64,000 nt of DNA from Clostridia bacterium (GTDB lineage: Bacteria > Bacillota > DAOUPZ01). The stretch is from the NCBI GenBank assembly GCA_030625885.1, contig DAOUPZ010000006.1, forward strand, positions 1-64,000, read 5' to 3'. The translations under genes and the position numbers were made by a program. The number at the start of each line of letters is the position of its first letter. Within the stretch, counting starts at the first letter, position 1. This document shows positions 1 to 64,000 of this stretch, piece after piece. The notes beneath the pieces are model-generated. The model was not told where the DNA came from. It ran no database searches and saw nothing but the letters and a program-made list of their open reading frames with translations.

Positions 1-2
1 CT

Positions 3-140
3 TATGCTTCATTATCAGAACTAGAAACACAATATTTATTGGCAATTGATTTAAAATATACCAAAAGTAATAATGTTATTGAAAATTTATTTAAAGAAAT
101 AGGAAGAATGTTATATAGGATGATTCACCCTATACGTTAA
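3..140 (+). CDS. Four-helix-bundle protein (23S rRNA IVP family), C-terminal end only
   Basis: The window opens inside this gene; 45 codons and the TAA stop are visible in frame 3. The residues SELETQYLLAIDL and the ending IGRMLYRMIH match the last two helices of the small four-helix-bundle proteins first found in 23S rRNA intervening sequences. Related proteins serve as accessory (Avd) subunits in diversity-generating retroelements, but most chromosomal copies have no known role. The only reverse transcriptase nearby is a group II intron remnant, so there is no support for a retroelement here. The family assignment comes from recognising the sequence pattern. Confidence 0.6.
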   Translation, partial: YASLSELETQYLLAIDLKYTKSNNVIENLFKEIGRMLYRMIHPIR

Positions 141-204
141 TTAAAATAAACATGCGGAGTATAGCATTTTTTATCTTCCCTTACACTTATAGCCCGCGCT
201 TTAA

Positions 205-229
205 CTATACGCTATTCCTATACGCTATT
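205..229. repeat. 12-bp direct repeat upstream of the cpsB remnant
   Basis: CTATACGCTATT occurs twice with one base between copies, and a related TATACGGAGTAT follows. It sits just upstream of the start codon of the cpsB stub and its ACGGAGT ribosome binding site. It may be slipped-strand duplication; no function can be assigned. Confidence 0.5.
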
Positions 230-248
230 TTATACGGAGTATAAAAAA

Positions 249-326
249 ATGATAGATATTCATAGCCACGTTCTTTCCAACATGGATGACGGCCCCTCCT
301 CCTGGGATATTTCCTTAAAGCAGACC
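249..326 (+). pseudogene. cpsB/ywqE-type tyrosine phosphatase, N-terminal remnant
   Basis: The first codons read MIDIHSHVLSNMDDGPSSW, the N-terminus of PHP-type protein-tyrosine phosphatases of capsule clusters (CpsB/YwqE). The two histidines of HSH are metal ligands in that family. Similarity stops after about 26 codons, where group II intron reverse-transcriptase sequence begins in another frame. The 66-codon open frame to 449 is therefore a chimera and not a gene. An ACGGAGT ribosome binding site precedes the ATG. The break looks like intron insertion followed by deletion. Confidence 0.6.
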
Positions 327-801
327 CTGGGAAAGAAAATTCTTAGGATTCTCATTCTATACCAAACAGGAAGAGATACGAATAAGAATTCATCCCAGGA
401 CAATAGAAAGAGTAAAGGAAAAGATAAGATTCATTACATCAAGGAGTAATGCGTGGAGTATGGAATTTCGCTACCTGAAATTACGACAGTTAATAACAGG
501 ATGGGTCAGCTATTTTAGGTTAGCAGATATAAAAACGAAATGCCAAGAACTCGATGTATGGACCAGACGAAGGATCAGGATGTGTTATTGGAAACAATGG
601 AAGAAGATTAAGACCAAGCATGATAATTTAAGAAAATTGGGTATTGATAACTTCAGAGCATGGGAATATGCCAATACCAGAAAAGGCTACTGGAGAATCT
701 CCAACAGCCATATACTTGCTTTAACCTTTACTAACGAAAGGCTTAAGAGTCTTGGATACCTTAGTTTTTCAGAAAGATATACACAAGTAGCTAATTTCTA
801 A
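325..801 (+). pseudogene. Group II intron reverse transcriptase/maturase, C-terminal remnant
   Basis: In the frame of the 801 stop, sequence from about 325 reads KFLGFSFY, then RIRIHPRTIERVKEKIR, ITGWVSYFRLAD and later RRIRMCYWKQWKK. These are the end of the RT domain and the maturase/thumb region of bacterial group II intron proteins. The catalytic YADD box and everything before it are missing. The ATG at 460 is an internal Met, so an ORF call from 460 would be misleading. It is followed directly by intron domains V and VI, as in intact elements. The intron can no longer move by itself. Confidence 0.85.
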
Positions 802-879
802 CGAACCGCCGTATACCGAACGGTACGTACGGTGGTCTGAGAGGTCGGGGAAATTTATAAATTTTCCCTCCTACTCGAT
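802..879 (+). ncRNA. Group II intron domains V and VI (3' end)
   Basis: Right after the maturase stop, GAACCGCCGTATACC and GGTACGTACGGTGG form the domain V hairpin typical of bacterial group II introns. A domain VI stem (GGGGAAATT with AATTTTCCC) follows, and the branch-site/3' splice motif CTACTCGAT ends near 879. The 5' part of the ribozyme is absent here. Confidence 0.8.
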
Positions 880-1104
880 ATTCCATTGATATCTGTGCTT
901 ATTGTAGTAGTTCATGTACTGTTTAATTTCATATTTTAATTCTTCTAAAGTATTACATTGTTTAATATATGCTTTATCTTTAAAATGTCCGAAGAAAGAT
1001 TCCTGTGGAGCATTGTCCTAACAGTTCCCGCGACGGGATATAGATTGCCCTAAGCCATATTTTTTTAATAATTTTTGATAAATGGGAATTGTATACAAAC
1101 TACC
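880..1104 (-). pseudogene. IS3-family (IS150-like) transposase OrfB, C-terminal remnant
   Basis: Read on the minus strand, the sequence gives GLGQSISRRGNC, a stop codon, then DNAPQESFFGHFKDKAYI and MNYYNKHRYQWN. This is the C-terminal part of the rve/DDE integrase domain of IS3-family OrfB, with the last Asn-rich box and the catalytic Glu. A TAG at 1018-1020 replaces the usual Trp codon of the NCWDNAP box. The 5' part is missing, and the last residues are cut at the intron end. No terminal inverted repeats could be placed. Confidence 0.75.
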
Positions 1105-1267
1105 CTTATAGAGTGATTGTTGAGTATTTTAACATAAAAGGGGAATATGCTTGATGTATTAAATTGTGGGTTGGTGGGAGAAAAACGGAGTAAAATTGTA
1201 ACATGTTCATAAAAATTCCGGAATATAATCGAAAAAACCTCAAAGCACTAAAATATTTGTTAAAATA

Positions 1268-1296
1268 TTGAAAAAATAGAAAATTAATAATATAAT
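1268..1296 (+). promoter_or_regulatory. Predicted sigma-A promoter of the 3184-aa SLH protein
   Basis: TTGAAA (1268-1273) and TATAAT (1291-1296) are separated by 17 bp, close to consensus. Transcription would start near 1303, giving a 5' leader of about 155 nt before the ATG at 1459. Confidence 0.6.
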
Positions 1297-1355
1297 GTAA
1301 ACACAATTAATATAATTTTTTAATGTTATTGTTAATTCGATATAAGTGCAAAAAG

Positions 1356-1423
1356 AGATAGGATTGTAGTTGTGACATCAAGCACGGTAACTACGGCTGT
1401 ATATGATGGATATTAGCCTATTT
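1356..1423 (+). ncRNA. Structured 5' leader element, class unknown
   Basis: An outer stem AGATAGG/CCTATTT (1356-1362 with 1417-1423) encloses a perfect stem GTAGTT/AACTAC (1366-1371 with 1389-1394). The element lies between the promoter and the giant SLH gene. It matches no riboswitch I know: the core sequences of c-di-GMP-I, c-di-GMP-II, purine and cobalamin aptamers are absent. It could control translation or stabilise the mRNA. Confidence 0.35.
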
Positions 1424-1458
1424 ATCTTTTTAATTTTAATAAAAAAGGGGATTCTTTT

Positions 1459-4400
1459 ATGTTTTCAAATAATAGGTATAGAAAAAATGTATATATGAAA
1501 ACTATTGCATGTATAATGACAGTACTCTTATTATTCAACTCTATACCCCAAACGGTACAAGCTGCAATGACTGTAACAAAGGATAACACGCATGAATCTA
1601 ATCAGGAAATACTTAATACCCTTCAAAATGCCTTTGGTGATGATACTACGGCTGAGGCTGTCTTGCAGGAAATGGATAGGCTGGGACTTTTAAATGGTGA
1701 CGGTGAGCTTGTTACCTCAAGCATTAATGTAGACGGAAATCAAATGACCCTGGATGAAATCAGAGATCTTATTCATAGTGAAGATGTTGACCTTAGTAAA
1801 ACGATTACAATTGATGGTACGTCTATAACACTCAACAATCTTAAAACTATGATTGAAATTGAAGATGAAATACAGCGTTTAAAGGATACATATTTTAGCG
1901 ATGATATTACTCTTAATGAAGCACAGCAGATGGCATTAGATTCACTGCGAAATCAGATTGAAACTCAAGGTATTATGATGTTAAGGGAAAATACTAATGA
2001 TATAGAATTTCCATCAGGTATTGACCACCGCATTTATGCAGAGGTCGATACACAAGAGGCTGTTTATGAGAATGTATATGGAGAAAAGAGCGTAACGGTT
2101 TCACTAAAGGATTCTAATGGTAATACTCTAAGCCAGGCACCGGATTATGATATCAGTATTTCCTATAGATTTTTAGATGGCAGTGCAAAGAATAGACTTA
2201 ATTATAATGGAACAGATGGTATATTAACCTTTGAGGCAAATGGACCTGCTATAAAGGAGATACCATTTTCTATTTTAAATGATGAAGTTAGTCATTTTGA
2301 AGGAAAGAGAATGTTTTTGTTTCAATACTATAATCCTCAAAATGTTTTACTACAGGATCATAAACGAACTGCAGAAAAGAAAATATTTGTACACAGCGAT
2401 TTTACATGGCCAGAAATTAATAGAGTGGTAAGATTGGAAAAAGAGTGTATAAAGGAACGGATAATGTCTTATGGGATAGATAAATATTATACTACTCCCG
2501 CTCAATATCATGTTTCTGATGATGTACTTACTCTTATGGAAGCTGATTATTATGATACATTGCTTTTTCATTGTAACGATAGTAGAGATTTTGATATGTT
2601 TAGTAGTAAAATATTTTTGGTATTTGGGAATGATAATGGTAAGCTGCTTTTTGATCCCAGCAATCAATCAGAACCTTTCAAATATAGATTAATATATAAT
2701 TCTACTCTCCATGGGGCATGGTATGCAATATTTGATTTTGATTCTAATTGGGCTAGCTATATGAAAAATGCATTTTCCGATGAAGATCCACCTCATGGTG
2801 GTTTGATTTATCAAGCATTCTCATTTAGGGACGCAGATAATTATGTAGATATAGAATTTGAAATTGAATTTGAAAATCGGAAGGCCCCGGTTGTAAAAGA
2901 AGTAACTATACCGAATAATGTAAAATTTGAATATGGTCAATCCATTCCCATCACAGTTGAGTTTTCTGAACCCATTGATTTTACTTGGAATCCAATAATG
3001 GATATAAACGGTAGAACTCTTATTGGTCCAGTTGAAGAAGGCTTTACAGGTAGTGGCAATCGTGTTACGTTCTTATATAAGGTAGATAAAAAATTGGCTG
3101 ATACTTTTTTAAATATCACTAATATAAAAGGCTGGACAGATTTAAGTCATTATTTTGGTGATAGACCTTGTGATGGACCTAGGTTTAATGATGTAATTGA
3201 AAACCTTTGCAAAATTTATTCCTTTACAAATACTGATGTAGATATTAATACAGATGAAAATGGATTATTGTCAGGTACTGTTTCAATTGAGATATCAGAT
3301 AATGAGGATTTAACACTTTGGCTGATAAATGAAGCCGGTTTATATTATGACGAAACAGTAGATAAATATAAGGTGCCAAGCATATATGCTTCTATTGATG
3401 GGGGAGAAACCAAAATTGACCTTTATGTCGATGATGGCGATAACCCTACAAAGCTTGTAGGTAATTTTACACCTGAAATAAATACAACCCAACAGGATAT
3501 AACCAGGGCGGTAGAGTTTTATCTAGACCCGGAGATGGACAGCGTTAGCAACCATGAACTGATGGTTGGAAAATATGCTGCATATACAGTTCCGGCATCT
3601 GTATTTCTTGAAGAAAATGACTTTAATATAACTGATAATTTCCCCGGCGATCATGAAATATTTGCTCAGGATAATCTTAATCTAAGGTTGGATTATACTG
3701 TAACAAAGCAGGATGCTACATGGAAGGGTCCAGACGATTTTGTATGGTCAAGTAGTGATGATACAATTGCTGCAATAGATTCAGATGGAAATATATATCC
3801 TACAGGAACGCCTGGAACGGTCACTTTTACCCTGACAGCAAAAAATGGTGATGTTGAGGGGAAAGCTGTCTCTGTTACCAGTGAACCACTTACTATTAAA
3901 ACCGGACTTACACCATTTTTAAATATACCGGACAATGGCAATGTAATATCTATTCAAAATGGTGAAAGTGGTGAGGTTAGATGGATTTCAAACCTTATTG
4001 CAAAAAATGGAGAAAACAGTGAGACGACAGAATTCATTATTAAAATGTATGAAACCGACTACAGCGACGGCACGCTACAAAAAGGTGAATTAATATATGA
4101 CCAAACCGTGGTAGGCAGTAATGAAAATCCTGTTGCAAGCCATGTTATACCAAAGCAATACTTAACAGATATATCAGTTATAGGGAAGTACAGCTATATC
4201 GTAGAGGTAAGCTCGCAAAACCCCTTTGAACCGGAGAATATGTTAATAGATACAGCCTATGTTGATATTAGCTCTAAGCCGGCATTTGTTAAGCTTGAAA
4301 AGCTTAACAGCTACTTTATGACTGATCGTACAGAAAGTCTGCCTATTACCTGGAATCTGGAAAACTATGATATTGTAAATGATGCTGAATTTGAGTTTTC

Positions 4401-7400
4401 TATTACAGATAACGCTGATAACACATTAATATATAATGATACTGCAACAGAAAACACCGGTGGAAGCTATACTTTTAATATTCCTAAAGTACAAGAAGGG
4501 TTTAAAGACATATACACTGTAGAAGTTAAGGCAAAAAACGATATTGATTCCACATGGTCTTATGATTCATTTGTACTTTATGTATATGATAGTGAATCAT
4601 TAAAGATATGGATAGATCAAGCTCCAAATACATCATATACCATGAGCAATATTGATAGAATAAGTAGCATGACCAGTGAGGAAATACTTGCATTAAACAG
4701 GAATATAGCTTTGAAGAATGTGCTCAGCATAAATTATGGAGATTATGGTTGGGGACAGATTCGAGACCAGATTAAATGGGATTCTTCGGATAGTGATGTA
4801 GCAAGCATTAATTATAGATATGCAAGCTTCTATGAAAATATTGAAAATTTAAACTATACCTCATACCGCCCGGCTTCAGAGCTTATTCTCTCAGGCCTAA
4901 AGGATGGTACAACCCAGGTAACCGCCGCCCATGCGGGAAGTGGTATGGAATCAACAGTTGATGTTAATGTAGAAACCCTAAAGGATAGATTATATCTGTT
5001 TCAAATATATCCAAGAGCAAAAACGACGCTTACCTTTATAAACGGAAGAGGTAAGGAATGCTCAGTTGATACTAATGATAAAGGTGAGCTGGCCCTTTAT
5101 GAAGAAAGCGGCATAAAAAGTGAAATATACATGAATTCTACCTTTGATGACAAAGAATATATGGGTACACTTTATGATAATCTAGTTTCATCTGAAAAGG
5201 ATTCAACAAAGCTTAAATTGTATCCGGTTAATAACTTTAGTCTAAAAGAAGTGGCAACGGCCGATTTGTATTTTAAAAGATCCGATGGTACGCCTTTTAC
5301 AGGCGATGTAATTTTAAGAGGGGGCGTCTATAAAAACGGTGAGTATTGCTCAGAGGCAAGATTAAATCAAAAAAGCGGAAAACAAGATCAGACTATTACG
5401 ATAGGTCAAAGCGGTAAATTTACTGTAAATATGGATTCGTCCCAATTCTGGGTAGATGAAAATGATGAAGTGTTAAATTGTAAGGATAAGCTTAAGTTTA
5501 TCTTTGAGGTTCGTTTTCCAGGTGATGATTATTACCCACAGCTATTAAGTGTAGATGGAAAAATGGATAATCAAGATAGAAAAAACGTGAGAGTAAGACC
5601 TGTTCCGGCAGGTGAAAAATATAAGCCCTTTATTACTATACAGGATATAGATTATGGATTTGAAAGCGGTAGAACAATAGAAGTACTCAATTACAATGGT
5701 AAAATTGGACCGGGTCACACCTCTGACAATATTAATTTGAATACCACTGTGTTATGGTGGGGAGAAGATATTACAAGTGGGCAAGATAAGCATAAACTGA
5801 CATTTAAAGACCAGTTTGGAATCATTCCACGAGGACAATCCAACGAGACACTTATCTATCCATTTTCTACAATAAAAGGCACACATAATACATTTGTTCT
5901 TAATAGAAATACCATGAACGGATGGCTTAAACCAAAATACAGCAGAGGTATGTCATTAGAGATGACTGATTCTAAGGGGAACCCGTATATGGAAAAAACG
6001 ATGCCCTTTAGAATTATTAATATGCTTGATGCAGAGGAAGTAGTTGAAAGCGACAGCTTATTCTTTTTCCTAGAAACGATGAGTTCCAGCTGTAGTGCAG
6101 ATGCAAGTGCTTTAAATTTAGATGATGCAGTTATAGGTGAAGGACTGAATTATTTAAGCCAACAGGGTATTGGTAATACTAAAGATAAACAACTTTTTAG
6201 TATGGTGGTATCTCCTACAGTGGATCCCACTGTATTTACTGCATTTATTCAAGTAAATGCGGGGAATATGGAAGATGATAATGTTACCGGCATTTATTCT
6301 GATAACAATTTAGACAGCGATCTTGATGCTATACCAAGTATGAATGATATTAGTGCCATGCAAAAGGGAGAATATAGGGAAAATTTGAAAAAAACTAGGG
6401 AGAAAAACCCTGCTAATGGTCTGAGTGAAGCAAACCGCAATTTTTCCTATACCCTAGGTGGATATATGGAAGCTGAAATTATATATAACTATGATAAAGA
6501 AAAGTGGGAAATTTTAATACTAAACGGTGGCTTTCATGCTGGCGGAGGAGTTAACTATGATTGGAATTACAATACCTTTGTAGGTCCTGTACCGGTTACT
6601 GCTCAATTTGCAGAAGGCGCTTCACTTGAGTTGGATTTTAAAGGCTCTGCACAACGGGGTGAAGAAATAAGGGTAAGATATGATAAAGATGCAGTAAATA
6701 ATTTTCTTACTACATTAAGGATTTATGCATATATTAAGGCTTTTGCCGGTATGGGGTTTGACTACTCAGTAGCTGCAATTAAAATTGGACTATTTGGTCA
6801 GATCTCTATAGATGCCCAGTTTGCCTTTTTAAATCAACCACATATAAGTAAAACAGCTGCCCAAGGACATAAACTAATGGCTGATGGTAAAGTAGGTATA
6901 GAATTCATAGCAAAATGCCTATTTATATCCTATGAAAAAATACTTGCATCCAAAAATTATAATATTGTAAATTTGCCATATGGGTATTGGAATGAAATTC
7001 AGGATAGATGGAAACAAGTACAAGAAGGCTCATCGGGAAATCCAGGAATTCTATCGGCTGCATCTTTAAGAATGCAGGACGGATCGGTGATGTATCCCGT
7101 TTCCAGCAGTATGAAAATGGAAGATCGTGACTATTTAAAAGAATTTGAACGCAATTGGGTATCATCTGGTGGGTTTGGTATCCTCTCTTTGGATCCAGAG
7201 AATGGAGTTAAGGATTTAGAAACTAATTCCTATCCCTATTCCAATCCGGTTTTAACGGACGACGGACAAATAATGCTTTATGTATCTGATGCAGATAGTA
7301 CAGATGTAGAAGATACTGAAATTTGCTGGACAAAAATGACAGCTGGAAGCTATCCAAATGGAAACTCAATAGAGGTTAATTCTGACAGCCATGGCGATTC

Positions 7401-10400
7401 CCAGCTGAAGTTGTCAGGGGATGCAAACTTTGCTTCCGCCGTATGGGTTAAACAAAGTGAAGGGATTAAAAAGGAAGCAGGAGATGCTGTTACCTATACC
7501 GATGTAGCTCTTATGAGCAATAGTACGGAAATAATGGCAGCCATCTATGATGGAACAAACTGGACTACGACACAACTTACAAATAATACAACACCCGATA
7601 TGGCTCCTGTGGTTGCTACAAATGGAGATAAAGTTTTTGTAGCATGGAGAAGCGTTTATGCTGCAGACGCTTCTAAGCCATTGGATTTTAGTGGTTCAGA
7701 CATAATTTTATATAGAATTTATGATGAAGGAACGTGGACAGAACCTAAGATTCTTTACAATGGTACATCAGGTGCTGTCAAAGGAATTGAAGCTGCAATG
7801 CTTTCTGATGGTACTTCAGCTGTGACATATACGATTGAAACGGAGGTATCAGAATCTACAGTAGGTGTAAATAGCGGACTTGAGACAGTATATGCAATTG
7901 TTGATAATGATGGTAATACCACTAAAAATGTAAGACTTACAAATGATACATATATAGATGAAAATCCTCAGATTACAACTGTACAATTTGACGATTTAAA
8001 AGAACGCTTTGTTTTAGGGTGGTACAGTGTACATGATGCTGACGGTATAAAAACTAATGATATACGTTTGTGTTCATTTGATAATACAGGGGCATTATAT
8101 GGTGATTTTATTGAAAGTATCAGTAGTGTAAATGATAATGCTCAAGTTAATATTAGCTCGAACTTCCGATTTTTAAATAATGCAGACAGTATTTATGATC
8201 TGTCTATCCTGTGGACTGAAAAACAAAATACGGGTATTTCAGACGAGGGAAAAATTCAAGCGGATAAAGACTTACTTAAAGCTGTTAAGTTTATGAATGA
8301 TGAAGGGAGAATATACATTACATCTGCATTGGATATAGCTGAAATGAATGATTTTACTCTAATCAATCATTTTAGTGCCTACAATGCAGGAAATGACACA
8401 ATAAAGGCAGTAATATTAGGTACCGACTATGGTAATGGATATGAGGAAATAACAATAAAAGTAGAGGAAAACGGAGAGATTGTAGACCAAACTATTTCAA
8501 TGCCAATAGCCCAATCAGGTCTTTACACGGCTACAGGAACATATGAAAACGAGATTGAAATAATCTCTGCTGCATTTGATTATGATTCAGTTATACGGGG
8601 TATGCGAATCCCTGTACAATTTACTATTTTTAATGCTGGAGTAAAACCTGTTAATAGTATAAGCATACAACTTGGTGGGGAAACAACCGTATTTAATCAA
8701 AACTTGTTTATTCTTCCCAATGAGAGTATTACGCTTACTGTTTACTATGATATACCAACTGATAAGGTTATAAATCCTGAATATACTGTTACAGCAAGCT
8801 TTCAAAATGAACCCGAGAAAATGCTTGCAGAAAATGATGTTAAAACAGACACCCTTTATATGGATATTCCAGATGTAGGCATATCAAATTTGGAATCTAT
8901 CAGTCAGGAATCGGGAGAACGTGTAATGCAAGCAACATTGTATAACAATAGTGATATTGACCTTACAGGAACCGATAGAATAGTTAAAATAGGATTTTAT
9001 GCAGATGAAGAATGCAGCGTATTAGTAAATGAAGTAGCAGGTCAGGGAGAAGGCGAACCTTATACTGTAGATCCAGCAAACTTTTCACTAATAGATGCTG
9101 GTGCATATACTAAGCAGTTTACTTTTGATATTGCTTCCTATGTAGGAGAAGGTAATGAAATACCTGAAGGTGGAATCCGTCTTTATGCAAAGGCATGGAT
9201 AGAAGAACCTATACAAAATTCAGATGAGACAGATACAATTATAGAGTATTATCAGAATAATAATTTTGAATCTATACTTTTTGAAAGTCTTCTAACAATC
9301 TATGATAGTCCTGTTACTATTTCAAATGAGCAGGTTAATGAAAACAGCATAACTAGGGCGCTTGTAAATGTTAAGAATAATTCATTAGTTGATACGTCAA
9401 CAGGTAACTTGATTGTTAGTTTGCTTGATAATAATGGTAATATTATAGAAACACAGCAAAGCTATAATACGCAGGAAAACAATAATGGACTTTTAAGTCT
9501 TAATGGAGAAGAGTCAACAGAAAAGGGCTTTACATTTAACACGATGGGAGAATCATTGACAGTTTCATATTCCAATTTGGTATTGGATGAAGACAATAAT
9601 GCAACCTTATCATCTCTTTCAATGGCTGGTATCCCTCTTGATTTTGAAAAGGATAAGACAGAATACACAGTCCAAATGCAGGATTTAAAAGATACATTTG
9701 TTTCATCAGCCTTAGAGGATCCTAATGCAAGTGTAACTATTAATGATTATGCTGCAGAATTTGGAAATCAGAAGATACATCTTGCATATGGAAAAAATAT
9801 TATTAAAATTATTGTTACAGCAGCTGATGGAAATACAACTAAAACTTATACAGTAAATATAAATAATATAAATACCAATGATAGAGATAAGGATGGACAT
9901 AAAACAAGTATAAGATCTAATATTTTTAAGCCAAGTGTTATCGCATCAAAAGGTGTTGCGAATTTAAAGATTAACAACTCAGATATTGATAAATTAATAG
10001 ATAAAGCAGCTGACAGTGAGGATAATGAAATAATAATTGCTCCCAATATCACTGGAAATGCAAATAGAATGGTTATGGAGTTTCCAGGAGCAGGGTTATC
10101 TGATATTGCATCAAATGACAACATAAGTATGAGATTAGAAAACCCAATTATGAACTTAAGACTTAACAATGAAGTTTTAAAAAATATAGCAAATGTAAAT
10201 GGCAAAAATATAACTATTGTAACAGAGAATAAGGAAGGTAAAATGAGGTTATCTATAAAAGTTGATGATAAAATTATAGATCATATTGATGGTGGCATAA
10301 CTGGTATTGTAAGAACGCCAAATACAAATAGTGGAACTGTAGCTCAATTGATAAATGAAGATGGTATAGGGACAATAATAAAGTATTCCTATGCGAGAAA

Positions 10401-11013
10401 TGATGAGATGATAATTCCACTTAATGGTTCTTCAACAATTGAGATAGTGGACAATGCAGTGAATTTTACCGATATTCAAAATCATAGTATGAAAAACTCA
10501 GTTGATTTTATCTCTGCCAGAAATTTATTTATGGGTACATCTGAAAATACATTTAGCCCTGATATAAGTATGACAAGGGGTATGGTAGTAACTGTATTAG
10601 GCAGACTTAACAATATAAGTAGCAATAACACTAAGGATTCCAGGTTTTATGATGTACCAAAAGATCGTTACTGTGCACCTTATGTAAATTGGGCAGAACA
10701 AAACAATATAATTAATGGTGTCAGCGATAATGCGTTTGCACCAGAAGAGCCAATTACACGTGAACAGCTTGCAGTTATTATTTCAAACTACATTAAATTT
10801 ACAAAGCTTAAAATGACAGAAGTTACAAATGACCTAACACCATTTGCTGATCAGAAAAGTATTAGCAGCTATGCAAGAGAAGGAATAAAAACAATACAAA
10901 GGGCAGGTATTATATTTGGTAAAGATAATAATTACTTTGACCCTCAAGGTAAAGCTACCAGGGTACAGGTTGCTGCTATACTGGAAAGGCTAATTAGAAA
11001 TATTATTAGATAA
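1459..11013 (+). CDS. Giant exported surface protein with Ig-like domains and three C-terminal SLH domains
   Basis: The ATG has an AAAGGGG ribosome binding site 8 nt upstream. Residues 1-35 form a signal peptide (basic start, hydrophobic stretch, likely cleavage after TVQA). Big2-like Ig domains lie near residues 760-810 (VWSSSDDTIAAIDSDG) and 1104-1172. Residues about 1927-2260 hold repeated hydrophobic-Trp-Asp strands (VFVAWRSVYAAD, FVLGWYSVHDAD) like propeller blades. A cadherin-like beta-sandwich lies at about 2712-2800, then a pre-SLH domain. Three SLH repeats (about 3006-3184, TREQLAVII motif) would bind secondary cell-wall polymer. The protein therefore sits on the cell surface; its ligand is unknown. 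The 3088-aa protein downstream has the same C-terminal layout. Confidence 0.9.
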   Translation: MFSNNRYRKNVYMKTIACIMTVLLLFNSIPQTVQAAMTVTKDNTHESNQEILNTLQNAFGDDTTAEAVLQEMDRLGLLNGDGELVTSSINVDGNQMTLDEIRDLIHSEDVDLSKTITIDGTSITLNNLKTMIEIEDEIQRLKDTYFSDDITLNEAQQMALDSLRNQIETQGIMMLRENTNDIEFPSGIDHRIYAEVDTQEAVYENVYGEKSVTVSLKDSNGNTLSQAPDYDISISYRFLDGSAKNRLNYNGTDGILTFEANGPAIKEIPFSILNDEVSHFEGKRMFLFQYYNPQNVLLQDHKRTAEKKIFVHSDFTWPEINRVVRLEKECIKERIMSYGIDKYYTTPAQYHVSDDVLTLMEADYYDTLLFHCNDSRDFDMFSSKIFLVFGNDNGKLLFDPSNQSEPFKYRLIYNSTLHGAWYAIFDFDSNWASYMKNAFSDEDPPHGGLIYQAFSFRDADNYVDIEFEIEFENRKAPVVKEVTIPNNVKFEYGQSIPITVEFSEPIDFTWNPIMDINGRTLIGPVEEGFTGSGNRVTFLYKVDKKLADTFLNITNIKGWTDLSHYFGDRPCDGPRFNDVIENLCKIYSFTNTDVDINTDENGLLSGTVSIEISDNEDLTLWLINEAGLYYDETVDKYKVPSIYASIDGGETKIDLYVDDGDNPTKLVGNFTPEINTTQQDITRAVEFYLDPEMDSVSNHELMVGKYAAYTVPASVFLEENDFNITDNFPGDHEIFAQDNLNLRLDYTVTKQDATWKGPDDFVWSSSDDTIAAIDSDGNIYPTGTPGTVTFTLTAKNGDVEGKAVSVTSEPLTIKTGLTPFLNIPDNGNVISIQNGESGEVRWISNLIAKNGENSETTEFIIKMYETDYSDGTLQKGELIYDQTVVGSNENPVASHVIPKQYLTDISVIGKYSYIVEVSSQNPFEPENMLIDTAYVDISSKPAFVKLEKLNSYFMTDRTESLPITWNLENYDIVNDAEFEFSITDNADNTLIYNDTATENTGGSYTFNIPKVQEGFKDIYTVEVKAKNDIDSTWSYDSFVLYVYDSESLKIWIDQAPNTSYTMSNIDRISSMTSEEILALNRNIALKNVLSINYGDYGWGQIRDQIKWDSSDSDVASINYRYASFYENIENLNYTSYRPASELILSGLKDGTTQVTAAHAGSGMESTVDVNVETLKDRLYLFQIYPRAKTTLTFINGRGKECSVDTNDKGELALYEESGIKSEIYMNSTFDDKEYMGTLYDNLVSSEKDSTKLKLYPVNNFSLKEVATADLYFKRSDGTPFTGDVILRGGVYKNGEYCSEARLNQKSGKQDQTITIGQSGKFTVNMDSSQFWVDENDEVLNCKDKLKFIFEVRFPGDDYYPQLLSVDGKMDNQDRKNVRVRPVPAGEKYKPFITIQDIDYGFESGRTIEVLNYNGKIGPGHTSDNINLNTTVLWWGEDITSGQDKHKLTFKDQFGIIPRGQSNETLIYPFSTIKGTHNTFVLNRNTMNGWLKPKYSRGMSLEMTDSKGNPYMEKTMPFRIINMLDAEEVVESDSLFFFLETMSSSCSADASALNLDDAVIGEGLNYLSQQGIGNTKDKQLFSMVVSPTVDPTVFTAFIQVNAGNMEDDNVTGIYSDNNLDSDLDAIPSMNDISAMQKGEYRENLKKTREKNPANGLSEANRNFSYTLGGYMEAEIIYNYDKEKWEILILNGGFHAGGGVNYDWNYNTFVGPVPVTAQFAEGASLELDFKGSAQRGEEIRVRYDKDAVNNFLTTLRIYAYIKAFAGMGFDYSVAAIKIGLFGQISIDAQFAFLNQPHISKTAAQGHKLMADGKVGIEFIAKCLFISYEKILASKNYNIVNLPYGYWNEIQDRWKQVQEGSSGNPGILSAASLRMQDGSVMYPVSSSMKMEDRDYLKEFERNWVSSGGFGILSLDPENGVKDLETNSYPYSNPVLTDDGQIMLYVSDADSTDVEDTEICWTKMTAGSYPNGNSIEVNSDSHGDSQLKLSGDANFASAVWVKQSEGIKKEAGDAVTYTDVALMSNSTEIMAAIYDGTNWTTTQLTNNTTPDMAPVVATNGDKVFVAWRSVYAADASKPLDFSGSDIILYRIYDEGTWTEPKILYNGTSGAVKGIEAAMLSDGTSAVTYTIETEVSESTVGVNSGLETVYAIVDNDGNTTKNVRLTNDTYIDENPQITTVQFDDLKERFVLGWYSVHDADGIKTNDIRLCSFDNTGALYGDFIESISSVNDNAQVNISSNFRFLNNADSIYDLSILWTEKQNTGISDEGKIQADKDLLKAVKFMNDEGRIYITSALDIAEMNDFTLINHFSAYNAGNDTIKAVILGTDYGNGYEEITIKVEENGEIVDQTISMPIAQSGLYTATGTYENEIEIISAAFDYDSVIRGMRIPVQFTIFNAGVKPVNSISIQLGGETTVFNQNLFILPNESITLTVYYDIPTDKVINPEYTVTASFQNEPEKMLAENDVKTDTLYMDIPDVGISNLESISQESGERVMQATLYNNSDIDLTGTDRIVKIGFYADEECSVLVNEVAGQGEGEPYTVDPANFSLIDAGAYTKQFTFDIASYVGEGNEIPEGGIRLYAKAWIEEPIQNSDETDTIIEYYQNNNFESILFESLLTIYDSPVTISNEQVNENSITRALVNVKNNSLVDTSTGNLIVSLLDNNGNIIETQQSYNTQENNNGLLSLNGEESTEKGFTFNTMGESLTVSYSNLVLDEDNNATLSSLSMAGIPLDFEKDKTEYTVQMQDLKDTFVSSALEDPNASVTINDYAAEFGNQKIHLAYGKNIIKIIVTAADGNTTKTYTVNINNINTNDRDKDGHKTSIRSNIFKPSVIASKGVANLKINNSDIDKLIDKAADSEDNEIIIAPNITGNANRMVMEFPGAGLSDIASNDNISMRLENPIMNLRLNNEVLKNIANVNGKNITIVTENKEGKMRLSIKVDDKIIDHIDGGITGIVRTPNTNSGTVAQLINEDGIGTIIKYSYARNDEMIIPLNGSSTIEIVDNAVNFTDIQNHSMKNSVDFISARNLFMGTSENTFSPDISMTRGMVVTVLGRLNNISSNNTKDSRFYDVPKDRYCAPYVNWAEQNNIINGVSDNAFAPEEPITREQLAVIISNYIKFTKLKMTEVTNDLTPFADQKSISSYAREGIKTIQRAGIIFGKDNNYFDPQGKATRVQVAAILERLIRNIIR

Positions 11014-11053
11014 AATGTCTGCCAAGCGCAGCCTGCTCTAATAATATTCTCCA

Positions 11054-11392
11054 TTGGAATTGATAGAGGATATTATTAATAAGGTTTTAAGTCTCCATGT
11101 TGCTGGAATTTTGAAAAAACGTTATAAAAGGTATTTACTGGTTAAACTTAAAGCAGTTGATTTAGCTTGTGCAGCAGTTATTGAATACCGTAAAAATTCT
11201 AATAGTAAAGATGTAAAGTTTATTAGATTTATGGATATTAAGGTTGACTGTAAAGATATGGAGATTATGGTTGTAGTTAAGATTAATTGGTATTGTACTG
11301 ACAATGATAATAAAGATAATACAAATAATTTATTATCCTCAGATTTTATAATGAATAACTATGCCTCTAGTGCTTATTGGACAAAGAATTAA
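11054..11392 (+). CDS. Hypothetical protein, doubtful
   Basis: This is an open frame of 112 codons with a TTG start and no clear ribosome binding site, 40 nt after the giant SLH gene. The product is rich in Lys, Asp and Asn, with a hydrophobic strand-like pattern around MEIMVVVKINWYC. I recognise no family. A strong terminator follows at 11531. It could be a small real gene, or the decayed end of a larger one. Confidence 0.3.
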   Translation: MELIEDIINKVLSLHVAGILKKRYKRYLLVKLKAVDLACAAVIEYRKNSNSKDVKFIRFMDIKVDCKDMEIMVVVKINWYCTDNDNKDNTNNLLSSDFIMNNYASSAYWTKN

Positions 11393-11530
11393 ATGAGCGA
11401 TAAATGAATTATTATATTCTTCAAATAGTTATATGGATTGTGGTTAAGCTAAAAAGGAAACATATCTAGTAGAAGTATTTGAAAAGTAATTAATTTTACT
11501 AGGCAATAAACATATTTGAAATTTGAAGTA

Positions 11531-11566
11531 AATGCATTCTCTTTAAGAGAATGCATTATATTTTTA
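11531..11566 (+). terminator. Rho-independent terminator (near-perfect palindrome)
   Basis: AATGCATTCTCTT pairs with AAGAGAATGCATT across a one-base centre, followed by TATATTTTT. It would end transcription from the SLH gene and the small ORF, and may act in both directions. Confidence 0.6.
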
Positions 11567-11602
11567 AAAATAAATGATGTTAATTTTGATACATATCTTT
11601 TA

Positions 11603-11662
11603 GCAATATGGAAAGGGGTATTGTCAGGTAGGGTTTACCTCCACCAATGAAACCCACCTACC
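11603..11662 (+). ncRNA. Riboswitch-like leader upstream of the desaturase gene, class unknown
   Basis: Stem GCAATA/TATTGT (11603-11608 with 11619-11624) is followed by a longer hairpin, GGTAGG-GTTT paired with AAAC-CCTACC (11627-11636 with 11650-11662, CCA bulge). The 3' arm shares two bases with the terminator starting at 11661, as in transcription attenuators. The loop has an S-box-like AATGAAACCC, but the rest of a SAM-I aptamer is missing. Confidence 0.4.
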
Positions 11663-11689
11663 GTACTGGTTAACCAGTACGGTTTTTTT
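11661..11689 (+). terminator. Strong intrinsic terminator ahead of the desaturase gene
   Basis: CCGTACTGG and CCAGTACGG pair perfectly around a TTAA loop, followed by seven T residues. It is 80 nt upstream of the desaturase ATG and directly follows the structured leader, so it may be a regulated attenuator. Confidence 0.75.
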
Positions 11690-11768
11690 AGTTTAACATT
11701 CCTGGATATTGTATCTTCACATGGTAATAATGTTAAATAGATATATTTTTAAAGGAGTCGAATATAGA

Positions 11769-13259
11769 ATGGAAAAGAAAGCTTTGATCGTAGGTGCAGG
11801 AGTTGGGGGATTAGCAACGGCTGTACGACTATTAAGTAAAGGATATGATGTTAAAGTTTATGAAAAAGAAGAAAGAGTTGGCGGTAAAATTAATATAATC
11901 AAAACAGATGATTTTTGCTTTGATTTAACGGCATCCATTTTAATGATACCAGATGTTTATAAAGAGATATTTGACTGGGCTGGTAGAAAATATGAAGACT
12001 ATCTTGAATTTATAAGATTAGAGCCATTTTATAGAGTGAATTATAGTGATGGAAGCCGTTATGATTTTTCTACTGATTTAACAAAATTAGTGGACCTACT
12101 TGAATCAACTTCTAGGGAAGATAGTCTGGGGTATATTAAATTTATTGGTGATGCTTATAGAAAATATCTTATAGCAAATCAATATTTTTTGCAAAAATCA
12201 TTTAGAAATATTAGTAATTTTTTTAATCCTTTTACATTAACTAAGGCATTACAAATCAAAACGTTTTCAACTACTTATGACTATATTTCAAAATATATAA
12301 AAAACGAAAAACTAAGACAATTTATATGTTTTCAGTCTCTTTATATGGGTATTTCACCGTATAATGGTCCAAACATCTATACTTTAGTTCCTACCATATC
12401 ACAGTTATATGGACTTTGGTATCTTAAAGGCGGTATGTATTCTTATATTATAGCATTACAAAAAATGATTAACGAATTAGGGGGTACGATTGAAAAAGGC
12501 ATTAATGTAGAAGAAATATTAATATCAGAAGGAAAGGCTGTTGGTTTGAAAACAGACAAAGGAATAGAAAAAGGAGATATAGTTGTTTGTAATGCTGATT
12601 TTCCTTATGCCATGAAAGAATTAATTAAAGATAAAAAAGCAAAAGGAATGTATACTGATAAAAAGATTTCAAAAATGAAGTACTCATGCTCTACGTTTAT
12701 AATGTATCTTGGATTAAAAAAGAAATATCAAAATCTTTCAGTTCACAATTTTTATATTAATGATGATTTCAAAGAAAATATTGAATATTCTTTTGAAGGG
12801 AAATTGCCGGTAAAACCTTCTCTTTATATATACTGTCCCAGTAGAATTGATCAAAATATGGCAATTAATAGCAAGGAGTCATTAAATATTATGGTGCGTG
12901 TGCCCAATTTATATTTTGATGAAATTAAATGGGATAAAAAAACAATCCATTCATTTAGAGAAAAAGTGATTAATACAATAAGTCGTATAAAAGGGTTAGA
13001 GGATATAGAGGAAAATATTATTTATGAAAGCTATTTAACACCAAAGAAGTTACAATCTTTATTTAATTCTTATTACGGGACTGCGTTTGGGCTAAGTCCT
13101 ACACTAACTCAGACTAATTATTTTAGACCAGATGTAAAGTCTCAAAACATTAAAAATCTTTATTTTGTAGGGAGTTCAGTTCACCCAGGGACAGGCGTGT
13201 CTATCGTATTATTTTCTAGTAAATTGGTCGTAGAAGAGATTTTGAAAGATGAAAAGTAA
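11769..13259 (+). CDS. Phytoene/diapophytoene desaturase-family FAD oxidoreductase (CrtI/CrtN-like)
   Basis: The ATG at 11769 has AAAGGAG 11 nt upstream and opens straight into the dinucleotide-binding fold, so I prefer it to the open frame from 11709. The product has 496 residues. VGAGVGGLATA (residues about 8-18) and YEKEERVGGKI form the FAD site. The C-terminal LYFVGSSVHPGTGVSIVL is the signature of carotenoid desaturases/isomerases. In known pathways these enzymes dehydrogenate phytoene or diapophytoene at the membrane. No crtB/crtM synthase lies nearby, so the substrate is open; other members of the superfamily act on retinol or other polyenes. The attenuator-like leader suggests controlled expression. 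Confidence 0.8.
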   Translation: MEKKALIVGAGVGGLATAVRLLSKGYDVKVYEKEERVGGKINIIKTDDFCFDLTASILMIPDVYKEIFDWAGRKYEDYLEFIRLEPFYRVNYSDGSRYDFSTDLTKLVDLLESTSREDSLGYIKFIGDAYRKYLIANQYFLQKSFRNISNFFNPFTLTKALQIKTFSTTYDYISKYIKNEKLRQFICFQSLYMGISPYNGPNIYTLVPTISQLYGLWYLKGGMYSYIIALQKMINELGGTIEKGINVEEILISEGKAVGLKTDKGIEKGDIVVCNADFPYAMKELIKDKKAKGMYTDKKISKMKYSCSTFIMYLGLKKKYQNLSVHNFYINDDFKENIEYSFEGKLPVKPSLYIYCPSRIDQNMAINSKESLNIMVRVPNLYFDEIKWDKKTIHSFREKVINTISRIKGLEDIEENIIYESYLTPKKLQSLFNSYYGTAFGLSPTLTQTNYFRPDVKSQNIKNLYFVGSSVHPGTGVSIVLFSSKLVVEEILKDEK

Positions 13260-13279
13260 AAAAATCATTCAAGATGACG

Positions 13280-13322
13280 GGGTTATTAACAACAGAAGAA
13301 ATTGTAAATAACCCATTTTTTA
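13280..13322 (+). terminator. Terminator after the desaturase gene
   Basis: GGGTTATT pairs with AATAACCC around a loop of about 19 nt, followed by a run of T. The long loop makes it weaker than the others. Confidence 0.45.
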
Positions 13323-13577
13323 TAAAATAAACATATAAAGAGTAATTTTTCTTGATATAGCAAAATTAATGTTAGAAAATTCAAAAAATATTAAGTTTTT
13401 ACACCATAAAATCTTTAGATGGTGTGGATAGGGATGAAAGCATGTACTACTTGGGTATTGTTGGAAGGAATTAGTGGTAAGATATAGAAATATTGAATAT
13501 AGGATTTATTACCATTCTAAGTGACTGAAAATATTTTTATCCATACTTCTTACAAACAATACAAGGTGGTGGCTGTA
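13323..13577. other. Non-coding stretch before the broken regulator
   Basis: It holds a small hairpin ACACCA/TGGTGT near 13401-13424 and no clear promoter or gene. Confidence 0.4.
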
Positions 13578-13949
13578 ATGAGTAAAGCAGCAATGATGTT
13601 AAAAATGATAATGATGTTACAGAGTAGAGGGAAAATGAAAATAAAAGATATTGCTAAAGAGTTAGAGGTGAAAGATAGAAGCGTTCGTCAATATAAAAAT
13701 GAGTTAGATTAAGCAGGAATATTCATTAATTCTGTTTGTGGTGTTGATGATGGGTATGTACTTGATAAAAAAACGGTTAATTTTAACCTTAAACTCAATA
13801 AAGAAGAGTTTGCCGCCCTCAAGATGGCACATGCTCAAATAAAAAAAGATGGAAGTTTTATTTTTCAACGTGAGTTGGATTTAGCAATGGATAAAATAGA
13901 TCTTGCTTTAAAAAACCATTATACTGCCGCATTAAATGATAATATATAA
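13578..13949 (+). pseudogene. WYL/DeoR-type transcriptional regulator, N-terminal part with nonsense codon
   Basis: From the ATG at 13578 the product contains an HTH (KIKDIAKELEVKDRSVRQYK) as found at the start of WYL-domain regulators. A TAA at 13710-13712 interrupts it. The same frame continues on the far side with AGIFINSVCGVDDGYVLDKK, the wing that normally follows, and runs to a second stop at 13947. The WYL ligand domain is missing (about 124 codons against roughly 300). The HTH alone could still be made as a 44-residue peptide. It precedes a small unknown operon. Confidence 0.65.
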
Positions 13950-13985
13950 ATAAGTAATTAATAAACAATCGAGAGGGAGTTAAAA

Positions 13986-14882
13986 ATGGCAAAGAACTAT
14001 TATTTAAAAAACTCTATTAACAATAATGCAGTGGAATTATGGTCAACTCAGCGTTTGCCTTTTGAACCTAAAGGGTGGCTTCATGAAATGCGTCATGATT
14101 TAAAGTGTGCACTTAAACAGTTGAAAACTAAAAAGAATTCAATACTTTATGCGTCCTTTTATTCAGATCAGGAAGAGTTTTTCGATGTGGAAAATGTATT
14201 ACTCTATAACGTGGGGAGCGGTAGTTTTTCTCACCTTTGCAATAAAGGACTAATTTTTGAGAGGGTATTGTTAAATACGCCTGTTTTAAATATTGATAAT
14301 CATGAAATAAATATGGATTATTATCATCAATATGAGACTTTAGAAGATAATCCTCAAAGACGTTATTGGAATATGGAAAAGAGAGTGGCAAAATGGCATG
14401 ATGTTTCATGCCAGAAAATAAGCAGCAATATGAAACCGCATCAAGTTTGGTATGATATGAAGAAAGGAGCTGTTGAAATTGATAATAAGTGCGGGATATC
14501 ACCTTTTTACGGTATAAAAGTAGAAATAAAAGCACCAATCAATACAAAAACAAACCTGGCAGCCGTTGTTAAACCCTTATTAGATGGTATTATATGTTCT
14601 TTTCACTCACATAATGGGGAGCAGATTGATGAAGTTGTGAATCGTTTGTTAAATAAAGTTGATGAAAACCCGGAGGTTTTAAAAGCAATGCTTTTGGATA
14701 ATAATAATGTTGTTTTAGGAAAGAACAGATTGATTTACCCGTATCGTAATTATGTAAAATGGAATCCTGATGACCATAAGTTTGTTTACGCCGAAATACT
14801 TGTTGATTATTCAAATGAAGAAAATGTATGGTCAATGAGTGGAGAAATAAATACGTTAAGTAATAAAGTGCAGTATCAATAA
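13986..14882 (+). CDS. Conserved-looking protein of unknown function (298 aa)
   Basis: It has a good ribosome binding site (GAGGGAG) 6 nt before the ATG and coding-like composition throughout. There is no signal peptide or membrane segment. Aromatic and charged residues are frequent, and His/Asp motifs recur (YYHQYETLEDNPQRRYW, KWNPDDHKFVYAEI). The segment NLAAVVKPLLDGIICSFHSH faintly recalls RusA-type resolvases (KPDVDN..KPVLDAL), but the conserved Asp pattern is not convincing. It stands between the broken regulator and a membrane-anchored DUF6241-like protein, 41 nt from the latter, so the two may be co-transcribed. Confidence 0.7.
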   Translation: MAKNYYLKNSINNNAVELWSTQRLPFEPKGWLHEMRHDLKCALKQLKTKKNSILYASFYSDQEEFFDVENVLLYNVGSGSFSHLCNKGLIFERVLLNTPVLNIDNHEINMDYYHQYETLEDNPQRRYWNMEKRVAKWHDVSCQKISSNMKPHQVWYDMKKGAVEIDNKCGISPFYGIKVEIKAPINTKTNLAAVVKPLLDGIICSFHSHNGEQIDEVVNRLLNKVDENPEVLKAMLLDNNNVVLGKNRLIYPYRNYVKWNPDDHKFVYAEILVDYSNEENVWSMSGEINTLSNKVQYQ

Positions 14883-14923
14883 TCATTCCTTGTTTTAGAA
14901 AAGTAGAAGAAAGGACAAAAAAC

Positions 14924-15385
14924 ATGAAAAAAACGATACCTTGGTTTTTAATTGGACTAGCTATAATAAGCGTAGGAATTATTGCCTGGTATGGCTTTAA
15001 TAATAAGATAAAAGGCGTAGAAAATAAGGCGTTCGAAGAAATTGTAAGTGAAAATGAGGGGCAGTATACTTTGAAAAATGATGATGAATCACAAAAGATA
15101 AAAGTTAGAGCTGAACATCAAGTGTATAATCAAATTCATGCAATGGCTAACACTTTAATCATTGCTGATGAAATATGGGATAAAGAGGAGATTACCGAAG
15201 AAACGATTAATGCATTAATTATTGAAATAACAGCATCTGCTTTTCTTGACAAACAGATACTCCTAAATATACTTAGTGAATGGAAAGCAGGGGATTTCTC
15301 TAATGGCGTATCTGCCCATAATTATGTTTGGGAAAAGTTAGATGGGACGGTAGGGCGTGCAACAGGGTTGCGCAAGGAATTTTAA
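14924..15385 (+). CDS. Membrane-anchored DUF6241-like protein
   Basis: Residues about 5-25 (IPWFLIGLAIISVGIIAWYG) form one N-terminal membrane helix, with the rest outside the membrane. The pattern QVYNQIHAMANTLIIADE, then an Asn-Ile-Leu helix, then GTVGRATGL matches Bacillus proteins annotated DUF6241, of unknown role. The ribosome binding site GAAAGGAC precedes the ATG. The family usually continues after ATGL with a short Glu-rich tail; here it stops at RKEF, so the C-terminus may be slightly shortened. The family name is from memory. Confidence 0.65.
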   Translation: MKKTIPWFLIGLAIISVGIIAWYGFNNKIKGVENKAFEEIVSENEGQYTLKNDDESQKIKVRAEHQVYNQIHAMANTLIIADEIWDKEEITEETINALIIEITASAFLDKQILLNILSEWKAGDFSNGVSAHNYVWEKLDGTVGRATGLRKEF

Positions 15386-15545
15386 AAAAAAGATTAATTG
15401 TTCAAATAAGGAAGAAATAATTGATTTCGAAGTAAATATAGAAGGCGTGGAGAATATTTGTTTTGTTTTTGTCGGTGTTTATCCTTATACTTATTACGGA
15501 TATTCTATAGATAGAATGTTATTGATTTCCCCAGTTTTTGAATAG
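15357..15545 (+). CDS. Short hypothetical ORF or gene remnant
   Basis: The open frame overlaps the end of the DUF6241-like gene by 29 bases in another frame and has no good ribosome binding site. The product (FEVNIEGVENICFVFVGVYP) looks coding but matches nothing I know. It is most likely the C-terminal remnant of a gene or a frameshifted extension. Confidence 0.25.
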   Translation: MQQGCARNFKKKINCSNKEEIIDFEVNIEGVENICFVFVGVYPYTYYGYSIDRMLLISPVFE

Positions 15546-15576
15546 TTTTTATTTAAAAATTAAAGGATGTGCTTAT

Positions 15577-15843
15577 ATGAAAGAAAACGACGCTGTTTTA
15601 TTTGATGTAGTCTCATTATCACCGAAATGGAAAGACAACTTGTTTATTCAAGAACAATTATTAAAGCATTTGGAAGAAGTAACCATGCTTATTCAAGATA
15701 ATCAAGAGCATCAATACGCTGAAATAATTGATTTAATCAATATTGCGGATTGTTATTTGAGAAATAATTTACAGGAAGAAGAATTAGAACAGTTAAAGAT
15801 TAAGAGATATAATAAATTTAAAAAGAAAGCAAATGATGATTGA
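15577..15843 (+). CDS. Small hypothetical protein (88 aa)
   Basis: The ATG at 15577 has AAAGGA 9 nt upstream; the longer frame from 15538 lacks one. The product is predicted mostly helical and acidic, then Lys-rich at the end (KIKRYNKFKKKANDD). It has no signal or membrane segment. I recognise no family. It is the last gene of the short unknown cluster begun at 13986. Confidence 0.55.
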   Translation: MKENDAVLFDVVSLSPKWKDNLFIQEQLLKHLEEVTMLIQDNQEHQYAEIIDLINIADCYLRNNLQEEELEQLKIKRYNKFKKKANDD

Positions 15844-15953
15844 TAATTACGGGGTATGAATAGCAAGTGAAAGATCCTGCTGTTTTTATTAATAATTATT
15901 CTATTATTAATCTTCTTTTGAACCACTAAGTGATGCGATAAAAATATTCCCGG

Positions 15954-16058
15954 TTATTTAAACAAGAATCCAAGGTAGTAATCCCTGGGATTTCCATTCT
16001 CTAATAACTTAGCTGAAAGTTCTACAATGCCAACGCCATCAATCTCTACTACCTCCAT
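15954..16058 (-). CDS. Very small ORF, 34 codons
   Basis: On the minus strand an ATG with AGGACGGAG upstream opens a frame reading MEVVEIDGVGIVELSAKLLE and ending GFLFK. The composition looks protein-like. It may be a fragment of a lost gene. The evidence is only the ribosome binding site and the frame. Confidence 0.2.
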   Translation of the reverse strand: MEVVEIDGVGIVELSAKLLENGNPRDYYLGFLFK

Positions 16059-16065
16059 GATCTCC

Positions 16066-16092
16066 GTCCTATTAATTTAGGACGCTTTTTTT
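16066..16092 (+). terminator. Terminator hairpin upstream of the trpS stub
   Basis: CGTCCTA and TAGGACG pair around a short AT loop, then seven T. Such a hairpin is usual at the end of a T-box leader before trpS, but the conserved GGTGGNACCGCG antiterminator sequence is not visible here. Confidence 0.6.
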
Positions 16093-16125
16093 ATTATTAA
16101 AAATTAAATTAGAGGAGTGAGTTCT

Positions 16126-16221
16126 ATGAAAAAGAAAGTGTTATTAACAGGAGATCGGCCAACCGGTAAATTACATATCGAGCATTATGTGGGGTTTTTA
16201 ATAAACAGGGTTGAGCTGTAG
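16126..16221 (+). pseudogene. trpS: Tryptophanyl-tRNA synthetase, N-terminal stub
   Basis: An ATG with AGAGGAG starts [18 protein letters not shown], the well-known N-terminus of TrpS, and continues [13 protein letters not shown] before a TAG. The class I HIGH-type motif (LHIGHYVG in the family) is changed to LHIEHYVG, and the usual NRVELQ continuation ends at the stop. Only 31 of about 330 codons remain. The functional copy must lie elsewhere in the genome. Confidence 0.8.
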
Positions 16222-16415
16222 AATTGTGATAGGTATGATATACTTAATCCTTTAACTAATTACAGGTTTCAAAAACGATGCATGATTTTAATTTGTAAAT
16301 ATTTGTTTGTCTTTTTTCCTTACGAAAATAATAGAAAGAATGTGGGGGATATAGTAAAATGTAACATAATACACTAAATTTTCATAAAATATATTTGCTT
16401 TTGAGAGCAACATAA
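16222..16415. other. AT-rich non-coding stretch
   Basis: No open frame of note, no repeat and no recognised RNA motif. It separates the trpS stub from the promoter region of the second giant SLH gene. Confidence 0.5.
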
Positions 16416-16444
16416 TTGACGCGAAACTTAGTTATTTATGATAT
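16416..16444 (+). promoter_or_regulatory. Possible promoter of the 3088-aa SLH protein
   Basis: TTGACG at 16416-16421 is a good -35 box. TATGAT (15-bp spacing) or TGATAT (17-bp spacing) could serve as -10. A small AATGATT/AATCATT hairpin lies downstream in the leader. Confidence 0.4.
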
Positions 16445-16529
16445 ATGAAAACAAATGATTGAGAAATCATTCATTATATAAAAGTATTTTCCAATAAACG
16501 CTTTTCAAAGAAGGGAATGAGGACTAAAA

Positions 16530-19500
16530 ATGTTAAAACAAAAGAAAAAGACTTTGACAAAAATGTTAATCTGTTTTTTATTGTTGCCAGCCCTCATAAT
16601 GATACAAGTTCAACCATTATTTGCATTGGGATTAAACGCAGAAGTCAATCAAGAATCTATAAATGATGGTGAAGTGGTAGAACAAGCAGAACTAGGTAGT
16701 GAAAGCAATTCAACATTGCCAATTCTTCAGATGGACCCGGAAGAAATGCTCTTACAGCAAAATAATAATGAAAATGATTTAAATGCTAATGAAGTCATTG
16801 ATGATATAGAAGGCCCTATTGATTTACTTGAAGCAGATCGCACCCAATTATCTGAAACAGTACCATTTACCAGTCAGGAAAATACAGTACCGCAGAATCA
16901 ATTTAAAGCAAGCAGTGTATCAAATAGCCATCAATCATCTGCCAAATGGCAACAATTTTGTGTGGATGATAAATGGTATAGTAAGACCATTGGATGGGCA
17001 GATGGGTATGGAAAAAATATAGATGATTCCATTATTTTTCCGTCTTATCGAACAGACCAAAGTTTTTCATATGTGGATTATCCCGAAGATAATGATAAAA
17101 AAGATATGTCTTATTATGACCTTTTATGGGAATGGAAACTAAAAAATACATCGGATACCTACACAGAAAAAGGGGTGAACTTCACAACAAAAAGTGGCGG
17201 AAAAATTAATTTTAGAAAATATGATAAGGTTCGTGTTCCCTATAATGTTTTACAAAGAAAAGATGAAAAAAATCAATTTTCTCAAGTAATTGATAATTAT
17301 TCTGAAAGAATTCCAGAACTTTATTTAATAGCCAGTGATGAGAAGATGGGAGACTATAATAGCTATACATATCGAACAGCAAGAGAAAAAACTGATCATC
17401 CAAGTTATTTTAATTGGGTAACTTATATGCTTCAGGAGCACTGGTATAAATCAGAAGATATAGACGGTCATACTCAGATTCAATACTACAATATTAATAA
17501 ATCGGGATATTTGTCGGATACAGCTAATTATGGACAATTGGTACTGGACATTCCATTTCCTAATGAATCCTATTATATCCGTTTTCATGCGGTACAGAAA
17601 AAATCTACCTTGGATAGAGTGTTATTCTCACCTCCTATTTTTCGCTTGCGTCAATCTAGTATAACTATTTCCACTGAAAAAGGCGGGAACCTTACTGGTG
17701 GGGGTATCTATAACTATGGAGAAAAAGCGACATTAAAAGCTGAACCGGATACCTATCATACATTTTGGAAATGGACATCGCCTGAAGATGACAGTTTTAT
17801 CAATACGGATGCGACTTTATCTTATACGGTGACGGAGGTAGATCGAAACTTTGTTGCTCATTTTAAGCCAAAGAACTTTCCAGTGACTATAAAAACTGAA
17901 TCCTCTGAAAAAGGAAGCGTTCGTGTAGCAGATGCATCTCCTTATAAAGATCAGGTCATCGTAAATGCTGATGGATCATTAAAGATTAATGAAGTTCAAT
18001 ATGATTCTCTCGTAGAAGTTGCGGCTGAACCCAACCCGGGATATAGATTTGATCGTTGGGAATTTAAGAGCGATGAAGGGGATACTTATGTCAATACTGA
18101 AAATGCAGTCTATCGTGTACAAGGGGTAAATGATCAGTTAATCGCTCACTTTGTTAAGCAGCAAACGATCACCGTTAATGTTTCACCATCAGTTCTATTT
18201 GGTTCTGTCGCCGGGGGTGGAACCTATGATAAAGGGACAACCATTACTTTAACAGCAACGCCAAATCTTGGCTATGGATTTGTAGGATGGAAACAAACGG
18301 ATGGTACTTTTCTTACAAATTCTGAAGGGGTAACCATGACTGATCCCATTATTACTTATACAGTAGATCAAGATAATACCCTTACTGCAGTCTTTGAAAA
18401 TACCCAAAAAGAAATCAATGTGATTTCAAACCCTTCATGGGGTGGCACAGTGACAGGCAGCGGAACCTACAACTATGGCGAAAGGGTTACGATAACAGCG
18501 AGTCCAAGAGCGGGTTATACATTTTTGAATTGGGCAAAAGAAGGAACGATATTTGCCGATGAGAAGACCTATTCTTTTAATGCAGATGAAAGCTGTACGA
18601 TACAAGGGAATTTCCAAAAGAATTCAGAACGGTCTGGTGTGAATACGTTTGAACATCGCCCATTTAAACAATTTACAGGAGAAGAGGTAGCGTTTGATGC
18701 TTCTTCCATATTTCTTCATGAAGACAATGAATATGACTATGAGTGGGATTTTGGAGATGGAAAAACGGGAAGTGGTCAAACCATTACACATGATTATGAC
18801 CAATCAGGAGAATATGAGGTCAAGCTTCATATATATGATCAAACACATCGTAAAGTTGAAACGCTGACAGATACGATTGAGATTGTTGCGGAAGTTTCAT
18901 TAGCAGAGTCAGAGTTTGAAGTCAATCCGTATGGTATTCGTATGGTGCAACCCGGGGAAACGCTCTCCTGGGACATTGTGTTTTACAACAATGGTGTACC
19001 TATGGCAGGCAAAGAAATAACCATAGAAAACCAATTACTAGATAAAGAAGTGAAGGTGACTACAAATTCTGAAGGCTATGCAGAATATAAAATGACGGTT
19101 CCATCAGATCATGATACATACAGCCTTTATAAAGTAAGCTTCCTTTATGAAAGTCTTAAAAGAGAAACACGCATACAAGTGTATAACGATCATGTGAGCT
19201 TGACCGGACATGTTTATGATCGATATACAGGAAAACCTTTAGAAGATGCTCAAGTTATAGTAGGCAGCAAGACAACCTATACGGATCAGGATGGGGATTA
19301 TTTTATTCAAGGTATTTCTTCCGGTGAACATACAGCAAGGGTTGTTTTGGAGCATTATGAAGTAGAAACGCTTGATATCTTATTTAATTCCAGTCAAAAG
19401 GCACAGGGATTCTCTATGCAGCGGATTATTCCGGGGGATCAGCCTTTTATCACAAGAGCATTTTCTACCTGTACGAATACCTGGCGTGAAGAAAAGTTCT

Positions 19501-22500
19501 ATTGGGAGGAAGGGAAAAATAAAGATTTAGATTTTACAGTAGATATAGATTGGAAAGCGCACGAAGCAGGAAGTGTAAAGTATATTATAGGCGAACAAGA
19601 ATATATTGTGGATTTAACAGAAGCTGCAGATAAAAACCGTGCGGTTTATACCTTTGATGTAGGAGATGATATCCCGGTTGGGGAGCAGTTAAAAGTTTTA
19701 GCAATTAGTGCGCATGGTGTTGAATCGGATATTGTGGATACAGGAATAACCGTTAGAAAACCCCTGCCAATGCGTCCGAACACAACTTCATTAGATTTAT
19801 TTGATACTAAAACACCTCCCGCACCAGATAATATGCCGCTTATTTCAGCTTTTGCCAATTCTTTAATAGCTAAAGGCGTAAAGGGATCTATGTCATATGA
19901 TGAGGTAGAAGGCATAATGGTTTTTGAAGTCAACCCAACAAAATTACCGCTAAAAGGTTCTGCTACGACTTTAAAAAGCATAAAGCATACTTATAGTGAT
20001 ATGGGATTCCCAAGCAGAAGGCTTAACACCGGTGGTGTTTCTGTTAAAGCAGGATTAGGTACGAAAGTTGTTTATAAATATGACAATGATAAACAGGAAT
20101 GGGCTTTGGATGAAGGCTGGCTCATCGTTGTCGCATTAGCAAATAAAAAATTTGTCTATTATTATCTAACACCCTATGGCATACCCATATATGTAAGCAC
20201 CACTTTTGGTGTTGACTTAGAATCCATTACCGGGATAGAATTTGAAAATAATGCCAGCCTTATAAGTGGTTCTATAGAACCGGATATTTATGCTCGAATT
20301 GCAGGTGGAGCAGGAATATCAGATGCCATATCTGCAGAAGTATGGGGCAAACTATTAGGTGCTTTAAAGTTTAAATTTGACTCAGATGATGTACACTCTA
20401 AATCGGGTACAGATTGGAAAATTGAAGTATCTATTGGATACAAACTGGTTGCTTTTTTAACATTGGCTGAAGAAGAACTTGGAAAGCATACATGGAAAAG
20501 TGATGGTTATGATGAAGACATTACCAAGATTAGCAATTTATCGATGCCCGATGTGCAAAAAATGAAACCTATGGGCAGGGCGTATTTAGATAAAGATTCT
20601 GAATGGCTCGGATCTGAAAAGAAAATGATTAGAACGTTAAGCGTTGATGGAAAAAATGTGAGTGAAATGATTTTACAAAATAATATTTTTCCTTATGGAG
20701 AACCTAAAATTTCAATGTTGGATAATAAATCAATAGCGGTATGGCTTAGAGACGATCCGGCGCGTAGCGATATGGACCGAACAGCCATCACTTACTCCAT
20801 ATATGATGGTAATACATGGTCGATGCCGGAAATGATTCATGATGATCAAACAGCAGATTTTTATCCTCAAATAGCCCAAACCTCAGAGGGACTGGTTGCA
20901 ACCTGGATGAATACAAATAGTTTAATCGATAAAGACAAGGGCATTTCTGATTTTATGGCAAAAAGTGAAATTGCAGTGGCAACCTATAATAAAGAAAAGG
21001 AAGAATGGACGGAAGCACAAAATTTAACTTTTGATAATCAATATGATAATAACCCACAAGTCGCAGCAAAAGATCATGAAGCGATGGTCGTATGGGTTAA
21101 AAATACAGATGAGGACATCCCACAGGTAGGAAAGATCGATCAGATCCTCTATCATGAATCATCTAAAAATAACATTATGGTATCAAAATGGAATGGTATT
21201 TCATGGAGCAGTCCTGAAAATATCTGTTCTAATGCTGGTGCCATTATTAAAAGCAGTCTAGCTTTTGATGGCGATAAAGCGATATATGCCTATATCTTGG
21301 ATGAAGATGCCAGCTTAGAAACGACACAAGATCAAGAACTTTATGTCATCAGTTATTCAAAAGCTGATAGATGGGGTCACCCTGTTAGAGTAACAAATAA
21401 TGATATAACAGATGCAAATCCAAAGGTTCATTACTTAAATGGAGAACCTATGATCTTTTGGTATGAGGATGGAAAAATTCTATATATAAAGGGATTAGAA
21501 CAAGATACGCCAGATGTTGCTATACATGGGGAAGGCACTTCTGTATTATCTGATTTTGAGCTGGCTTGCGGGCAAAATGGATCACTTGGTATTGTATGGG
21601 GAGAAGGGTTAGATAAAGAACAGGAAATTTTTACGGCGATCTATGATCCGATATATGACAGATGGAGTAAAGGCGTGCAGGTAACGGATAATGATGAATT
21701 AAATCGTTCCATAGATGCTGTTTTAGATGATGATGGAAATCTTTTAGTGATCTATAACAAAGCGGCGACAGAAGAGACAGATGAAACGGTGATTATTAAA
21801 GATGAAGCAGATTTAGCATTTTCCAAATTAAAGGTAGGAAAGGATTTTGCGATTACCAGAGAAGATATCGTATTGTCTCAGGAAAATCCAATGCCGGGAA
21901 GTACAGTTACCATAACCGCAAACGTGTCTAATCTAGGGGAATTGGCTGAAAAAGATATTCAGGTGGCTCTTTATGATGGAGATCCATCAAATGGAGGTAC
22001 ATTAATCGAAGATATAAAAACCATTACTGATCCACTGGCAGGAGGGGATCAGTTATCGGTATCTGTTGAATGGAGAGTACCTGATCAATTTATTTCACAT
22101 GAAATCTATGTCGTTGTGGATCCAAACTATGAAAAATCAGATCGTGACAGAACAAATAATAAGGTGTCTTTAGGTGTAATGAAGCCTGATTTGGAAATCA
22201 CTCAAGTGGATACAAAATCACTGGCAGATCATAAATACGTCATAACGGTAAAATGGGCCAATAGAGGGGGCGTGCCTTCAGAAAACACCAGTATTGTTTT
22301 GAAGAAAAATGATGAAAACGGGGTAGAAATCGCGAGCAAAACGATAGGGATCTTTAAACCAGGACAAGAAATAGAAAATCTATTTACATGTCAGTTAGAT
22401 GAAAGTGATTTTAACGAGGGGATTGCGAAGGTAATCTTAGAAATTGACTCGTACCAGGAGGATTTTAATGAATTAAATAATGTAAGAGAAATGATTTTGA

Positions 22501-25500
22501 ATAAACAACAAATTAAGACGAGTGAAAAGGCCATTGAACAATTAATTTTAAATCAAAGTTTGATTCGCTTATATGAAGGTGAATCAGAGTCACTGGTTGA
22601 AACCATTATCCCTGTAAGTGCATCAAGCCAAAATATTCGTTGGGTTTCCGAAGATGAGAAAATCGCTGCAGTAGATGACACTGGAAAAGTAACAGGAAGA
22701 GAAGCTGGAATAACAACAATATATGCAGAAACCTTAGATGGAAGTATTAAGTCAACGATGTGCAGCGTAAATGTAGCACATCCAGCGTCTAAACCAACCA
22801 TTACTTTAAAAGGTGAAGAGACTATAAAAATAGTTCAAGGAGATAATTTTGTTGATCCAGGCGCTACAGCTAAAGATGGCTGGGGAAATAATTTGGATGG
22901 CAAAATTAATAGCGCTAATCAAGTTGATGCATCACAAATAGGTGTGTATAAAATCATTTACATATGTAAAGATGATTTTAACAACGAAGCGGATCCTAAA
23001 ATAAGAACAGTATGGATTGTACCACCCAAAGTGAATATTACCGTTTCTGAAAATACCATTCATGTGACAGATGCGTTGCCATTGTCGACATTGAAACTAT
23101 ACAATAGTAAAGATGAAATCGTAACGAGCTGTACTTTGAGAGGGACAGATAATGGTTATACTTTTAAAGCTTTACCTGTGGAAGAAACCTATTATGTGAC
23201 CCAGACAATTAACGGTGTTGAAAGTGATATTTCTAATAAAGTAGATGTAGATGATACAATTCCACCAGTGATTACTTTGAATGGTGCAAGAGATATTAAA
23301 ACAGAAGTCAAAACCAGTTATATTGAGTTAGGCGCAACGGCAACAGATAATTTAGATAAAAGTCTAGATGTGAATATAACAGGCAGTGTCGATATCAATC
23401 GTATTGGAAACTATCCAATAACCTATAAAGCACAAGATTGCGCAGGGAACGAAGCTGCATTAAATAGAAGGATTCAAATCGTCGATACCACATCACCACA
23501 AATCGTTTTAAATGGTGAATCGGTAATACAAATTCAGGTGGGACAAACTTATCATGAACCAGGTGCTGTTGCAACAGACAATTATGATGATCATGTTGAT
23601 ATTCACATGATGGGTACTGTAGATACAAGTCAAGCTGGAGAATACAGAATAACTTATAAAGCTGCGGATTGCTCAAATAACGCTGCAGAAAAGATTAGAA
23701 CCATTCACGTCCTATCAGATATAACGCCTCCAGTTATAAAGGTCAATGGAGAGAAGATTATAAAAATATTGAAAAATAAAGCATATAAAGATTTAGGTGC
23801 TACAGCAACGGATAATATTGATGGCGATATTTCAAAAAATATTATGGTTACAGGGGTTGTAAATACGCAAAAGGTTGGAGATTATTCTATTTCTTATAGC
23901 ATAACAGACAGCAGTGGAAATAGTGCAAAAGAAAAAAGAACCATACAAGTAGTCGATAAAATACTACCTGTTACAGCAACAAAAGCAGCGGCTGATATCA
24001 AAAGCAGCGAAGGTACATTAAAGGGAGAAATCATAGAAGTTGGCACATTAAATTCAACGGCTTATGGTTTTGTATGGGGTACAAATCATAATCCAACCGT
24101 AGAAGTCAATGAAGGGAAAATAGACTTTGGAGCAATCGCTGCTACGGGCGTATTTGAATATCTATTAACGGGACTCAAACAAGATACGATCTATTATGCC
24201 AGGACCTATATCATCCATGAAGAAGGAATCGTTTATGGAAATGAAATAAACTTTAGAACATTATCCGATAATACAAATTTATCAGAATTAATCGTAAGTG
24301 AAGGCAGTTTAGACCTGATATTCAATAAAGATACAACAAACTATACCGTAACCTTAGAAAATGCAGTTGAAAAAATCAAAATAAGACCAACCATCGAAGA
24401 TAGTAAAGGAAAGATCAAAGTAAATGGCGTAATTGTAGCAAGTGGAAATGACAGTAAAGAGATTGCTTTAGCAGTTGGAAAAAACACAATTACTGTTGAA
24501 GTAACTGCTGAAGATGGAACGGGTAAGAACTATATGATTGATGTTAATAGACGGTCCAAACATAAAAGCAGTAAGAAGAATACCATAGATAGAAGATCAA
24601 GAATTATGGGTACCAACACGAATACAGCTTATGAAAACATCATACAAAAGTCAGTAGAAAGAAAGGATGACAATTTTACAGAAAAATACAGCATTGTAGA
24701 TAATCAAGATATCAAAAAAATGCTAAAAGAGTTAAAAGAATCAGGAGAAGCAGAGATAGAAATTGCTTTAGAAACGAATGAAGACAGGAGTATAGAACTT
24801 AATATAGAAAAAGATGTAATTCAGAATGCAAAAGAATTTGGGATGAAGATTTCTATGAATGATACGATATTAGAAATACCCCAGCCAATATTAGAAACGT
24901 TTGCTCAATCAAATGAAAACCTAAATATTGCTATAAATCAAAGCGATACAGCCTTAGTAGAAGAAGCAATGAATGAATTTAAAGAAGTTAAAAATGCTAA
25001 AACAAAAGGTACACCAACAAATATAGAAACAGATTTAAAAGGAAATACAAAATTAACCATACCGCTAGATGGGGTAGTGATGCCAAATGATTCGGTTGAG
25101 AGACAAACATTACTGGATCAGCTTGCAGTTTTTGCTATTCATAGTGATGGTGAAAAAGAGATGATTGAGGCAACCATTGTGTACGATGATAATCATGAGC
25201 CAATAGCGATAACATTTACAACAGATAAATTTAGTATTTTTGCTGTTGTACAACGAGCTGGTAAAATAGAAAAAAGTATGTTCCAGGATATAAAAGGGCA
25301 TTGGGCTGAAGAAAATATTAAACAATTAGTCAATGATGAAGTGATCAATGGCTATCTAGATGGCACGTTCAGACCCAATAATCAAATCACAAGAGCGGAG
25401 TTTGTAGCAATTTTAATGAAAGCATTGGATCTTAAGAATACAAGCAGTAAGGTGTTTGAAGATACGATCAATCATTGGGCTAAAGCGTATATTGATATAG

Positions 25501-25796
25501 CAGCAACCCATAAAATTGTTACAGGATATAATGAAAAAGAATTTGCACCGGATGAACCCATTACGAGAGAACAATTGGCAGTGATGATCTATAAGGCAAT
25601 AAAATTAAACCAAGTAAACGATAAAATAGCATTTGAAGATAATGAAAAAATTTCGCAATGGGCAAAAAAAGCTGTAAAAGCTTTAAAAGAAGCAGAAATC
25701 ATTTCAGGATATGAAGATCAAACATTTAAACCTAAGAATAATGCAAGCAGAGCAGAAGCAGTTACAATCATTATGAAAGCATTAAAAAGACAATAA
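16530..25796 (+). CDS. Giant exported multidomain surface protein with three C-terminal SLH domains
   Basis: AATGAGG precedes the ATG. Residues 1-33 are a signal peptide. Domains in order: four InlB-like bacterial repeats (about 380-700; GGGIYNYGEKATLKAEP pattern); PKD (703-787, YEWDFGDGKTGSG); a carboxypeptidase-regulatory-like fold (890-963); Trp-containing propeller-like strands (1387-1757; SIAVWLRDDP, LVATWMNTN); two CARDB domains (1780-1990); Big2 (2000-2080); four DUF5011-like Ig domains (2087-2475); an Fn3-like domain (2478-2577); a cadherin-like domain (2580-2675); a pre-SLH domain; three SLH repeats (2913-3088). It should be a wall-attached adhesin or scaffold. It shares its whole C-terminal half-plan with the 3184-aa protein upstream. 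No catalytic domain was recognised. Confidence 0.92.
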   Translation: MLKQKKKTLTKMLICFLLLPALIMIQVQPLFALGLNAEVNQESINDGEVVEQAELGSESNSTLPILQMDPEEMLLQQNNNENDLNANEVIDDIEGPIDLLEADRTQLSETVPFTSQENTVPQNQFKASSVSNSHQSSAKWQQFCVDDKWYSKTIGWADGYGKNIDDSIIFPSYRTDQSFSYVDYPEDNDKKDMSYYDLLWEWKLKNTSDTYTEKGVNFTTKSGGKINFRKYDKVRVPYNVLQRKDEKNQFSQVIDNYSERIPELYLIASDEKMGDYNSYTYRTAREKTDHPSYFNWVTYMLQEHWYKSEDIDGHTQIQYYNINKSGYLSDTANYGQLVLDIPFPNESYYIRFHAVQKKSTLDRVLFSPPIFRLRQSSITISTEKGGNLTGGGIYNYGEKATLKAEPDTYHTFWKWTSPEDDSFINTDATLSYTVTEVDRNFVAHFKPKNFPVTIKTESSEKGSVRVADASPYKDQVIVNADGSLKINEVQYDSLVEVAAEPNPGYRFDRWEFKSDEGDTYVNTENAVYRVQGVNDQLIAHFVKQQTITVNVSPSVLFGSVAGGGTYDKGTTITLTATPNLGYGFVGWKQTDGTFLTNSEGVTMTDPIITYTVDQDNTLTAVFENTQKEINVISNPSWGGTVTGSGTYNYGERVTITASPRAGYTFLNWAKEGTIFADEKTYSFNADESCTIQGNFQKNSERSGVNTFEHRPFKQFTGEEVAFDASSIFLHEDNEYDYEWDFGDGKTGSGQTITHDYDQSGEYEVKLHIYDQTHRKVETLTDTIEIVAEVSLAESEFEVNPYGIRMVQPGETLSWDIVFYNNGVPMAGKEITIENQLLDKEVKVTTNSEGYAEYKMTVPSDHDTYSLYKVSFLYESLKRETRIQVYNDHVSLTGHVYDRYTGKPLEDAQVIVGSKTTYTDQDGDYFIQGISSGEHTARVVLEHYEVETLDILFNSSQKAQGFSMQRIIPGDQPFITRAFSTCTNTWREEKFYWEEGKNKDLDFTVDIDWKAHEAGSVKYIIGEQEYIVDLTEAADKNRAVYTFDVGDDIPVGEQLKVLAISAHGVESDIVDTGITVRKPLPMRPNTTSLDLFDTKTPPAPDNMPLISAFANSLIAKGVKGSMSYDEVEGIMVFEVNPTKLPLKGSATTLKSIKHTYSDMGFPSRRLNTGGVSVKAGLGTKVVYKYDNDKQEWALDEGWLIVVALANKKFVYYYLTPYGIPIYVSTTFGVDLESITGIEFENNASLISGSIEPDIYARIAGGAGISDAISAEVWGKLLGALKFKFDSDDVHSKSGTDWKIEVSIGYKLVAFLTLAEEELGKHTWKSDGYDEDITKISNLSMPDVQKMKPMGRAYLDKDSEWLGSEKKMIRTLSVDGKNVSEMILQNNIFPYGEPKISMLDNKSIAVWLRDDPARSDMDRTAITYSIYDGNTWSMPEMIHDDQTADFYPQIAQTSEGLVATWMNTNSLIDKDKGISDFMAKSEIAVATYNKEKEEWTEAQNLTFDNQYDNNPQVAAKDHEAMVVWVKNTDEDIPQVGKIDQILYHESSKNNIMVSKWNGISWSSPENICSNAGAIIKSSLAFDGDKAIYAYILDEDASLETTQDQELYVISYSKADRWGHPVRVTNNDITDANPKVHYLNGEPMIFWYEDGKILYIKGLEQDTPDVAIHGEGTSVLSDFELACGQNGSLGIVWGEGLDKEQEIFTAIYDPIYDRWSKGVQVTDNDELNRSIDAVLDDDGNLLVIYNKAATEETDETVIIKDEADLAFSKLKVGKDFAITREDIVLSQENPMPGSTVTITANVSNLGELAEKDIQVALYDGDPSNGGTLIEDIKTITDPLAGGDQLSVSVEWRVPDQFISHEIYVVVDPNYEKSDRDRTNNKVSLGVMKPDLEITQVDTKSLADHKYVITVKWANRGGVPSENTSIVLKKNDENGVEIASKTIGIFKPGQEIENLFTCQLDESDFNEGIAKVILEIDSYQEDFNELNNVREMILNKQQIKTSEKAIEQLILNQSLIRLYEGESESLVETIIPVSASSQNIRWVSEDEKIAAVDDTGKVTGREAGITTIYAETLDGSIKSTMCSVNVAHPASKPTITLKGEETIKIVQGDNFVDPGATAKDGWGNNLDGKINSANQVDASQIGVYKIIYICKDDFNNEADPKIRTVWIVPPKVNITVSENTIHVTDALPLSTLKLYNSKDEIVTSCTLRGTDNGYTFKALPVEETYYVTQTINGVESDISNKVDVDDTIPPVITLNGARDIKTEVKTSYIELGATATDNLDKSLDVNITGSVDINRIGNYPITYKAQDCAGNEAALNRRIQIVDTTSPQIVLNGESVIQIQVGQTYHEPGAVATDNYDDHVDIHMMGTVDTSQAGEYRITYKAADCSNNAAEKIRTIHVLSDITPPVIKVNGEKIIKILKNKAYKDLGATATDNIDGDISKNIMVTGVVNTQKVGDYSISYSITDSSGNSAKEKRTIQVVDKILPVTATKAAADIKSSEGTLKGEIIEVGTLNSTAYGFVWGTNHNPTVEVNEGKIDFGAIAATGVFEYLLTGLKQDTIYYARTYIIHEEGIVYGNEINFRTLSDNTNLSELIVSEGSLDLIFNKDTTNYTVTLENAVEKIKIRPTIEDSKGKIKVNGVIVASGNDSKEIALAVGKNTITVEVTAEDGTGKNYMIDVNRRSKHKSSKKNTIDRRSRIMGTNTNTAYENIIQKSVERKDDNFTEKYSIVDNQDIKKMLKELKESGEAEIEIALETNEDRSIELNIEKDVIQNAKEFGMKISMNDTILEIPQPILETFAQSNENLNIAINQSDTALVEEAMNEFKEVKNAKTKGTPTNIETDLKGNTKLTIPLDGVVMPNDSVERQTLLDQLAVFAIHSDGEKEMIEATIVYDDNHEPIAITFTTDKFSIFAVVQRAGKIEKSMFQDIKGHWAEENIKQLVNDEVINGYLDGTFRPNNQITRAEFVAILMKALDLKNTSSKVFEDTINHWAKAYIDIAATHKIVTGYNEKEFAPDEPITREQLAVMIYKAIKLNQVNDKIAFEDNEKISQWAKKAVKALKEAEIISGYEDQTFKPKNNASRAEAVTIIMKALKRQ

Positions 25797-25802
25797 GGAA
25801 AG

Positions 25803-25835
25803 GATCCTCTATCATTTTTTGATAGAGGATCTTTT
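25803..25835 (+). terminator. Terminator of the 3088-aa SLH gene
   Basis: GATCCTCTATCA pairs with TGATAGAGGATC around a T-rich loop, followed by TTTT. It starts 7 nt after the stop codon. Confidence 0.8.
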
Positions 25836-25840
25836 AATTT

Positions 25841-25891
25841 ACGTTCTGCATGGGTGCAGATTAGTCGGTGAAAGTCCAGTATAATGAACGT
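25841..25891 (+). ncRNA. Small stem-closed RNA element, or group II intron domain I scrap
   Basis: ACGTT/AACGT closes a 51-nt element that contains the hairpin CTGCA-TGGG-TGCAG and the string GTCGGTGAAAGTCC. That string is typical of domain I of group II introns, where it usually forms a GTCGG/CCGAC stem; here the 3' arm is degenerate. No intron ORF is nearby. It could be an intron remnant or an orphan structured RNA. Confidence 0.35.
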
Positions 25892-25953
25892 ATAAAACAG
25901 ATAATTTTCTCTTTTTTCTAAAGGTCATAGATTTAATAATTATTGGTAACTTT

Positions 25954-25996
25954 ATACAAGTACGGTAGATCATATTCTGTAAATGGGATGCTTTAA
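25954..25996 (+). repeat. 43-nt dispersed repeat, copy 1
   Basis: ATACAAGTACGGTAGATCAT and the following bases match a stretch at 31183-31225 at about 36 of 43 positions. Both copies are intergenic and end in TGCTTTAA. The element type is unknown. Confidence 0.5.
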
Positions 25997-26082
25997 GTGA
26001 TATAATAAGTTAGGTACTGGAAAAATTAATATATTGAAGGGCTATCAAGATTTGATAAATATTTTGAGAATGAGGTAATGTC

Positions 26083-28227
26083 ATGCTGGAAAAGGCGCAG
26101 AAGGTTTTAAAAACGTATTTTGGATATGATGATTTTAGGAATGGACAGAAAGAAGTTATTAATGATGTTATAAATAATCGAGATGTAGTTGCTATTATGC
26201 CTACGGGTGCAGGAAAGTCTATCTGTTTTCAGGTGCCGGCTGCTTTATTTTCGGGAATAACGATCGTTATTTCACCTTTGATATCCTTGATGAAGGACCA
26301 GGTAGACAGCTTAAATGAGGTGGGTATAAAGGCAACCTATATCAATAGTACATTAGATCATCATGAAATAAACGATAGAATATTAAACATGCGCACGGGA
26401 AAGTATAAGCTTATTTATATAGCACCGGAAAGATTGGAGTCTAAGGCCTTTATTGATACATTAAGCACAATGAATATAGCCTTTATTGCGGTTGATGAAG
26501 CGCACTGTATATCACAGTGGGGGCATGATTTTAGATCGAGCTATAGGAAAATAGCAAATTTTATAAATCGCATCCATCCCCGTCCCATTGTTGGTGCTTA
26601 TACGGCAACTGCAACTGAAAAAGTTAAAGAAGATATCATTACGCTGCTCAATCTAGATAGGCCTCCAATATATGTTACTGGGTTTGATAGGCCAAATCTA
26701 TATTTTTCTGTATTAAAGGGTGAAGATAGAGAGCGTTTTATTTTGTCATATCTATCTGAAAATAAGGGTATGACAGGAATCATATATACTTCAACCAGAA
26801 GAGAAGCAGAGAATATTCATAACCTTTTAATTACGAATCAAATAAAAGCAGGGTTATATCACGCAGGATTGAGTGATCAAGAGAGAAATATGGCACAAAA
26901 TAAATTTGCGTATGATGATATTGACGTTATGGTAGCGACTAATGCTTTTGGTATGGGTATAGATAAATCAAATGTAAGATTTGTCATACACAATAATATA
27001 CCTAAAAATATGGAGGCTTACTATCAAGAAGCGGGTCGTGCAGGAAGAGATGGCGAAAAATCGGAATGCATACTTTTGTTTGCACCTAAGGATATTCAGC
27101 TTCAATCCTATTTTATAGATGAAAGCAATTTACCTCTGGAAAGAAAAGAGAATGAATATGAGAAGCTGAGAGCAATGGTGGATTATTGTCATACCTCTCA
27201 ATGTCTCCGAAAGTACATATTAAATTATTTTGCAGAGGATACGGCGTATGAGAATTGTGGTAACTGTAGTAATTGTAATGATGATAGCGAAAAGGTAGAT
27301 ATAACGCTGGAAGCCCAAAAAATATTTTCTTGTGTTTATCGAATGAACCAAAGATTTGGTGTGGGTATGGTAGCCGATGTTTTAAAAGGATCTAAAAACA
27401 AAAAAGTTTTGGATGGAGGGTTAAATCATTTATCAACCTATGGCATTATGAAAGAGCATGCCAAAAAGGATATTGTAGAGATGATTAATAAGCTGGCGGC
27501 TGATAATTATTTAAATCTTACAAATGATGGTTATCCCGTGCTTAAGTTAACAAATAAGGCCGTGTTAATATTAAAGAATGCGGAAAGTGTTTATATGAAA
27601 GTGGCAAAAACGAAAAAGAGATTGGATATTGATAGTGAGTTATTTGAGATTTTGAAAGCGTTACGAAAGCGTATTGCTTTAGAGGGGAATATACCTCCAT
27701 ATATCGTGTTTTCGGATGCAACTTTAAAGGAAATGAGTATTTATATGCCTGTCAATAAAATGGAATTTTTAAATGTTAAGGGCGTAGGGGAAGCGAAGTA
27801 CGAAAAATATGGAGAACAATTTTTATTGCATATTAACAATTACATTGAGGCTGAAGATATAGAGATTAGTTCATTAAGAGATACCTCAATAAATAGTAAA
27901 AGAAGCATACAAAAAGAAGGGAAAACCGAAAAAATTCCCAGTCATCTCATAACTTATGAAATATTTATCCAAGGTAAAACGATTAATGAAATAGCTGAAA
28001 TAAGAGATGTGAAGGTGAGAACGGTAGAAAATCACATTATTCAATGTTTAAAGGATGGGATGGCGGTTGATATTCAGAAGATGGTACCTCATGAATATAT
28101 TGGTATGATCAAAGAAGCTTTGAAAAACTGCCAAGAAGATAAGCTTAGATCCATTAAAGAAATGCTTCCAGAAGAAGTAGAGTACTTTTGGATCAGTCTA
28201 GTTAAGTATGAGATGATCCTGGAATAA
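26083..28227 (+). CDS. recQ: ATP-dependent DNA helicase RecQ, long form
   Basis: The product has 714 residues. Walker A (MPTGAGKS, about 38-46), VDEAHCISQWGHDFR (about 136-150) and QEAGRAGRDGE (about 315-325) are the superfamily 2 RecQ motifs. The zinc site is made of Cys at about 370-400 (ENCGNCSNCND), followed by RQC winged helix and HRDC (about 515-586). The C-terminal extension (about 620-676, EIFIQGKTINEIAEIRDVKV) looks like the HTH_40 domain of long RecQ proteins. It unwinds DNA 3'-5' during recombination repair. GAGGT precedes the ATG. The gene stands alone and has its own terminator. Confidence 0.95.
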   Translation: MLEKAQKVLKTYFGYDDFRNGQKEVINDVINNRDVVAIMPTGAGKSICFQVPAALFSGITIVISPLISLMKDQVDSLNEVGIKATYINSTLDHHEINDRILNMRTGKYKLIYIAPERLESKAFIDTLSTMNIAFIAVDEAHCISQWGHDFRSSYRKIANFINRIHPRPIVGAYTATATEKVKEDIITLLNLDRPPIYVTGFDRPNLYFSVLKGEDRERFILSYLSENKGMTGIIYTSTRREAENIHNLLITNQIKAGLYHAGLSDQERNMAQNKFAYDDIDVMVATNAFGMGIDKSNVRFVIHNNIPKNMEAYYQEAGRAGRDGEKSECILLFAPKDIQLQSYFIDESNLPLERKENEYEKLRAMVDYCHTSQCLRKYILNYFAEDTAYENCGNCSNCNDDSEKVDITLEAQKIFSCVYRMNQRFGVGMVADVLKGSKNKKVLDGGLNHLSTYGIMKEHAKKDIVEMINKLAADNYLNLTNDGYPVLKLTNKAVLILKNAESVYMKVAKTKKRLDIDSELFEILKALRKRIALEGNIPPYIVFSDATLKEMSIYMPVNKMEFLNVKGVGEAKYEKYGEQFLLHINNYIEAEDIEISSLRDTSINSKRSIQKEGKTEKIPSHLITYEIFIQGKTINEIAEIRDVKVRTVENHIIQCLKDGMAVDIQKMVPHEYIGMIKEALKNCQEDKLRSIKEMLPEEVEYFWISLVKYEMILE

Positions 28228-28273
28228 GAAGCACAGAGACGGAAGCAAAAAAACCGTCTCTGTGCTTCTTTGT
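28228..28273 (+). terminator. Terminator after recQ
   Basis: A perfect 15-bp stem GAAGCACAGAGACGG/CCGTCTCTGTGCTTC is followed by TTTGTT, directly after the recQ stop. Confidence 0.85.
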
Positions 28274-28356
28274 TAATATGGCGAACACATAGCATCCTCA
28301 TCGAATAAAGTAATTATTGAGAAGTTTAATCGTAATACGGAAAGGATGAGGTGGAC

Positions 28357-29766
28357 ATGTCAGTGACTTATAAGGTTTGTATTGATCCTGGACACGGAGG
28401 AGAAGATCGATATAATCGGGGCAAAAATGGCTATGTTGAAGCGGATGGTGTGTTGGATATCTCTCTTAAACTAAGAAATGAGCTTAAGAAATGTGGTTTT
28501 TATGTCTTGCTAACTAGGGAAACGGATAAAACATTGTCGCTTACGGAACGTGCAAGCATTGCTAACAAATGGGGTGCTGACCTGATGATTTCCGAGCATA
28601 GTAATGCAGCTGGATCAGAAACTGCAAAGGGCGTAGAGGTGATACATTCCATATATGGTGGTAAGGGAAAAGAATTTGCGGATATGGTTTATGATGAAAT
28701 GATTAAACTGATGTCTGGAAGAAGGGTATATAGCCGTAAAGGGAAAAATGGTGATTATTATGCTGTTATCCGTAAGACAGATGCACCTTGCGTCATAATT
28801 GAAAGCGGATTCCATACAAATCTTGAGGATGAAAAATTACTACTTAATCCAAATTTTAGAACACAAATTGCAAAGGCACAGGCAAAAGCAGTATGTGAAT
28901 TATTTGGTGTTAAATACATAGATAAAGTTGAGTACGAAAATAAAACTGAGCATTGGGTGGAACCCATTTATAAAGAATTACATGAATTAGGGATCATTAG
29001 TGAAAAACGTTTTGATGACGCTATTACCAGAGGAGAGTATATGGCTGGACTTAAAAAACTATTGGATCTGCTGCAAGGGGAAAGTCATGAGCCAAAAGAA
29101 GAGCCTCAACCTGTACCAAAGCCAAAAGAAGAACCTCAACCGATACTGACTTCAAAAGAAAAGCCTAAATATCGACAAATTGCTGCAACTCATATTTTAG
29201 AAGTAGATCCATTATCACTTACTATTGAAATCGTTAAAAAACCCGGGAATCAGATTCAAGGTGATTTTGTAAATGGTGGATTTTTCGGAACATTAGATGG
29301 GATGATGGTATCTGTTAGTACGTTGGTTTCTGATGGGAAAATACTTGCTGAACAGTTGGCTCATGATGATGTAAAACGTGGTACATTGGTAGTCTATAAA
29401 GATGGTACGACCCAGGTGGAAATGATTGATTTTATCAGTAAACATCCAAAAATAAATGATATCAAATTTGCGGTTAGCGGATTTAATCTCAATCCGCTTG
29501 ATATAAAAGGAGAATGGTTTAATCCCGAGGAAGTAGGCTATTCTACCCAACGCGTTTCAATGGGTTACCATGTTGAAAAGAAAAAGGTTATAATTGCAAT
29601 AAGGAATCATAGTGATGCAGAAAGAGCCGTGTTAACCATGAAGAATTTAGGATGTGATCATGCTATTTGTTTAGATAGCGGGGGAAGTGCCAATGCAAGA
29701 TTTAATGGAAAGTCAATTGTGACAACAGACAGAAAGCTTTATTCGATTATTAGATGGCAGGATTAA
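28357..29766 (+). CDS. N-acetylmuramoyl-L-alanine amidase fused to a phosphodiester glycosidase (NAGPA) domain
   Basis: I choose ATG 28357, 5-6 nt after GATGAGGT; an in-frame GTG at 28351 is inside that site. Residues 1-185 are an Amidase_3 zinc amidase: CIDPGHGG, ISEHSN and the catalytic-Glu box IIESGFHTN. It cuts the MurNAc-L-Ala bond of peptidoglycan. Residues about 200-235 resemble a single weak SLH-like repeat (AITRGEYMAGLKKLL). A Pro/Glu/Lys linker with two PKEEPQP repeats leads to a C-terminal NAGPA/DUF2233 domain (NGGFFGTLDG, CLDSGGSANARF). There is no signal peptide, so export would need lysis, a holin or another route; phage endolysins have this trait. The combination with NAGPA is unusual. 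Confidence 0.85.
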   Translation: MSVTYKVCIDPGHGGEDRYNRGKNGYVEADGVLDISLKLRNELKKCGFYVLLTRETDKTLSLTERASIANKWGADLMISEHSNAAGSETAKGVEVIHSIYGGKGKEFADMVYDEMIKLMSGRRVYSRKGKNGDYYAVIRKTDAPCVIIESGFHTNLEDEKLLLNPNFRTQIAKAQAKAVCELFGVKYIDKVEYENKTEHWVEPIYKELHELGIISEKRFDDAITRGEYMAGLKKLLDLLQGESHEPKEEPQPVPKPKEEPQPILTSKEKPKYRQIAATHILEVDPLSLTIEIVKKPGNQIQGDFVNGGFFGTLDGMMVSVSTLVSDGKILAEQLAHDDVKRGTLVVYKDGTTQVEMIDFISKHPKINDIKFAVSGFNLNPLDIKGEWFNPEEVGYSTQRVSMGYHVEKKKVIIAIRNHSDAERAVLTMKNLGCDHAICLDSGGSANARFNGKSIVTTDRKLYSIIRWQD

Positions 29767-29813
29767 GTTCCTGATAATCTCGTTCCCTTGACACATTTGA
29801 GCTAAATGAATTT

Positions 29814-30488
29814 TTACGAAGAAATGGTTCGCCATTTTCTTTTTGATGCAATTAATTGGAGATCATGGTCTGGATTGACTACAACAGGGTTACCAATTAG
29901 CTCTAACAATTGAAGATCCGAATAACTATCGGCATATGCATAGCTTTCACTCCAGTCAATGCTATGGTCTTTAAAATAATTTTGTAGTTTTTCTACTTTT
30001 GAGGACCCGCTAACAAGGTCTATTTCTTTATGATCATCAAACTGACCATCTTTAAAATAAATCTCAGTACCGATAATGGTGTCAACCTCAAGATATTCCC
30101 CGATATTTTTAAGAAAGAGACTGTATGCTCCTGAAAGAATAACCGTGTGAAATCCTGCATGACGGGCTTTGTGAACTTCATTAACAACGGCGTTATTTAA
30201 TAAAATTTTTATGGATTGACAGGCGTTTGTAAAGTAGTTATTAATATCTTGTTCAGTCATATTTGTAAATAAACCGTTAAAACCTTTTACAGCCATTATT
30301 CTCATTTCTTCTCGGGTAAGTTCTGAATTCATTCCTGTTTTATACTTAATATATAAGGGAATAAGCGGTAAGTATACTTTTAAAAGCTTTGTTTTAGAGT
30401 ATTTGAGGCGGTGCCATTGGGATAGTAAATAAGGTAGCGTATCTTTAGGGAAAAGGGTACCGTCAAAATCAAATATCGCTAATTTCAT
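29814..30488 (-). CDS. HAD-superfamily hydrolase, subclass IB (SerB-like phosphatase)
   Basis: The ATG has AAAGGAG upstream. Motif I is FDFDGTLF (nucleophile Asp near the N-terminus), motif II is VILSGAYS, and motif IV is YADSYSDLQLL, where the usual GDS is ADS. A helical cap follows motif I. Such proteins dephosphorylate phosphoserine or other small phosphoesters, and some transfer headgroups; the substrate cannot be read from sequence. The next gene on the same strand is a GNAT acetyltransferase, 62 nt upstream. Confidence 0.85.
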   Translation of the reverse strand: MKLAIFDFDGTLFPKDTLPYLLSQWHRLKYSKTKLLKVYLPLIPLYIKYKTGMNSELTREEMRIMAVKGFNGLFTNMTEQDINNYFTNACQSIKILLNNAVVNEVHKARHAGFHTVILSGAYSLFLKNIGEYLEVDTIIGTEIYFKDGQFDDHKEIDLVSGSSKVEKLQNYFKDHSIDWSESYAYADSYSDLQLLELIGNPVVVNPDHDLQLIASKRKWRTISS

Positions 30489-30550
30489 CTTATTTCTCCT
30501 TTGGGTTTTTTTACTATATTAACATTAAATATGCAGCATGAAAAGTTATC

Positions 30551-31045
30551 CTAGTTTAATTCAAGATACATATCATACCATTTAGCACCGCCGTGTTCAG
30601 ATTGAGATACACCTTCATTGACATAACCGAATTGTTCATAAAATTCTATTAAATGCGCTTTGCATGTCAGCAATATATTTTTTCTGCCATCTATTTTTGC
30701 CGCTTCAATAAAATGATTCATCAATTCTTTAGCGTGCCCTCTTTTTTGATAGTTAGGATGTACATCAAGTCCGAAGATCACGATATTATCTCCATTAGGG
30801 ATATGAAGATCCATCGTTTTAAAAAAATCATCTTCTATATGACTTTCATTTGTTACGCCGCTATTAATAAACCCTATAATTTGATGATTTAATTCAGCTA
30901 CAAAAAATCCCGCTGGGAAAACTGAAAGTCTTTCCTTAAATACCTTTCTTGGAGCGGCTTCAGCAGCTGGAAAACAAATAGCCTCTATTTGAGTAATACA
31001 ATCTAAATCCTGTGGTAAAACTTTTCTTATTTTTAATGGGTTCAA
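30551..31045 (-). CDS. GNAT-family N-acetyltransferase
   Basis: The start is TTG with AAAGGTGGAG upstream. The product has 164 residues. The acetyl-CoA motif is LDVHPNYQKRGHAKELM (Q/R-x-x-G-x-G/A type), preceded by the beta-4 strand NIVIFG and followed by FYEQFGYVNEG. It resembles the arylalkylamine-acetyltransferase-like group of GNATs. The acceptor amine is unknown. Confidence 0.85.
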   Translation of the reverse strand: MNPLKIRKVLPQDLDCITQIEAICFPAAEAAPRKVFKERLSVFPAGFFVAELNHQIIGFINSGVTNESHIEDDFFKTMDLHIPNGDNIVIFGLDVHPNYQKRGHAKELMNHFIEAAKIDGRKNILLTCKAHLIEFYEQFGYVNEGVSQSEHGGAKWYDMYLELN

Positions 31046-31182
31046 TTAAATCTCCACCTTTTAAAAATTATTTTTCTAGAGTATCTCAATATGAATAGTA
31101 ATAATATTACTATAACATATATTGAAATGAAAAATGGAGATAGTGTCTAAAATTATGGGAAAGAAGTGTATCGATAATTTCA

Positions 31183-31225
31183 ATACAAGTACAGTAATTC
31201 ATATTCTGTAAACAGACTGCTTTAA
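31183..31225 (+). repeat. 43-nt dispersed repeat, copy 2
   Basis: It matches 25954-25996 at about 84% in the same orientation. It lies between the GNAT gene and the 3' end of the NCS2 permease gene. Confidence 0.5.
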
Positions 31226-31241
31226 AAATAAGGCAGTGACT

Positions 31242-32603
31242 CTACTTCCCAATCACAATCTTTATAATAAACAGAATTGAAATAATGTATAAGAGATAAG
31301 ATATCTCTTTTTGCCTTCCTGTTAATAGTTTGAGAAAAACGTAACTGAGTATACCAAATATAATACCATTTGCGATGCTGTAAGTAAGCGGCATCATGAC
31401 GATGGTCAAGAACGCGGGTATCGCTTCGGTAAAATCGTCCAGGTTGATAGCTTTTACCGGTGAAAGCATAAATAGTCCTACGAGAATTAAAGCAGGTGAT
31501 GTAGCAGCAGATGGGATCATGGAAAATAGGGGTGAAAGAAATAAAGCGATCGTAAACATAATGGCAGTTGATAGAGCTGTCAGTCCTGTTCGCCCGCCAT
31601 CTGCTACACCAGATGCACTCTCCACATAGGTTGTTACGGTACTGGTACCCAGCATTGCGCCGATGGTTGTACCAATTGCATCCGCCAACAAGGCTTGCTT
31701 GGCGTTTGGAACATTACCCTTCTCATCTAACATATCTGCTTTTGTGGCAACACCAACCAGTGTACCAATGGTATCAAACATGTCAACAAAAAGGAAAGTA
31801 AATAATACAATAGCCATATCCAGTGTTAATATATTTGACCACTCAAATTGCAGTAATATTGGTTTTAATGAAGGCGGCATACTCACAAATTTTAAACCTT
31901 CAGGCAATTGTGTAACGCCCATAGGAATACCAAGGGTGGTTGTAATGAGGATGCCGATTAGTAATGCACCTTTAACATTTCTTGCAAGTAAGATGCCGGT
32001 AACAATTAACCCGATTAAAGCTAAAAGGGGTGACTTTGAAGTAATATGACCTAATGTAACAGGGATACCTTCTAGTTTTCCGCCTCCGGCATGATGCATA
32101 CCGGTGATTACGATGCCTGAGTTATAAAGCCCTAAAAAAGCAATAAATAATCCAATACCCGCGGAAACGGCTTTCTTAAGCTGAATGGGAATGGCTTGAA
32201 TGATGGCTTCACGAACATTTGAGAAAGTAAGAAGAATGAATATGATGCCTTCTATAAATACGGCTGTTAAGGCAAATTGCCATGAATAGCCCATGCCTAA
32301 AACAACAGTAACAGCAAAGAAAGCGCCAGCACCTATTCCAGGCGCTAATGCAAAGGGGAGATTTGCATAGAAGGCCATGATCAGCGTGGCAATAATGGCG
32401 GACAAGGTGGTTGCTGTAAATAATGCTTTGAAATCCATTCCGGTAGCGGATAGAACGGCTGGATTAACAATTAGAATATAGGCCATTGTCATAAAAGTTG
32501 TCATACCTGCGATCATTTCTGTTTTAGGGGTTGTATTATTTTCTGTGAGTTTAAATTGATGATCTAGTATAGAAATAGATGTGTTATTTTTATTTATGCT
32601 CAT
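31242..32603 (-). CDS. NCS2-family (AzgA-like) guanine/hypoxanthine permease
   Basis: The ATG has GGGAGG upstream. The 453 residues carry about 12-14 membrane segments. TEMIAGMTTFMTMAYILIVN near the N-terminus and FVDMFDTIGTLVGVA in the middle are signatures of the AzgA/PbuG branch of NCS2 purine:proton symporters. It probably imports hypoxanthine, guanine or adenine. A molybdenum hydroxylase operon of the xanthine-dehydrogenase type starts 2 kb away, which fits purine use. No purine riboswitch was seen upstream. Confidence 0.9.
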   Translation of the reverse strand: MSINKNNTSISILDHQFKLTENNTTPKTEMIAGMTTFMTMAYILIVNPAVLSATGMDFKALFTATTLSAIIATLIMAFYANLPFALAPGIGAGAFFAVTVVLGMGYSWQFALTAVFIEGIIFILLTFSNVREAIIQAIPIQLKKAVSAGIGLFIAFLGLYNSGIVITGMHHAGGGKLEGIPVTLGHITSKSPLLALIGLIVTGILLARNVKGALLIGILITTTLGIPMGVTQLPEGLKFVSMPPSLKPILLQFEWSNILTLDMAIVLFTFLFVDMFDTIGTLVGVATKADMLDEKGNVPNAKQALLADAIGTTIGAMLGTSTVTTYVESASGVADGGRTGLTALSTAIMFTIALFLSPLFSMIPSAATSPALILVGLFMLSPVKAINLDDFTEAIPAFLTIVMMPLTYSIANGIIFGILSYVFLKLLTGRQKEISYLLYIISILFIIKIVIGK

Positions 32604-32836
32604 AAAGTATCCTCCCTTATGAATATCTTATCAGTTATAGTTTGTATTTTTATGAGGACATTTATATGTGGTATAATATGAAACAAATAGATAGACGTGG
32701 TAATTAATTCAAGATTGTTCTCAATTATTTTAAGTATAAAAATACGCTGTTTTTGTGCTTTTTGTTTAAAAACATCTGTTTATGGTATGAATTTATCATG
32801 AACACTATTATGTCGAATAGAGGGGAATATTGTAAT

Positions 32837-34414
32837 ATGAAACAGGAAACGAAATTTGTTATAAAAATTTTAACAACAGTTATGATATTCTTATTTCTTT
32901 TTGTGATATTAATATATATCAATGAAAAACAGAACAATATGCAAAACTTTAATGAAGTAGGTGAAAACATTACTTCTCAGACATCGCGTGCATTGGAGCA
33001 CTGGATTGAAGATCAAGTAAGAGTTGTACAAACCATAGCCAATGATCACAGTATTATTGATGTATGCAATAATCCGCAAAATGAGACATTAATCAGGGAA
33101 GCCCAAACCTATTTGAATGATATTCACAGGCGATATCCCTACTACGAAAACCTTCCCATAGCGGTAAAGCTTGGGGATGAAATGACAAGAGAAGTTAATA
33201 ACAAAAAAATTAAGATAGAAAATGGAACTTTTTTGATTGATACGGTAGGGAATCGCACACTAGGTAAAGGCGGTCTGGAGTATTCATATATAAAAGAAGT
33301 CCTGGCAGGAAAAGATTATTATATCAGTGAAATATATCCCAGTATTTTAAGGAATAATCCAATCTTTGTTATCAGTGTGCCTGTTAATAATAAAGACGGT
33401 GAAATTATTGGAGTCGCCATAATTTCACCGCAGATTGAATATTTCACGCGAAAATTTGTAGAAAGTGTTCATTTGGGACAATCTGGTTATTTGTTTTTCA
33501 TGGATAAGAGAGGGCAAGTTATTGCCCATGAAAACCGAAATTTCATTTTAAAACATTTTAGCGAAGTTGACCCCAAAATTGACAATGTTATGACTAAAAT
33601 TCTCAATAATGAAAGATATTTTGAAGGTAAAGCATTTGGGAAAACAAAACATTATGTCAGTACTAGAGTAAATTTAAGCCGTGAGCATGAGGCGTATGAT
33701 TGGTATATTGTATTTACGCAAACGAATAGAGAAATTTTCAAAAGTTCAACCAGTTTCTTGAAGTTAATTATTCCTATGGTACTCATTACAATTATTTTTA
33801 TTGCTGGTATTGTGAATGCAATTGCAAAGATTAATCAGAAAGAAATATATGAAGAAAATTTACGACTATCGAATCGGTCATTGGAGAAAAAAGTTAAGGA
33901 AAGAACAAAGGAATTAGAAAAGATGGTTTTAACGGATGGTTTAACGGGATTGTTTAATCATAAAACATCATATGAAAAGCTGGAAGGTATTATTAATAAA
34001 GCTCAGGAAAGCAGAATGCCGCTGACCATTATGATGTGTGATCTGGATCACTTTAAAAGGGTGAATGATACCTTTGGACATCAAACAGGTGATGAAGTAT
34101 TGCTTAGGGCAGCTCAAACGATTCTCTCCAGTGTAAGGGAAGTAGATGTTGCCGGCCGGTACGGCGGAGAGGAATTTATTATTATCTTACCGGACACGGA
34201 TTTGGCTGAGGGTATTCATGTTGCAAACAGGATTAAAGGTGCTGTAGCTGCATTGGATTTTTCGCAGGAAGACTTAAAAGTGACAATAAGCTTAGGCGTA
34301 TGCATGTGGGAAGGAGAATCAGCGATTGATCTAGTCAGCAAGGTTGATAAACTGTTGTATCAGGCTAAACGTAATGGACGTAATAGAATCGAAAGCGAGT
34401 TGGAAGAGGTATAG
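32837..34414 (+). CDS. Membrane sensor diguanylate cyclase (Cache-like domain plus GGDEF)
   Basis: ATG 32837 follows AGAGGGG and gives MKQETKF then a membrane helix; the frame from 32753 adds 28 unlikely residues. TM1 lies at about 9-29. An extracellular dCache-like sensor spans about 35-300. TM2 lies at about 310-331. A short coiled stretch (NRSLEKKVKERTKELEKM) connects to GGDEF at about 363-523. The active site is intact (GGEEF) and the inhibitory I-site RxxD (REVD) sits five residues before it, so the enzyme should make c-di-GMP and be feedback-inhibited. C-di-GMP may control the adhesins of this region, but no c-di-GMP riboswitch was found in the window. Confidence 0.92.
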   Translation: MKQETKFVIKILTTVMIFLFLFVILIYINEKQNNMQNFNEVGENITSQTSRALEHWIEDQVRVVQTIANDHSIIDVCNNPQNETLIREAQTYLNDIHRRYPYYENLPIAVKLGDEMTREVNNKKIKIENGTFLIDTVGNRTLGKGGLEYSYIKEVLAGKDYYISEIYPSILRNNPIFVISVPVNNKDGEIIGVAIISPQIEYFTRKFVESVHLGQSGYLFFMDKRGQVIAHENRNFILKHFSEVDPKIDNVMTKILNNERYFEGKAFGKTKHYVSTRVNLSREHEAYDWYIVFTQTNREIFKSSTSFLKLIIPMVLITIIFIAGIVNAIAKINQKEIYEENLRLSNRSLEKKVKERTKELEKMVLTDGLTGLFNHKTSYEKLEGIINKAQESRMPLTIMMCDLDHFKRVNDTFGHQTGDEVLLRAAQTILSSVREVDVAGRYGGEEFIIILPDTDLAEGIHVANRIKGAVAALDFSQEDLKVTISLGVCMWEGESAIDLVSKVDKLLYQAKRNGRNRIESELEEV

Positions 34415-34430
34415 TAACCTCATAATTTTT

Positions 34431-34463
34431 CCTCACTACTATTTATGGTAGTGGGGATTTTTT
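34431..34463 (+). terminator. Terminator after the diguanylate cyclase gene
   Basis: CCTCACTAC pairs with GTAGTGGGG around ATTTATG, followed by ATTTTTTG. Confidence 0.8.
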
Positions 34464-34576
34464 GTTAAATAAAAGATATGATATAATAATGATTATTATA
34501 GATATCCAATTTCAAAAATAAAATTATTATGGTGAACGCATTAAATACTTTTCTTAGAGTTTAATTTCAGAGGGCA

Positions 34577-34608
34577 GTTGGTTAGTTGGAAAGTTGGTTA
34601 GTTGGAAA
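34577..34608. repeat. Perfect tandem repeat, two 16-bp units
   Basis: GTTGGTTAGTTGGAAA occurs twice without a gap. Each unit holds two GTTGG words. It lies in the 345-bp gap before the molybdenum operon, which shows no other clear feature except a possible hairpin, TTCCTACC/GGTATGAA, near 34709-34730. Confidence 0.7.
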
Positions 34609-34759
34609 TAAAAGATAGGAAAATCTATAATTTAAGTTATCAGCTTGGAAATCTATATATTAGTTAATGTTTCAATAGCATTGTTGATTAAACAACTAAG
34701 GAAAAAATGGTTCCTACCTGTTGGTATGAATTTCTCGTGAAAGATATGGAGGTTTTATC

Positions 34760-35779
34760 TTGAAAAAGGTTCGTGTCGAAGATGCGGTTGGTATGGTGTT
34801 AGGTCATGATCTGACAAAGATTGTACCGGGAGAATTTAAGGGAGCGGCGTTTAAAAAAGGGCAAGTGATCACCGCTGCAGATATTGATGTATTAAAAAAC
34901 ATGGGGAAATATCATATCTATGTCATTGATTTAGAGGATAACTATATTCATGAGGATGAAGCATCAATAAGGATTGGACAAGCGGCAGCAGGTGAAGGTG
35001 TCTATCTAAAAGGGCCTGTAGAAGGCAAAATAAGTATTAATGCCCAGGTCAAAGGAATCTTAAAAATTAATTTATCATTATTAACGGAAATTAATGATAT
35101 TGACTCGGTTATTTTGGCAACACTTCATAGCAATACATTGGTTGAAAAAGATCGAAATGTAGCCGGTACAAGAATTATACCGTTGACAGTAGAAAAGAAA
35201 AAAATTATTGAAATCGAAAGTATCTGCAATAAAAGGGGACCTATTATCAGTATTAATGAGATAAAACCTTTGAAAGTGGGTATTGTTGTTACGGGAACTG
35301 AAGTATATGAAGGGAGAATTCAGGATCGATTTGGACCGGTTTTGCAGGGGAAAGTAAATCAGTATGGGGCGAAAACAGCTGGCATAAAGTATGCTCCGGA
35401 TGAGCAAAAAGAGATACAAATAGCAATATCGTCTTTAATAAAACAAGGTGCGGAAGTCATTCTAACGGCGGGTGGTATGTCCGTGGATGCGGATGATGTA
35501 ACACCATCAGCGATACAAGCTATTGCGGATGAGGTTATAACTTATGGTTCCCCCGTATTACCGGGAGCGATGTTTATGTTGGCTTATAGGAATCAAGTGA
35601 CTATTTTAGGTATACCGGCCTGCGGTATGTATTTTAGGACCACTGTTCTTGATTTAGTTTTTCCACGCGTGCTGTCCGGAGAAGTTTTATCTAGGAAAGA
35701 TATTAACTCTCTAGCGCATGGCGGGTTATGTCTCGGGTGTGAAGAATGTCGGTATCCGGTATGTCCATTTGGAAAGTAG
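34760..35779 (+). CDS. Molybdopterin-binding protein of the selenium-dependent Mo-hydroxylase operon
   Basis: The start is TTG with GGAGG 7 nt upstream. The N-terminal half resembles a MoeA-like N domain. Residues about 172-310 form the MoCF_biosynth/MPT-binding fold (VGIVVTGTEVYEG, TAGGMSVDADDVTPSAI). The C-terminus holds a Cys cluster, CLGCEECRYPVCPFGK, seen in this branch and possibly binding a metal or an Fe-S cluster. The role in the family is handling or inserting molybdopterin for xanthine-dehydrogenase-type enzymes. It is the first gene of a tight seven-gene operon; yqeC follows 8 nt later. Confidence 0.85.
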   Translation: MKKVRVEDAVGMVLGHDLTKIVPGEFKGAAFKKGQVITAADIDVLKNMGKYHIYVIDLEDNYIHEDEASIRIGQAAAGEGVYLKGPVEGKISINAQVKGILKINLSLLTEINDIDSVILATLHSNTLVEKDRNVAGTRIIPLTVEKKKIIEIESICNKRGPIISINEIKPLKVGIVVTGTEVYEGRIQDRFGPVLQGKVNQYGAKTAGIKYAPDEQKEIQIAISSLIKQGAEVILTAGGMSVDADDVTPSAIQAIADEVITYGSPVLPGAMFMLAYRNQVTILGIPACGMYFRTTVLDLVFPRVLSGEVLSRKDINSLAHGGLCLGCEECRYPVCPFGK

Positions 35780-35787
35780 GCGAGAAT

Positions 35788-36558
35788 ATGAATATTTATG
35801 AATTGTTTGATATAGATTTTTCGCAAAAAGAATTAATTTGTTTTGTTGGCGGCGGTGGTAAAACAACTACGTTGTTTAAACTGGCCCACGAATTAAAAAG
35901 CCTGGGTAAAAAAGTGCTGGTAACGACTTCAACGGCCATATTTTATCCAGATGAAGATGATTATGATAAACTACTCATTAATCATTCAGTTGAAGTACTG
36001 AGGAATATTGAAGAAATAAAGAAGGGTACCATTACTATAATTGGCAGAGCGGTTTCACGCGAAAATAAGTTGTTGGGTTTAGAGCAGGAAATTATAGAAG
36101 CCATTCATAATAAGCAATTATTTGACTATATATTGGTTGAAGCGGATGGGGCCAAGCGAAAACCGATCAAGTCACCGGCAGACCATGAACCCGTCATACC
36201 TCATAATACGGATAAAACAGTGGGGGTGATTGGGTTAGATGCCGTTGGAAATGAAATTAATGAGGAAAATGTTCATAGGCCGGAACTGTTTTGCCAGATT
36301 ACCAACAGCAAAATGGACGAAGTCATAACTGCAGAAACCATACTCAAACTTATTACACATGAACAAGGATTATTTAAGGATGTTCCTGAAGGTTGCTGTA
36401 AATATGTATTACTTAATAAGGTAGAAAATGAAGTGCGGGAAAAGAGTGCCCTGTCCATTAAAAATTTAGTGATTAAGGATGAATTTAATGTAATGGGTAT
36501 TATTGCCACAAGTATGGTGGATGGAAAAATACTTTTTAAGTGGCGTGATGATCAATGA
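35788..36558 (+). CDS. yqeC: Selenium-dependent hydroxylase accessory protein YqeC
   Basis: I take ATG 35788 (MNIYELFDIDF), 8 nt after the previous stop; the frame from 35746 overlaps the Cys-tail of that gene. A P-loop FVGGGGKTTTLF lies at residues about 19-30. VEADGAKRKPIKSPADHEP in the middle is the family signature. YqeC proteins occur only with selenium-dependent molybdenum hydroxylases and are thought to act in making the labile selenium-containing cofactor. Its stop overlaps the next start (ATGA). Confidence 0.9.
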   Translation: MNIYELFDIDFSQKELICFVGGGGKTTTLFKLAHELKSLGKKVLVTTSTAIFYPDEDDYDKLLINHSVEVLRNIEEIKKGTITIIGRAVSRENKLLGLEQEIIEAIHNKQLFDYILVEADGAKRKPIKSPADHEPVIPHNTDKTVGVIGLDAVGNEINEENVHRPELFCQITNSKMDEVITAETILKLITHEQGLFKDVPEGCCKYVLLNKVENEVREKSALSIKNLVIKDEFNVMGIIATSMVDGKILFKWRDDQ

Positions 36559-37124
36559 TTACAGGAATTATTATGGCAGCAGGATTTTCGAAAAGAATGA
36601 AGCGGGATAAACTTATGCTTGATTTTGGGGGTCTGCCGATTATTGAACGGGTTATTAAAGCGGTAAAAGATTCCGAGGTGGATACGATCATCATCGTATA
36701 TCGAGACGAGAGAATAAAAGAAATTGGTATGAAGTACGATATTAAAATGGTTTCAAACGAGCATGCCTACTTGGGGCAAAGCCAGTCTATAAAACTTGGC
36801 ATTCAACTTTCACCTGTAGAAACGGAAGGGTATATGTTTTTTGTGGGTGACCAGCCTTTTTTGACAACGGATACTATTAATAGTCTGATAGAAGTTTTCA
36901 AAGAAGGAAAATACCCAATCGTTGTACCTGAATATGACGAAAAAAGGGGAAACCCGGTTATTTTTTCCGCACAGCTAAGAGATGAATTGCTAAGAATAGA
37001 AGGCGATGAAGGCGGCAGAAGCATTATTAAAAAAAGATGCGGTGAGGTGAAAAGGGTTCATATGGACCGGGATATTGTGGGGAAAGATATCGATACCTGG
37101 GACGAATATTTAAGATGGAGATGA
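36555..37124 (+). CDS. mocA: MocA-like molybdopterin nucleotidyltransferase
   Basis: GIIMAAGFSKRMKRDKLML at the N-terminus is the NTP-transferase loop, with the Lys that contacts the phosphates. FVGDQPFLT supplies the metal-binding Asp, and RGNPVIF follows. MocA transfers CMP to Mo-molybdopterin, giving the dinucleotide used by xanthine-dehydrogenase-type enzymes. The gene overlaps yqeC by 4 bases, which implies translational coupling. Confidence 0.88.
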   Translation: MITGIIMAAGFSKRMKRDKLMLDFGGLPIIERVIKAVKDSEVDTIIIVYRDERIKEIGMKYDIKMVSNEHAYLGQSQSIKLGIQLSPVETEGYMFFVGDQPFLTTDTINSLIEVFKEGKYPIVVPEYDEKRGNPVIFSAQLRDELLRIEGDEGGRSIIKKRCGEVKRVHMDRDIVGKDIDTWDEYLRWR

Positions 37125-37130
37125 AATAAT

Positions 37131-37982
37131 ATGATTGATGATATGGTTGTTATCAGAGGCGGCGGTGATATTGCTACCGGTATTGCTCATCGTCTTTACC
37201 GGAGCGGCTTTAAAATATTAATTCTCGAAACAGACAAGCCAATGGTTATTCGCAGAACCGTTTCCTTTGCGCAGGCTGTATTTGATGGACATTGTATTGT
37301 TGAAGGGGTCAAAGCAATTAAGGTAAATAATATAAAAAATGCATATGATATTTGGAACGAAGATCATATTCCGGTTATGATTGATCCGGATTGCGCTATG
37401 ACTAATGAACTGGATGCGGCTGTTTTAGTAGATGCGATACTGGCCAAGAAAAATTTAGGTACACATAAAGGTATGGCAGATATTACGATTGGGGTTGGAC
37501 CGGGATTTTTTGCCGGTGAAGATGTGGATATTGTCATTGAAACATGCCGCGGTCATGATTTAGGCCGATTGATATTTACAGGAAGTGCCCAACCTAATAC
37601 CGGAATACCGGGTGAAATACTGGGGTACGGAAAAGAGCGTGTTCTAAGAGCACCCTGTGAGGGTATTATAAAAACGCTTTATGAGATAGGGGACACGGTG
37701 AAAAAAGGACAGATATTAGCTTATGTGAATGAAGAACCTGTTAGAGCGGCGCTTGACGGTGTTTTGCGGGGGATGATTACAAATGATTTTGCCGTAACGA
37801 AAGGGTTTAAGATTGGGGATGTTGATCCCAGAGGGATTAAAGAATATTGCTTTACCATTTCTGACAAGGCAAGGGCTGTTGGGGGTGGCGTTTTAGAGGG
37901 AATATTGTATATGAAGAGGAGGAATACCATTGATTTCAATACAGGATTATGCGCTTCCCGCAACGCTGGAAGAAACATATGA
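37131..37982 (+). CDS. yqeB: YqeB (EF2563-family) selenium-dependent molybdenum hydroxylase maturation protein
   Basis: A Rossmann loop VIRGGGDIATGIAHRL opens the protein, followed by the family segments DPDCAM and GVGPGFFAGEDVD. The later part contains an APCEG...GDTVKKGQ pattern like a swivelling lipoyl/biotin-type fold. Members of this family are found with yqeC and the Mo hydroxylase genes, and are proposed to help insert selenium. The end of the gene overlaps the next one by 53 bases. Confidence 0.88.
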   Translation: MIDDMVVIRGGGDIATGIAHRLYRSGFKILILETDKPMVIRRTVSFAQAVFDGHCIVEGVKAIKVNNIKNAYDIWNEDHIPVMIDPDCAMTNELDAAVLVDAILAKKNLGTHKGMADITIGVGPGFFAGEDVDIVIETCRGHDLGRLIFTGSAQPNTGIPGEILGYGKERVLRAPCEGIIKTLYEIGDTVKKGQILAYVNEEPVRAALDGVLRGMITNDFAVTKGFKIGDVDPRGIKEYCFTISDKARAVGGGVLEGILYMKRRNTIDFNTGLCASRNAGRNI

Positions 37983-38721
37983 GGTTTTAACGGCAAAGAA
38001 AAGCAATACGATTTTGGGCGGCTGTGCGTTCCTCAGGATAGGTTCTAAAAAAATCGGTGTGGCGGTTGATTTAGCGAAACTTAATTTAGATTTCATAAAT
38101 GAAAAGAATGACAGCATAGAGATCGGGGCCATGACAACATTTCGTAAAATTGAGACAAACCCTGTTTTAATAAAGTATTTTAATGGCATTTTACCCAAAG
38201 CCGTCAGTCATATTGTCGGCGTGCAGTTGCGAAATAGTGTGACGGCAGGGGCAACGATTTATTCCCGTTACGGGTTTTCAGATTTTATCACCGCCCTTCT
38301 TTCTCTTGATGCTGATGTGGTACTTTATAAAGGTGGACAGGTTTCTTTAGAGACGTTTTTAGAAGATGGTGCTAAAAAAGATATACTGGTAAAGGTGATT
38401 ATTCCTAAAACTGACCGTAAAGCGGTATTTCAAACGATGCGTAACTCTCGGAGTGATTATGCAGTTTTAAACGCAGCGGTGTCTAATAAGGAGAATGATT
38501 GGAAAGTTGTTGTGGGGGCCAGACCGCAGCGGGCTAAAATTGCTAGAGCTGCTTCACATTATCTTGCTGAAAGCCAATTAACAAAAGAAGATATTGAGTA
38601 TGCAGCAGAGCTTGCAGCTAATGAATTGACATTTGGCAGTAATATACGGGGTAGTCGGGAATATCGTGAGGCAATTTGTAAAGTGCTTGTGAAGCGGGCA
38701 ATTATGGAGGTTTTAGCGTGA
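37930..38721 (+). CDS. xdhB: FAD-binding subunit of a xanthine-dehydrogenase-type molybdenum hydroxylase
   Basis: The start is TTG, 7 nt after AGGAGG, inside the end of yqeB; this gives MISIQDYALPATLEE, the normal start of such subunits. ILGGCAFLRIG binds the FAD pyrophosphate. VRNSVTAGATI-like sequence (LRNSVTAGATIYS) and the C-terminal CO_deh_flav_C region are present. It carries electrons from the Fe-S subunit to NAD or another acceptor. It overlaps the next start by 4 bases. Confidence 0.9.
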   Translation: MISIQDYALPATLEETYEVLTAKKSNTILGGCAFLRIGSKKIGVAVDLAKLNLDFINEKNDSIEIGAMTTFRKIETNPVLIKYFNGILPKAVSHIVGVQLRNSVTAGATIYSRYGFSDFITALLSLDADVVLYKGGQVSLETFLEDGAKKDILVKVIIPKTDRKAVFQTMRNSRSDYAVLNAAVSNKENDWKVVVGARPQRAKIARAASHYLAESQLTKEDIEYAAELAANELTFGSNIRGSREYREAICKVLVKRAIMEVLA

Positions 38722-39167
38722 AAATAAATGTAACCATTAACAACCAAAAAAGGGAACTGGAAGCCGCTTATGATGAATTTTTGGTCGATACATTGCGAAG
38801 ATACGGTTATTTAAGCGTGAAGAAAGGCTGTGACACGGGTTCCTGTGGTTTATGTACGGTATGGGTGGATGAAAAACCGATTCTTTCCTGTGCAACGCTT
38901 TCTGTTCGAGTAAATGGAAAAAACATTACAACCATAGAAGGGGTGCAAAAAGAGGCCAAACAATTTGCTGATTTTTTGGTCAATGAGGGCGCGGAACAAT
39001 GTGGCTTTTGCAGTCCCGGCTTTATCATGACTGTCCTTGCTATGAAGCGGGAACTAGCGCATCCGACGGAAGAAAGTATTGTACATTATTTAACGGGAAA
39101 TCTCTGTAGATGTACCGGTTATGCAGGACAGCTGCGAGCTGTGAAAAAATATCTGGGGGTTGTATAA
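38718..39167 (+). CDS. xdhC: [2Fe-2S] subunit of a xanthine-dehydrogenase-type molybdenum hydroxylase
   Basis: GTG start with ATGGAGG upstream. Plant-type ferredoxin cluster Cys lie in KKGCDTGSCGLCTVW and the later ILSC. The second cluster uses CGFCSPGF and LCRCTGY. The length of 149 residues is normal for the separate small subunit. It relays electrons from the Mo site to the FAD subunit. Confidence 0.93.
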   Translation: MKINVTINNQKRELEAAYDEFLVDTLRRYGYLSVKKGCDTGSCGLCTVWVDEKPILSCATLSVRVNGKNITTIEGVQKEAKQFADFLVNEGAEQCGFCSPGFIMTVLAMKRELAHPTEESIVHYLTGNLCRCTGYAGQLRAVKKYLGVV

Positions 39168-39169
39168 AG

Positions 39170-41470
39170 ATGCGTGTAGTCAATCAACCAATTGCCAAAA
39201 TAGACGGGATGGATATTGCAACAGGGAAACCGGTTTATACGGATGATCTTTGCAATCAGAATGCCCTAGTTCTAAAAATTCTCCGCAGTCCCCATGCTTT
39301 TGCTAGAATAAAGGATATTGATACGGCGAAGGCAGAACAGGTGACGGGGGTTGAATGTATTTTGACCTATAAAGATGTACCCGATGTACGATTTACACTG
39401 GCAGGGCAATCCTATCCTGAGCCATCTCCCTATGATCGTTTGATTTTGGATGAATATGTGCGCTATGTGGGGGACGAAGTTGCTATTATCGCGGCCCTGG
39501 ATGAGAAAACAGCTGTAAAAGCGATGAAGCTGATCAAAGTAGATTATGAAGTATTGAAGCCGGTGCTGGATTTTGAAAAAGCAACAGGGAATCCGGTTAT
39601 TGTTCATCCCGAAGATGATGTCCATATCAATTTTGATATCGGCTTTGATAGGAAGAAAAATATTGCATCTATCTGTTTCATGGGTGACGGTGATGTGGAA
39701 GAGGAATTAAAAAAATGTGAAGTGGTATTGGAAAAAGCCTATTATTCGCAAGCTCAGATCCATGGTATGATGGAGACCTATCGGGCGTTTACGTATCTGG
39801 ATCATAATGGTCGATTAACGGTCGTGAGCTCGACGCAAGTTCCCTTTCATGTGCGCAGAATTGTTGCCAGAGCGCTGCAGATTCCCAAAAGTAAGGTTAG
39901 AGTTATCAAGCCGAGAATTGGCGGTGGGTTTGGCGGCAAGCAAAACGTATCAGTTGAAGTTTTTCCGGCGATTGTTACCTTAAAAACGGGAAAGCCGGCG
40001 AAAATTGTTTATGACCGCAAAGAGACTTCCAGTTGTACTTCCAGCCGTCATGCGATGCGGATTAATGTCCGGTTGGGGGCAGATAAAGCGGGAATGGTGA
40101 AAGTGATTGATATTGATGCGTTGGCGGATACAGGATCATATGGAGAACATGCACCAACCGTATTTACGCTGGTAGGTCTTAAGACGCTGCCGCTGTATAA
40201 TCAGGCAAAAGCTGTGCGGTATAGGGGGACGGCAGTCTATACGAATAAGGTGTCGGCCGGTGCTTTTCGCGGCTATGGGGCAACTCAGGGCGCATTTGCG
40301 GTGGAGTCTGCGGTTAATGAACTGGCAGCTAGATTAAAGATTGATCCTGCTGAGATGAGAGAAAAAAACATTATCAAAGCAGGGGAAACCAATCCGATTT
40401 TAGATGGCCCGGAAGAGCAAAAGCCGATTACTTTAAAGAGTTGTACCCTTGATCGGTGTATTCAAAAAGGGAAGAAACTCATAAACTGGAACGAAAAATT
40501 TCCTCGTAAAGTTTTTAGTGATACGAAAGTGAGAGGGGTCGGCATGGCCATCACTATGCAGGGTTCCGGGATTGCCGGGATCGATACGGCTTCTGCGGTG
40601 ATAAAACTAAACGATGATGGGTTTTATACGCTGCTCATTGGGTCTACGGATATGGGTACCGGGTGTGATACGATTCTGGCGCAGATGGCTGCCGAATGTT
40701 TGGACACAACGATGGATAAGATCATTGTTCATGCTGCAGATACCGACATTTCGCCATATGATACAGGGTCTTATGCGTCTAGTACGACCTATGTTACTGG
40801 TAATGCCGTTATTAAAGCGTCTGAGGATATTAAAAAGCAGATTGCAGAAAGTGGTGCCAAGTTAATGGGTGTATCTGCAATAGAAGTAGAATTTGATGGC
40901 GAGCGGGTGCAAACGCAGGATTGCAGTAGAACGCTGACACTGGACGAAATTGCGCAGCGATTGGCACTCGGAGAAGGTCAAAACCAGTTGATCGGTAAAG
41001 GTTCCTTTGGCGGGGAGACCAGTCCGCCACCGTTTATTGCCGGATTTGCCGAAGTCGAAGTGGATACGGAAACCGGTCAGGTGGATTTAATCGAGTATGT
41101 TTCTGTGGTGGACTGTGGTACGGTTATCAATCCCAATCTAGCCCGGGTGCAGGTTGAAGGTGGCGTGGTACAAGGTATCGGGTTAGCGTTGTACGAGGCT
41201 GTTCATTATAACGATAAAGGAAAGATGATTTCTGATACATTTATGCAGTATAAGGTTCCTTGTCGTAAAGATATTGGCAAAATTACAGTAGCGTTTGAAT
41301 CCAGTTATGAACCGACCGGGCCGTTTGGCGCCAAGTCCATTGGCGAAGTCGTGAACAATACGCCTGCACCTGCTATTGTAGATGCCGTTTATAATGCGGT
41401 TGGTGTGCGGGTAAGAAGTTTACCGGTTACACCGGAGAAAGTTTTAAAAGGGATATTAGAGAGTGAATAG
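39170..41470 (+). CDS. xdhA: Molybdopterin-binding catalytic subunit, xanthine-dehydrogenase family
   Basis: ATG 39170 lies 3 nt after the previous stop, behind GGGGGT; the frame from 39110 overlaps the Fe-S gene. The 766 residues carry the a/b hammerhead domain, then GGGFGGKQ (about 247-254), GAFRGYGATQG (about 363) and, near the end, GPFGAKSIGEV with the catalytic Glu (about 718). The companion yqeB/yqeC genes mark it as a selenium-dependent hydroxylase, where selenium is a cofactor ligand; there is no in-frame TGA. The likely substrate is a purine such as xanthine, judged only by the NCS2 permease nearby; nicotinate or other N-heterocycles remain possible. Confidence 0.92.
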   Translation: MRVVNQPIAKIDGMDIATGKPVYTDDLCNQNALVLKILRSPHAFARIKDIDTAKAEQVTGVECILTYKDVPDVRFTLAGQSYPEPSPYDRLILDEYVRYVGDEVAIIAALDEKTAVKAMKLIKVDYEVLKPVLDFEKATGNPVIVHPEDDVHINFDIGFDRKKNIASICFMGDGDVEEELKKCEVVLEKAYYSQAQIHGMMETYRAFTYLDHNGRLTVVSSTQVPFHVRRIVARALQIPKSKVRVIKPRIGGGFGGKQNVSVEVFPAIVTLKTGKPAKIVYDRKETSSCTSSRHAMRINVRLGADKAGMVKVIDIDALADTGSYGEHAPTVFTLVGLKTLPLYNQAKAVRYRGTAVYTNKVSAGAFRGYGATQGAFAVESAVNELAARLKIDPAEMREKNIIKAGETNPILDGPEEQKPITLKSCTLDRCIQKGKKLINWNEKFPRKVFSDTKVRGVGMAITMQGSGIAGIDTASAVIKLNDDGFYTLLIGSTDMGTGCDTILAQMAAECLDTTMDKIIVHAADTDISPYDTGSYASSTTYVTGNAVIKASEDIKKQIAESGAKLMGVSAIEVEFDGERVQTQDCSRTLTLDEIAQRLALGEGQNQLIGKGSFGGETSPPPFIAGFAEVEVDTETGQVDLIEYVSVVDCGTVINPNLARVQVEGGVVQGIGLALYEAVHYNDKGKMISDTFMQYKVPCRKDIGKITVAFESSYEPTGPFGAKSIGEVVNNTPAPAIVDAVYNAVGVRVRSLPVTPEKVLKGILESE

Positions 41471-41525
41471 TATAGTGGTGGGTTTAAACTGCTGATGTGG
41501 GTTAATTGTATCACTATGGATAAGA

Positions 41526-41560
41526 AAAATGGCTTCAGCGATTTATACTGAAGCCATTTT
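41526..41560 (+). terminator. Terminator of the molybdenum hydroxylase operon
   Basis: AAAATGGCTTCAG pairs with CTGAAGCCATTTT around a 9-nt loop. Confidence 0.8.
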
Positions 41561-41895
41561 AATATGGTGAATATTTTATATTTAGTACAGTTTCATAGCA
41601 ATCAATGCGGGTTAGCAGGAAAAGCGAAGGCAAGAGCAATTCTCAATGCAAAATCTTTATTGTAAAGCATATAGCTGTAATAAAAAATTGAACATGCAGA
41701 AATAAGAATAAAAATTGTTATTGCTGGAGGAATACATTGTATATAATAGAAGTATTTAATAAAGAGCAAGTTAGATTGAACTGCCCGAAAAAATTGGATA
41801 GCGTAAAATAATCAAAGGCATTAAAACATAAATAGGAAAAAGATTGATAAAAGAAATTTTGATACTGATATAAATATAATTCATGGAGGAAGAAA
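41561..41895. other. Non-coding gap before the LAL regulator
   Basis: No gene or repeat was recognised. TATAAT at 41742-41747 is a possible -10 box but no -35 at the right distance is convincing. Confidence 0.4.
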
Positions 41896-44800
41896 ATGAG
41901 TGAATCTGCAAAACGTCTTGTAGAAGAAAAAATCAATAAAACGATAGCAGCCAGAAATCATGAAATGGAAGCCATTAAAAAGAAATTTGACCGTGTTCTG
42001 GAAGGGGGCAGCGGGGTAGTTGCCATTGGGGGTAAACCCGGAATTGGGAAGACCTTTTTAGTCAATCAGGCGGTCAAGGATCTGGCAAATTGTGATGTTA
42101 CGTATGTATACGGTAAATTCAGGCAGCATGACGAAAAACCTTTTATCGCCATTTCAGAAGTGATTGAGCAAATGGTCAAACATCTCTTGACCCTGCCATT
42201 CGAACAATTAGAAAACACAAAAAAAGCGTTAATAACAGTCCTGGGTTCTGATATAGAGATTCTCACGTCGATCGTTCCCTATGTGGGGAAACTTTTGGGA
42301 CATCATAAAATGATTAACATCAATGATTATGAAAAACTAAAATACAGAGCCAAAAAAGCGCTCTATCAGTTTTTAGCAACGGTTTCACAAGCATTATTCC
42401 CCATGATTTTATTTATTGATGATTTACAATGGGCGGATACGCCTTCTTTAGAAGTGATCGAGCTGCTTTGCAAGGATCATGAGCTTTTAAATCTACTGCT
42501 TATCATTGCCTATCGGGATCATGAAGAAAAAAGCATTGAAAAAGTGACGGATCTTACGAACATACCACAAATAAAAGATAATTATATGTCGATACAATTA
42601 CAGGAACTAATGGTTTTAGATATCAAGGTATACTTACAATTTATTTTTGGCGTAAATGCTGAAAATATCGATTATTTAGCACGCATGATATATGGTTTAA
42701 CCCTGGGAAATCCCTTTTATATCAAGGAGATTATTGATATCTTTATTAAAGAAGGTATCGTTGTCTACTTAGAACAAAGCAAACGATGGGGCGTAAAATT
42801 TGACAGCCTGAATCATTTAAGTTTACCCAACGATATTGAACAGATTTTAACCCAAAAAATAAACCAGCTTAGTGATGAGGATAAGTCCTCTCTAGAACTC
42901 ATAGCCTGTCTTGATGGAAAAGTGGAATATGAAACATTAAAAAACATTGTAAATATTGATGATGTTTTGCTGGTTAATAAATTGGAAATACTGTGTCAAT
43001 CTGCTTTTCTTATAAAAAAAACAGACGAATATCAAGGACAGCAAACCATAAGCTATGGTTTTGTCCACGATATTTTATTGGAGTTTATTTACAATGATAT
43101 AAACCCTGCGAAAAAAGCCGGGATGCACTATAAAATCGCTAAAAAATGGGCAGGCGATGAACCAAAAACATTTACTGTAAATAATAGACTTTTTTTGGCC
43201 TCTCAATTACTAAGGGCTGACTTCAATGAATTGATCCAGGGAAACCCGGATAAATGGATGCATGAACTTTATTTATCCGGTATGCAGGCTAAACAAACTG
43301 CGGCAATAGAACAAGCCTTGAAAATATTTGAATGCTGTGAAAAACTGCTTCCCTACTGTGACTTAAAAGATGAAAATGACCTGGAAATGAGGATTAGTCT
43401 GGAGTTGGCAGAATGTCAGTTTATCCATCAAAGGTATGAAGAAGCCAGCATAAGATTTGAAGCTCTTATCAGCAACTATCATACCGTAGAAAATCTAATT
43501 ATCATCAAACGGAAATATATGAACCTTTATGCTTATAATGGCAATTCAGAAAAAGTGTTAGAACTCGGTGCTGAGATACTAAATCACTTAAATTACAGGT
43601 TTGATACCAGGGATATAGAAGAAGAGACTACAAAAGGAAAACTGTTATTCTCTAACAGCAAAATAGAAGATTTGCAAAACGCACCCTTTATACAAGATAA
43701 AAGGATACTGCAGATCATGGAAACCTTAACCCAAATGATTCCTGCTGCTAATATTGTCGATGATCAGGCATTTGATTTGATTCTTATGAAAATAGCTAAT
43801 CTTTCCGCTCAATATGGCAATTCTCTTTATTCACCCATAGGCTATGCCGCTTACAGCTATATTTTTTATAATATCTGGCAGGACCCCGAAAATGGGGAAA
43901 GACTGAAAGATATTGCTCTGGACTTATTGGAGGATACAGATGATTCAGCAACTAGAATCATTGTTTATTCGTTGATTGGGACTTTTATCGATCATTGGTC
44001 AAACCCTATGGAAAAATCCCTGGAATATCTGCATAAAGCCATTGAAGAAGGGAGCAGGGCGGGAGAGTTCATATTTAGTGCTTATTGCATTGTTTCCACT
44101 ATTTATGTCAAATACGTTACAGGAACGCCTTTAAAGGAAATACACGATTACATAAACCATCAATTGCAAAAAACACAGTGGATAGCAGATGACATTATAA
44201 ATTTTGTGAAATATATTTTTATCAGCCACATTAATTATCTTGAAAAAGGGGAACTTACCCTCGAAGGGCAGCAGATAAAAGATCAGGTGGGATTATGTGA
44301 TAATGCGAAAAGCCTGGTTTATTACATCTTCATGCTCCAAAGATTATACATGGAAAGAGAAATAGAAAAAGCGTATAAATTGGCAGTGAAAATTACTCCG
44401 GATATCAGTCATCTAAAAGGCCATATCATTTATTTGGATTTGCTTTTTTACAGTATACTTACGAGAATTGCCGGGCATCAAGCTCTGACAACGACACAAA
44501 AGCGGGAAAATAAAGAGTTAATCAATAAATATATGCAGGAGATGGCATACTGGATTGGAATTTATAATGGAAATCATTATGCCAGACATTTACTCGTAAA
44601 AGCCGAATATGCCGCATGTTTTGAGCAGGAGAAACCTCTGGATAAACTATATAATGAAGCCATTAGTTTTGCAGAAGAGCATGGACATCTGCAAATAGAA
44701 GCCATTGCTGATCTGCTGGCAGCAAAACATTATCATTATAATAGAAAACTCTCAAAATTTTATGCCCGTGAAGCTGCAGATTTATTTAAAAAATGGGGTG

Positions 44801-45627
44801 CTTTAAATATTGCAGATGGGGTTGAAAAACAATTTGGATTGCAAAATAATACGGAATTGCCTGCAGAACAGCAACCGATTATGAATACCGAAAGCACAGC
44901 AATAGATAAAAGTATATTATATTATTTAAAGCAAATTGAAGACATGGAAGAAGAACAAGGATTCATCTACATGCTAGATTTTCTTACCCAGAGCAATTAT
45001 GCTGATTATGGTACCGTTTTATTCGAAAAATGTGATGAACTGCACCTGTGGTATGAAAAGAAAAGCCGTTCAAAGGCAGTTGTCCATAAAGAACCCGTAA
45101 ACATAAAACATGTCGATCATATACCCCGTAAAGTCATTCAATATGCTGCCCGAACCGGAGAAGAAGTTATCATTAACCAAAAGCCGGATAGCGGTATATT
45201 TGCAGCTGACCAGTATTTAATAAACAAAGAGGAAATATCCATCATCTGCATACCCATCAAATACTTAGGGGTATTTGTAGGCGTCATTTATTTAGAAAGC
45301 AGGTATAATGATGGTTTTAATGAAGATATTATTCCGATGATAAAAAGCGTCATTCCTGTGCTGATATCCAAAAGAACCACTATAAAAGATGTGAACCTGC
45401 AGAATTTGTTAAATCCTCAAGAAGCTGTATCTCCTTTGACAGACCGGGAACGGGAAGTATTAGAATTAACTGCCGAGGGTATGTCAAATTCTGCGATCAG
45501 CAAGCAATTACATATTTCTCAAGGAACCGTTAAAACGCATCTGAGCAATATATATAGTAAATTGGAAGTGGACAGCCGGATTAAGGCCGTTGTCAGAGCA
45601 AGAGATCTTAATATTATTAAGATATGA
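41896..45627 (+). CDS. Large ATP-binding LuxR-family transcriptional regulator (LAL type)
   Basis: GGAGG lies 6-7 nt before the ATG. An AAA-type ATPase comes first: Walker A GGKPGIGKTF (about 45-54) and Walker B LFIDDLQWAD (about 172-181), in the order of PknK/MalT-like sensors but with no kinase domain in front. A long helical TPR-like middle part follows. A GAF-like domain lies at about 1032-1158. The C-terminal LuxR HTH (about 1179-1242; LTDREREVLELTAEGMSNS) binds DNA. LAL proteins respond to a small ligand or partner and switch on nearby genes. The surface-protein units start 375 bp downstream on the same strand, so they are plausible targets. Confidence 0.88.
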   Translation: MSESAKRLVEEKINKTIAARNHEMEAIKKKFDRVLEGGSGVVAIGGKPGIGKTFLVNQAVKDLANCDVTYVYGKFRQHDEKPFIAISEVIEQMVKHLLTLPFEQLENTKKALITVLGSDIEILTSIVPYVGKLLGHHKMININDYEKLKYRAKKALYQFLATVSQALFPMILFIDDLQWADTPSLEVIELLCKDHELLNLLLIIAYRDHEEKSIEKVTDLTNIPQIKDNYMSIQLQELMVLDIKVYLQFIFGVNAENIDYLARMIYGLTLGNPFYIKEIIDIFIKEGIVVYLEQSKRWGVKFDSLNHLSLPNDIEQILTQKINQLSDEDKSSLELIACLDGKVEYETLKNIVNIDDVLLVNKLEILCQSAFLIKKTDEYQGQQTISYGFVHDILLEFIYNDINPAKKAGMHYKIAKKWAGDEPKTFTVNNRLFLASQLLRADFNELIQGNPDKWMHELYLSGMQAKQTAAIEQALKIFECCEKLLPYCDLKDENDLEMRISLELAECQFIHQRYEEASIRFEALISNYHTVENLIIIKRKYMNLYAYNGNSEKVLELGAEILNHLNYRFDTRDIEEETTKGKLLFSNSKIEDLQNAPFIQDKRILQIMETLTQMIPAANIVDDQAFDLILMKIANLSAQYGNSLYSPIGYAAYSYIFYNIWQDPENGERLKDIALDLLEDTDDSATRIIVYSLIGTFIDHWSNPMEKSLEYLHKAIEEGSRAGEFIFSAYCIVSTIYVKYVTGTPLKEIHDYINHQLQKTQWIADDIINFVKYIFISHINYLEKGELTLEGQQIKDQVGLCDNAKSLVYYIFMLQRLYMEREIEKAYKLAVKITPDISHLKGHIIYLDLLFYSILTRIAGHQALTTTQKRENKELINKYMQEMAYWIGIYNGNHYARHLLVKAEYAACFEQEKPLDKLYNEAISFAEEHGHLQIEAIADLLAAKHYHYNRKLSKFYAREAADLFKKWGALNIADGVEKQFGLQNNTELPAEQQPIMNTESTAIDKSILYYLKQIEDMEEEQGFIYMLDFLTQSNYADYGTVLFEKCDELHLWYEKKSRSKAVVHKEPVNIKHVDHIPRKVIQYAARTGEEVIINQKPDSGIFAADQYLINKEEISIICIPIKYLGVFVGVIYLESRYNDGFNEDIIPMIKSVIPVLISKRTTIKDVNLQNLLNPQEAVSPLTDREREVLELTAEGMSNSAISKQLHISQGTVKTHLSNIYSKLEVDSRIKAVVRARDLNIIKI

Positions 45628-45640
45628 GTTATAAGGGGAA

Positions 45641-45735
45641 AGACCGCAGCTTGCGGCTGCTGAACGATCGCTCCCTTTGGTCGCTGAAAGAGGAACGAGC
45701 GCAGCCGTTGGCTGCTGGAAGAAAAAGATTTAAGT
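45641..45735. repeat. GC-rich palindromic intergenic repeat
   Basis: GCAGCTTGCGGCTGCTG, then TCGCTCC...GGAACGAGCG, then GCAGCCGTTGGCTGCTGG form several short palindromes in an AT-rich setting. A shorter relative (GCAGCTTGCAGCTGCTGG) occurs at 61046-61063 followed by the same GAAG-AAAAAG tail. It looks like a dispersed repeat of the genome. Confidence 0.5.
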
Positions 45736-45863
45736 ACTTGGCTAAAAGTTAATCTTAATATTTTCATTTAAGCTGATAGCTTAAATGTCTTTTCCTTTTA
45801 TCTTAAGCCTTGAGTCAATATAGATCATGAAAAATATTTATCACAAACCATATAATCACCTGA

Positions 45864-45890
45864 AAACCTGCTAAAAGTTAGCAGGTTTTT
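45864..45890 (+). terminator. Terminator in duplication copy 1
   Basis: AACCTGCT pairs with AGCAGGTT, followed by TTTAATTTTTTTT. It insulates the collar unit from the LAL gene. Confidence 0.65.
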
Positions 45891-46002
45891 AATTTTTTTT
45901 CAAAGATACAACTTTCGGCAGATGTAAAATTAAGCCTAATCTATATAATTAATAGCAATGACGATGCTTTTAGCTCATATAATAAGAGGAGGTAGAGATG
46001 AC

Positions 46003-46266
46003 ATGAATCAAATGATGGGTGAAATCAAGCTTCTTCCCTATGATGATGTACCGGAGGGCTGGTTGAGATGCCAGGGGTAGGTTTTGCCCATCAACAAGTA
46101 TCCGAAGCTTTATATGCTGATTGGTACAAAATTTGGCAAGGATGGTGAGCTTGGGTTTAAATTGCCCGATTTAACCGAAGCATCACCGCAAAGTCTGGAT
46201 TATTGTATAGCAACAAAAGGGGAAGTACCCGAAATTCATAGTGAAAGTGAGGCGGATATGGGATGA
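46003..46266 (+). pseudogene. Mini phage-tail-collar protein, copy 1, broken by a nonsense codon
   Basis: AGGAGG lies 10 nt before the ATG. The frame reads MNQMMGEIKLLPYDDVPEGW, LRCQG, then TAG at 46078-46080, then VLPINKYPKLYMLIGTKFG and KLPDLTEASPQSLDYC to a TGA at 46264. The intact copy 2 has a Gln codon at the TAG, so a single C-to-T change (CAG to TAG) explains it. An internal start at 46084 could make only the last 60 residues. Its stop overlaps the start of the next gene (ATGA). Readthrough or suppression is possible but nothing shows it. Confidence 0.8.
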
Positions 46267-49079
46267 GAAAGGTTGGAATGATGAAAAATAAAATAAGTTG
46301 TATCGTCATAATGCTTCTTGTATTAATTAACTTGGTTTCAGGAGGCGTTAAGGAGGCATCAGCGGCTGTTTATATCACGGTGGAATCAAAGGCAAAGGGG
46401 GATATTATTACATTTGCAGACAGGCAATGGATTATATTAGAACCTGCTAACGGGTTAATCATTTTAAGGGATAATGATGGAAATAGAGTATGGCATTCCG
46501 AACAATACGGGAATTATGAATTCAGTTCGATAAGAGCGTATCTTAATGGTGAATTTTTGAATAAATTAGGAGATGAAAACAAAAGTGTTATTCGCGATTG
46601 GACTTGGAATTGTGGTCCTGAAATTGATGAAGATAGAGAAAGCGTTACAGATAAAGTAGGATTACTGACACGCAACGAATATTTTAAACATTATTCTCAG
46701 TATGTTCCACAGAGTTTCAATTGGTGGTTAATGACCATCTGCTTAAATGGTAAAGCGTTTTATGCCCCTAATCTGTATACGAGCGCTTTAAACGTTTCTG
46801 ACATAGGTGTGCGTCCCTGTTTGCATTTCAAGCCTGGGACATTAATAAATCGTTTTACTAATGAAGTGGTAGGTGTAGAGGAAGCAAAAATTCCTGATGT
46901 AGATACGTTTTCACTGGTAGAAGGTTTAACCGCTACTACTGCTGAGGTAGGAGGCGCGGTAATTTCTGACGGCGGTGATGCTTCTACTGAAAGAGGTATT
47001 GTATATGCCACCCATGTTGATCCTATCACGTCAGATAATAAAGTCACGGATGTGGGAAAAGGGACCGGTACATTTACTGCAACATTAAAAGATCTTAAGC
47101 CGGGTACAACCTACTATTTCAGTGCATATGCGACCAATGCATATGTAACCTATTACGGTAAAAGTATATCCTTCACTACATCTAAACTGAATAACTTGAC
47201 TCTAAACGGCGTTGTTATCCCCAATCTTACGGTGGGAGAAGCAGGATACGATCTTACCAAACTAAACCTGGCAGGCAGTGATCAGTATGGCAATCCCTAT
47301 GATATTACAGGACAATCAATCATCTGGACGGTGACTTCGGGCGGCGAGTATGCTCGCTTGAATGGAGAAGGAACGGCCACATCTGTCCAGTTATTTCATC
47401 CTGGAGGCGTAGCGACAGACAGCAGCGGCAATGTATATATAGCAGATTGTGAAAACCACCGGATCCGGAAGGTTGACATGAATGGCATGATCAGCACGGT
47501 GGCAGGAAATGGAAGCGGCGGTTATTCCGGCGATGGCGGAATGGCCACATCTGCTCAACTATTTTGTCCCTATGGCGTGGCGATAGACAGCAGCGGCAAT
47601 CTGTATATTGCGGATTATGGAAACCATCGGATCCGGAAGGTTGATGCGAATGGTATGATCAGTACAGTGGCAGGAAATGGAAGCGGCGGTTATTCCGGAG
47701 ATGGCGGAGTGGCAACGTCTGCCCAGTTATGGTTTCCTGAACGCGTGGCGATAGACAGCAGCGATAATATATATATTGTGGATTCGATTAACCACCGGAT
47801 ACGGAAGGTTGATGCGAATGGTATGATCAGTACAGTGGCAGGAAATGGAAGTGGTGGTTATTCCGGAGATGGCGGAGCGGCAGTGTCTGCCCAGTTATTT
47901 TATCCTGAAGGTGTGGCGATAGACAGCAGGGGCAATGTATATATAGCAGATAGTGAAAACCACCGGATACGGAAGGTTGATACAAATGGTATGATCAGTA
48001 CAGTGGCAGGAAATGGAAGCGGCGGTTATTCCGGGGATGGCGGATCGGCTACATCTGCTCAACTAAATCATCCCTATGACGTGGCAACAGACAGCAGCAA
48101 CAATCTGTATATAGCAGATGGTTTTAACAACCGGATACGGAAGGTTGACACGAATGGTAATATCAGCACAGTAGCCGGAGATGGAAGCGAAGGTTACTTG
48201 GGAGATGGCGGAGCGGCCACATTCGCTCAACTACAAGTTCCCTATGGCGTGGCGATAGACAGCAGCGGCAATCTGTATATAGCGGATTGTGTTAACAACC
48301 GGATACGCAAAGTTGACCTCAGCGGAAATATCGATACAGTAGCAGGTACAGGCATTAAAGGCAGTGGCGGCGGAAACATTTTAGATCCTGTTAGTGCGGG
48401 TTTGGGTACAGTGACCGCTGCTATTAACGACTTTATCAGTGAACCGGTGAGCTTTACTGTTGATGCTGCAGGAGGTGCTGTTACCATCAATACCTGCAGG
48501 CTGCCAGCAGGTATTATCAATAAGTCTTACAGTGGTTCGCTTCAGGCTAGCGGCGGAACGGCTCCATACACGTGGGATGTTACCGGATTGCCGGCGGAAT
48601 TTAACACAAACATAGTTGGGAGCACATGCGAGATTACCGGTACGCTGGATGGAAAATGGAGTGATATTGTGACCGTAACCGTCACTGATAATAAGGGTGC
48701 CTCGGCAATAAAGACCCTTAGTTTAATCATAGACGAAAAATGCGGCAACGGCGGTTATCTTGTCCTTCCGGATACCGGTTTGGCGGATGCCGGCTTTACG
48801 CCTGACGGCATCCGAACGATGACGGTAAAAGACGGCATCTCCGGCTTTAAATACGTTTCCGTCAACATTCACCCGGTGACCGGACATAGCGGTGATGAGG
48901 TCGCAGTATTTGTGCATCTGCGTGACGGCGTGCAGGTGGGATTTTCAGCTAACAGAGCTGATTTTGATGTTACAAATAATGCACAGGCCGCTTTTAACGT
49001 ACGACCCGGGGATATCATCAAGGTTTATCTGGTTGACAGCCTGAGTAACGACGATAATAGCAACCCGACTTTGTTATAG
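46263..49079 (+). CDS. Exported DUF6273 / Fn3-like / NHL-propeller / Ig protein with shared C-terminal module
   Basis: I list the ATG that overlaps the collar stop (ATGA). ATG 46281, behind AAAGG, is an equal candidate and starts a cleaner signal peptide (MKNKISCIVIMLLVLINLVS, cut after EASA). Domains: DUF6273-like (about 36-200; GDIITFADRQWIILEP); Fn3-like (about 213-300); the first half of a Big-type Ig domain; six NHL repeats of 56 residues (NHRIRKVDANGMISTVAGNG), expected to fold as a six-bladed propeller; the second half of the Ig domain (ILDPVSAGLGTVTA); a putative-Ig (He_PIG-like) domain (APYTWDVTGLPAEF); and a C-terminal module of about 110 residues shared with the 640-aa protein. There is no SLH, LPXTG or C-terminal helix. 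Confidence 0.88.
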   Translation: MRKVGMMKNKISCIVIMLLVLINLVSGGVKEASAAVYITVESKAKGDIITFADRQWIILEPANGLIILRDNDGNRVWHSEQYGNYEFSSIRAYLNGEFLNKLGDENKSVIRDWTWNCGPEIDEDRESVTDKVGLLTRNEYFKHYSQYVPQSFNWWLMTICLNGKAFYAPNLYTSALNVSDIGVRPCLHFKPGTLINRFTNEVVGVEEAKIPDVDTFSLVEGLTATTAEVGGAVISDGGDASTERGIVYATHVDPITSDNKVTDVGKGTGTFTATLKDLKPGTTYYFSAYATNAYVTYYGKSISFTTSKLNNLTLNGVVIPNLTVGEAGYDLTKLNLAGSDQYGNPYDITGQSIIWTVTSGGEYARLNGEGTATSVQLFHPGGVATDSSGNVYIADCENHRIRKVDMNGMISTVAGNGSGGYSGDGGMATSAQLFCPYGVAIDSSGNLYIADYGNHRIRKVDANGMISTVAGNGSGGYSGDGGVATSAQLWFPERVAIDSSDNIYIVDSINHRIRKVDANGMISTVAGNGSGGYSGDGGAAVSAQLFYPEGVAIDSRGNVYIADSENHRIRKVDTNGMISTVAGNGSGGYSGDGGSATSAQLNHPYDVATDSSNNLYIADGFNNRIRKVDTNGNISTVAGDGSEGYLGDGGAATFAQLQVPYGVAIDSSGNLYIADCVNNRIRKVDLSGNIDTVAGTGIKGSGGGNILDPVSAGLGTVTAAINDFISEPVSFTVDAAGGAVTINTCRLPAGIINKSYSGSLQASGGTAPYTWDVTGLPAEFNTNIVGSTCEITGTLDGKWSDIVTVTVTDNKGASAIKTLSLIIDEKCGNGGYLVLPDTGLADAGFTPDGIRTMTVKDGISGFKYVSVNIHPVTGHSGDEVAVFVHLRDGVQVGFSANRADFDVTNNAQAAFNVRPGDIIKVYLVDSLSNDDNSNPTLL
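47370..48372. repeat. Six tandem 168-bp repeats encoding NHL blades
   Basis: Units of 56 codons repeat in register; copies 1 to 4 are nearly identical over GTGGCAGGAAATGGAAGCGG and neighbouring bases, while copies 5 and 6 have diverged. Such DNA can gain or lose blades by recombination. Confidence 0.8.
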
Positions 49080-49080
49080 G

Positions 49081-49339
49081 AGGGGACAGGAATTTTAATA
49101 TACTGCTTAATCCGGAAACGATTAAGGCGGGGAATGATTATATTATGATTTGTGATGAAGACGGCAACAATGTAAAGATTGATGTTACCTATGACATTGA
49201 GGAAAACACGATCACCATCACACCGCAGAGCAGTTATAATCTGGCAAACCAATATTATCTGTTCATCGGAATTGGGATTGAATCGCCAAATGGAAAGCAG
49301 CTAAAAGAACCGATTAGAATGATGTTTGATGTAAAGTAA
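49081..49339 (+). pseudogene. Orphan SbsA/Big_5-type Ig domain fragment
   Basis: Directly after the stop of the previous gene, another frame encodes NPETIKAGNDYIMICDEDG and then IDVTYDIEENTITITPQSSY, ending FDVK and a stop. This resembles a bacterial Big_5/SbsA Ig domain (the YDxxxxTITLTP pattern). There is no start at its beginning; an ATG at 49145 would give only 64 residues. It looks like the tail of a longer surface protein replaced upstream by recombination. Confidence 0.5.
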
Positions 49340-49360
49340 GGCTGGAAAAGTGTATATCTG

Positions 49361-49397
49361 AAACCACATCTTATTATCTTAGAGATGTGGTTTTCTT
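49361..49397 (+). terminator. Terminator ending surface unit 1
   Basis: AAACCACATCT pairs with AGATGTGGTTT around a short AT loop, followed by TCTTG. Confidence 0.7.
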
Positions 49398-49469
49398 GTA
49401 AATAAACGGAAATTTTAAGGCGCAGTATGGTATAATAAAAGTATACGAAAGGGAAAAAGGAGCATAAAA

Positions 49470-50396
49470 ATGCATAGACATCCGCTGATGAAACCGATTG
49501 TCGATTTTGTGTTCAAGCAAATCTTTGCCAGTGATAAAAAAGAAAGCAGAATTGTCCTGATGGATCTGCTCAATGCTATCTTAGGGCTTAAGGAAGAAGA
49601 GAAAATAACAGAGATTATTTATCTTAATCCATACAATGATAAAGCGTATGAAGATGATAAGATATCAATCATGGATGTAAAAGTAAAAACGCAAAAGGAT
49701 GAGGTCATAGATATAGAAGTACAAATCAATAATAAAGATAATTACCGCAAAAGAACACTCTACTATTGGTCGAAAATGTACGGGGAAACCATTGAAAAAG
49801 GTAAAGCTTATGAAACGTTAAAGAAATGTATTGTAGTGAATATACTGGATTTTAATCTTTTGCAAGAAACGAAAAAATATCACAGTAAATTCAGGGTAAA
49901 GGAAATCGCAGAAAATTTTGAACTGCTGGATGATTTAGAAATACAATATATCGAGCTGCCTAAATTCAATGATACTAAACATATCGAAGATATGGGGCAA
50001 TTAGAACACTGGTTGGTGTTTATTAAAGATGCGGGCAATGAAGATAAGGAAAAATTGGTTAATGAAGTAAGGACTAAAAGCGAGGTGATTGATATGGCAG
50101 GTAAAATGCTGGAAGTTTTAAGCCAGGATGAAAAAGCAAGGCAAGCATATTATCAACGTGAAAAGTGGCTTTTAGATGAAAAATCAAAAGTAGAATATGC
50201 CAAAATACTGCAAGAAAGAGCACGAGAAGAAGGAGTAAAGCAAGGAATAGAGCAAGGTAAATTAGAAGAGAAAATAGCAATGGCTAAGAAATTGCTGCTT
50301 GCTGGAATGGATGAAACAATAATTATGGAAGTTTCAGGACTATCAAGAGAAGAATTACTAGAATTGCAACGGAAGGGGACGACTGCAGATAAATAA
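49470..50396 (+). CDS. Rpn-family recombination-promoting nuclease / PD-(D/E)XK transposase-like protein
   Basis: AAGGAG precedes the ATG. The start MKPIVDFVFKQIFASDKKES, the middle IMDVKVKTQKDEVIDIEVQ (Asp, then E-x-Q of the PD-(D/E)XK core) and YWSKMYGETIEKG are typical of the Rpn/YhgA-like group. The end is a charged coiled helix (GVKQGIEQGKLEEKIAMAKK), also typical. These are DNA nucleases that promote recA-independent recombination, and many genomes carry multiple copies. It sits between the two copies of the 415-bp duplication. Confidence 0.9.
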   Translation: MHRHPLMKPIVDFVFKQIFASDKKESRIVLMDLLNAILGLKEEEKITEIIYLNPYNDKAYEDDKISIMDVKVKTQKDEVIDIEVQINNKDNYRKRTLYYWSKMYGETIEKGKAYETLKKCIVVNILDFNLLQETKKYHSKFRVKEIAENFELLDDLEIQYIELPKFNDTKHIEDMGQLEHWLVFIKDAGNEDKEKLVNEVRTKSEVIDMAGKMLEVLSQDEKARQAYYQREKWLLDEKSKVEYAKILQERAREEGVKQGIEQGKLEEKIAMAKKLLLAGMDETIIMEVSGLSREELLELQRKGTTADK

Positions 50397-50463
50397 ATAA
50401 TAAAAAATGTTTGGGCAAATCTATCTTCCTGAGAGCCTGTAATTTAATATAATTATTACCTAA

Positions 50464-50492
50464 AAGCCTGCTAAAAAAATCAGCAGGTTTTT
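50464..50492 (+). terminator. Terminator in duplication copy 2
   Basis: CCTGCT pairs with AGCAGG around AAAAAAATC, followed by TTTTTAATTTTTTTT. It follows the nuclease gene and opens the second surface unit. Confidence 0.65.
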
Positions 50493-50605
50493 AATTTTTT
50501 TTCAAAGATACAACTTTCGGCAGATGTAAAATTTAGCCTAATCTATATAATTAATAGCAAATGATTATGATTTTAGCTCATAGAATAAGAGGAGGTAGAA
50601 ATGAC

Positions 50606-50869
50606 ATGAATCAAATGATCGGTGAAATCAAGCTTCTTCCCTATGATGATGTACCGGAGGGCTTTCTTAGATGCAAGGGGCAGGCTTTGCCAATCAACAA
50701 ATATCCGAAGCTTTATATGTTGATTGGTACAAAATTTGGCAAGGATGGTGCGTTTGGGTTTAAATTGCCCGATTTAACTGAAGCATCACCGCAAAGTCTG
50801 GTCTATTGTATGGCAACACAAGGGGAAGTGCCCGAAATTCATGGTGAAAGTGAGGCGGATATGGGATGA
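50606..50869 (+). CDS. Mini phage-tail-collar (microcystin-dependent-protein-like) protein, intact copy
   Basis: AGGAGG lies 8-10 nt before the ATG. The 87 residues read MNQMIGEIKLLPYDDVPEGF, LRCKGQALPIN, LYMLIGTKFGKDG and FKLPDLTEASPQS. This is the tail-collar pattern (GEI..P.GWL.C.GQ.LPI..Y..L..LIGT..G.DG...F.LPDL). The C-terminal YCMATQGEVP corresponds to the YCIALQGIFP end of longer family members, so the usual middle part is absent. Collar proteins are found in phage tails and tail-like particles. No other tail gene is present here. The stop overlaps the start of the exported beta-helix protein, implying coupled translation. Confidence 0.8.
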   Translation: MNQMIGEIKLLPYDDVPEGFLRCKGQALPINKYPKLYMLIGTKFGKDGAFGFKLPDLTEASPQSLVYCMATQGEVPEIHGESEADMG

Positions 50870-52788
50870 GAAAGGGAGGGAGAAAAGTGTATCATATTTC
50901 AAGAAAAGCAATGGCGTTAATCCTGGTATTTCTAATGACAGTCGGTGTATTGCCGGGGTTGTTTGCGGTTGGAGGAAGCACGGCATATGCGGCAGGTACG
51001 GATATTTATGTTTCAGCCGGGGGTGCTGATAATGGCGACGGCAGCCAGGGTAACCCCTATAAGACCATCCAGGCGGGAATTGATGCTGTACCTGATGATA
51101 GTACTGTCAATGGTACCGTTGTTCATGTAGCAGCAGATATATACAAAGAACATCTGAACATCGGGAAAAATGTGACCCTGCTTGGTGAAGGTGAAAATAG
51201 TACCATTATCGATGGTAACCAATCCGGCAGAGTCATTGAAATAGCTGCAGGCTGCGAAGTGAAGATCACCGGCTTTACAATTACAAACGGGAAAGCACCT
51301 GATGGCGGTGACGGTGATCTTTACTTTGCTGGCGGTGCTGGTGGTGCTGGCGGCGGGATTTGCAACTCTGGGACAGTAACGATAACCAGCTGTACCATAA
51401 CAGGCAACAGTGCAGGAGATGGCGGTCATGGCGGTCGTGTCGGTAGTGGCGGTGATGGCGGTGCTGGCGGCGGGATTTGCAACTCTGGGACAGTAACGAT
51501 AACCAGCTGTACCATAACAGGCAACAGTGCAGGAAATGGCGGTCATGGTGGTCGTGGCGTTCGTGGCGGTTATGGAGGTGATGGTGGTGATGGCGGTGCT
51601 GGCGGTGGGATTTGCAACTCTGGGACAGTAACGATAACCAGCTGTACCATAACAGGCAACAGTGCAGGAAATGGGGGTCATGGCGGTGATGGCGGGGATG
51701 AATGTCATGGCGGTGCTGGCGGTGCTGGCGGTGCTGGCGGCGGGATTTGCAACTCTGGGACATCTGGGACAGTAACCATAACCGGCTGTACCATAACCGG
51801 CAACAGTGCAGGAGCCAGCGGTGCTGATGGTGCTGGCGGTGATGCCTTTGTTGGCGGTATAGCCTATAATGGCGGTGATGGGGGTGCTGGCGGTGCTGGC
51901 GGCGGGATTTGCAACTCTGGGACAGTAACCATAACCGGCTGTACCATAACTGGCAACAGTGCAGGTACTGGCGGTACTGGCGGTACTGGCGGTGATGGCG
52001 ATTATGGTGGTTATGGCGGTGATGGGGGTGCTGGCGGTGCTGGCGGCGGGATTTACAGTAAAAATGGCAGTGTGGATGCAACAAATAACTGGTGGGGTAC
52101 GATCTATGATCCAACAAGCATAAGCATAGTTAATGGTTCAGTGATTGTTGATCCCTGGCTTCTGGAAAAACCTTCGGCAGCAGCTCCTGTAACCATTACC
52201 ACTGACAACCTTCCTGCCGGCATTGTGGGAGAGGTATACAGCTTCTCGCTGCAGATCAGCGGCGGCAATGCTCCGTACACATGGCAAATTTCCGGATTGC
52301 CGGATGGTTTGAGCATGGACACTGCTGCCGGTGAAATAACAGGTACATCCGCTGTAAAAGGAAGTTATTCTGTATCTGTCACAGTTACTGACACTGATGG
52401 AAGTACAGACAGTAAGACATATACCCTGGTGTTGGATGAGAGCTGCGGCAACGGCAAGTATCTGGTTATCCCTGTTACTGACGACACCAATTATACAACC
52501 AGCTTTACTAATGACGATATCCCAATGATGACGGTAAAAAGCGGCATTTCAGGCCTGAAGTATTTTTCTGTCAACATCTGCCCGGTGACCGGACACAGCG
52601 GTGATGAGACAGCAGTATTTGTCCATATGCGAGGTGAGCTGCAGGTGGGATTTTCAGCGGTAAGGGCTGATTTTGATGAGATGCATAGTGCCCAGGCAGC
52701 TTTTAATATTCAGGAAGGCGATATAATCAAGGTCTTTCTTTTTGACAATCTGAACAATAACAATGACAGTAATCCTGTTTTGCTGTAG
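50866..52788 (+). CDS. Exported glycine-rich beta-helix protein with Ig domain and shared C-terminal module
   Basis: The listed ATG overlaps the collar stop; GTG 50887 behind GGGAGGGAG is a strong alternative. A signal peptide ends near STAYA. A DUF1565/Pbl-type start (DIYVSAGGADNGDGSQGNPY) leads into a right-handed beta-helix. Five repeats of GGGICNSGTVTITSCTITGN alternate with Gly-Ala-Asp-rich spacers of different length (GGDGGAGG type), and a last turn reads GGGIYSKNG..NNWWG. A putative-Ig domain (APYTWQISGLPDGL) and the roughly 110-residue C-terminal module (GNGKYLVIPV to SNPVLL) follow. The module also ends the 938-aa protein. It is likely a surface or secreted adhesin; no enzyme site was seen. 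Confidence 0.88.
   Translation: MRKGGRKVYHISRKAMALILVFLMTVGVLPGLFAVGGSTAYAAGTDIYVSAGGADNGDGSQGNPYKTIQAGIDAVPDDSTVNGTVVHVAADIYKEHLNIGKNVTLLGEGENSTIIDGNQSGRVIEIAAGCEVKITGFTITNGKAPDGGDGDLYFAGGAGGAGGGICNSGTVTITSCTITGNSAGDGGHGGRVGSGGDGGAGGGICNSGTVTITSCTITGNSAGNGGHGGRGVRGGYGGDGGDGGAGGGICNSGTVTITSCTITGNSAGNGGHGGDGGDECHGGAGGAGGAGGGICNSGTSGTVTITGCTITGNSAGASGADGAGGDAFVGGIAYNGGDGGAGGAGGGICNSGTVTITGCTITGNSAGTGGTGGTGGDGDYGGYGGDGGAGGAGGGIYSKNGSVDATNNWWGTIYDPTSISIVNGSVIVDPWLLEKPSAAAPVTITTDNLPAGIVGEVYSFSLQISGGNAPYTWQISGLPDGLSMDTAAGEITGTSAVKGSYSVSVTVTDTDGSTDSKTYTLVLDESCGNGKYLVIPVTDDTNYTTSFTNDDIPMMTVKSGISGLKYFSVNICPVTGHSGDETAVFVHMRGELQVGFSAVRADFDEMHSAQAAFNIQEGDIIKVFLFDNLNNNNDSNPVLL
51330..52060. repeat. Imperfect tandem repeats with variable glycine-rich spacers
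   Basis: A unit of about 70 bp beginning GGCGGGATTTGCAACTCTGG recurs near 51350, 51470, 51602, 51742 and 51901. Between units lie GGCGGT-rich spacers of different lengths. Unit 4 has an extra ACATCTGGG. The repeats lie inside the 640-aa reading frame. Confidence 0.8.
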
Positions 52789-52800
52789 GGGGGAACTAAA

Positions 52801-55800
52801 ATGAATAAAAAATTCTGTATTATTATTTGCATTCTCTGTTTCTTTTTTGCAGGAAATGTATCGGCTCTGGGTAATGCGGTCACGCTGTCCATAAATCCGG
52901 ATCATGCTGCTCCGGGAGATAGTGTAACTTTGTCAGGAACAGCAGATGGCAATATCTTTGTGACCATTAAGGTTGTAGGCGGTAATGGGGATATTCTATT
53001 CCTCAACCCGGTAAAATCAGATGACAGTGGTGATTACAGTGATTCCTTCATCGTGCCGTCGGATGTGCCTCTCGGTGTTTTGAGTGTAATTGCCGGGTAT
53101 GGTGAAAATGTGGCTGCTGCAGAACTTAATATTGCAAACGCACTGACGGGAACGGCAGCCATATCCGGGAATGCCGTGTTTGGGGAGACATTAACAGCAG
53201 TATTGGAAGGCAGCAACAATACCGGAACGCTGTCTTACCAGTGGATGCGAGGTGACGAGGATATAGCAGGAGCAACAGACGCAGCCTACACTCTTGGTCA
53301 AGTGGATATAGGAAAAACAATCAGTGTAAAGATTGCGAGCAGTGCAGAGGCGGGAACTCTAACGAGTGCTCCAACTGCATCTGTAGATAATATTGATCCT
53401 GCTGCAGTATTTGTAAGCGGCGGCATCGGTACGGAAGCCGATCCGTACCGGATTGCTTCAGCAGCGGAGCTTGAATGTTTAGCACAGCTTGTAAACTCTG
53501 GCGCAACAGATACAGTAAACAACGACGGTAAGAAATATGCCAGTCTGTATTACAGGTTTGATGACAATATCGACCTGGGCGGAGTTCAATGGACACCGAT
53601 TGGGGCTGATTCGACTAACAGTTTTACGGGAACATTAGACGGAAACGGCAAGGTCGTGTCAAACCTGACGATCGGCATTTCAGAGGAAAGCCCGGAATCA
53701 ACCCTTTTCTATGTTGGGCTGTTCGGTTATACAACCGGGGCGACGATACAGAATGTTGGCGCAGAGGCGGCAGCTATCTATTCATATAATCTCAATACTG
53801 ACCGTACTGTTTATGCAGGCGGTCTTGCGGGATATGCCGAGTCGGGTACAACCATCACAGAATGTTATGTGACAGGTGCTGTGTCAGGGGACTCCGACGA
53901 TCGGAGCGTGGCAGGCGGACTTGTGGGATATATCGATTCCAGTTCAACAATCGCAGATTGCTATACGACATGCTGTGTGTCAGGCTTTTCCGACGCTTGC
54001 AGCTATGTGGGCGGTCTTGTGGGATATTTACAGGAGGGTACAATTACAAACAGCTATGCAACAGGCAGTGTGGGTAGTGATCAATATGCGGGCGGTCTTG
54101 TGGGAACGGTTGAAAATGGCACAATTATAAACAGCTACGCGACAGGCAGTGTGTCGAGCGGTGATTATGCAGGCGGCCTTGCGGGATTTGTTTATAATGG
54201 CACTGTTACAAACAGCCACGCGACAGGCAATGTAGAAGGCCTTCAATTTACGGGAGGTCTTGCGGGACAGGTTAATAATGGTACAGTTACAAACAGCTAC
54301 GCGACAGGCAATGTGGTCAGCGGCGAATTTGCGGGTGGTTTTATAGGAAGTGTTAATTATTGCACAACAATTACAAACAACTATGCAACAGGCAATGTGG
54401 AAGGCCATGACTACGTACAACTAGGGAGCAATTACTATGGAACAGGTGGCTTTGCGGGATCAACCTATGATAGCAATATAACCTATGGTTATTGGAACAC
54501 CTCTGCTGTAAGCAGGGGCGTAGGTTCCGGCACGGATACAACCATCGGAAAAACTCGGGAGGAAATGGCAGATCCGAGTTTTATTAAATTCTTAAACGAT
54601 GAAGTAAATAATTTAAACGATAATTTGCTTAAAAAATGGAAGCCTGTTTGCGGAGAAAATGATGGCTATCCCATGTTGAACGGATTGGGCAACACCGAAG
54701 AGAGCAATCTGGCACCGATAGCTGTTAATACCGCTATATCCGGATTAGCTCATTCGGGGCAGACTCTGATCGGCTCTTATACATTTTATGATGTTGAAGG
54801 GGATACCGAGGTGGGTACGATACTTAAGTGGTACCGCGCGAATGATTCAAGCGGAACCGATGCTCTGGCGATACCCGGTGCGACAGGCAGCACATATACT
54901 CCGACGGATGCTGACGTGGGATATAACATCTGCTTTGAGGTAACGCCTTCAGACGGCAATAAAGCAGGTGCGGGTTATAAGAGTGGCTATACCTGCAAGG
55001 TGCTGTCATCTGAAGCGTGGGATGGGATAGCTGCCACAGAATTTGCAGACGGGAGCGGAACGGAAGCTGACCCGTATCAGATTTCCTCAGCAGCCGAGCT
55101 GGCATATTTAGCACAGCTCGTTAACTCCAGCGCAGCAGATACAGCAAACAACAACGGCGAGAAATATGCCAGCCTGTACTATGAGCTTACCGACTATATC
55201 CAGTTAGGATACAGTTCATGGATTCCTATCGGAACAAGCAGCGCTGACAGTTTTACGGGAACACTTGATGGAAACGGCAAGGTCATATCAAATCTGACGA
55301 TCGGTACGGCCGAAAATCCCGATACAACACATGCTTATGCGGGTCTTTTTGGATATACAAGTGGAGCGACAATACAGAATGTGGGTGTAGAGGATGCGGC
55401 TATCTATTCTTACATAGCCGGCACCAATAATATTGCAGGCAGTCTCGTGGGATGGGCATCTGGTGATACAATTACAAACTGCTTTACAACAGGTATAATA
55501 TCCATTGGAACCGGTGGAGGCTATAATGCAGCAGGCGGTCTTGTTGGATATGCACTAGAGAACTCGTCGATTACCAATAGTTACGCAGCAGTCAACATTT
55601 CAGGCAGTGGCAGCACAACCTATGCGGGCGGTTTTGCAGGGATAACGCAGTCAGGCTCATCAACCTCCAACTGCTATGCGATAGGTAATGTGATGAGTGA
55701 CAGTGATACGGCTAATGTGGGTGGTCTTGTAGGAACAGTATGGAGCAACTCCGGCACCATATCAAATGGGTACTGGAACAGCTCTGCTGCAAGCAATGGT

Positions 55801-58800
55801 GTAGGTTCCGGCACGGATGATACGACCAGCATGGAAGCAGCTGATATGAAGAATACTTCATTTGTAACGACCCTTAATTCAAATGTTATGGCATTGATGG
55901 CTGTGAATGATTCGCTGCGGCTTAAGACATGGAAATTTGCCGCAGACAAAAACAACGGTTATCCAATGATTAATGGCATTGGTAATACCGTGACCAATAC
56001 AGCAGCACCAACGGCAACCCATGTCGTTATATCCGGATTGGCTCATTCGGGGCAGATGCTTGCAACTGCTTATGATTATTGTGATCTGGACGGAGAGGCC
56101 GAGTCAGGTACTACCTATAAATGGTATCGTGCCAGTGATGCAAGCGGAACAGATTCTGTGGTTATATCTGGCGCAACGGGAAATACTTATACTTTGACGG
56201 ACGGTGATGTGGGATATTACATCTGCTTTGAGGTAACGCCTGCTAACAGCGGGGGTGCAGGAGCGTCTGTAAAAAGCATATATACGTCCAAGGTGCTGTC
56301 ATCTGAAACATGGGACGGGACCACAATTGCCACAGAATTTGCAGGCGGGAGCGGAACGGAAGCTGCCCCGTATCAGATTTCCTCAGCAGCGGAGCTTGTA
56401 TATTTAGCACAGCTTGTAAACTCCGGCGCAATAGATACAGCAAACAACGACGAAAAATACGCCGTCTTGAACTATGAGCTTACGGACTATATCAAATTGG
56501 GATACAGTTCATGGACTCCTATTGGAACAAGCAGTGCTAACAGTTTTACGGGAACATTCGATGGAAACAGCAAGGTCATAGCAAATCTGACGATCGGTAC
56601 GGCAGAAAGTCCCGATACAACACATGCTTATGCGGGTCTTTTCGGATATACAAGCGGGGCGACAATACAGAATGTGGGTGTAGAGGATGCAGCTATCTAT
56701 TCTGACATAGCCGGCACCAATAACATGGCAGGCGGTCTTGTGGGATGGACATTTTGTGATACAATTACAAACTGCTTTGCAACAGGTACTATATCGGTAG
56801 CGACAGGCGGCAGCTATAACGCAGCAGGTGGTCTTGCAGGATATGCAGTAGAGAACTCGTCGATTACCAATAGTTACGCAGCAGTCAACATTTCAGGCAG
56901 TGGCAGCACAACCTATGCGGGCGGTCTTGCCGGGATAACGCAGTCAGGCTCAGCAATCACCAACAGCTATGCAGTGGGCAATGTGACGAGTGATAGTGGC
57001 ACTGCTAATATGGGTGGGCTTTTGGGAGCTGCTTTAAGCGGTTCCGGCTCAATCACAAACTGTTACGCGACAGGCAGCGTATCAGGCGGCGACAGTGCTT
57101 TGAAAGGTGGATTTGCAGGAAAATTCACCGCCGGTTCCATAGATCACTGCTATTGGAACAGCTCTGTTGCAAGCCAAGGTGTAGGTTCCGGCACGGATGA
57201 TACGACCGGAATGACCGCAGATGAAATGAAAAGCTATTCTTTTGCAGAAGACCTTAATGAAGAGGTCATTGAATTAAACAAGACTCATCCTGAAATTCTG
57301 CGGGGATGGGAACTGGTTACAGACAAAAACGACGGCTATCCGATGCTCAACGGAGTTCGTCCTGTAAATGCTTTAACTGGAAATGTAATTTTATTATTTA
57401 ACATTGATAGTGAGAACGGTACAATAACAGGCTATCGAAACGTGGAAAACACATATAACGTGACCGGCGGCCTGAAAATACCCGATACAGTAAACGGTGT
57501 TACAGTAACGAAGATAGGTGACTGGGTATTTACAGAGTGCGAATTTCTTGCGAACGTCATAATACCGGATAGTGTCACGAGTATAGGAGAAGCTACGTTT
57601 GCTAATTGTGGTTCCCTTGCGAGCGTAACAATACAGGGCGGTGTTGTGAGCATAGGAATGGGAGCGTTTGCTGATTGCCGTTCCCTTGAAAGTGTAACAA
57701 TACAGGGCAGTAACCTGAGTATAGGTGACATCGCGTTTGCGGGCTGCGGGTTCCTTACAAGTGCATATTTTGAGGGTGATGCACCGGCTTCTTTCGGCAA
57801 TGATGTTTTTAAAGATTCTGCGGAGGGCTTTACAATATATTACCCCTCAGATGCGAAAGGCTGGGAAGAAAATCCGTGGCATGGTTATCCAACTTCAGCT
57901 TATACGGCAGAACCTTCACAAGATACAGAAATATTAAGTGCTAAGGCAATAACTGATGTATCAGTATTAACTAATGATGGTAAAACATTGGCTGAAATTA
58001 AAAACGCGTTGGGGAATACAGTAGTGTTAATAGCAGAAGGTGATGAGACCGTAAATGTACCAGTAACCTGGGGAGATAATACTGAACCGGAATATAACAA
58101 TGGAGCAGTTAACACCTATGTATTAACAGGAACAATCGGGCAATTACCTGATGGCTATAAAGATGAAACAGATACAGTAACCGAAGTAACAGTTAATATA
58201 GTTGTAGCAGATGCACCGGTAAACGCATTGATAGGAACGGCAACCATAACCGGTAATGCAGTATTTGATGAAACATTAACAGCTGTATTAAATAACGGAA
58301 ACAATACTGGAACGCTATCGTATCAGTGGACACGAGAAGGTATAGATATAGCAGAGGCAACAAACGAATTCTACACACTCGTGCAGGAAGACATAGGGAC
58401 ACAAATAGGCGTAACGATTTCAAGCAGTGTGGAATCAGGCAGCGTCACAAGTACTTCTACAGCAGCAGTAGAAAAAGCAGACTGTGAAACAGCTGCAGGA
58501 TCAACGCCTGTATTAGAAAGTAAAACCCATAATAGTGTTACACTAGTTGCTGTGGATGGCTATGAATACACAAAAGTTGCAGATGGCACTAATGTATCGG
58601 AAGCACCCTGGCAGGACAGCAATGAATTTAATAGCTTAACTGCTGAAACAGACTATGATTGCTATCAGAGAGTAAAAGAAACAGCCACGCATAAAGCTTC
58701 AACGGTAAGTGAAAAGTTGGATGTTACAACAGATGCAGAACCAGCACTAGTTTTAAGTACAGTTATAGTAAGCGGCAGCATACCAGAATTAACGGTAGAT

Positions 58801-59949
58801 GGTGAAGGTTATGATTTAAACCAGCTGACATTAAGCGGACAGGATCAAAATGGTAACTCGTATGACATTAGCGGTTTAAGCATAAGCTGGCAAATAGCCG
58901 CTGGGAGTGATTATGCAACGCTAAGCGGCAGCATTTTAACACCTGCAAATGAAGGAGTTGGAACAGTTACAGCAACAGTAGGTGACATCATCAGTAATAT
59001 TGTAAACTTTACAGTTACAGCAGCATTAATACCATCCATAGAAGGGGTGATATTAAACACAAATACCCATGAAGTGGGATCAGACCAGCAGGTTGAAATA
59101 AGTATAACCTGTCAGATCGTTGCAGATGGCACTAATGTAATCGCATCACTGGTTGATAATGATGGCAACAAACTAAATCCAGAGATGATTGTCAGTCAGG
59201 TTATTAACAATAATCATGCAACTGTATTCCTTAATATTCAATCAGGAATACCAGTAGGTGAATATAAAATAAAGGTAAAAGTTGAGGGTATTGAGGACGC
59301 ATATCTTACAGCTTATCAAATAACGGAAAAGCTGGCAACACCACTGGTTGGCTTAAGTATTATGAAGGGCAGCGATGGTAATGGTGAAGAAATGGTTAAA
59401 GACTATAATCCTACTCATACAGATTATAGGTATGCAGTTGAATATAATGTAGAGGAAGTTAAAGCTTTCATAACAGCAGCACCTGATACAACAACCAGAA
59501 TATATCAAGATAATAATGAAGTGACAGATGGCACTTTCAATTTAGTTATTGGGCAGAATAACATTACGATCGTTGTAAGTGAAGCAGGGCTAGCAGATCG
59601 AATCTATCATATCGGGATAACCCGTATGAAACTAGATGAATGCTTTATTGCAACGGCAGCCTATGGCTCAAAATTTGAGCCGTCAGTAAAAATGTTACGG
59701 CAGTTCAGGGATAAGTATTTACTCACTACTGCGACCGGTAAATCATTTGTCGCATTCTACTACAGAAATTCACCGCCAATAGCGAAGTTTATTGGGGGTA
59801 ATCAATTCTTGAAATTAGTGACACGCTTATTGCTTTGTCCATTTATTCTCTTAGTGTATCTGGTTTTTCATCCGGTACTAGGTGCTTTAGTTATTGGGAG
59901 TGTGTTAATAATGCTGATATATTGCAGAAGAAGGTTCATATGTAGCTAA
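52801..59949 (+). CDS. Giant exported GLUG/LRR/Ig surface protein with CFI-box C-terminus
   Basis: AGGGGGG precedes the ATG, 12 nt after the previous stop, so it is probably co-transcribed. A signal peptide spans residues 1-23. Three blocks begin with GTEADPYRIASAAELECLAQ-like sequence; block 1 carries GLUG repeats (GGLVG..NGTITNSYATG). LRR_5/BspA-like repeats lie at about 1546-1664. A Big_4-like domain, Ig domains (113-198 and 1808-1892), an Fn3-like region, an intact Big domain (1984-2075) and a cadherin-like domain (2180-2275) follow. The C-terminus starts CFIATAAYGS and runs FRDKYLLTTATGKSF...YYRNSPP, the CFI-box, then hydrophobic helices (about 2342-2374). It is probably anchored in the membrane rather than by SLH. 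Confidence 0.9.
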   Translation: MNKKFCIIICILCFFFAGNVSALGNAVTLSINPDHAAPGDSVTLSGTADGNIFVTIKVVGGNGDILFLNPVKSDDSGDYSDSFIVPSDVPLGVLSVIAGYGENVAAAELNIANALTGTAAISGNAVFGETLTAVLEGSNNTGTLSYQWMRGDEDIAGATDAAYTLGQVDIGKTISVKIASSAEAGTLTSAPTASVDNIDPAAVFVSGGIGTEADPYRIASAAELECLAQLVNSGATDTVNNDGKKYASLYYRFDDNIDLGGVQWTPIGADSTNSFTGTLDGNGKVVSNLTIGISEESPESTLFYVGLFGYTTGATIQNVGAEAAAIYSYNLNTDRTVYAGGLAGYAESGTTITECYVTGAVSGDSDDRSVAGGLVGYIDSSSTIADCYTTCCVSGFSDACSYVGGLVGYLQEGTITNSYATGSVGSDQYAGGLVGTVENGTIINSYATGSVSSGDYAGGLAGFVYNGTVTNSHATGNVEGLQFTGGLAGQVNNGTVTNSYATGNVVSGEFAGGFIGSVNYCTTITNNYATGNVEGHDYVQLGSNYYGTGGFAGSTYDSNITYGYWNTSAVSRGVGSGTDTTIGKTREEMADPSFIKFLNDEVNNLNDNLLKKWKPVCGENDGYPMLNGLGNTEESNLAPIAVNTAISGLAHSGQTLIGSYTFYDVEGDTEVGTILKWYRANDSSGTDALAIPGATGSTYTPTDADVGYNICFEVTPSDGNKAGAGYKSGYTCKVLSSEAWDGIAATEFADGSGTEADPYQISSAAELAYLAQLVNSSAADTANNNGEKYASLYYELTDYIQLGYSSWIPIGTSSADSFTGTLDGNGKVISNLTIGTAENPDTTHAYAGLFGYTSGATIQNVGVEDAAIYSYIAGTNNIAGSLVGWASGDTITNCFTTGIISIGTGGGYNAAGGLVGYALENSSITNSYAAVNISGSGSTTYAGGFAGITQSGSSTSNCYAIGNVMSDSDTANVGGLVGTVWSNSGTISNGYWNSSAASNGVGSGTDDTTSMEAADMKNTSFVTTLNSNVMALMAVNDSLRLKTWKFAADKNNGYPMINGIGNTVTNTAAPTATHVVISGLAHSGQMLATAYDYCDLDGEAESGTTYKWYRASDASGTDSVVISGATGNTYTLTDGDVGYYICFEVTPANSGGAGASVKSIYTSKVLSSETWDGTTIATEFAGGSGTEAAPYQISSAAELVYLAQLVNSGAIDTANNDEKYAVLNYELTDYIKLGYSSWTPIGTSSANSFTGTFDGNSKVIANLTIGTAESPDTTHAYAGLFGYTSGATIQNVGVEDAAIYSDIAGTNNMAGGLVGWTFCDTITNCFATGTISVATGGSYNAAGGLAGYAVENSSITNSYAAVNISGSGSTTYAGGLAGITQSGSAITNSYAVGNVTSDSGTANMGGLLGAALSGSGSITNCYATGSVSGGDSALKGGFAGKFTAGSIDHCYWNSSVASQGVGSGTDDTTGMTADEMKSYSFAEDLNEEVIELNKTHPEILRGWELVTDKNDGYPMLNGVRPVNALTGNVILLFNIDSENGTITGYRNVENTYNVTGGLKIPDTVNGVTVTKIGDWVFTECEFLANVIIPDSVTSIGEATFANCGSLASVTIQGGVVSIGMGAFADCRSLESVTIQGSNLSIGDIAFAGCGFLTSAYFEGDAPASFGNDVFKDSAEGFTIYYPSDAKGWEENPWHGYPTSAYTAEPSQDTEILSAKAITDVSVLTNDGKTLAEIKNALGNTVVLIAEGDETVNVPVTWGDNTEPEYNNGAVNTYVLTGTIGQLPDGYKDETDTVTEVTVNIVVADAPVNALIGTATITGNAVFDETLTAVLNNGNNTGTLSYQWTREGIDIAEATNEFYTLVQEDIGTQIGVTISSSVESGSVTSTSTAAVEKADCETAAGSTPVLESKTHNSVTLVAVDGYEYTKVADGTNVSEAPWQDSNEFNSLTAETDYDCYQRVKETATHKASTVSEKLDVTTDAEPALVLSTVIVSGSIPELTVDGEGYDLNQLTLSGQDQNGNSYDISGLSISWQIAAGSDYATLSGSILTPANEGVGTVTATVGDIISNIVNFTVTAALIPSIEGVILNTNTHEVGSDQQVEISITCQIVADGTNVIASLVDNDGNKLNPEMIVSQVINNNHATVFLNIQSGIPVGEYKIKVKVEGIEDAYLTAYQITEKLATPLVGLSIMKGSDGNGEEMVKDYNPTHTDYRYAVEYNVEEVKAFITAAPDTTTRIYQDNNEVTDGTFNLVIGQNNITIVVSEAGLADRIYHIGITRMKLDECFIATAAYGSKFEPSVKMLRQFRDKYLLTTATGKSFVAFYYRNSPPIAKFIGGNQFLKLVTRLLLCPFILLVYLVFHPVLGALVIGSVLIMLIYCRRRFICS
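55020..57000. repeat. Long direct repeat, offset about 1293 bp
   Basis: Blocks 2 and 3 of the giant protein are alike at the DNA level, for example GATACAACACATGCTTATGC at 55321 and 56614, and the stretch around AACTCGTCGATTACCAATAG in both. Each copy spans roughly 620 to 950 bp. They look like an internal duplication by unequal recombination. Confidence 0.7.
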
Positions 59950-60014
59950 AACAAAAGTTTAAAGGGAACAACCGTATTGGATTATTATCCCTATTAGAGA
60001 AGTATTAAAATAAG

Positions 60015-60048
60015 CAGAGCAGGATTCATTTTCTGCTCTGTATTTTTG
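60015..60048 (+). terminator. Terminator after the giant GLUG gene
   Basis: CAGAGCAG pairs with CTGCTCTG around a 10-nt loop, followed by TATTTTTG. Confidence 0.75.
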
Positions 60049-60107
60049 TATGAAAGAGTTCAGCAGTCTTTTTTCTAAAAGAGAGCGTATAAAAATATTT
60101 TTGTTAA

Positions 60108-60116
60108 TGGTATAAT
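60108..60116 (+). promoter_or_regulatory. Extended -10 promoter of the small Cys-rich gene
   Basis: TGGTATAAT fits the extended -10 pattern TGnTATAAT, 38 nt before the ATG; no clear -35 is seen. Confidence 0.5.
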
Positions 60117-60153
60117 ACTTTGTATTGTTGTTTTAGGGGGAGGCACTTAACCA

Positions 60154-60393
60154 ATGTACGACTACGCAAGCAAATGTAATAATCTAGAGGTCATTGAAAG
60201 TTCAAATGGTATTTTTATAGGCAGCAAGAAGGAAGATGGATTACCCAACTGCCGGGTAACGGACTACTATGATAGCAGGGAGCATGCACAAGAAGATCTA
60301 AATAATAAAACGTTTAAAGTACGCAAATGTCTTGGGGGTTGTCATTATTGTGATTATTATCATTCAATTGGAAAGCAGCTTCCCCTTTTTTAA
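60154..60393 (+). CDS. Small Cys-rich protein of unknown function (79 aa)
   Basis: AGGGGGAGG lies upstream of the ATG. The product has no signal or membrane segment. It carries Cys at the N-terminus (SKCNN), a NCRVTDYYDSREHAQEDL middle, and KCLGGCHYCDYYHS near the end, a CxxxCxxC group that could bind zinc or iron. I know no family name. The gene has its own promoter and stands alone. Confidence 0.7.
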   Translation: MYDYASKCNNLEVIESSNGIFIGSKKEDGLPNCRVTDYYDSREHAQEDLNNKTFKVRKCLGGCHYCDYYHSIGKQLPLF

Positions 60394-60454
60394 AAATTGA
60401 TGATTAAAAATTCTATGATTGGTTAATATATTACTGGGTTTTGTTGCTTCGTTT

Positions 60455-60463
60455 TGATATAAT
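60455..60463 (+). promoter_or_regulatory. Extended -10 promoter of the cyclophilin gene
   Basis: TGATATAAT fits TGnTATAAT, 37 nt before ATG 60501. Confidence 0.5.
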
Positions 60464-60500
60464 TGTAAATAAATTAGCAGTACAAGAAAGGAAGATACTA

Positions 60501-61022
60501 ATGGAAAAACAACCAATTGTTACAATTGAAATGGAAAACGGCAATCAGATTAAAATTGAACTATATCCGGAGATTGCCCCCAATACGGTGAGAAATTTTA
60601 TTTCCCTGGTTGAAAAAGGGTTTTATGACGGTGTGATCTTTCACAGAGTAATACCAGGGTTTATGATTCAAGGCGGGTGCCCGGATGGAACTGGGATGGG
60701 CGGTCCCGGCTATGGTATTAAGGGAGAATTTGCAAGTAATGGATTTTCCAATGATTTAAAACATGATAAAGGTGTTATTTCAATGGCGCGGACAGCGGCT
60801 CCCAACTCGGCGGGTTCTCAATTTTTTATCATGACGGAAAAATCACCGCATTTAGACGGAGAATATGCAGCTTTTGGAAAAGTGATTCAAGGGATAGAAG
60901 AAGCCGACCGGATTGTAAGTGTTGACAGAAACCGGATGGATAAACCATTAGAAGATCAAGTAATGAAAAAAGTGACTGTGGAGACATTTGGCGTTGATTA
61001 TGGAGCGGTAGAAAAAATGTAA
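60501..61022 (+). CDS. Cyclophilin-type peptidyl-prolyl cis-trans isomerase
   Basis: ATG 60501 follows AAAGGAAG; the frame from 60441 is longer but lacks a site. The cyclophilin core is complete: FHRVIPGFMIQGG, GTGMGGPGYGIKGEF, SMARTAAPNSAGSQFFI and YAAFGKVIQG. The length of 173 residues and the absence of a signal peptide indicate a cytoplasmic foldase. Confidence 0.95.
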   Translation: MEKQPIVTIEMENGNQIKIELYPEIAPNTVRNFISLVEKGFYDGVIFHRVIPGFMIQGGCPDGTGMGGPGYGIKGEFASNGFSNDLKHDKGVISMARTAAPNSAGSQFFIMTEKSPHLDGEYAAFGKVIQGIEEADRIVSVDRNRMDKPLEDQVMKKVTVETFGVDYGAVEKM

Positions 61023-61045
61023 GTAAAATAGAGAGAACCGGAAAG

Positions 61046-61076
61046 AACGCAGCTTGCAGCTGCTGGAAGAGGGAAG
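61046..61076. repeat. Short copy of the GCAGC palindromic repeat
   Basis: GCAGCTTGCAGCTGCTGG followed by a GAAGAGGGAAGAAAAAG tail resembles parts of 45641-45735. Confidence 0.45.
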
Positions 61077-61094
61077 AAAAAGATAATAAATATA

Positions 61095-61131
61095 AAACGG
61101 TCTTCAGCTGGTTTGTGAAGACCGTTTTTTA
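61095..61131 (+). terminator. Terminator between cyclophilin and HAD genes (convergent)
   Basis: AAACGGTCTTCA pairs with TGAAGACCGTTT, with T runs on the plus side. It may serve both converging genes. Confidence 0.8.
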
Positions 61132-61143
61132 CGAAAATGTAAG

Positions 61144-61614
61144 TTAATTTCTTAATGTGGCTTTGATTCGATCCGGTTTTAATAGCATTTCAAAAGCATC
61201 TTCTATGGAGCTTACAACAATATCTGAAGCAGCAAGCAGCTTGCCTGAGCATCCTTCTTTTTCAATAACAGCGATTGAAAGGATACATTCATTAGCCATT
61301 GGTATATCATTAAATCCGTTTCCTACGCAAAGTGTTTTTGTTGCGCCCAGTTCTTTTATAATATCTCTTTTGCATAATCCGGCATTTTCACGGGGAAAGG
61401 TTTTTACATGAACATCAATTCCTATACAAGCCTTTTCAACTGTTCCATAGGTATCAGCTGTCAATATATACACCTTTAAAAAATCTTTCAGTTTCAAAAG
61501 CATGTCTTTTACAAGTTGGGACATATGTCCATCAACAGCGAGGGTGCCGTTATAGTCAAATACAACATTCTTGATTTCAAAAGTTCCTCTTCCCGGTATA
61601 TTGATGACTAACAT
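61144..61614 (-). CDS. HAD-family protein, soluble P-type-ATPase-like (COG4087 type)
   Basis: I choose the ATG at 61614 (MLVINIPGRGTFEI), 7 nt after AAGGAGG; the GTG at 61632 lies upstream of that site. The 156 residues show VVFDYNGTLA (motif I with the phosphorylated Asp), VYILTADTYG, and CVGNGFNDIPM (motif IV). This is the catalytic core of P-type ATPases without membrane parts. Its substrate is unknown. Confidence 0.85.
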   Translation of the reverse strand: MLVINIPGRGTFEIKNVVFDYNGTLAVDGHMSQLVKDMLLKLKDFLKVYILTADTYGTVEKACIGIDVHVKTFPRENAGLCKRDIIKELGATKTLCVGNGFNDIPMANECILSIAVIEKEGCSGKLLAASDIVVSSIEDAFEMLLKPDRIKATLRN

Positions 61615-61817
61615 ATCATTTTCCTCCTTCACTCTTTACGTCGAAGACCCCGAAGTATTTCTCTTATCCAAATAAATTTATCAAAATACTTGCGGATCCG
61701 TATAATACTTTATATAATAAATGATAAAAATAAGAATGGTTATATTTTATCAGAATCGTACTTTTTGTAAAGGAAAACATATGTTAAAAACAAATATTTT
61801 CAAGAAAGGATGTTATC

Positions 61818-63053
61818 ATGACTAAAATTAATGAGAATTACTTAAATTTACAAGGTAGTTATTTGTTTGCTGAAATTGCGAGAAGAGTAGCAAGTTTCAA
61901 GAACGATAACCCGGAAGCTAAAATTATCAAGCTTGGAATTGGTGATGTAACCAAACCATTACCTGGAGCGGTCATAGAAAGCTTGCATGGTGCAGTTGAT
62001 GAAATGGCAAAAGAAGAAACATTTAGAGGTTATGGACCCGAACAGGGGTATAATTTTTTGACTCAAAAAATTATTGATTTTGATTATACACCCAAGGGCA
62101 TTCAATTAGATCTAGATGAAATTTTTATCAGCGATGGTGCGAAGAGTGATACGGGAAATATTCAAGAGATTTTCTCTGTAGATAGTACGATTGCAGTTAC
62201 CGATCCTGTTTATCCTGCATACATAGACGGTAACGTTATGGCAGGGAGAACCGGAAAAATAAATGAGCAAGGTAAATTTGAGAAAATCACATACATCCCA
62301 TGTACGGCTGAAAATAATTTTATACCACAATTACCGGATGAAAAAGTAGATATGATCTACTTATGCTTCCCTAATAATCCAACAGGAACGACTGTTTCCA
62401 GAGAAGAATTAAAAAAATGGGTTGAGTATGCAAAGAAAAATCAAGCTGTTATTCTTTATGACGCAGCCTATGAAGCGTTTATTCAAGAAGAAGATGTGCC
62501 TCACAGTATCTATGAAATAGAAGGCGCAAAGGAAGTGGCGATTGAGTTCCGCAGCTTTTCTAAGGTTGCTGGGTTTACAGGAACAAGATGTGGCTTTACA
62601 GTGGTTCCCAAGGAAGTGATGGGTTATACCAGTGAGGGTGACGCTTACCCGCTTAACAAGCTTTGGAATCGGAGACAAACCACTAAATTTAATGGTGTAC
62701 CCTATATTATTCAAAGAGGGGCAGAAGCAGTTTATACGGAAGCAGGGCAAAAACAAGTTAAAGCGTTAATTGATTATTATATGGCCAATGCCAAAATGAT
62801 TAAAGAAGGCTTAGAGAGTATTGGAATCAAAACATTTGGTGGTGTTAATGCACCTTATATCTGGTTAAAGACACCAGAAGGCATGGATTCTTGGGCATTT
62901 TTCGATAAACTTTTAACTGAAGTTCATATCGTTGGGACACCGGGCGTAGGCTTTGGGCCAAGCGGGGAAGGCTATTTCAGGTTAACTGCTTTTGGTAATA
63001 GAGAAGCAACGGAAGAAGCTATCGAAAGAATAAAAAACCAGCTTAAACTGTAA
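61818..63053 (+). CDS. dapL: LL-diaminopimelate aminotransferase
   Basis: AGAAAGGATG precedes the ATG. The 411 residues match the DapL branch of fold-type I aminotransferases: [12 protein letters not shown], the [13 protein letters not shown] segment, [10 protein letters not shown], and the PLP lysine in [15 protein letters not shown] (about 240-255). It converts tetrahydrodipicolinate and glutamate to LL-diaminopimelate in one step, feeding lysine and peptidoglycan synthesis. The gene is monocistronic here. Confidence 0.95.
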
Positions 63054-63063
63054 GAAAACAGCC

Positions 63064-63106
63064 TATTAGCAGGTAGGGAACAGCAGGTAGCAGGTAGGAA
63101 AGAATT
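63064..63106. repeat. AGCAGGTAG(G) short repeats
   Basis: AGCAGGTAGG-type words occur three times (TTAGCAGGTAGGGAACAGC, AGCAGGTAGCAGGTAGG). A similar low-complexity run, ACTGTCCATTGTCAACTGTC, lies at 63227-63246. They look like degenerate intergenic repeats. Confidence 0.5.
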
Positions 63107-63140
63107 AAAAGAAGTTAAAAGAGAAAAGATAATCTAAAAA

Positions 63141-63165
63141 AGAGCAGAAACTTCTGCTCTTTTTC
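63141..63165 (+). terminator. Terminator after dapL
   Basis: AGAGCAGA pairs with TCTGCTCT around AACT, followed by TTTTTC. Confidence 0.8.
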
Positions 63166-63270
63166 TAGTAGATACAAAAAGTATAACTTTGCACATTCGT
63201 GTGTTTTTATTTTTTTAGTCTTTTAACTGTCCATTGTCAACTGTCAACTAGAAAAAGGGGATGAAGAACT

Positions 63271-64000
63271 ATGAATAACAATAAAAGTGGTTTTGCATTG
63301 CAGCAGAATGGGGACCTTCAGTATTACACGATACCAAGTTTTGAGCAAACTGGATTGGTAAAACACGGATTCAGTACCCGGTTGGGGGGCGTAAGTACAG
63401 GAGAGTGCAGCACTTTAAATTTAGGGTTCAAGAAAAAAGATTCCAGGGAAGCCGTGCTGGAAAACTTTAAAATTCTTACTTGTGCTATCGGGGTAGATCC
63501 ACACGACCTGGTTTTTTCGGATCAGGTTCATAAAGATGGGATTGCTATTGTAGGCGTTGAAGATAGAGAAAAGGGGATATTTAAGGAATCGGATATTTGT
63601 GAATTCGATGGATTAATGACGAATGAGCCTCGAGTGGCTTTGGTGACGTTTTATGCCGATTGTGTCCCTTTGTTTTTTTTAGACCCTGTGCAAAAAGTGA
63701 TTGCACTGAGTCATTCCGGCTGGAGAGGTACGGCAGCACGAATTGGAGCTAAAACGATTCAAAAGATGCATGAGCGTTATGGGACACGTATGGAGGATTG
63801 TTTGGTTGGGATTGGGCCCTCGATAGGCTCCTGTTGTTTTGAGGTGGATTTGTCGGTAGCTGAAGCATTCCAAAATGCTTTTCCTCAGCATCCGGAAATT
63901 GTAACTGATGGTAAACGGGATAAATATTACGTTGATTTATGGCAGGCGAATCGGTTGCAATTGAAAGATATGGGCGTTCCAGGTGAAAATATTACCATAG
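63271..64000 (+). CDS. pgeF: PgeF/YfiH/LACC1-family purine-processing protein (3' end beyond window)
   Basis: ATG 63271 follows AAAGGGG; an ATG at 63261 meets a stop within six codons. The visible 243 codons include VKHGFSTRLGGVS, FSDQVHKDG, YADCVPLFFLDP and SHSGWRGTAARI, the zinc-site residues of the family, and GIGPSIGSCCFEV. Members have been called polyphenol oxidases, but act on purine nucleosides or remove misadded L-Ser during peptidoglycan synthesis. The gene continues past 64000. Confidence 0.9.
   Translation, partial: MNNNKSGFALQQNGDLQYYTIPSFEQTGLVKHGFSTRLGGVSTGECSTLNLGFKKKDSREAVLENFKILTCAIGVDPHDLVFSDQVHKDGIAIVGVEDREKGIFKESDICEFDGLMTNEPRVALVTFYADCVPLFFLDPVQKVIALSHSGWRGTAARIGAKTIQKMHERYGTRMEDCLVGIGPSIGSCCFEVDLSVAEAFQNAFPQHPEIVTDGKRDKYYVDLWQANRLQLKDMGVPGENITI

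Follow-up and report, generated by a model that had tools for sequence, protein, structure and literature searches.

Does the 938-aa protein encoded in the window (the whole 64,000-nucleotide stretch of the Clostridia bacterium contig analysed here) carry an NHL propeller inside an Ig-like domain, and if so, where might such an arrangement have come from and what might it do? The features that we discuss below are as follows.

46263..49079, + strand: ORF of the 938-aa protein, in the order of DUF6273, FN3-like, split Big[NHL], He_PIG and C-terminal domain
47181..47366, + strand: host Big domain, first half (residues 307-368; last letters EYARLNG)
47367..48374, + strand: insert of six 56-aa NHL repeats, predicted six-bladed propeller (residues 369-704; exactly 6 x 168 nt)
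48375..48476, + strand: host Big domain, second half (residues 705-738; first letters NILDPVSAGLGTVTA)
48480..48737, + strand: He_PIG Ig-like domain directly after the split Big domain (Pfam PF05345; 24.5 bits vs the cut-off of 24)
50866-52788, + strand: ORF of the 640-aa protein
52801-59949, + strand: ORF of the 2382-aa protein
58753..59025, + strand: uninterrupted Big paralogue within the 2382-aa protein

The 938-aa and 2382-aa ORFs match their description in an earlier sequence-only reading of the window. The former protein begins with a hydrophobic signal-like segment and is thus predicted to be secreted, and the three genes for modular secreted proteins (938 aa, 640 aa and 2382 aa) lie close to each other. 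The final 237 residues of the 938-aa protein (48480-49079, +) comprise He_PIG and a C-terminal domain bearing no Pfam name, end with NPTLL, and are repeated in the 640-aa protein (53% identity; 74% over 298 bases in DNA). Past the stop codon of the 938-aa gene, a truncated Big_5 (SbsA-like) Ig domain was found at 49060-49339 (+; PF13205, 1.5e-5) in a different frame; it retains the C-terminal three quarters, lacks the first part and is a gene remnant. This fragment raised the suspicion of a frameshift at the end of the 938-aa gene, which we judge unlikely because the neighbouring 640-aa protein terminates alike (NPVLL-stop). G+C rises from ~0.40 to 0.50 between the host domain and the end of the ORF (47200-49080) and is 0.38-0.40 beyond; as this step starts upstream of the insert, it is no marker of the insertion itself. 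Between the modular surface-protein genes lies a gene for a transposase of the PD-(D/E)XK nuclease family (49470-50396, +; PF12784, 6e-68), which might be linked to module shuffling at the locus. The 2382-aa protein comprises GLUG repeats, a BspA-type LRR, AIR9-like Ig domains, a cadherin-like domain and a CFI-box C-terminal domain. Elsewhere in the window, two proteins of >3000 aa (1459-11013 and 16530-25796, both +) bear SLH domains together with Ig-like or other beta-sandwich modules and are probably S-layer-attached surface proteins, and the gene at 28351-29766 (+) encodes an N-acetylmuramoyl-L-alanine amidase fused to an NAGPA-type phosphodiester glycosidase domain.

The interrupted Big-type domain

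We trained an HMM on ten intact domains, all from other genomes, with both window proteins excluded. This model found two collinear matches in the 938-aa protein, namely model positions 6-69 at residues 304-368 (59 bits, 1.9e-20) and 69-101 at residues 704-736 (21.9 bits, 6.2e-9), and a single continuous match (model 5-102) in the intact domain of the 2382-aa protein. Residues 307-738 thus comprise a Big-type Ig domain broken between G368 and N705 by 336 residues, and the reading frame is unbroken across both junctions. With the insert omitted, the split and intact domains align at 53% identity with a single gap, and the conserved pattern of W, DQ.GN, G.GTVTA and FTV is kept in the halves. The sequence-only reading had described a Big domain split into halves in perfect register, as well as an uninterrupted Big domain in the 2382-aa protein; both descriptions were borne out by the foreign-domain HMM, the former also by the pairwise alignment, and its coordinates are right within a few bases (Big domain at 47181-48476, insert at 47367-48374).

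Two observations would suit a mis-segmentation, in which the segment following the propeller is an unrelated strand-rich linker resembling the C-terminal half of a Big domain by chance: the second half spans just 34 residues, and the HMM also gave weak Big-like matches at other places in the 938-aa protein (0.0 and -0.2 bits). We regard such a coincidence as scarcely credible, as the match of the second half starts at the model position where the first half ends, its score against the intact half is 87 while 5000 shuffles reached 47 at most, and blastp also recovered it (3.8e-5). The result of the foreign-domain HMM already contradicts a chance resemblance.

Neither of the two Big domains reached a Pfam cut-off. 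The nearest model was Big_1 for the intact domain (0.012; 16.1 bits vs 34.9), and the rejoined split domain matched neither Big_1 nor Big_2. The name 'Big' is therefore based on the sequence pattern, together with weak profile matches to solved Big_2-like chains, among which the best E value is 7e-5. The host domain is Big-like, of a family that Pfam has not modelled. A more distant Big relative (L012, L013 and similar loci) was found in many Bacillota, where ~950-aa proteins mostly match it in part (model 24-81).

The profile alignments place the insertion point at a turn of the solved Big_2-like chains, in patterns such as ASVNN-SGLVTA. The turn in patterns of this type is that of a beta-hairpin in Big_2 domains, and one homologue (L020) has a 5-residue insertion at the same turn. 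A hairpin turn juxtaposes the two ends of an insert, a geometry that a closed propeller can meet. The earlier assignment of the propeller to a loop of the host Ig-like domain is thus supported, and the loop can be specified as a hairpin turn.

The NHL insert

The insert of 1008 bases has a 168-base period and contains exactly 6.0 units (6 x 56 = 336 residues). Pfam NHL (PF01436) matched it in 6 stretches (1.4e-42; 142 bits vs the cut-off of 20), confirming the six NHL repeats that had been noticed between the Big halves, and TEN_NHL (PF25021) matched with 2.3e-56 (192 bits vs the cut-off of 27). Units 1-4 are 79-86% identical to one another in DNA, and units 5-6 are 66-79% identical to the rest. 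This pattern would fit blades having been amplified at a later stage, which has been described as a way for new propellers to arise (PMC6805158). As tandem amplification preserves an integral count, the six whole units require no special explanation.

Repeats are known to cause misjoins, and the arrangement comes from a single genome in 39 contigs; an NHL array misjoined into a Big gene during assembly therefore deserves consideration. We find such a chimera very improbable, as the frame is preserved at both junctions, the contig spans 125.6 kb, the repeat units differ by 14-34% and are therefore assemblable, and a search of the source genome with the insert detected no second NHL array that could have been the misjoin partner.

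The inserted propeller starts with strand 1 of blade 1, and the TVAG strand at its own C-terminus closes the last blade. In the stand-alone NHL propellers examined from other Bacillota (L025, L027, L029, L031, L032 and L034), a TVAG-type strand comes first and an IRK-type strand last, so that the N-terminal strand presumably closes the last blade. Four of these propellers (L025, L027, L029 and L032), which sit between intact domains, are up to 67% identical to the insert. Both ends of the insert therefore fall at the linker phase of an NHL array, and it is circularly shifted by one strand compared to these relatives. We also considered a homologous crossover at the left junction, where WTVTSGGEYARLNG resembles the repeat linker STVAGNGSGGYSGDGG. 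This candidate was rejected because the split domain resembles the linker no more than the intact domains do. The two junctions share microhomology of 4 bases only.

In Foldseek, NHL propellers ranked at the top, led by NHLRC2 and a bacterial teneurin-like protein (PDB 9ifo; 2.7e-30, phmmer 3e-85, 49% identity). The insert is thus akin to the NHL propellers of the teneurin type. In contrast to teneurins, no other teneurin domain (YD shell or associated) was found by the Pfam scan of the 938-aa protein, and its propeller resides within an Ig domain.

Predicted structure and probable packing of the two halves

AlphaFold2 was run with a 7-row alignment, the rows of which included intact Big domains that run across the gap and so favour packing of the halves. 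The MAFFT alignments A8 and A10 put the second half wrongly and were left out of folding. The resultant model (mean pLDDT of 88.5 and pTM of 0.76) comprises a complete propeller of 24 strands (6 x 4; model residues 76-390), flanked by host strands both before (5-11, 31-36, 50-55 and 60-62) and after the insert (402-405, 409-417 and 425-430). Low confidence is confined to the two linkers (65-70 and 393-399), the sole stretches below 50. Without the alignment, AlphaFold2 still built the propeller as 6 x 4 strands and did not build the Big halves (pLDDT of about 25-35). The insert is thus modelled as a closed toroid of six blades with four strands each. As the alignment aids the host domain in the model, we take the packing of the two halves into one Ig fold as likely.

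If the NHL insertion had broken the Big fold, the two halves would be relics and the propeller an ordinary chain link between the FN3-like and He_PIG domains. The failure of AlphaFold2 to build a Big fold without the alignment fits this scenario, as do the decayed Big_5 fragment past the stop codon, which can be seen as debris at the locus, and the finding of a single example. We nevertheless consider it unlikely that the halves are relics, because a broken domain should drift, whereas the conserved pattern is kept and the identity to the intact copy amounts to 53%; in addition, AlphaFold2 with the alignment modelled the halves at confidence of about 75-90.

Altogether, the 938-aa protein probably possesses a nested-domain (split Ig) architecture, in which the propeller is held in the Big hairpin and branches off sideways from the rod with a face free for a ligand. 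The hairpin turn of the Big-type beta-sandwich would carry the entire six-bladed NHL propeller via two flexible linkers of ~10 residues each. The Ig domain would shut around the two linkers and remain aligned with its neighbours (FN3-like upstream and He_PIG downstream). As the domain would close in this way and stay in the chain, the propeller would be a side-branch off the rod, not a link in the chain, and its exposed face would be left open for binding a glycan, a peptide or matrix. We infer the packing of the halves, the lateral projection and the ligand binding from the lines of evidence above and from the analogy with adhesins described below, by which the propeller is most likely a laterally presented binding head.

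Distribution, origin and counterparts among adhesins

The source genome possesses one split and one intact copy of the Big domain. Among the 45 other genomes of the phylum that have the domain, no split was found, and the matches listed all cross the insertion point without a long gap. Homologues with other inserts at the same loop, which the sequence-only reading had proposed to look for, did not turn up in these 45 genomes; no long insert was detected there, the 5-residue insertion in L020 being the only one at this loop. A query joining NHL and Big, run against 399 genomes of the phylum, retrieved NHL proteins, with both flanks matched in the 938-aa protein only. No NHL propeller was found in other Ig domains, as the NHL relatives examined sit between intact domains. 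Plasmid and phage searches yielded NHL matches, none of which had full coverage of both Big flanks (the plasmid matches were judged on coverage alone), and a scan of viral contigs with the junction gave no match. With one example in the genomes searched, there is no evolutionary conservation to show that the arrangement is functional.

The neighbouring intact domain had been regarded as the preserved ancestral form. By distribution, the unsplit state is indeed ancestral for the family. The part of the claim that makes the neighbouring copy the direct precursor is not supported. The split domain is 53% identical to that copy and 49-52% identical to the intact copies in Desulfosporosinus and others, no DNA-level match was found between the split and intact Big domains, and the pair was joined in 17% of bootstrap trees, a value that signifies absence of support and no proof of distance since an alignment of about 90 columns has little resolving power. 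Descent of the split domain directly from its neighbour is thus without support, and the intact copy is a paralogue in a differently built protein (2382 aa), no closer than the copies of other families.

The most economical account of the origin is that NHL DNA was captured at the linker phase, and that blades were amplified in tandem, which set or reset the copy number.

RTX adhesins are known to project ligand-binding modules from split Ig-like domains, in which the binding site is at the far end and both termini are on one side, and the split Ig has been used as a sign of ligand-binding domains (PMC12077191, PMC10865825). The payloads described are sugar-binding, PA14, peptide-binding and RTX-roll domains, as well as a vWFA domain out of an RTX roll (PMC12077191, PMC10865825). 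As in the Gram-negative RTX adhesins (FrhA of Vibrio cholerae, MpIBP and AhLap of Aeromonas hydrophila), in which an Ig-like or BIg-like beta-sandwich is discontinuous and a second complete domain buds off, the sequence of the Ig-like domain in the 938-aa protein is interrupted by an entire domain and resumes behind it, with HMM halves of 6-69 and 69-101 and with host strands flanking the insert in the model. By analogy, we infer that the arrangement may work like the split Ig-like domain of these adhesins. In contrast to the Gram-negative RTX giants, the host is a 938-aa protein of Bacillota with an NHL propeller as the payload. No RTX nonapeptide repeat or long tandem extender array was found in the Pfam scan of the 938-aa protein, and its Ig-like modules are single-copy; it is not an RTX adhesin. 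The word 'propeller' does not occur in a text search of PMC12077191 and PMC10865825, and the open literature searched (subscription journals being outside its scope) yielded no split Ig domain with a propeller as its payload. A split Ig projecting a binding module is already known; what is new here is the NHL propeller payload, in a Bacillota protein without RTX features.

Integrins present a comparable inserted-domain arrangement in unrelated proteins and with an unrelated payload, e.g., the ligand-binding beta-I domain nested in a loop of the extracellular Ig-like hybrid domain. The solved extracellular propeller of PknD was among the phmmer and Foldseek matches of the insert. This surface protein of M. 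tuberculosis has been linked to central nervous system disease, with laminin mentioned, in an excerpt of PMC3322341, so that a binding head made of a propeller is not without parallel.

Unlike the split domains of RTX adhesins, the host domain here is ~50% identical to intact homologues, and the unsplit state is visible. We tentatively entertain the possibility that a split Ig domain has been caught near its origin, with a propeller taken up into, and perhaps enlarged one blade at a time within, the hairpin of a Big domain that is still ~50% identical to its unsplit relatives; it would then be a Bacillota counterpart, independently arisen, of the split domain of RTX adhesins.

Split Ig domains in RTX adhesins are hard to recognise by homology (PMC10865825), and the transition from a continuous to a split domain is therefore hard to study. 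As both the source genome and other Bacillota offer an unsplit form with ~50% identity, one could directly measure how well a bacterial Ig domain tolerates a large insertion. Gram-positive surface proteins are worth searching for split Ig domains, which homology searches may miss.
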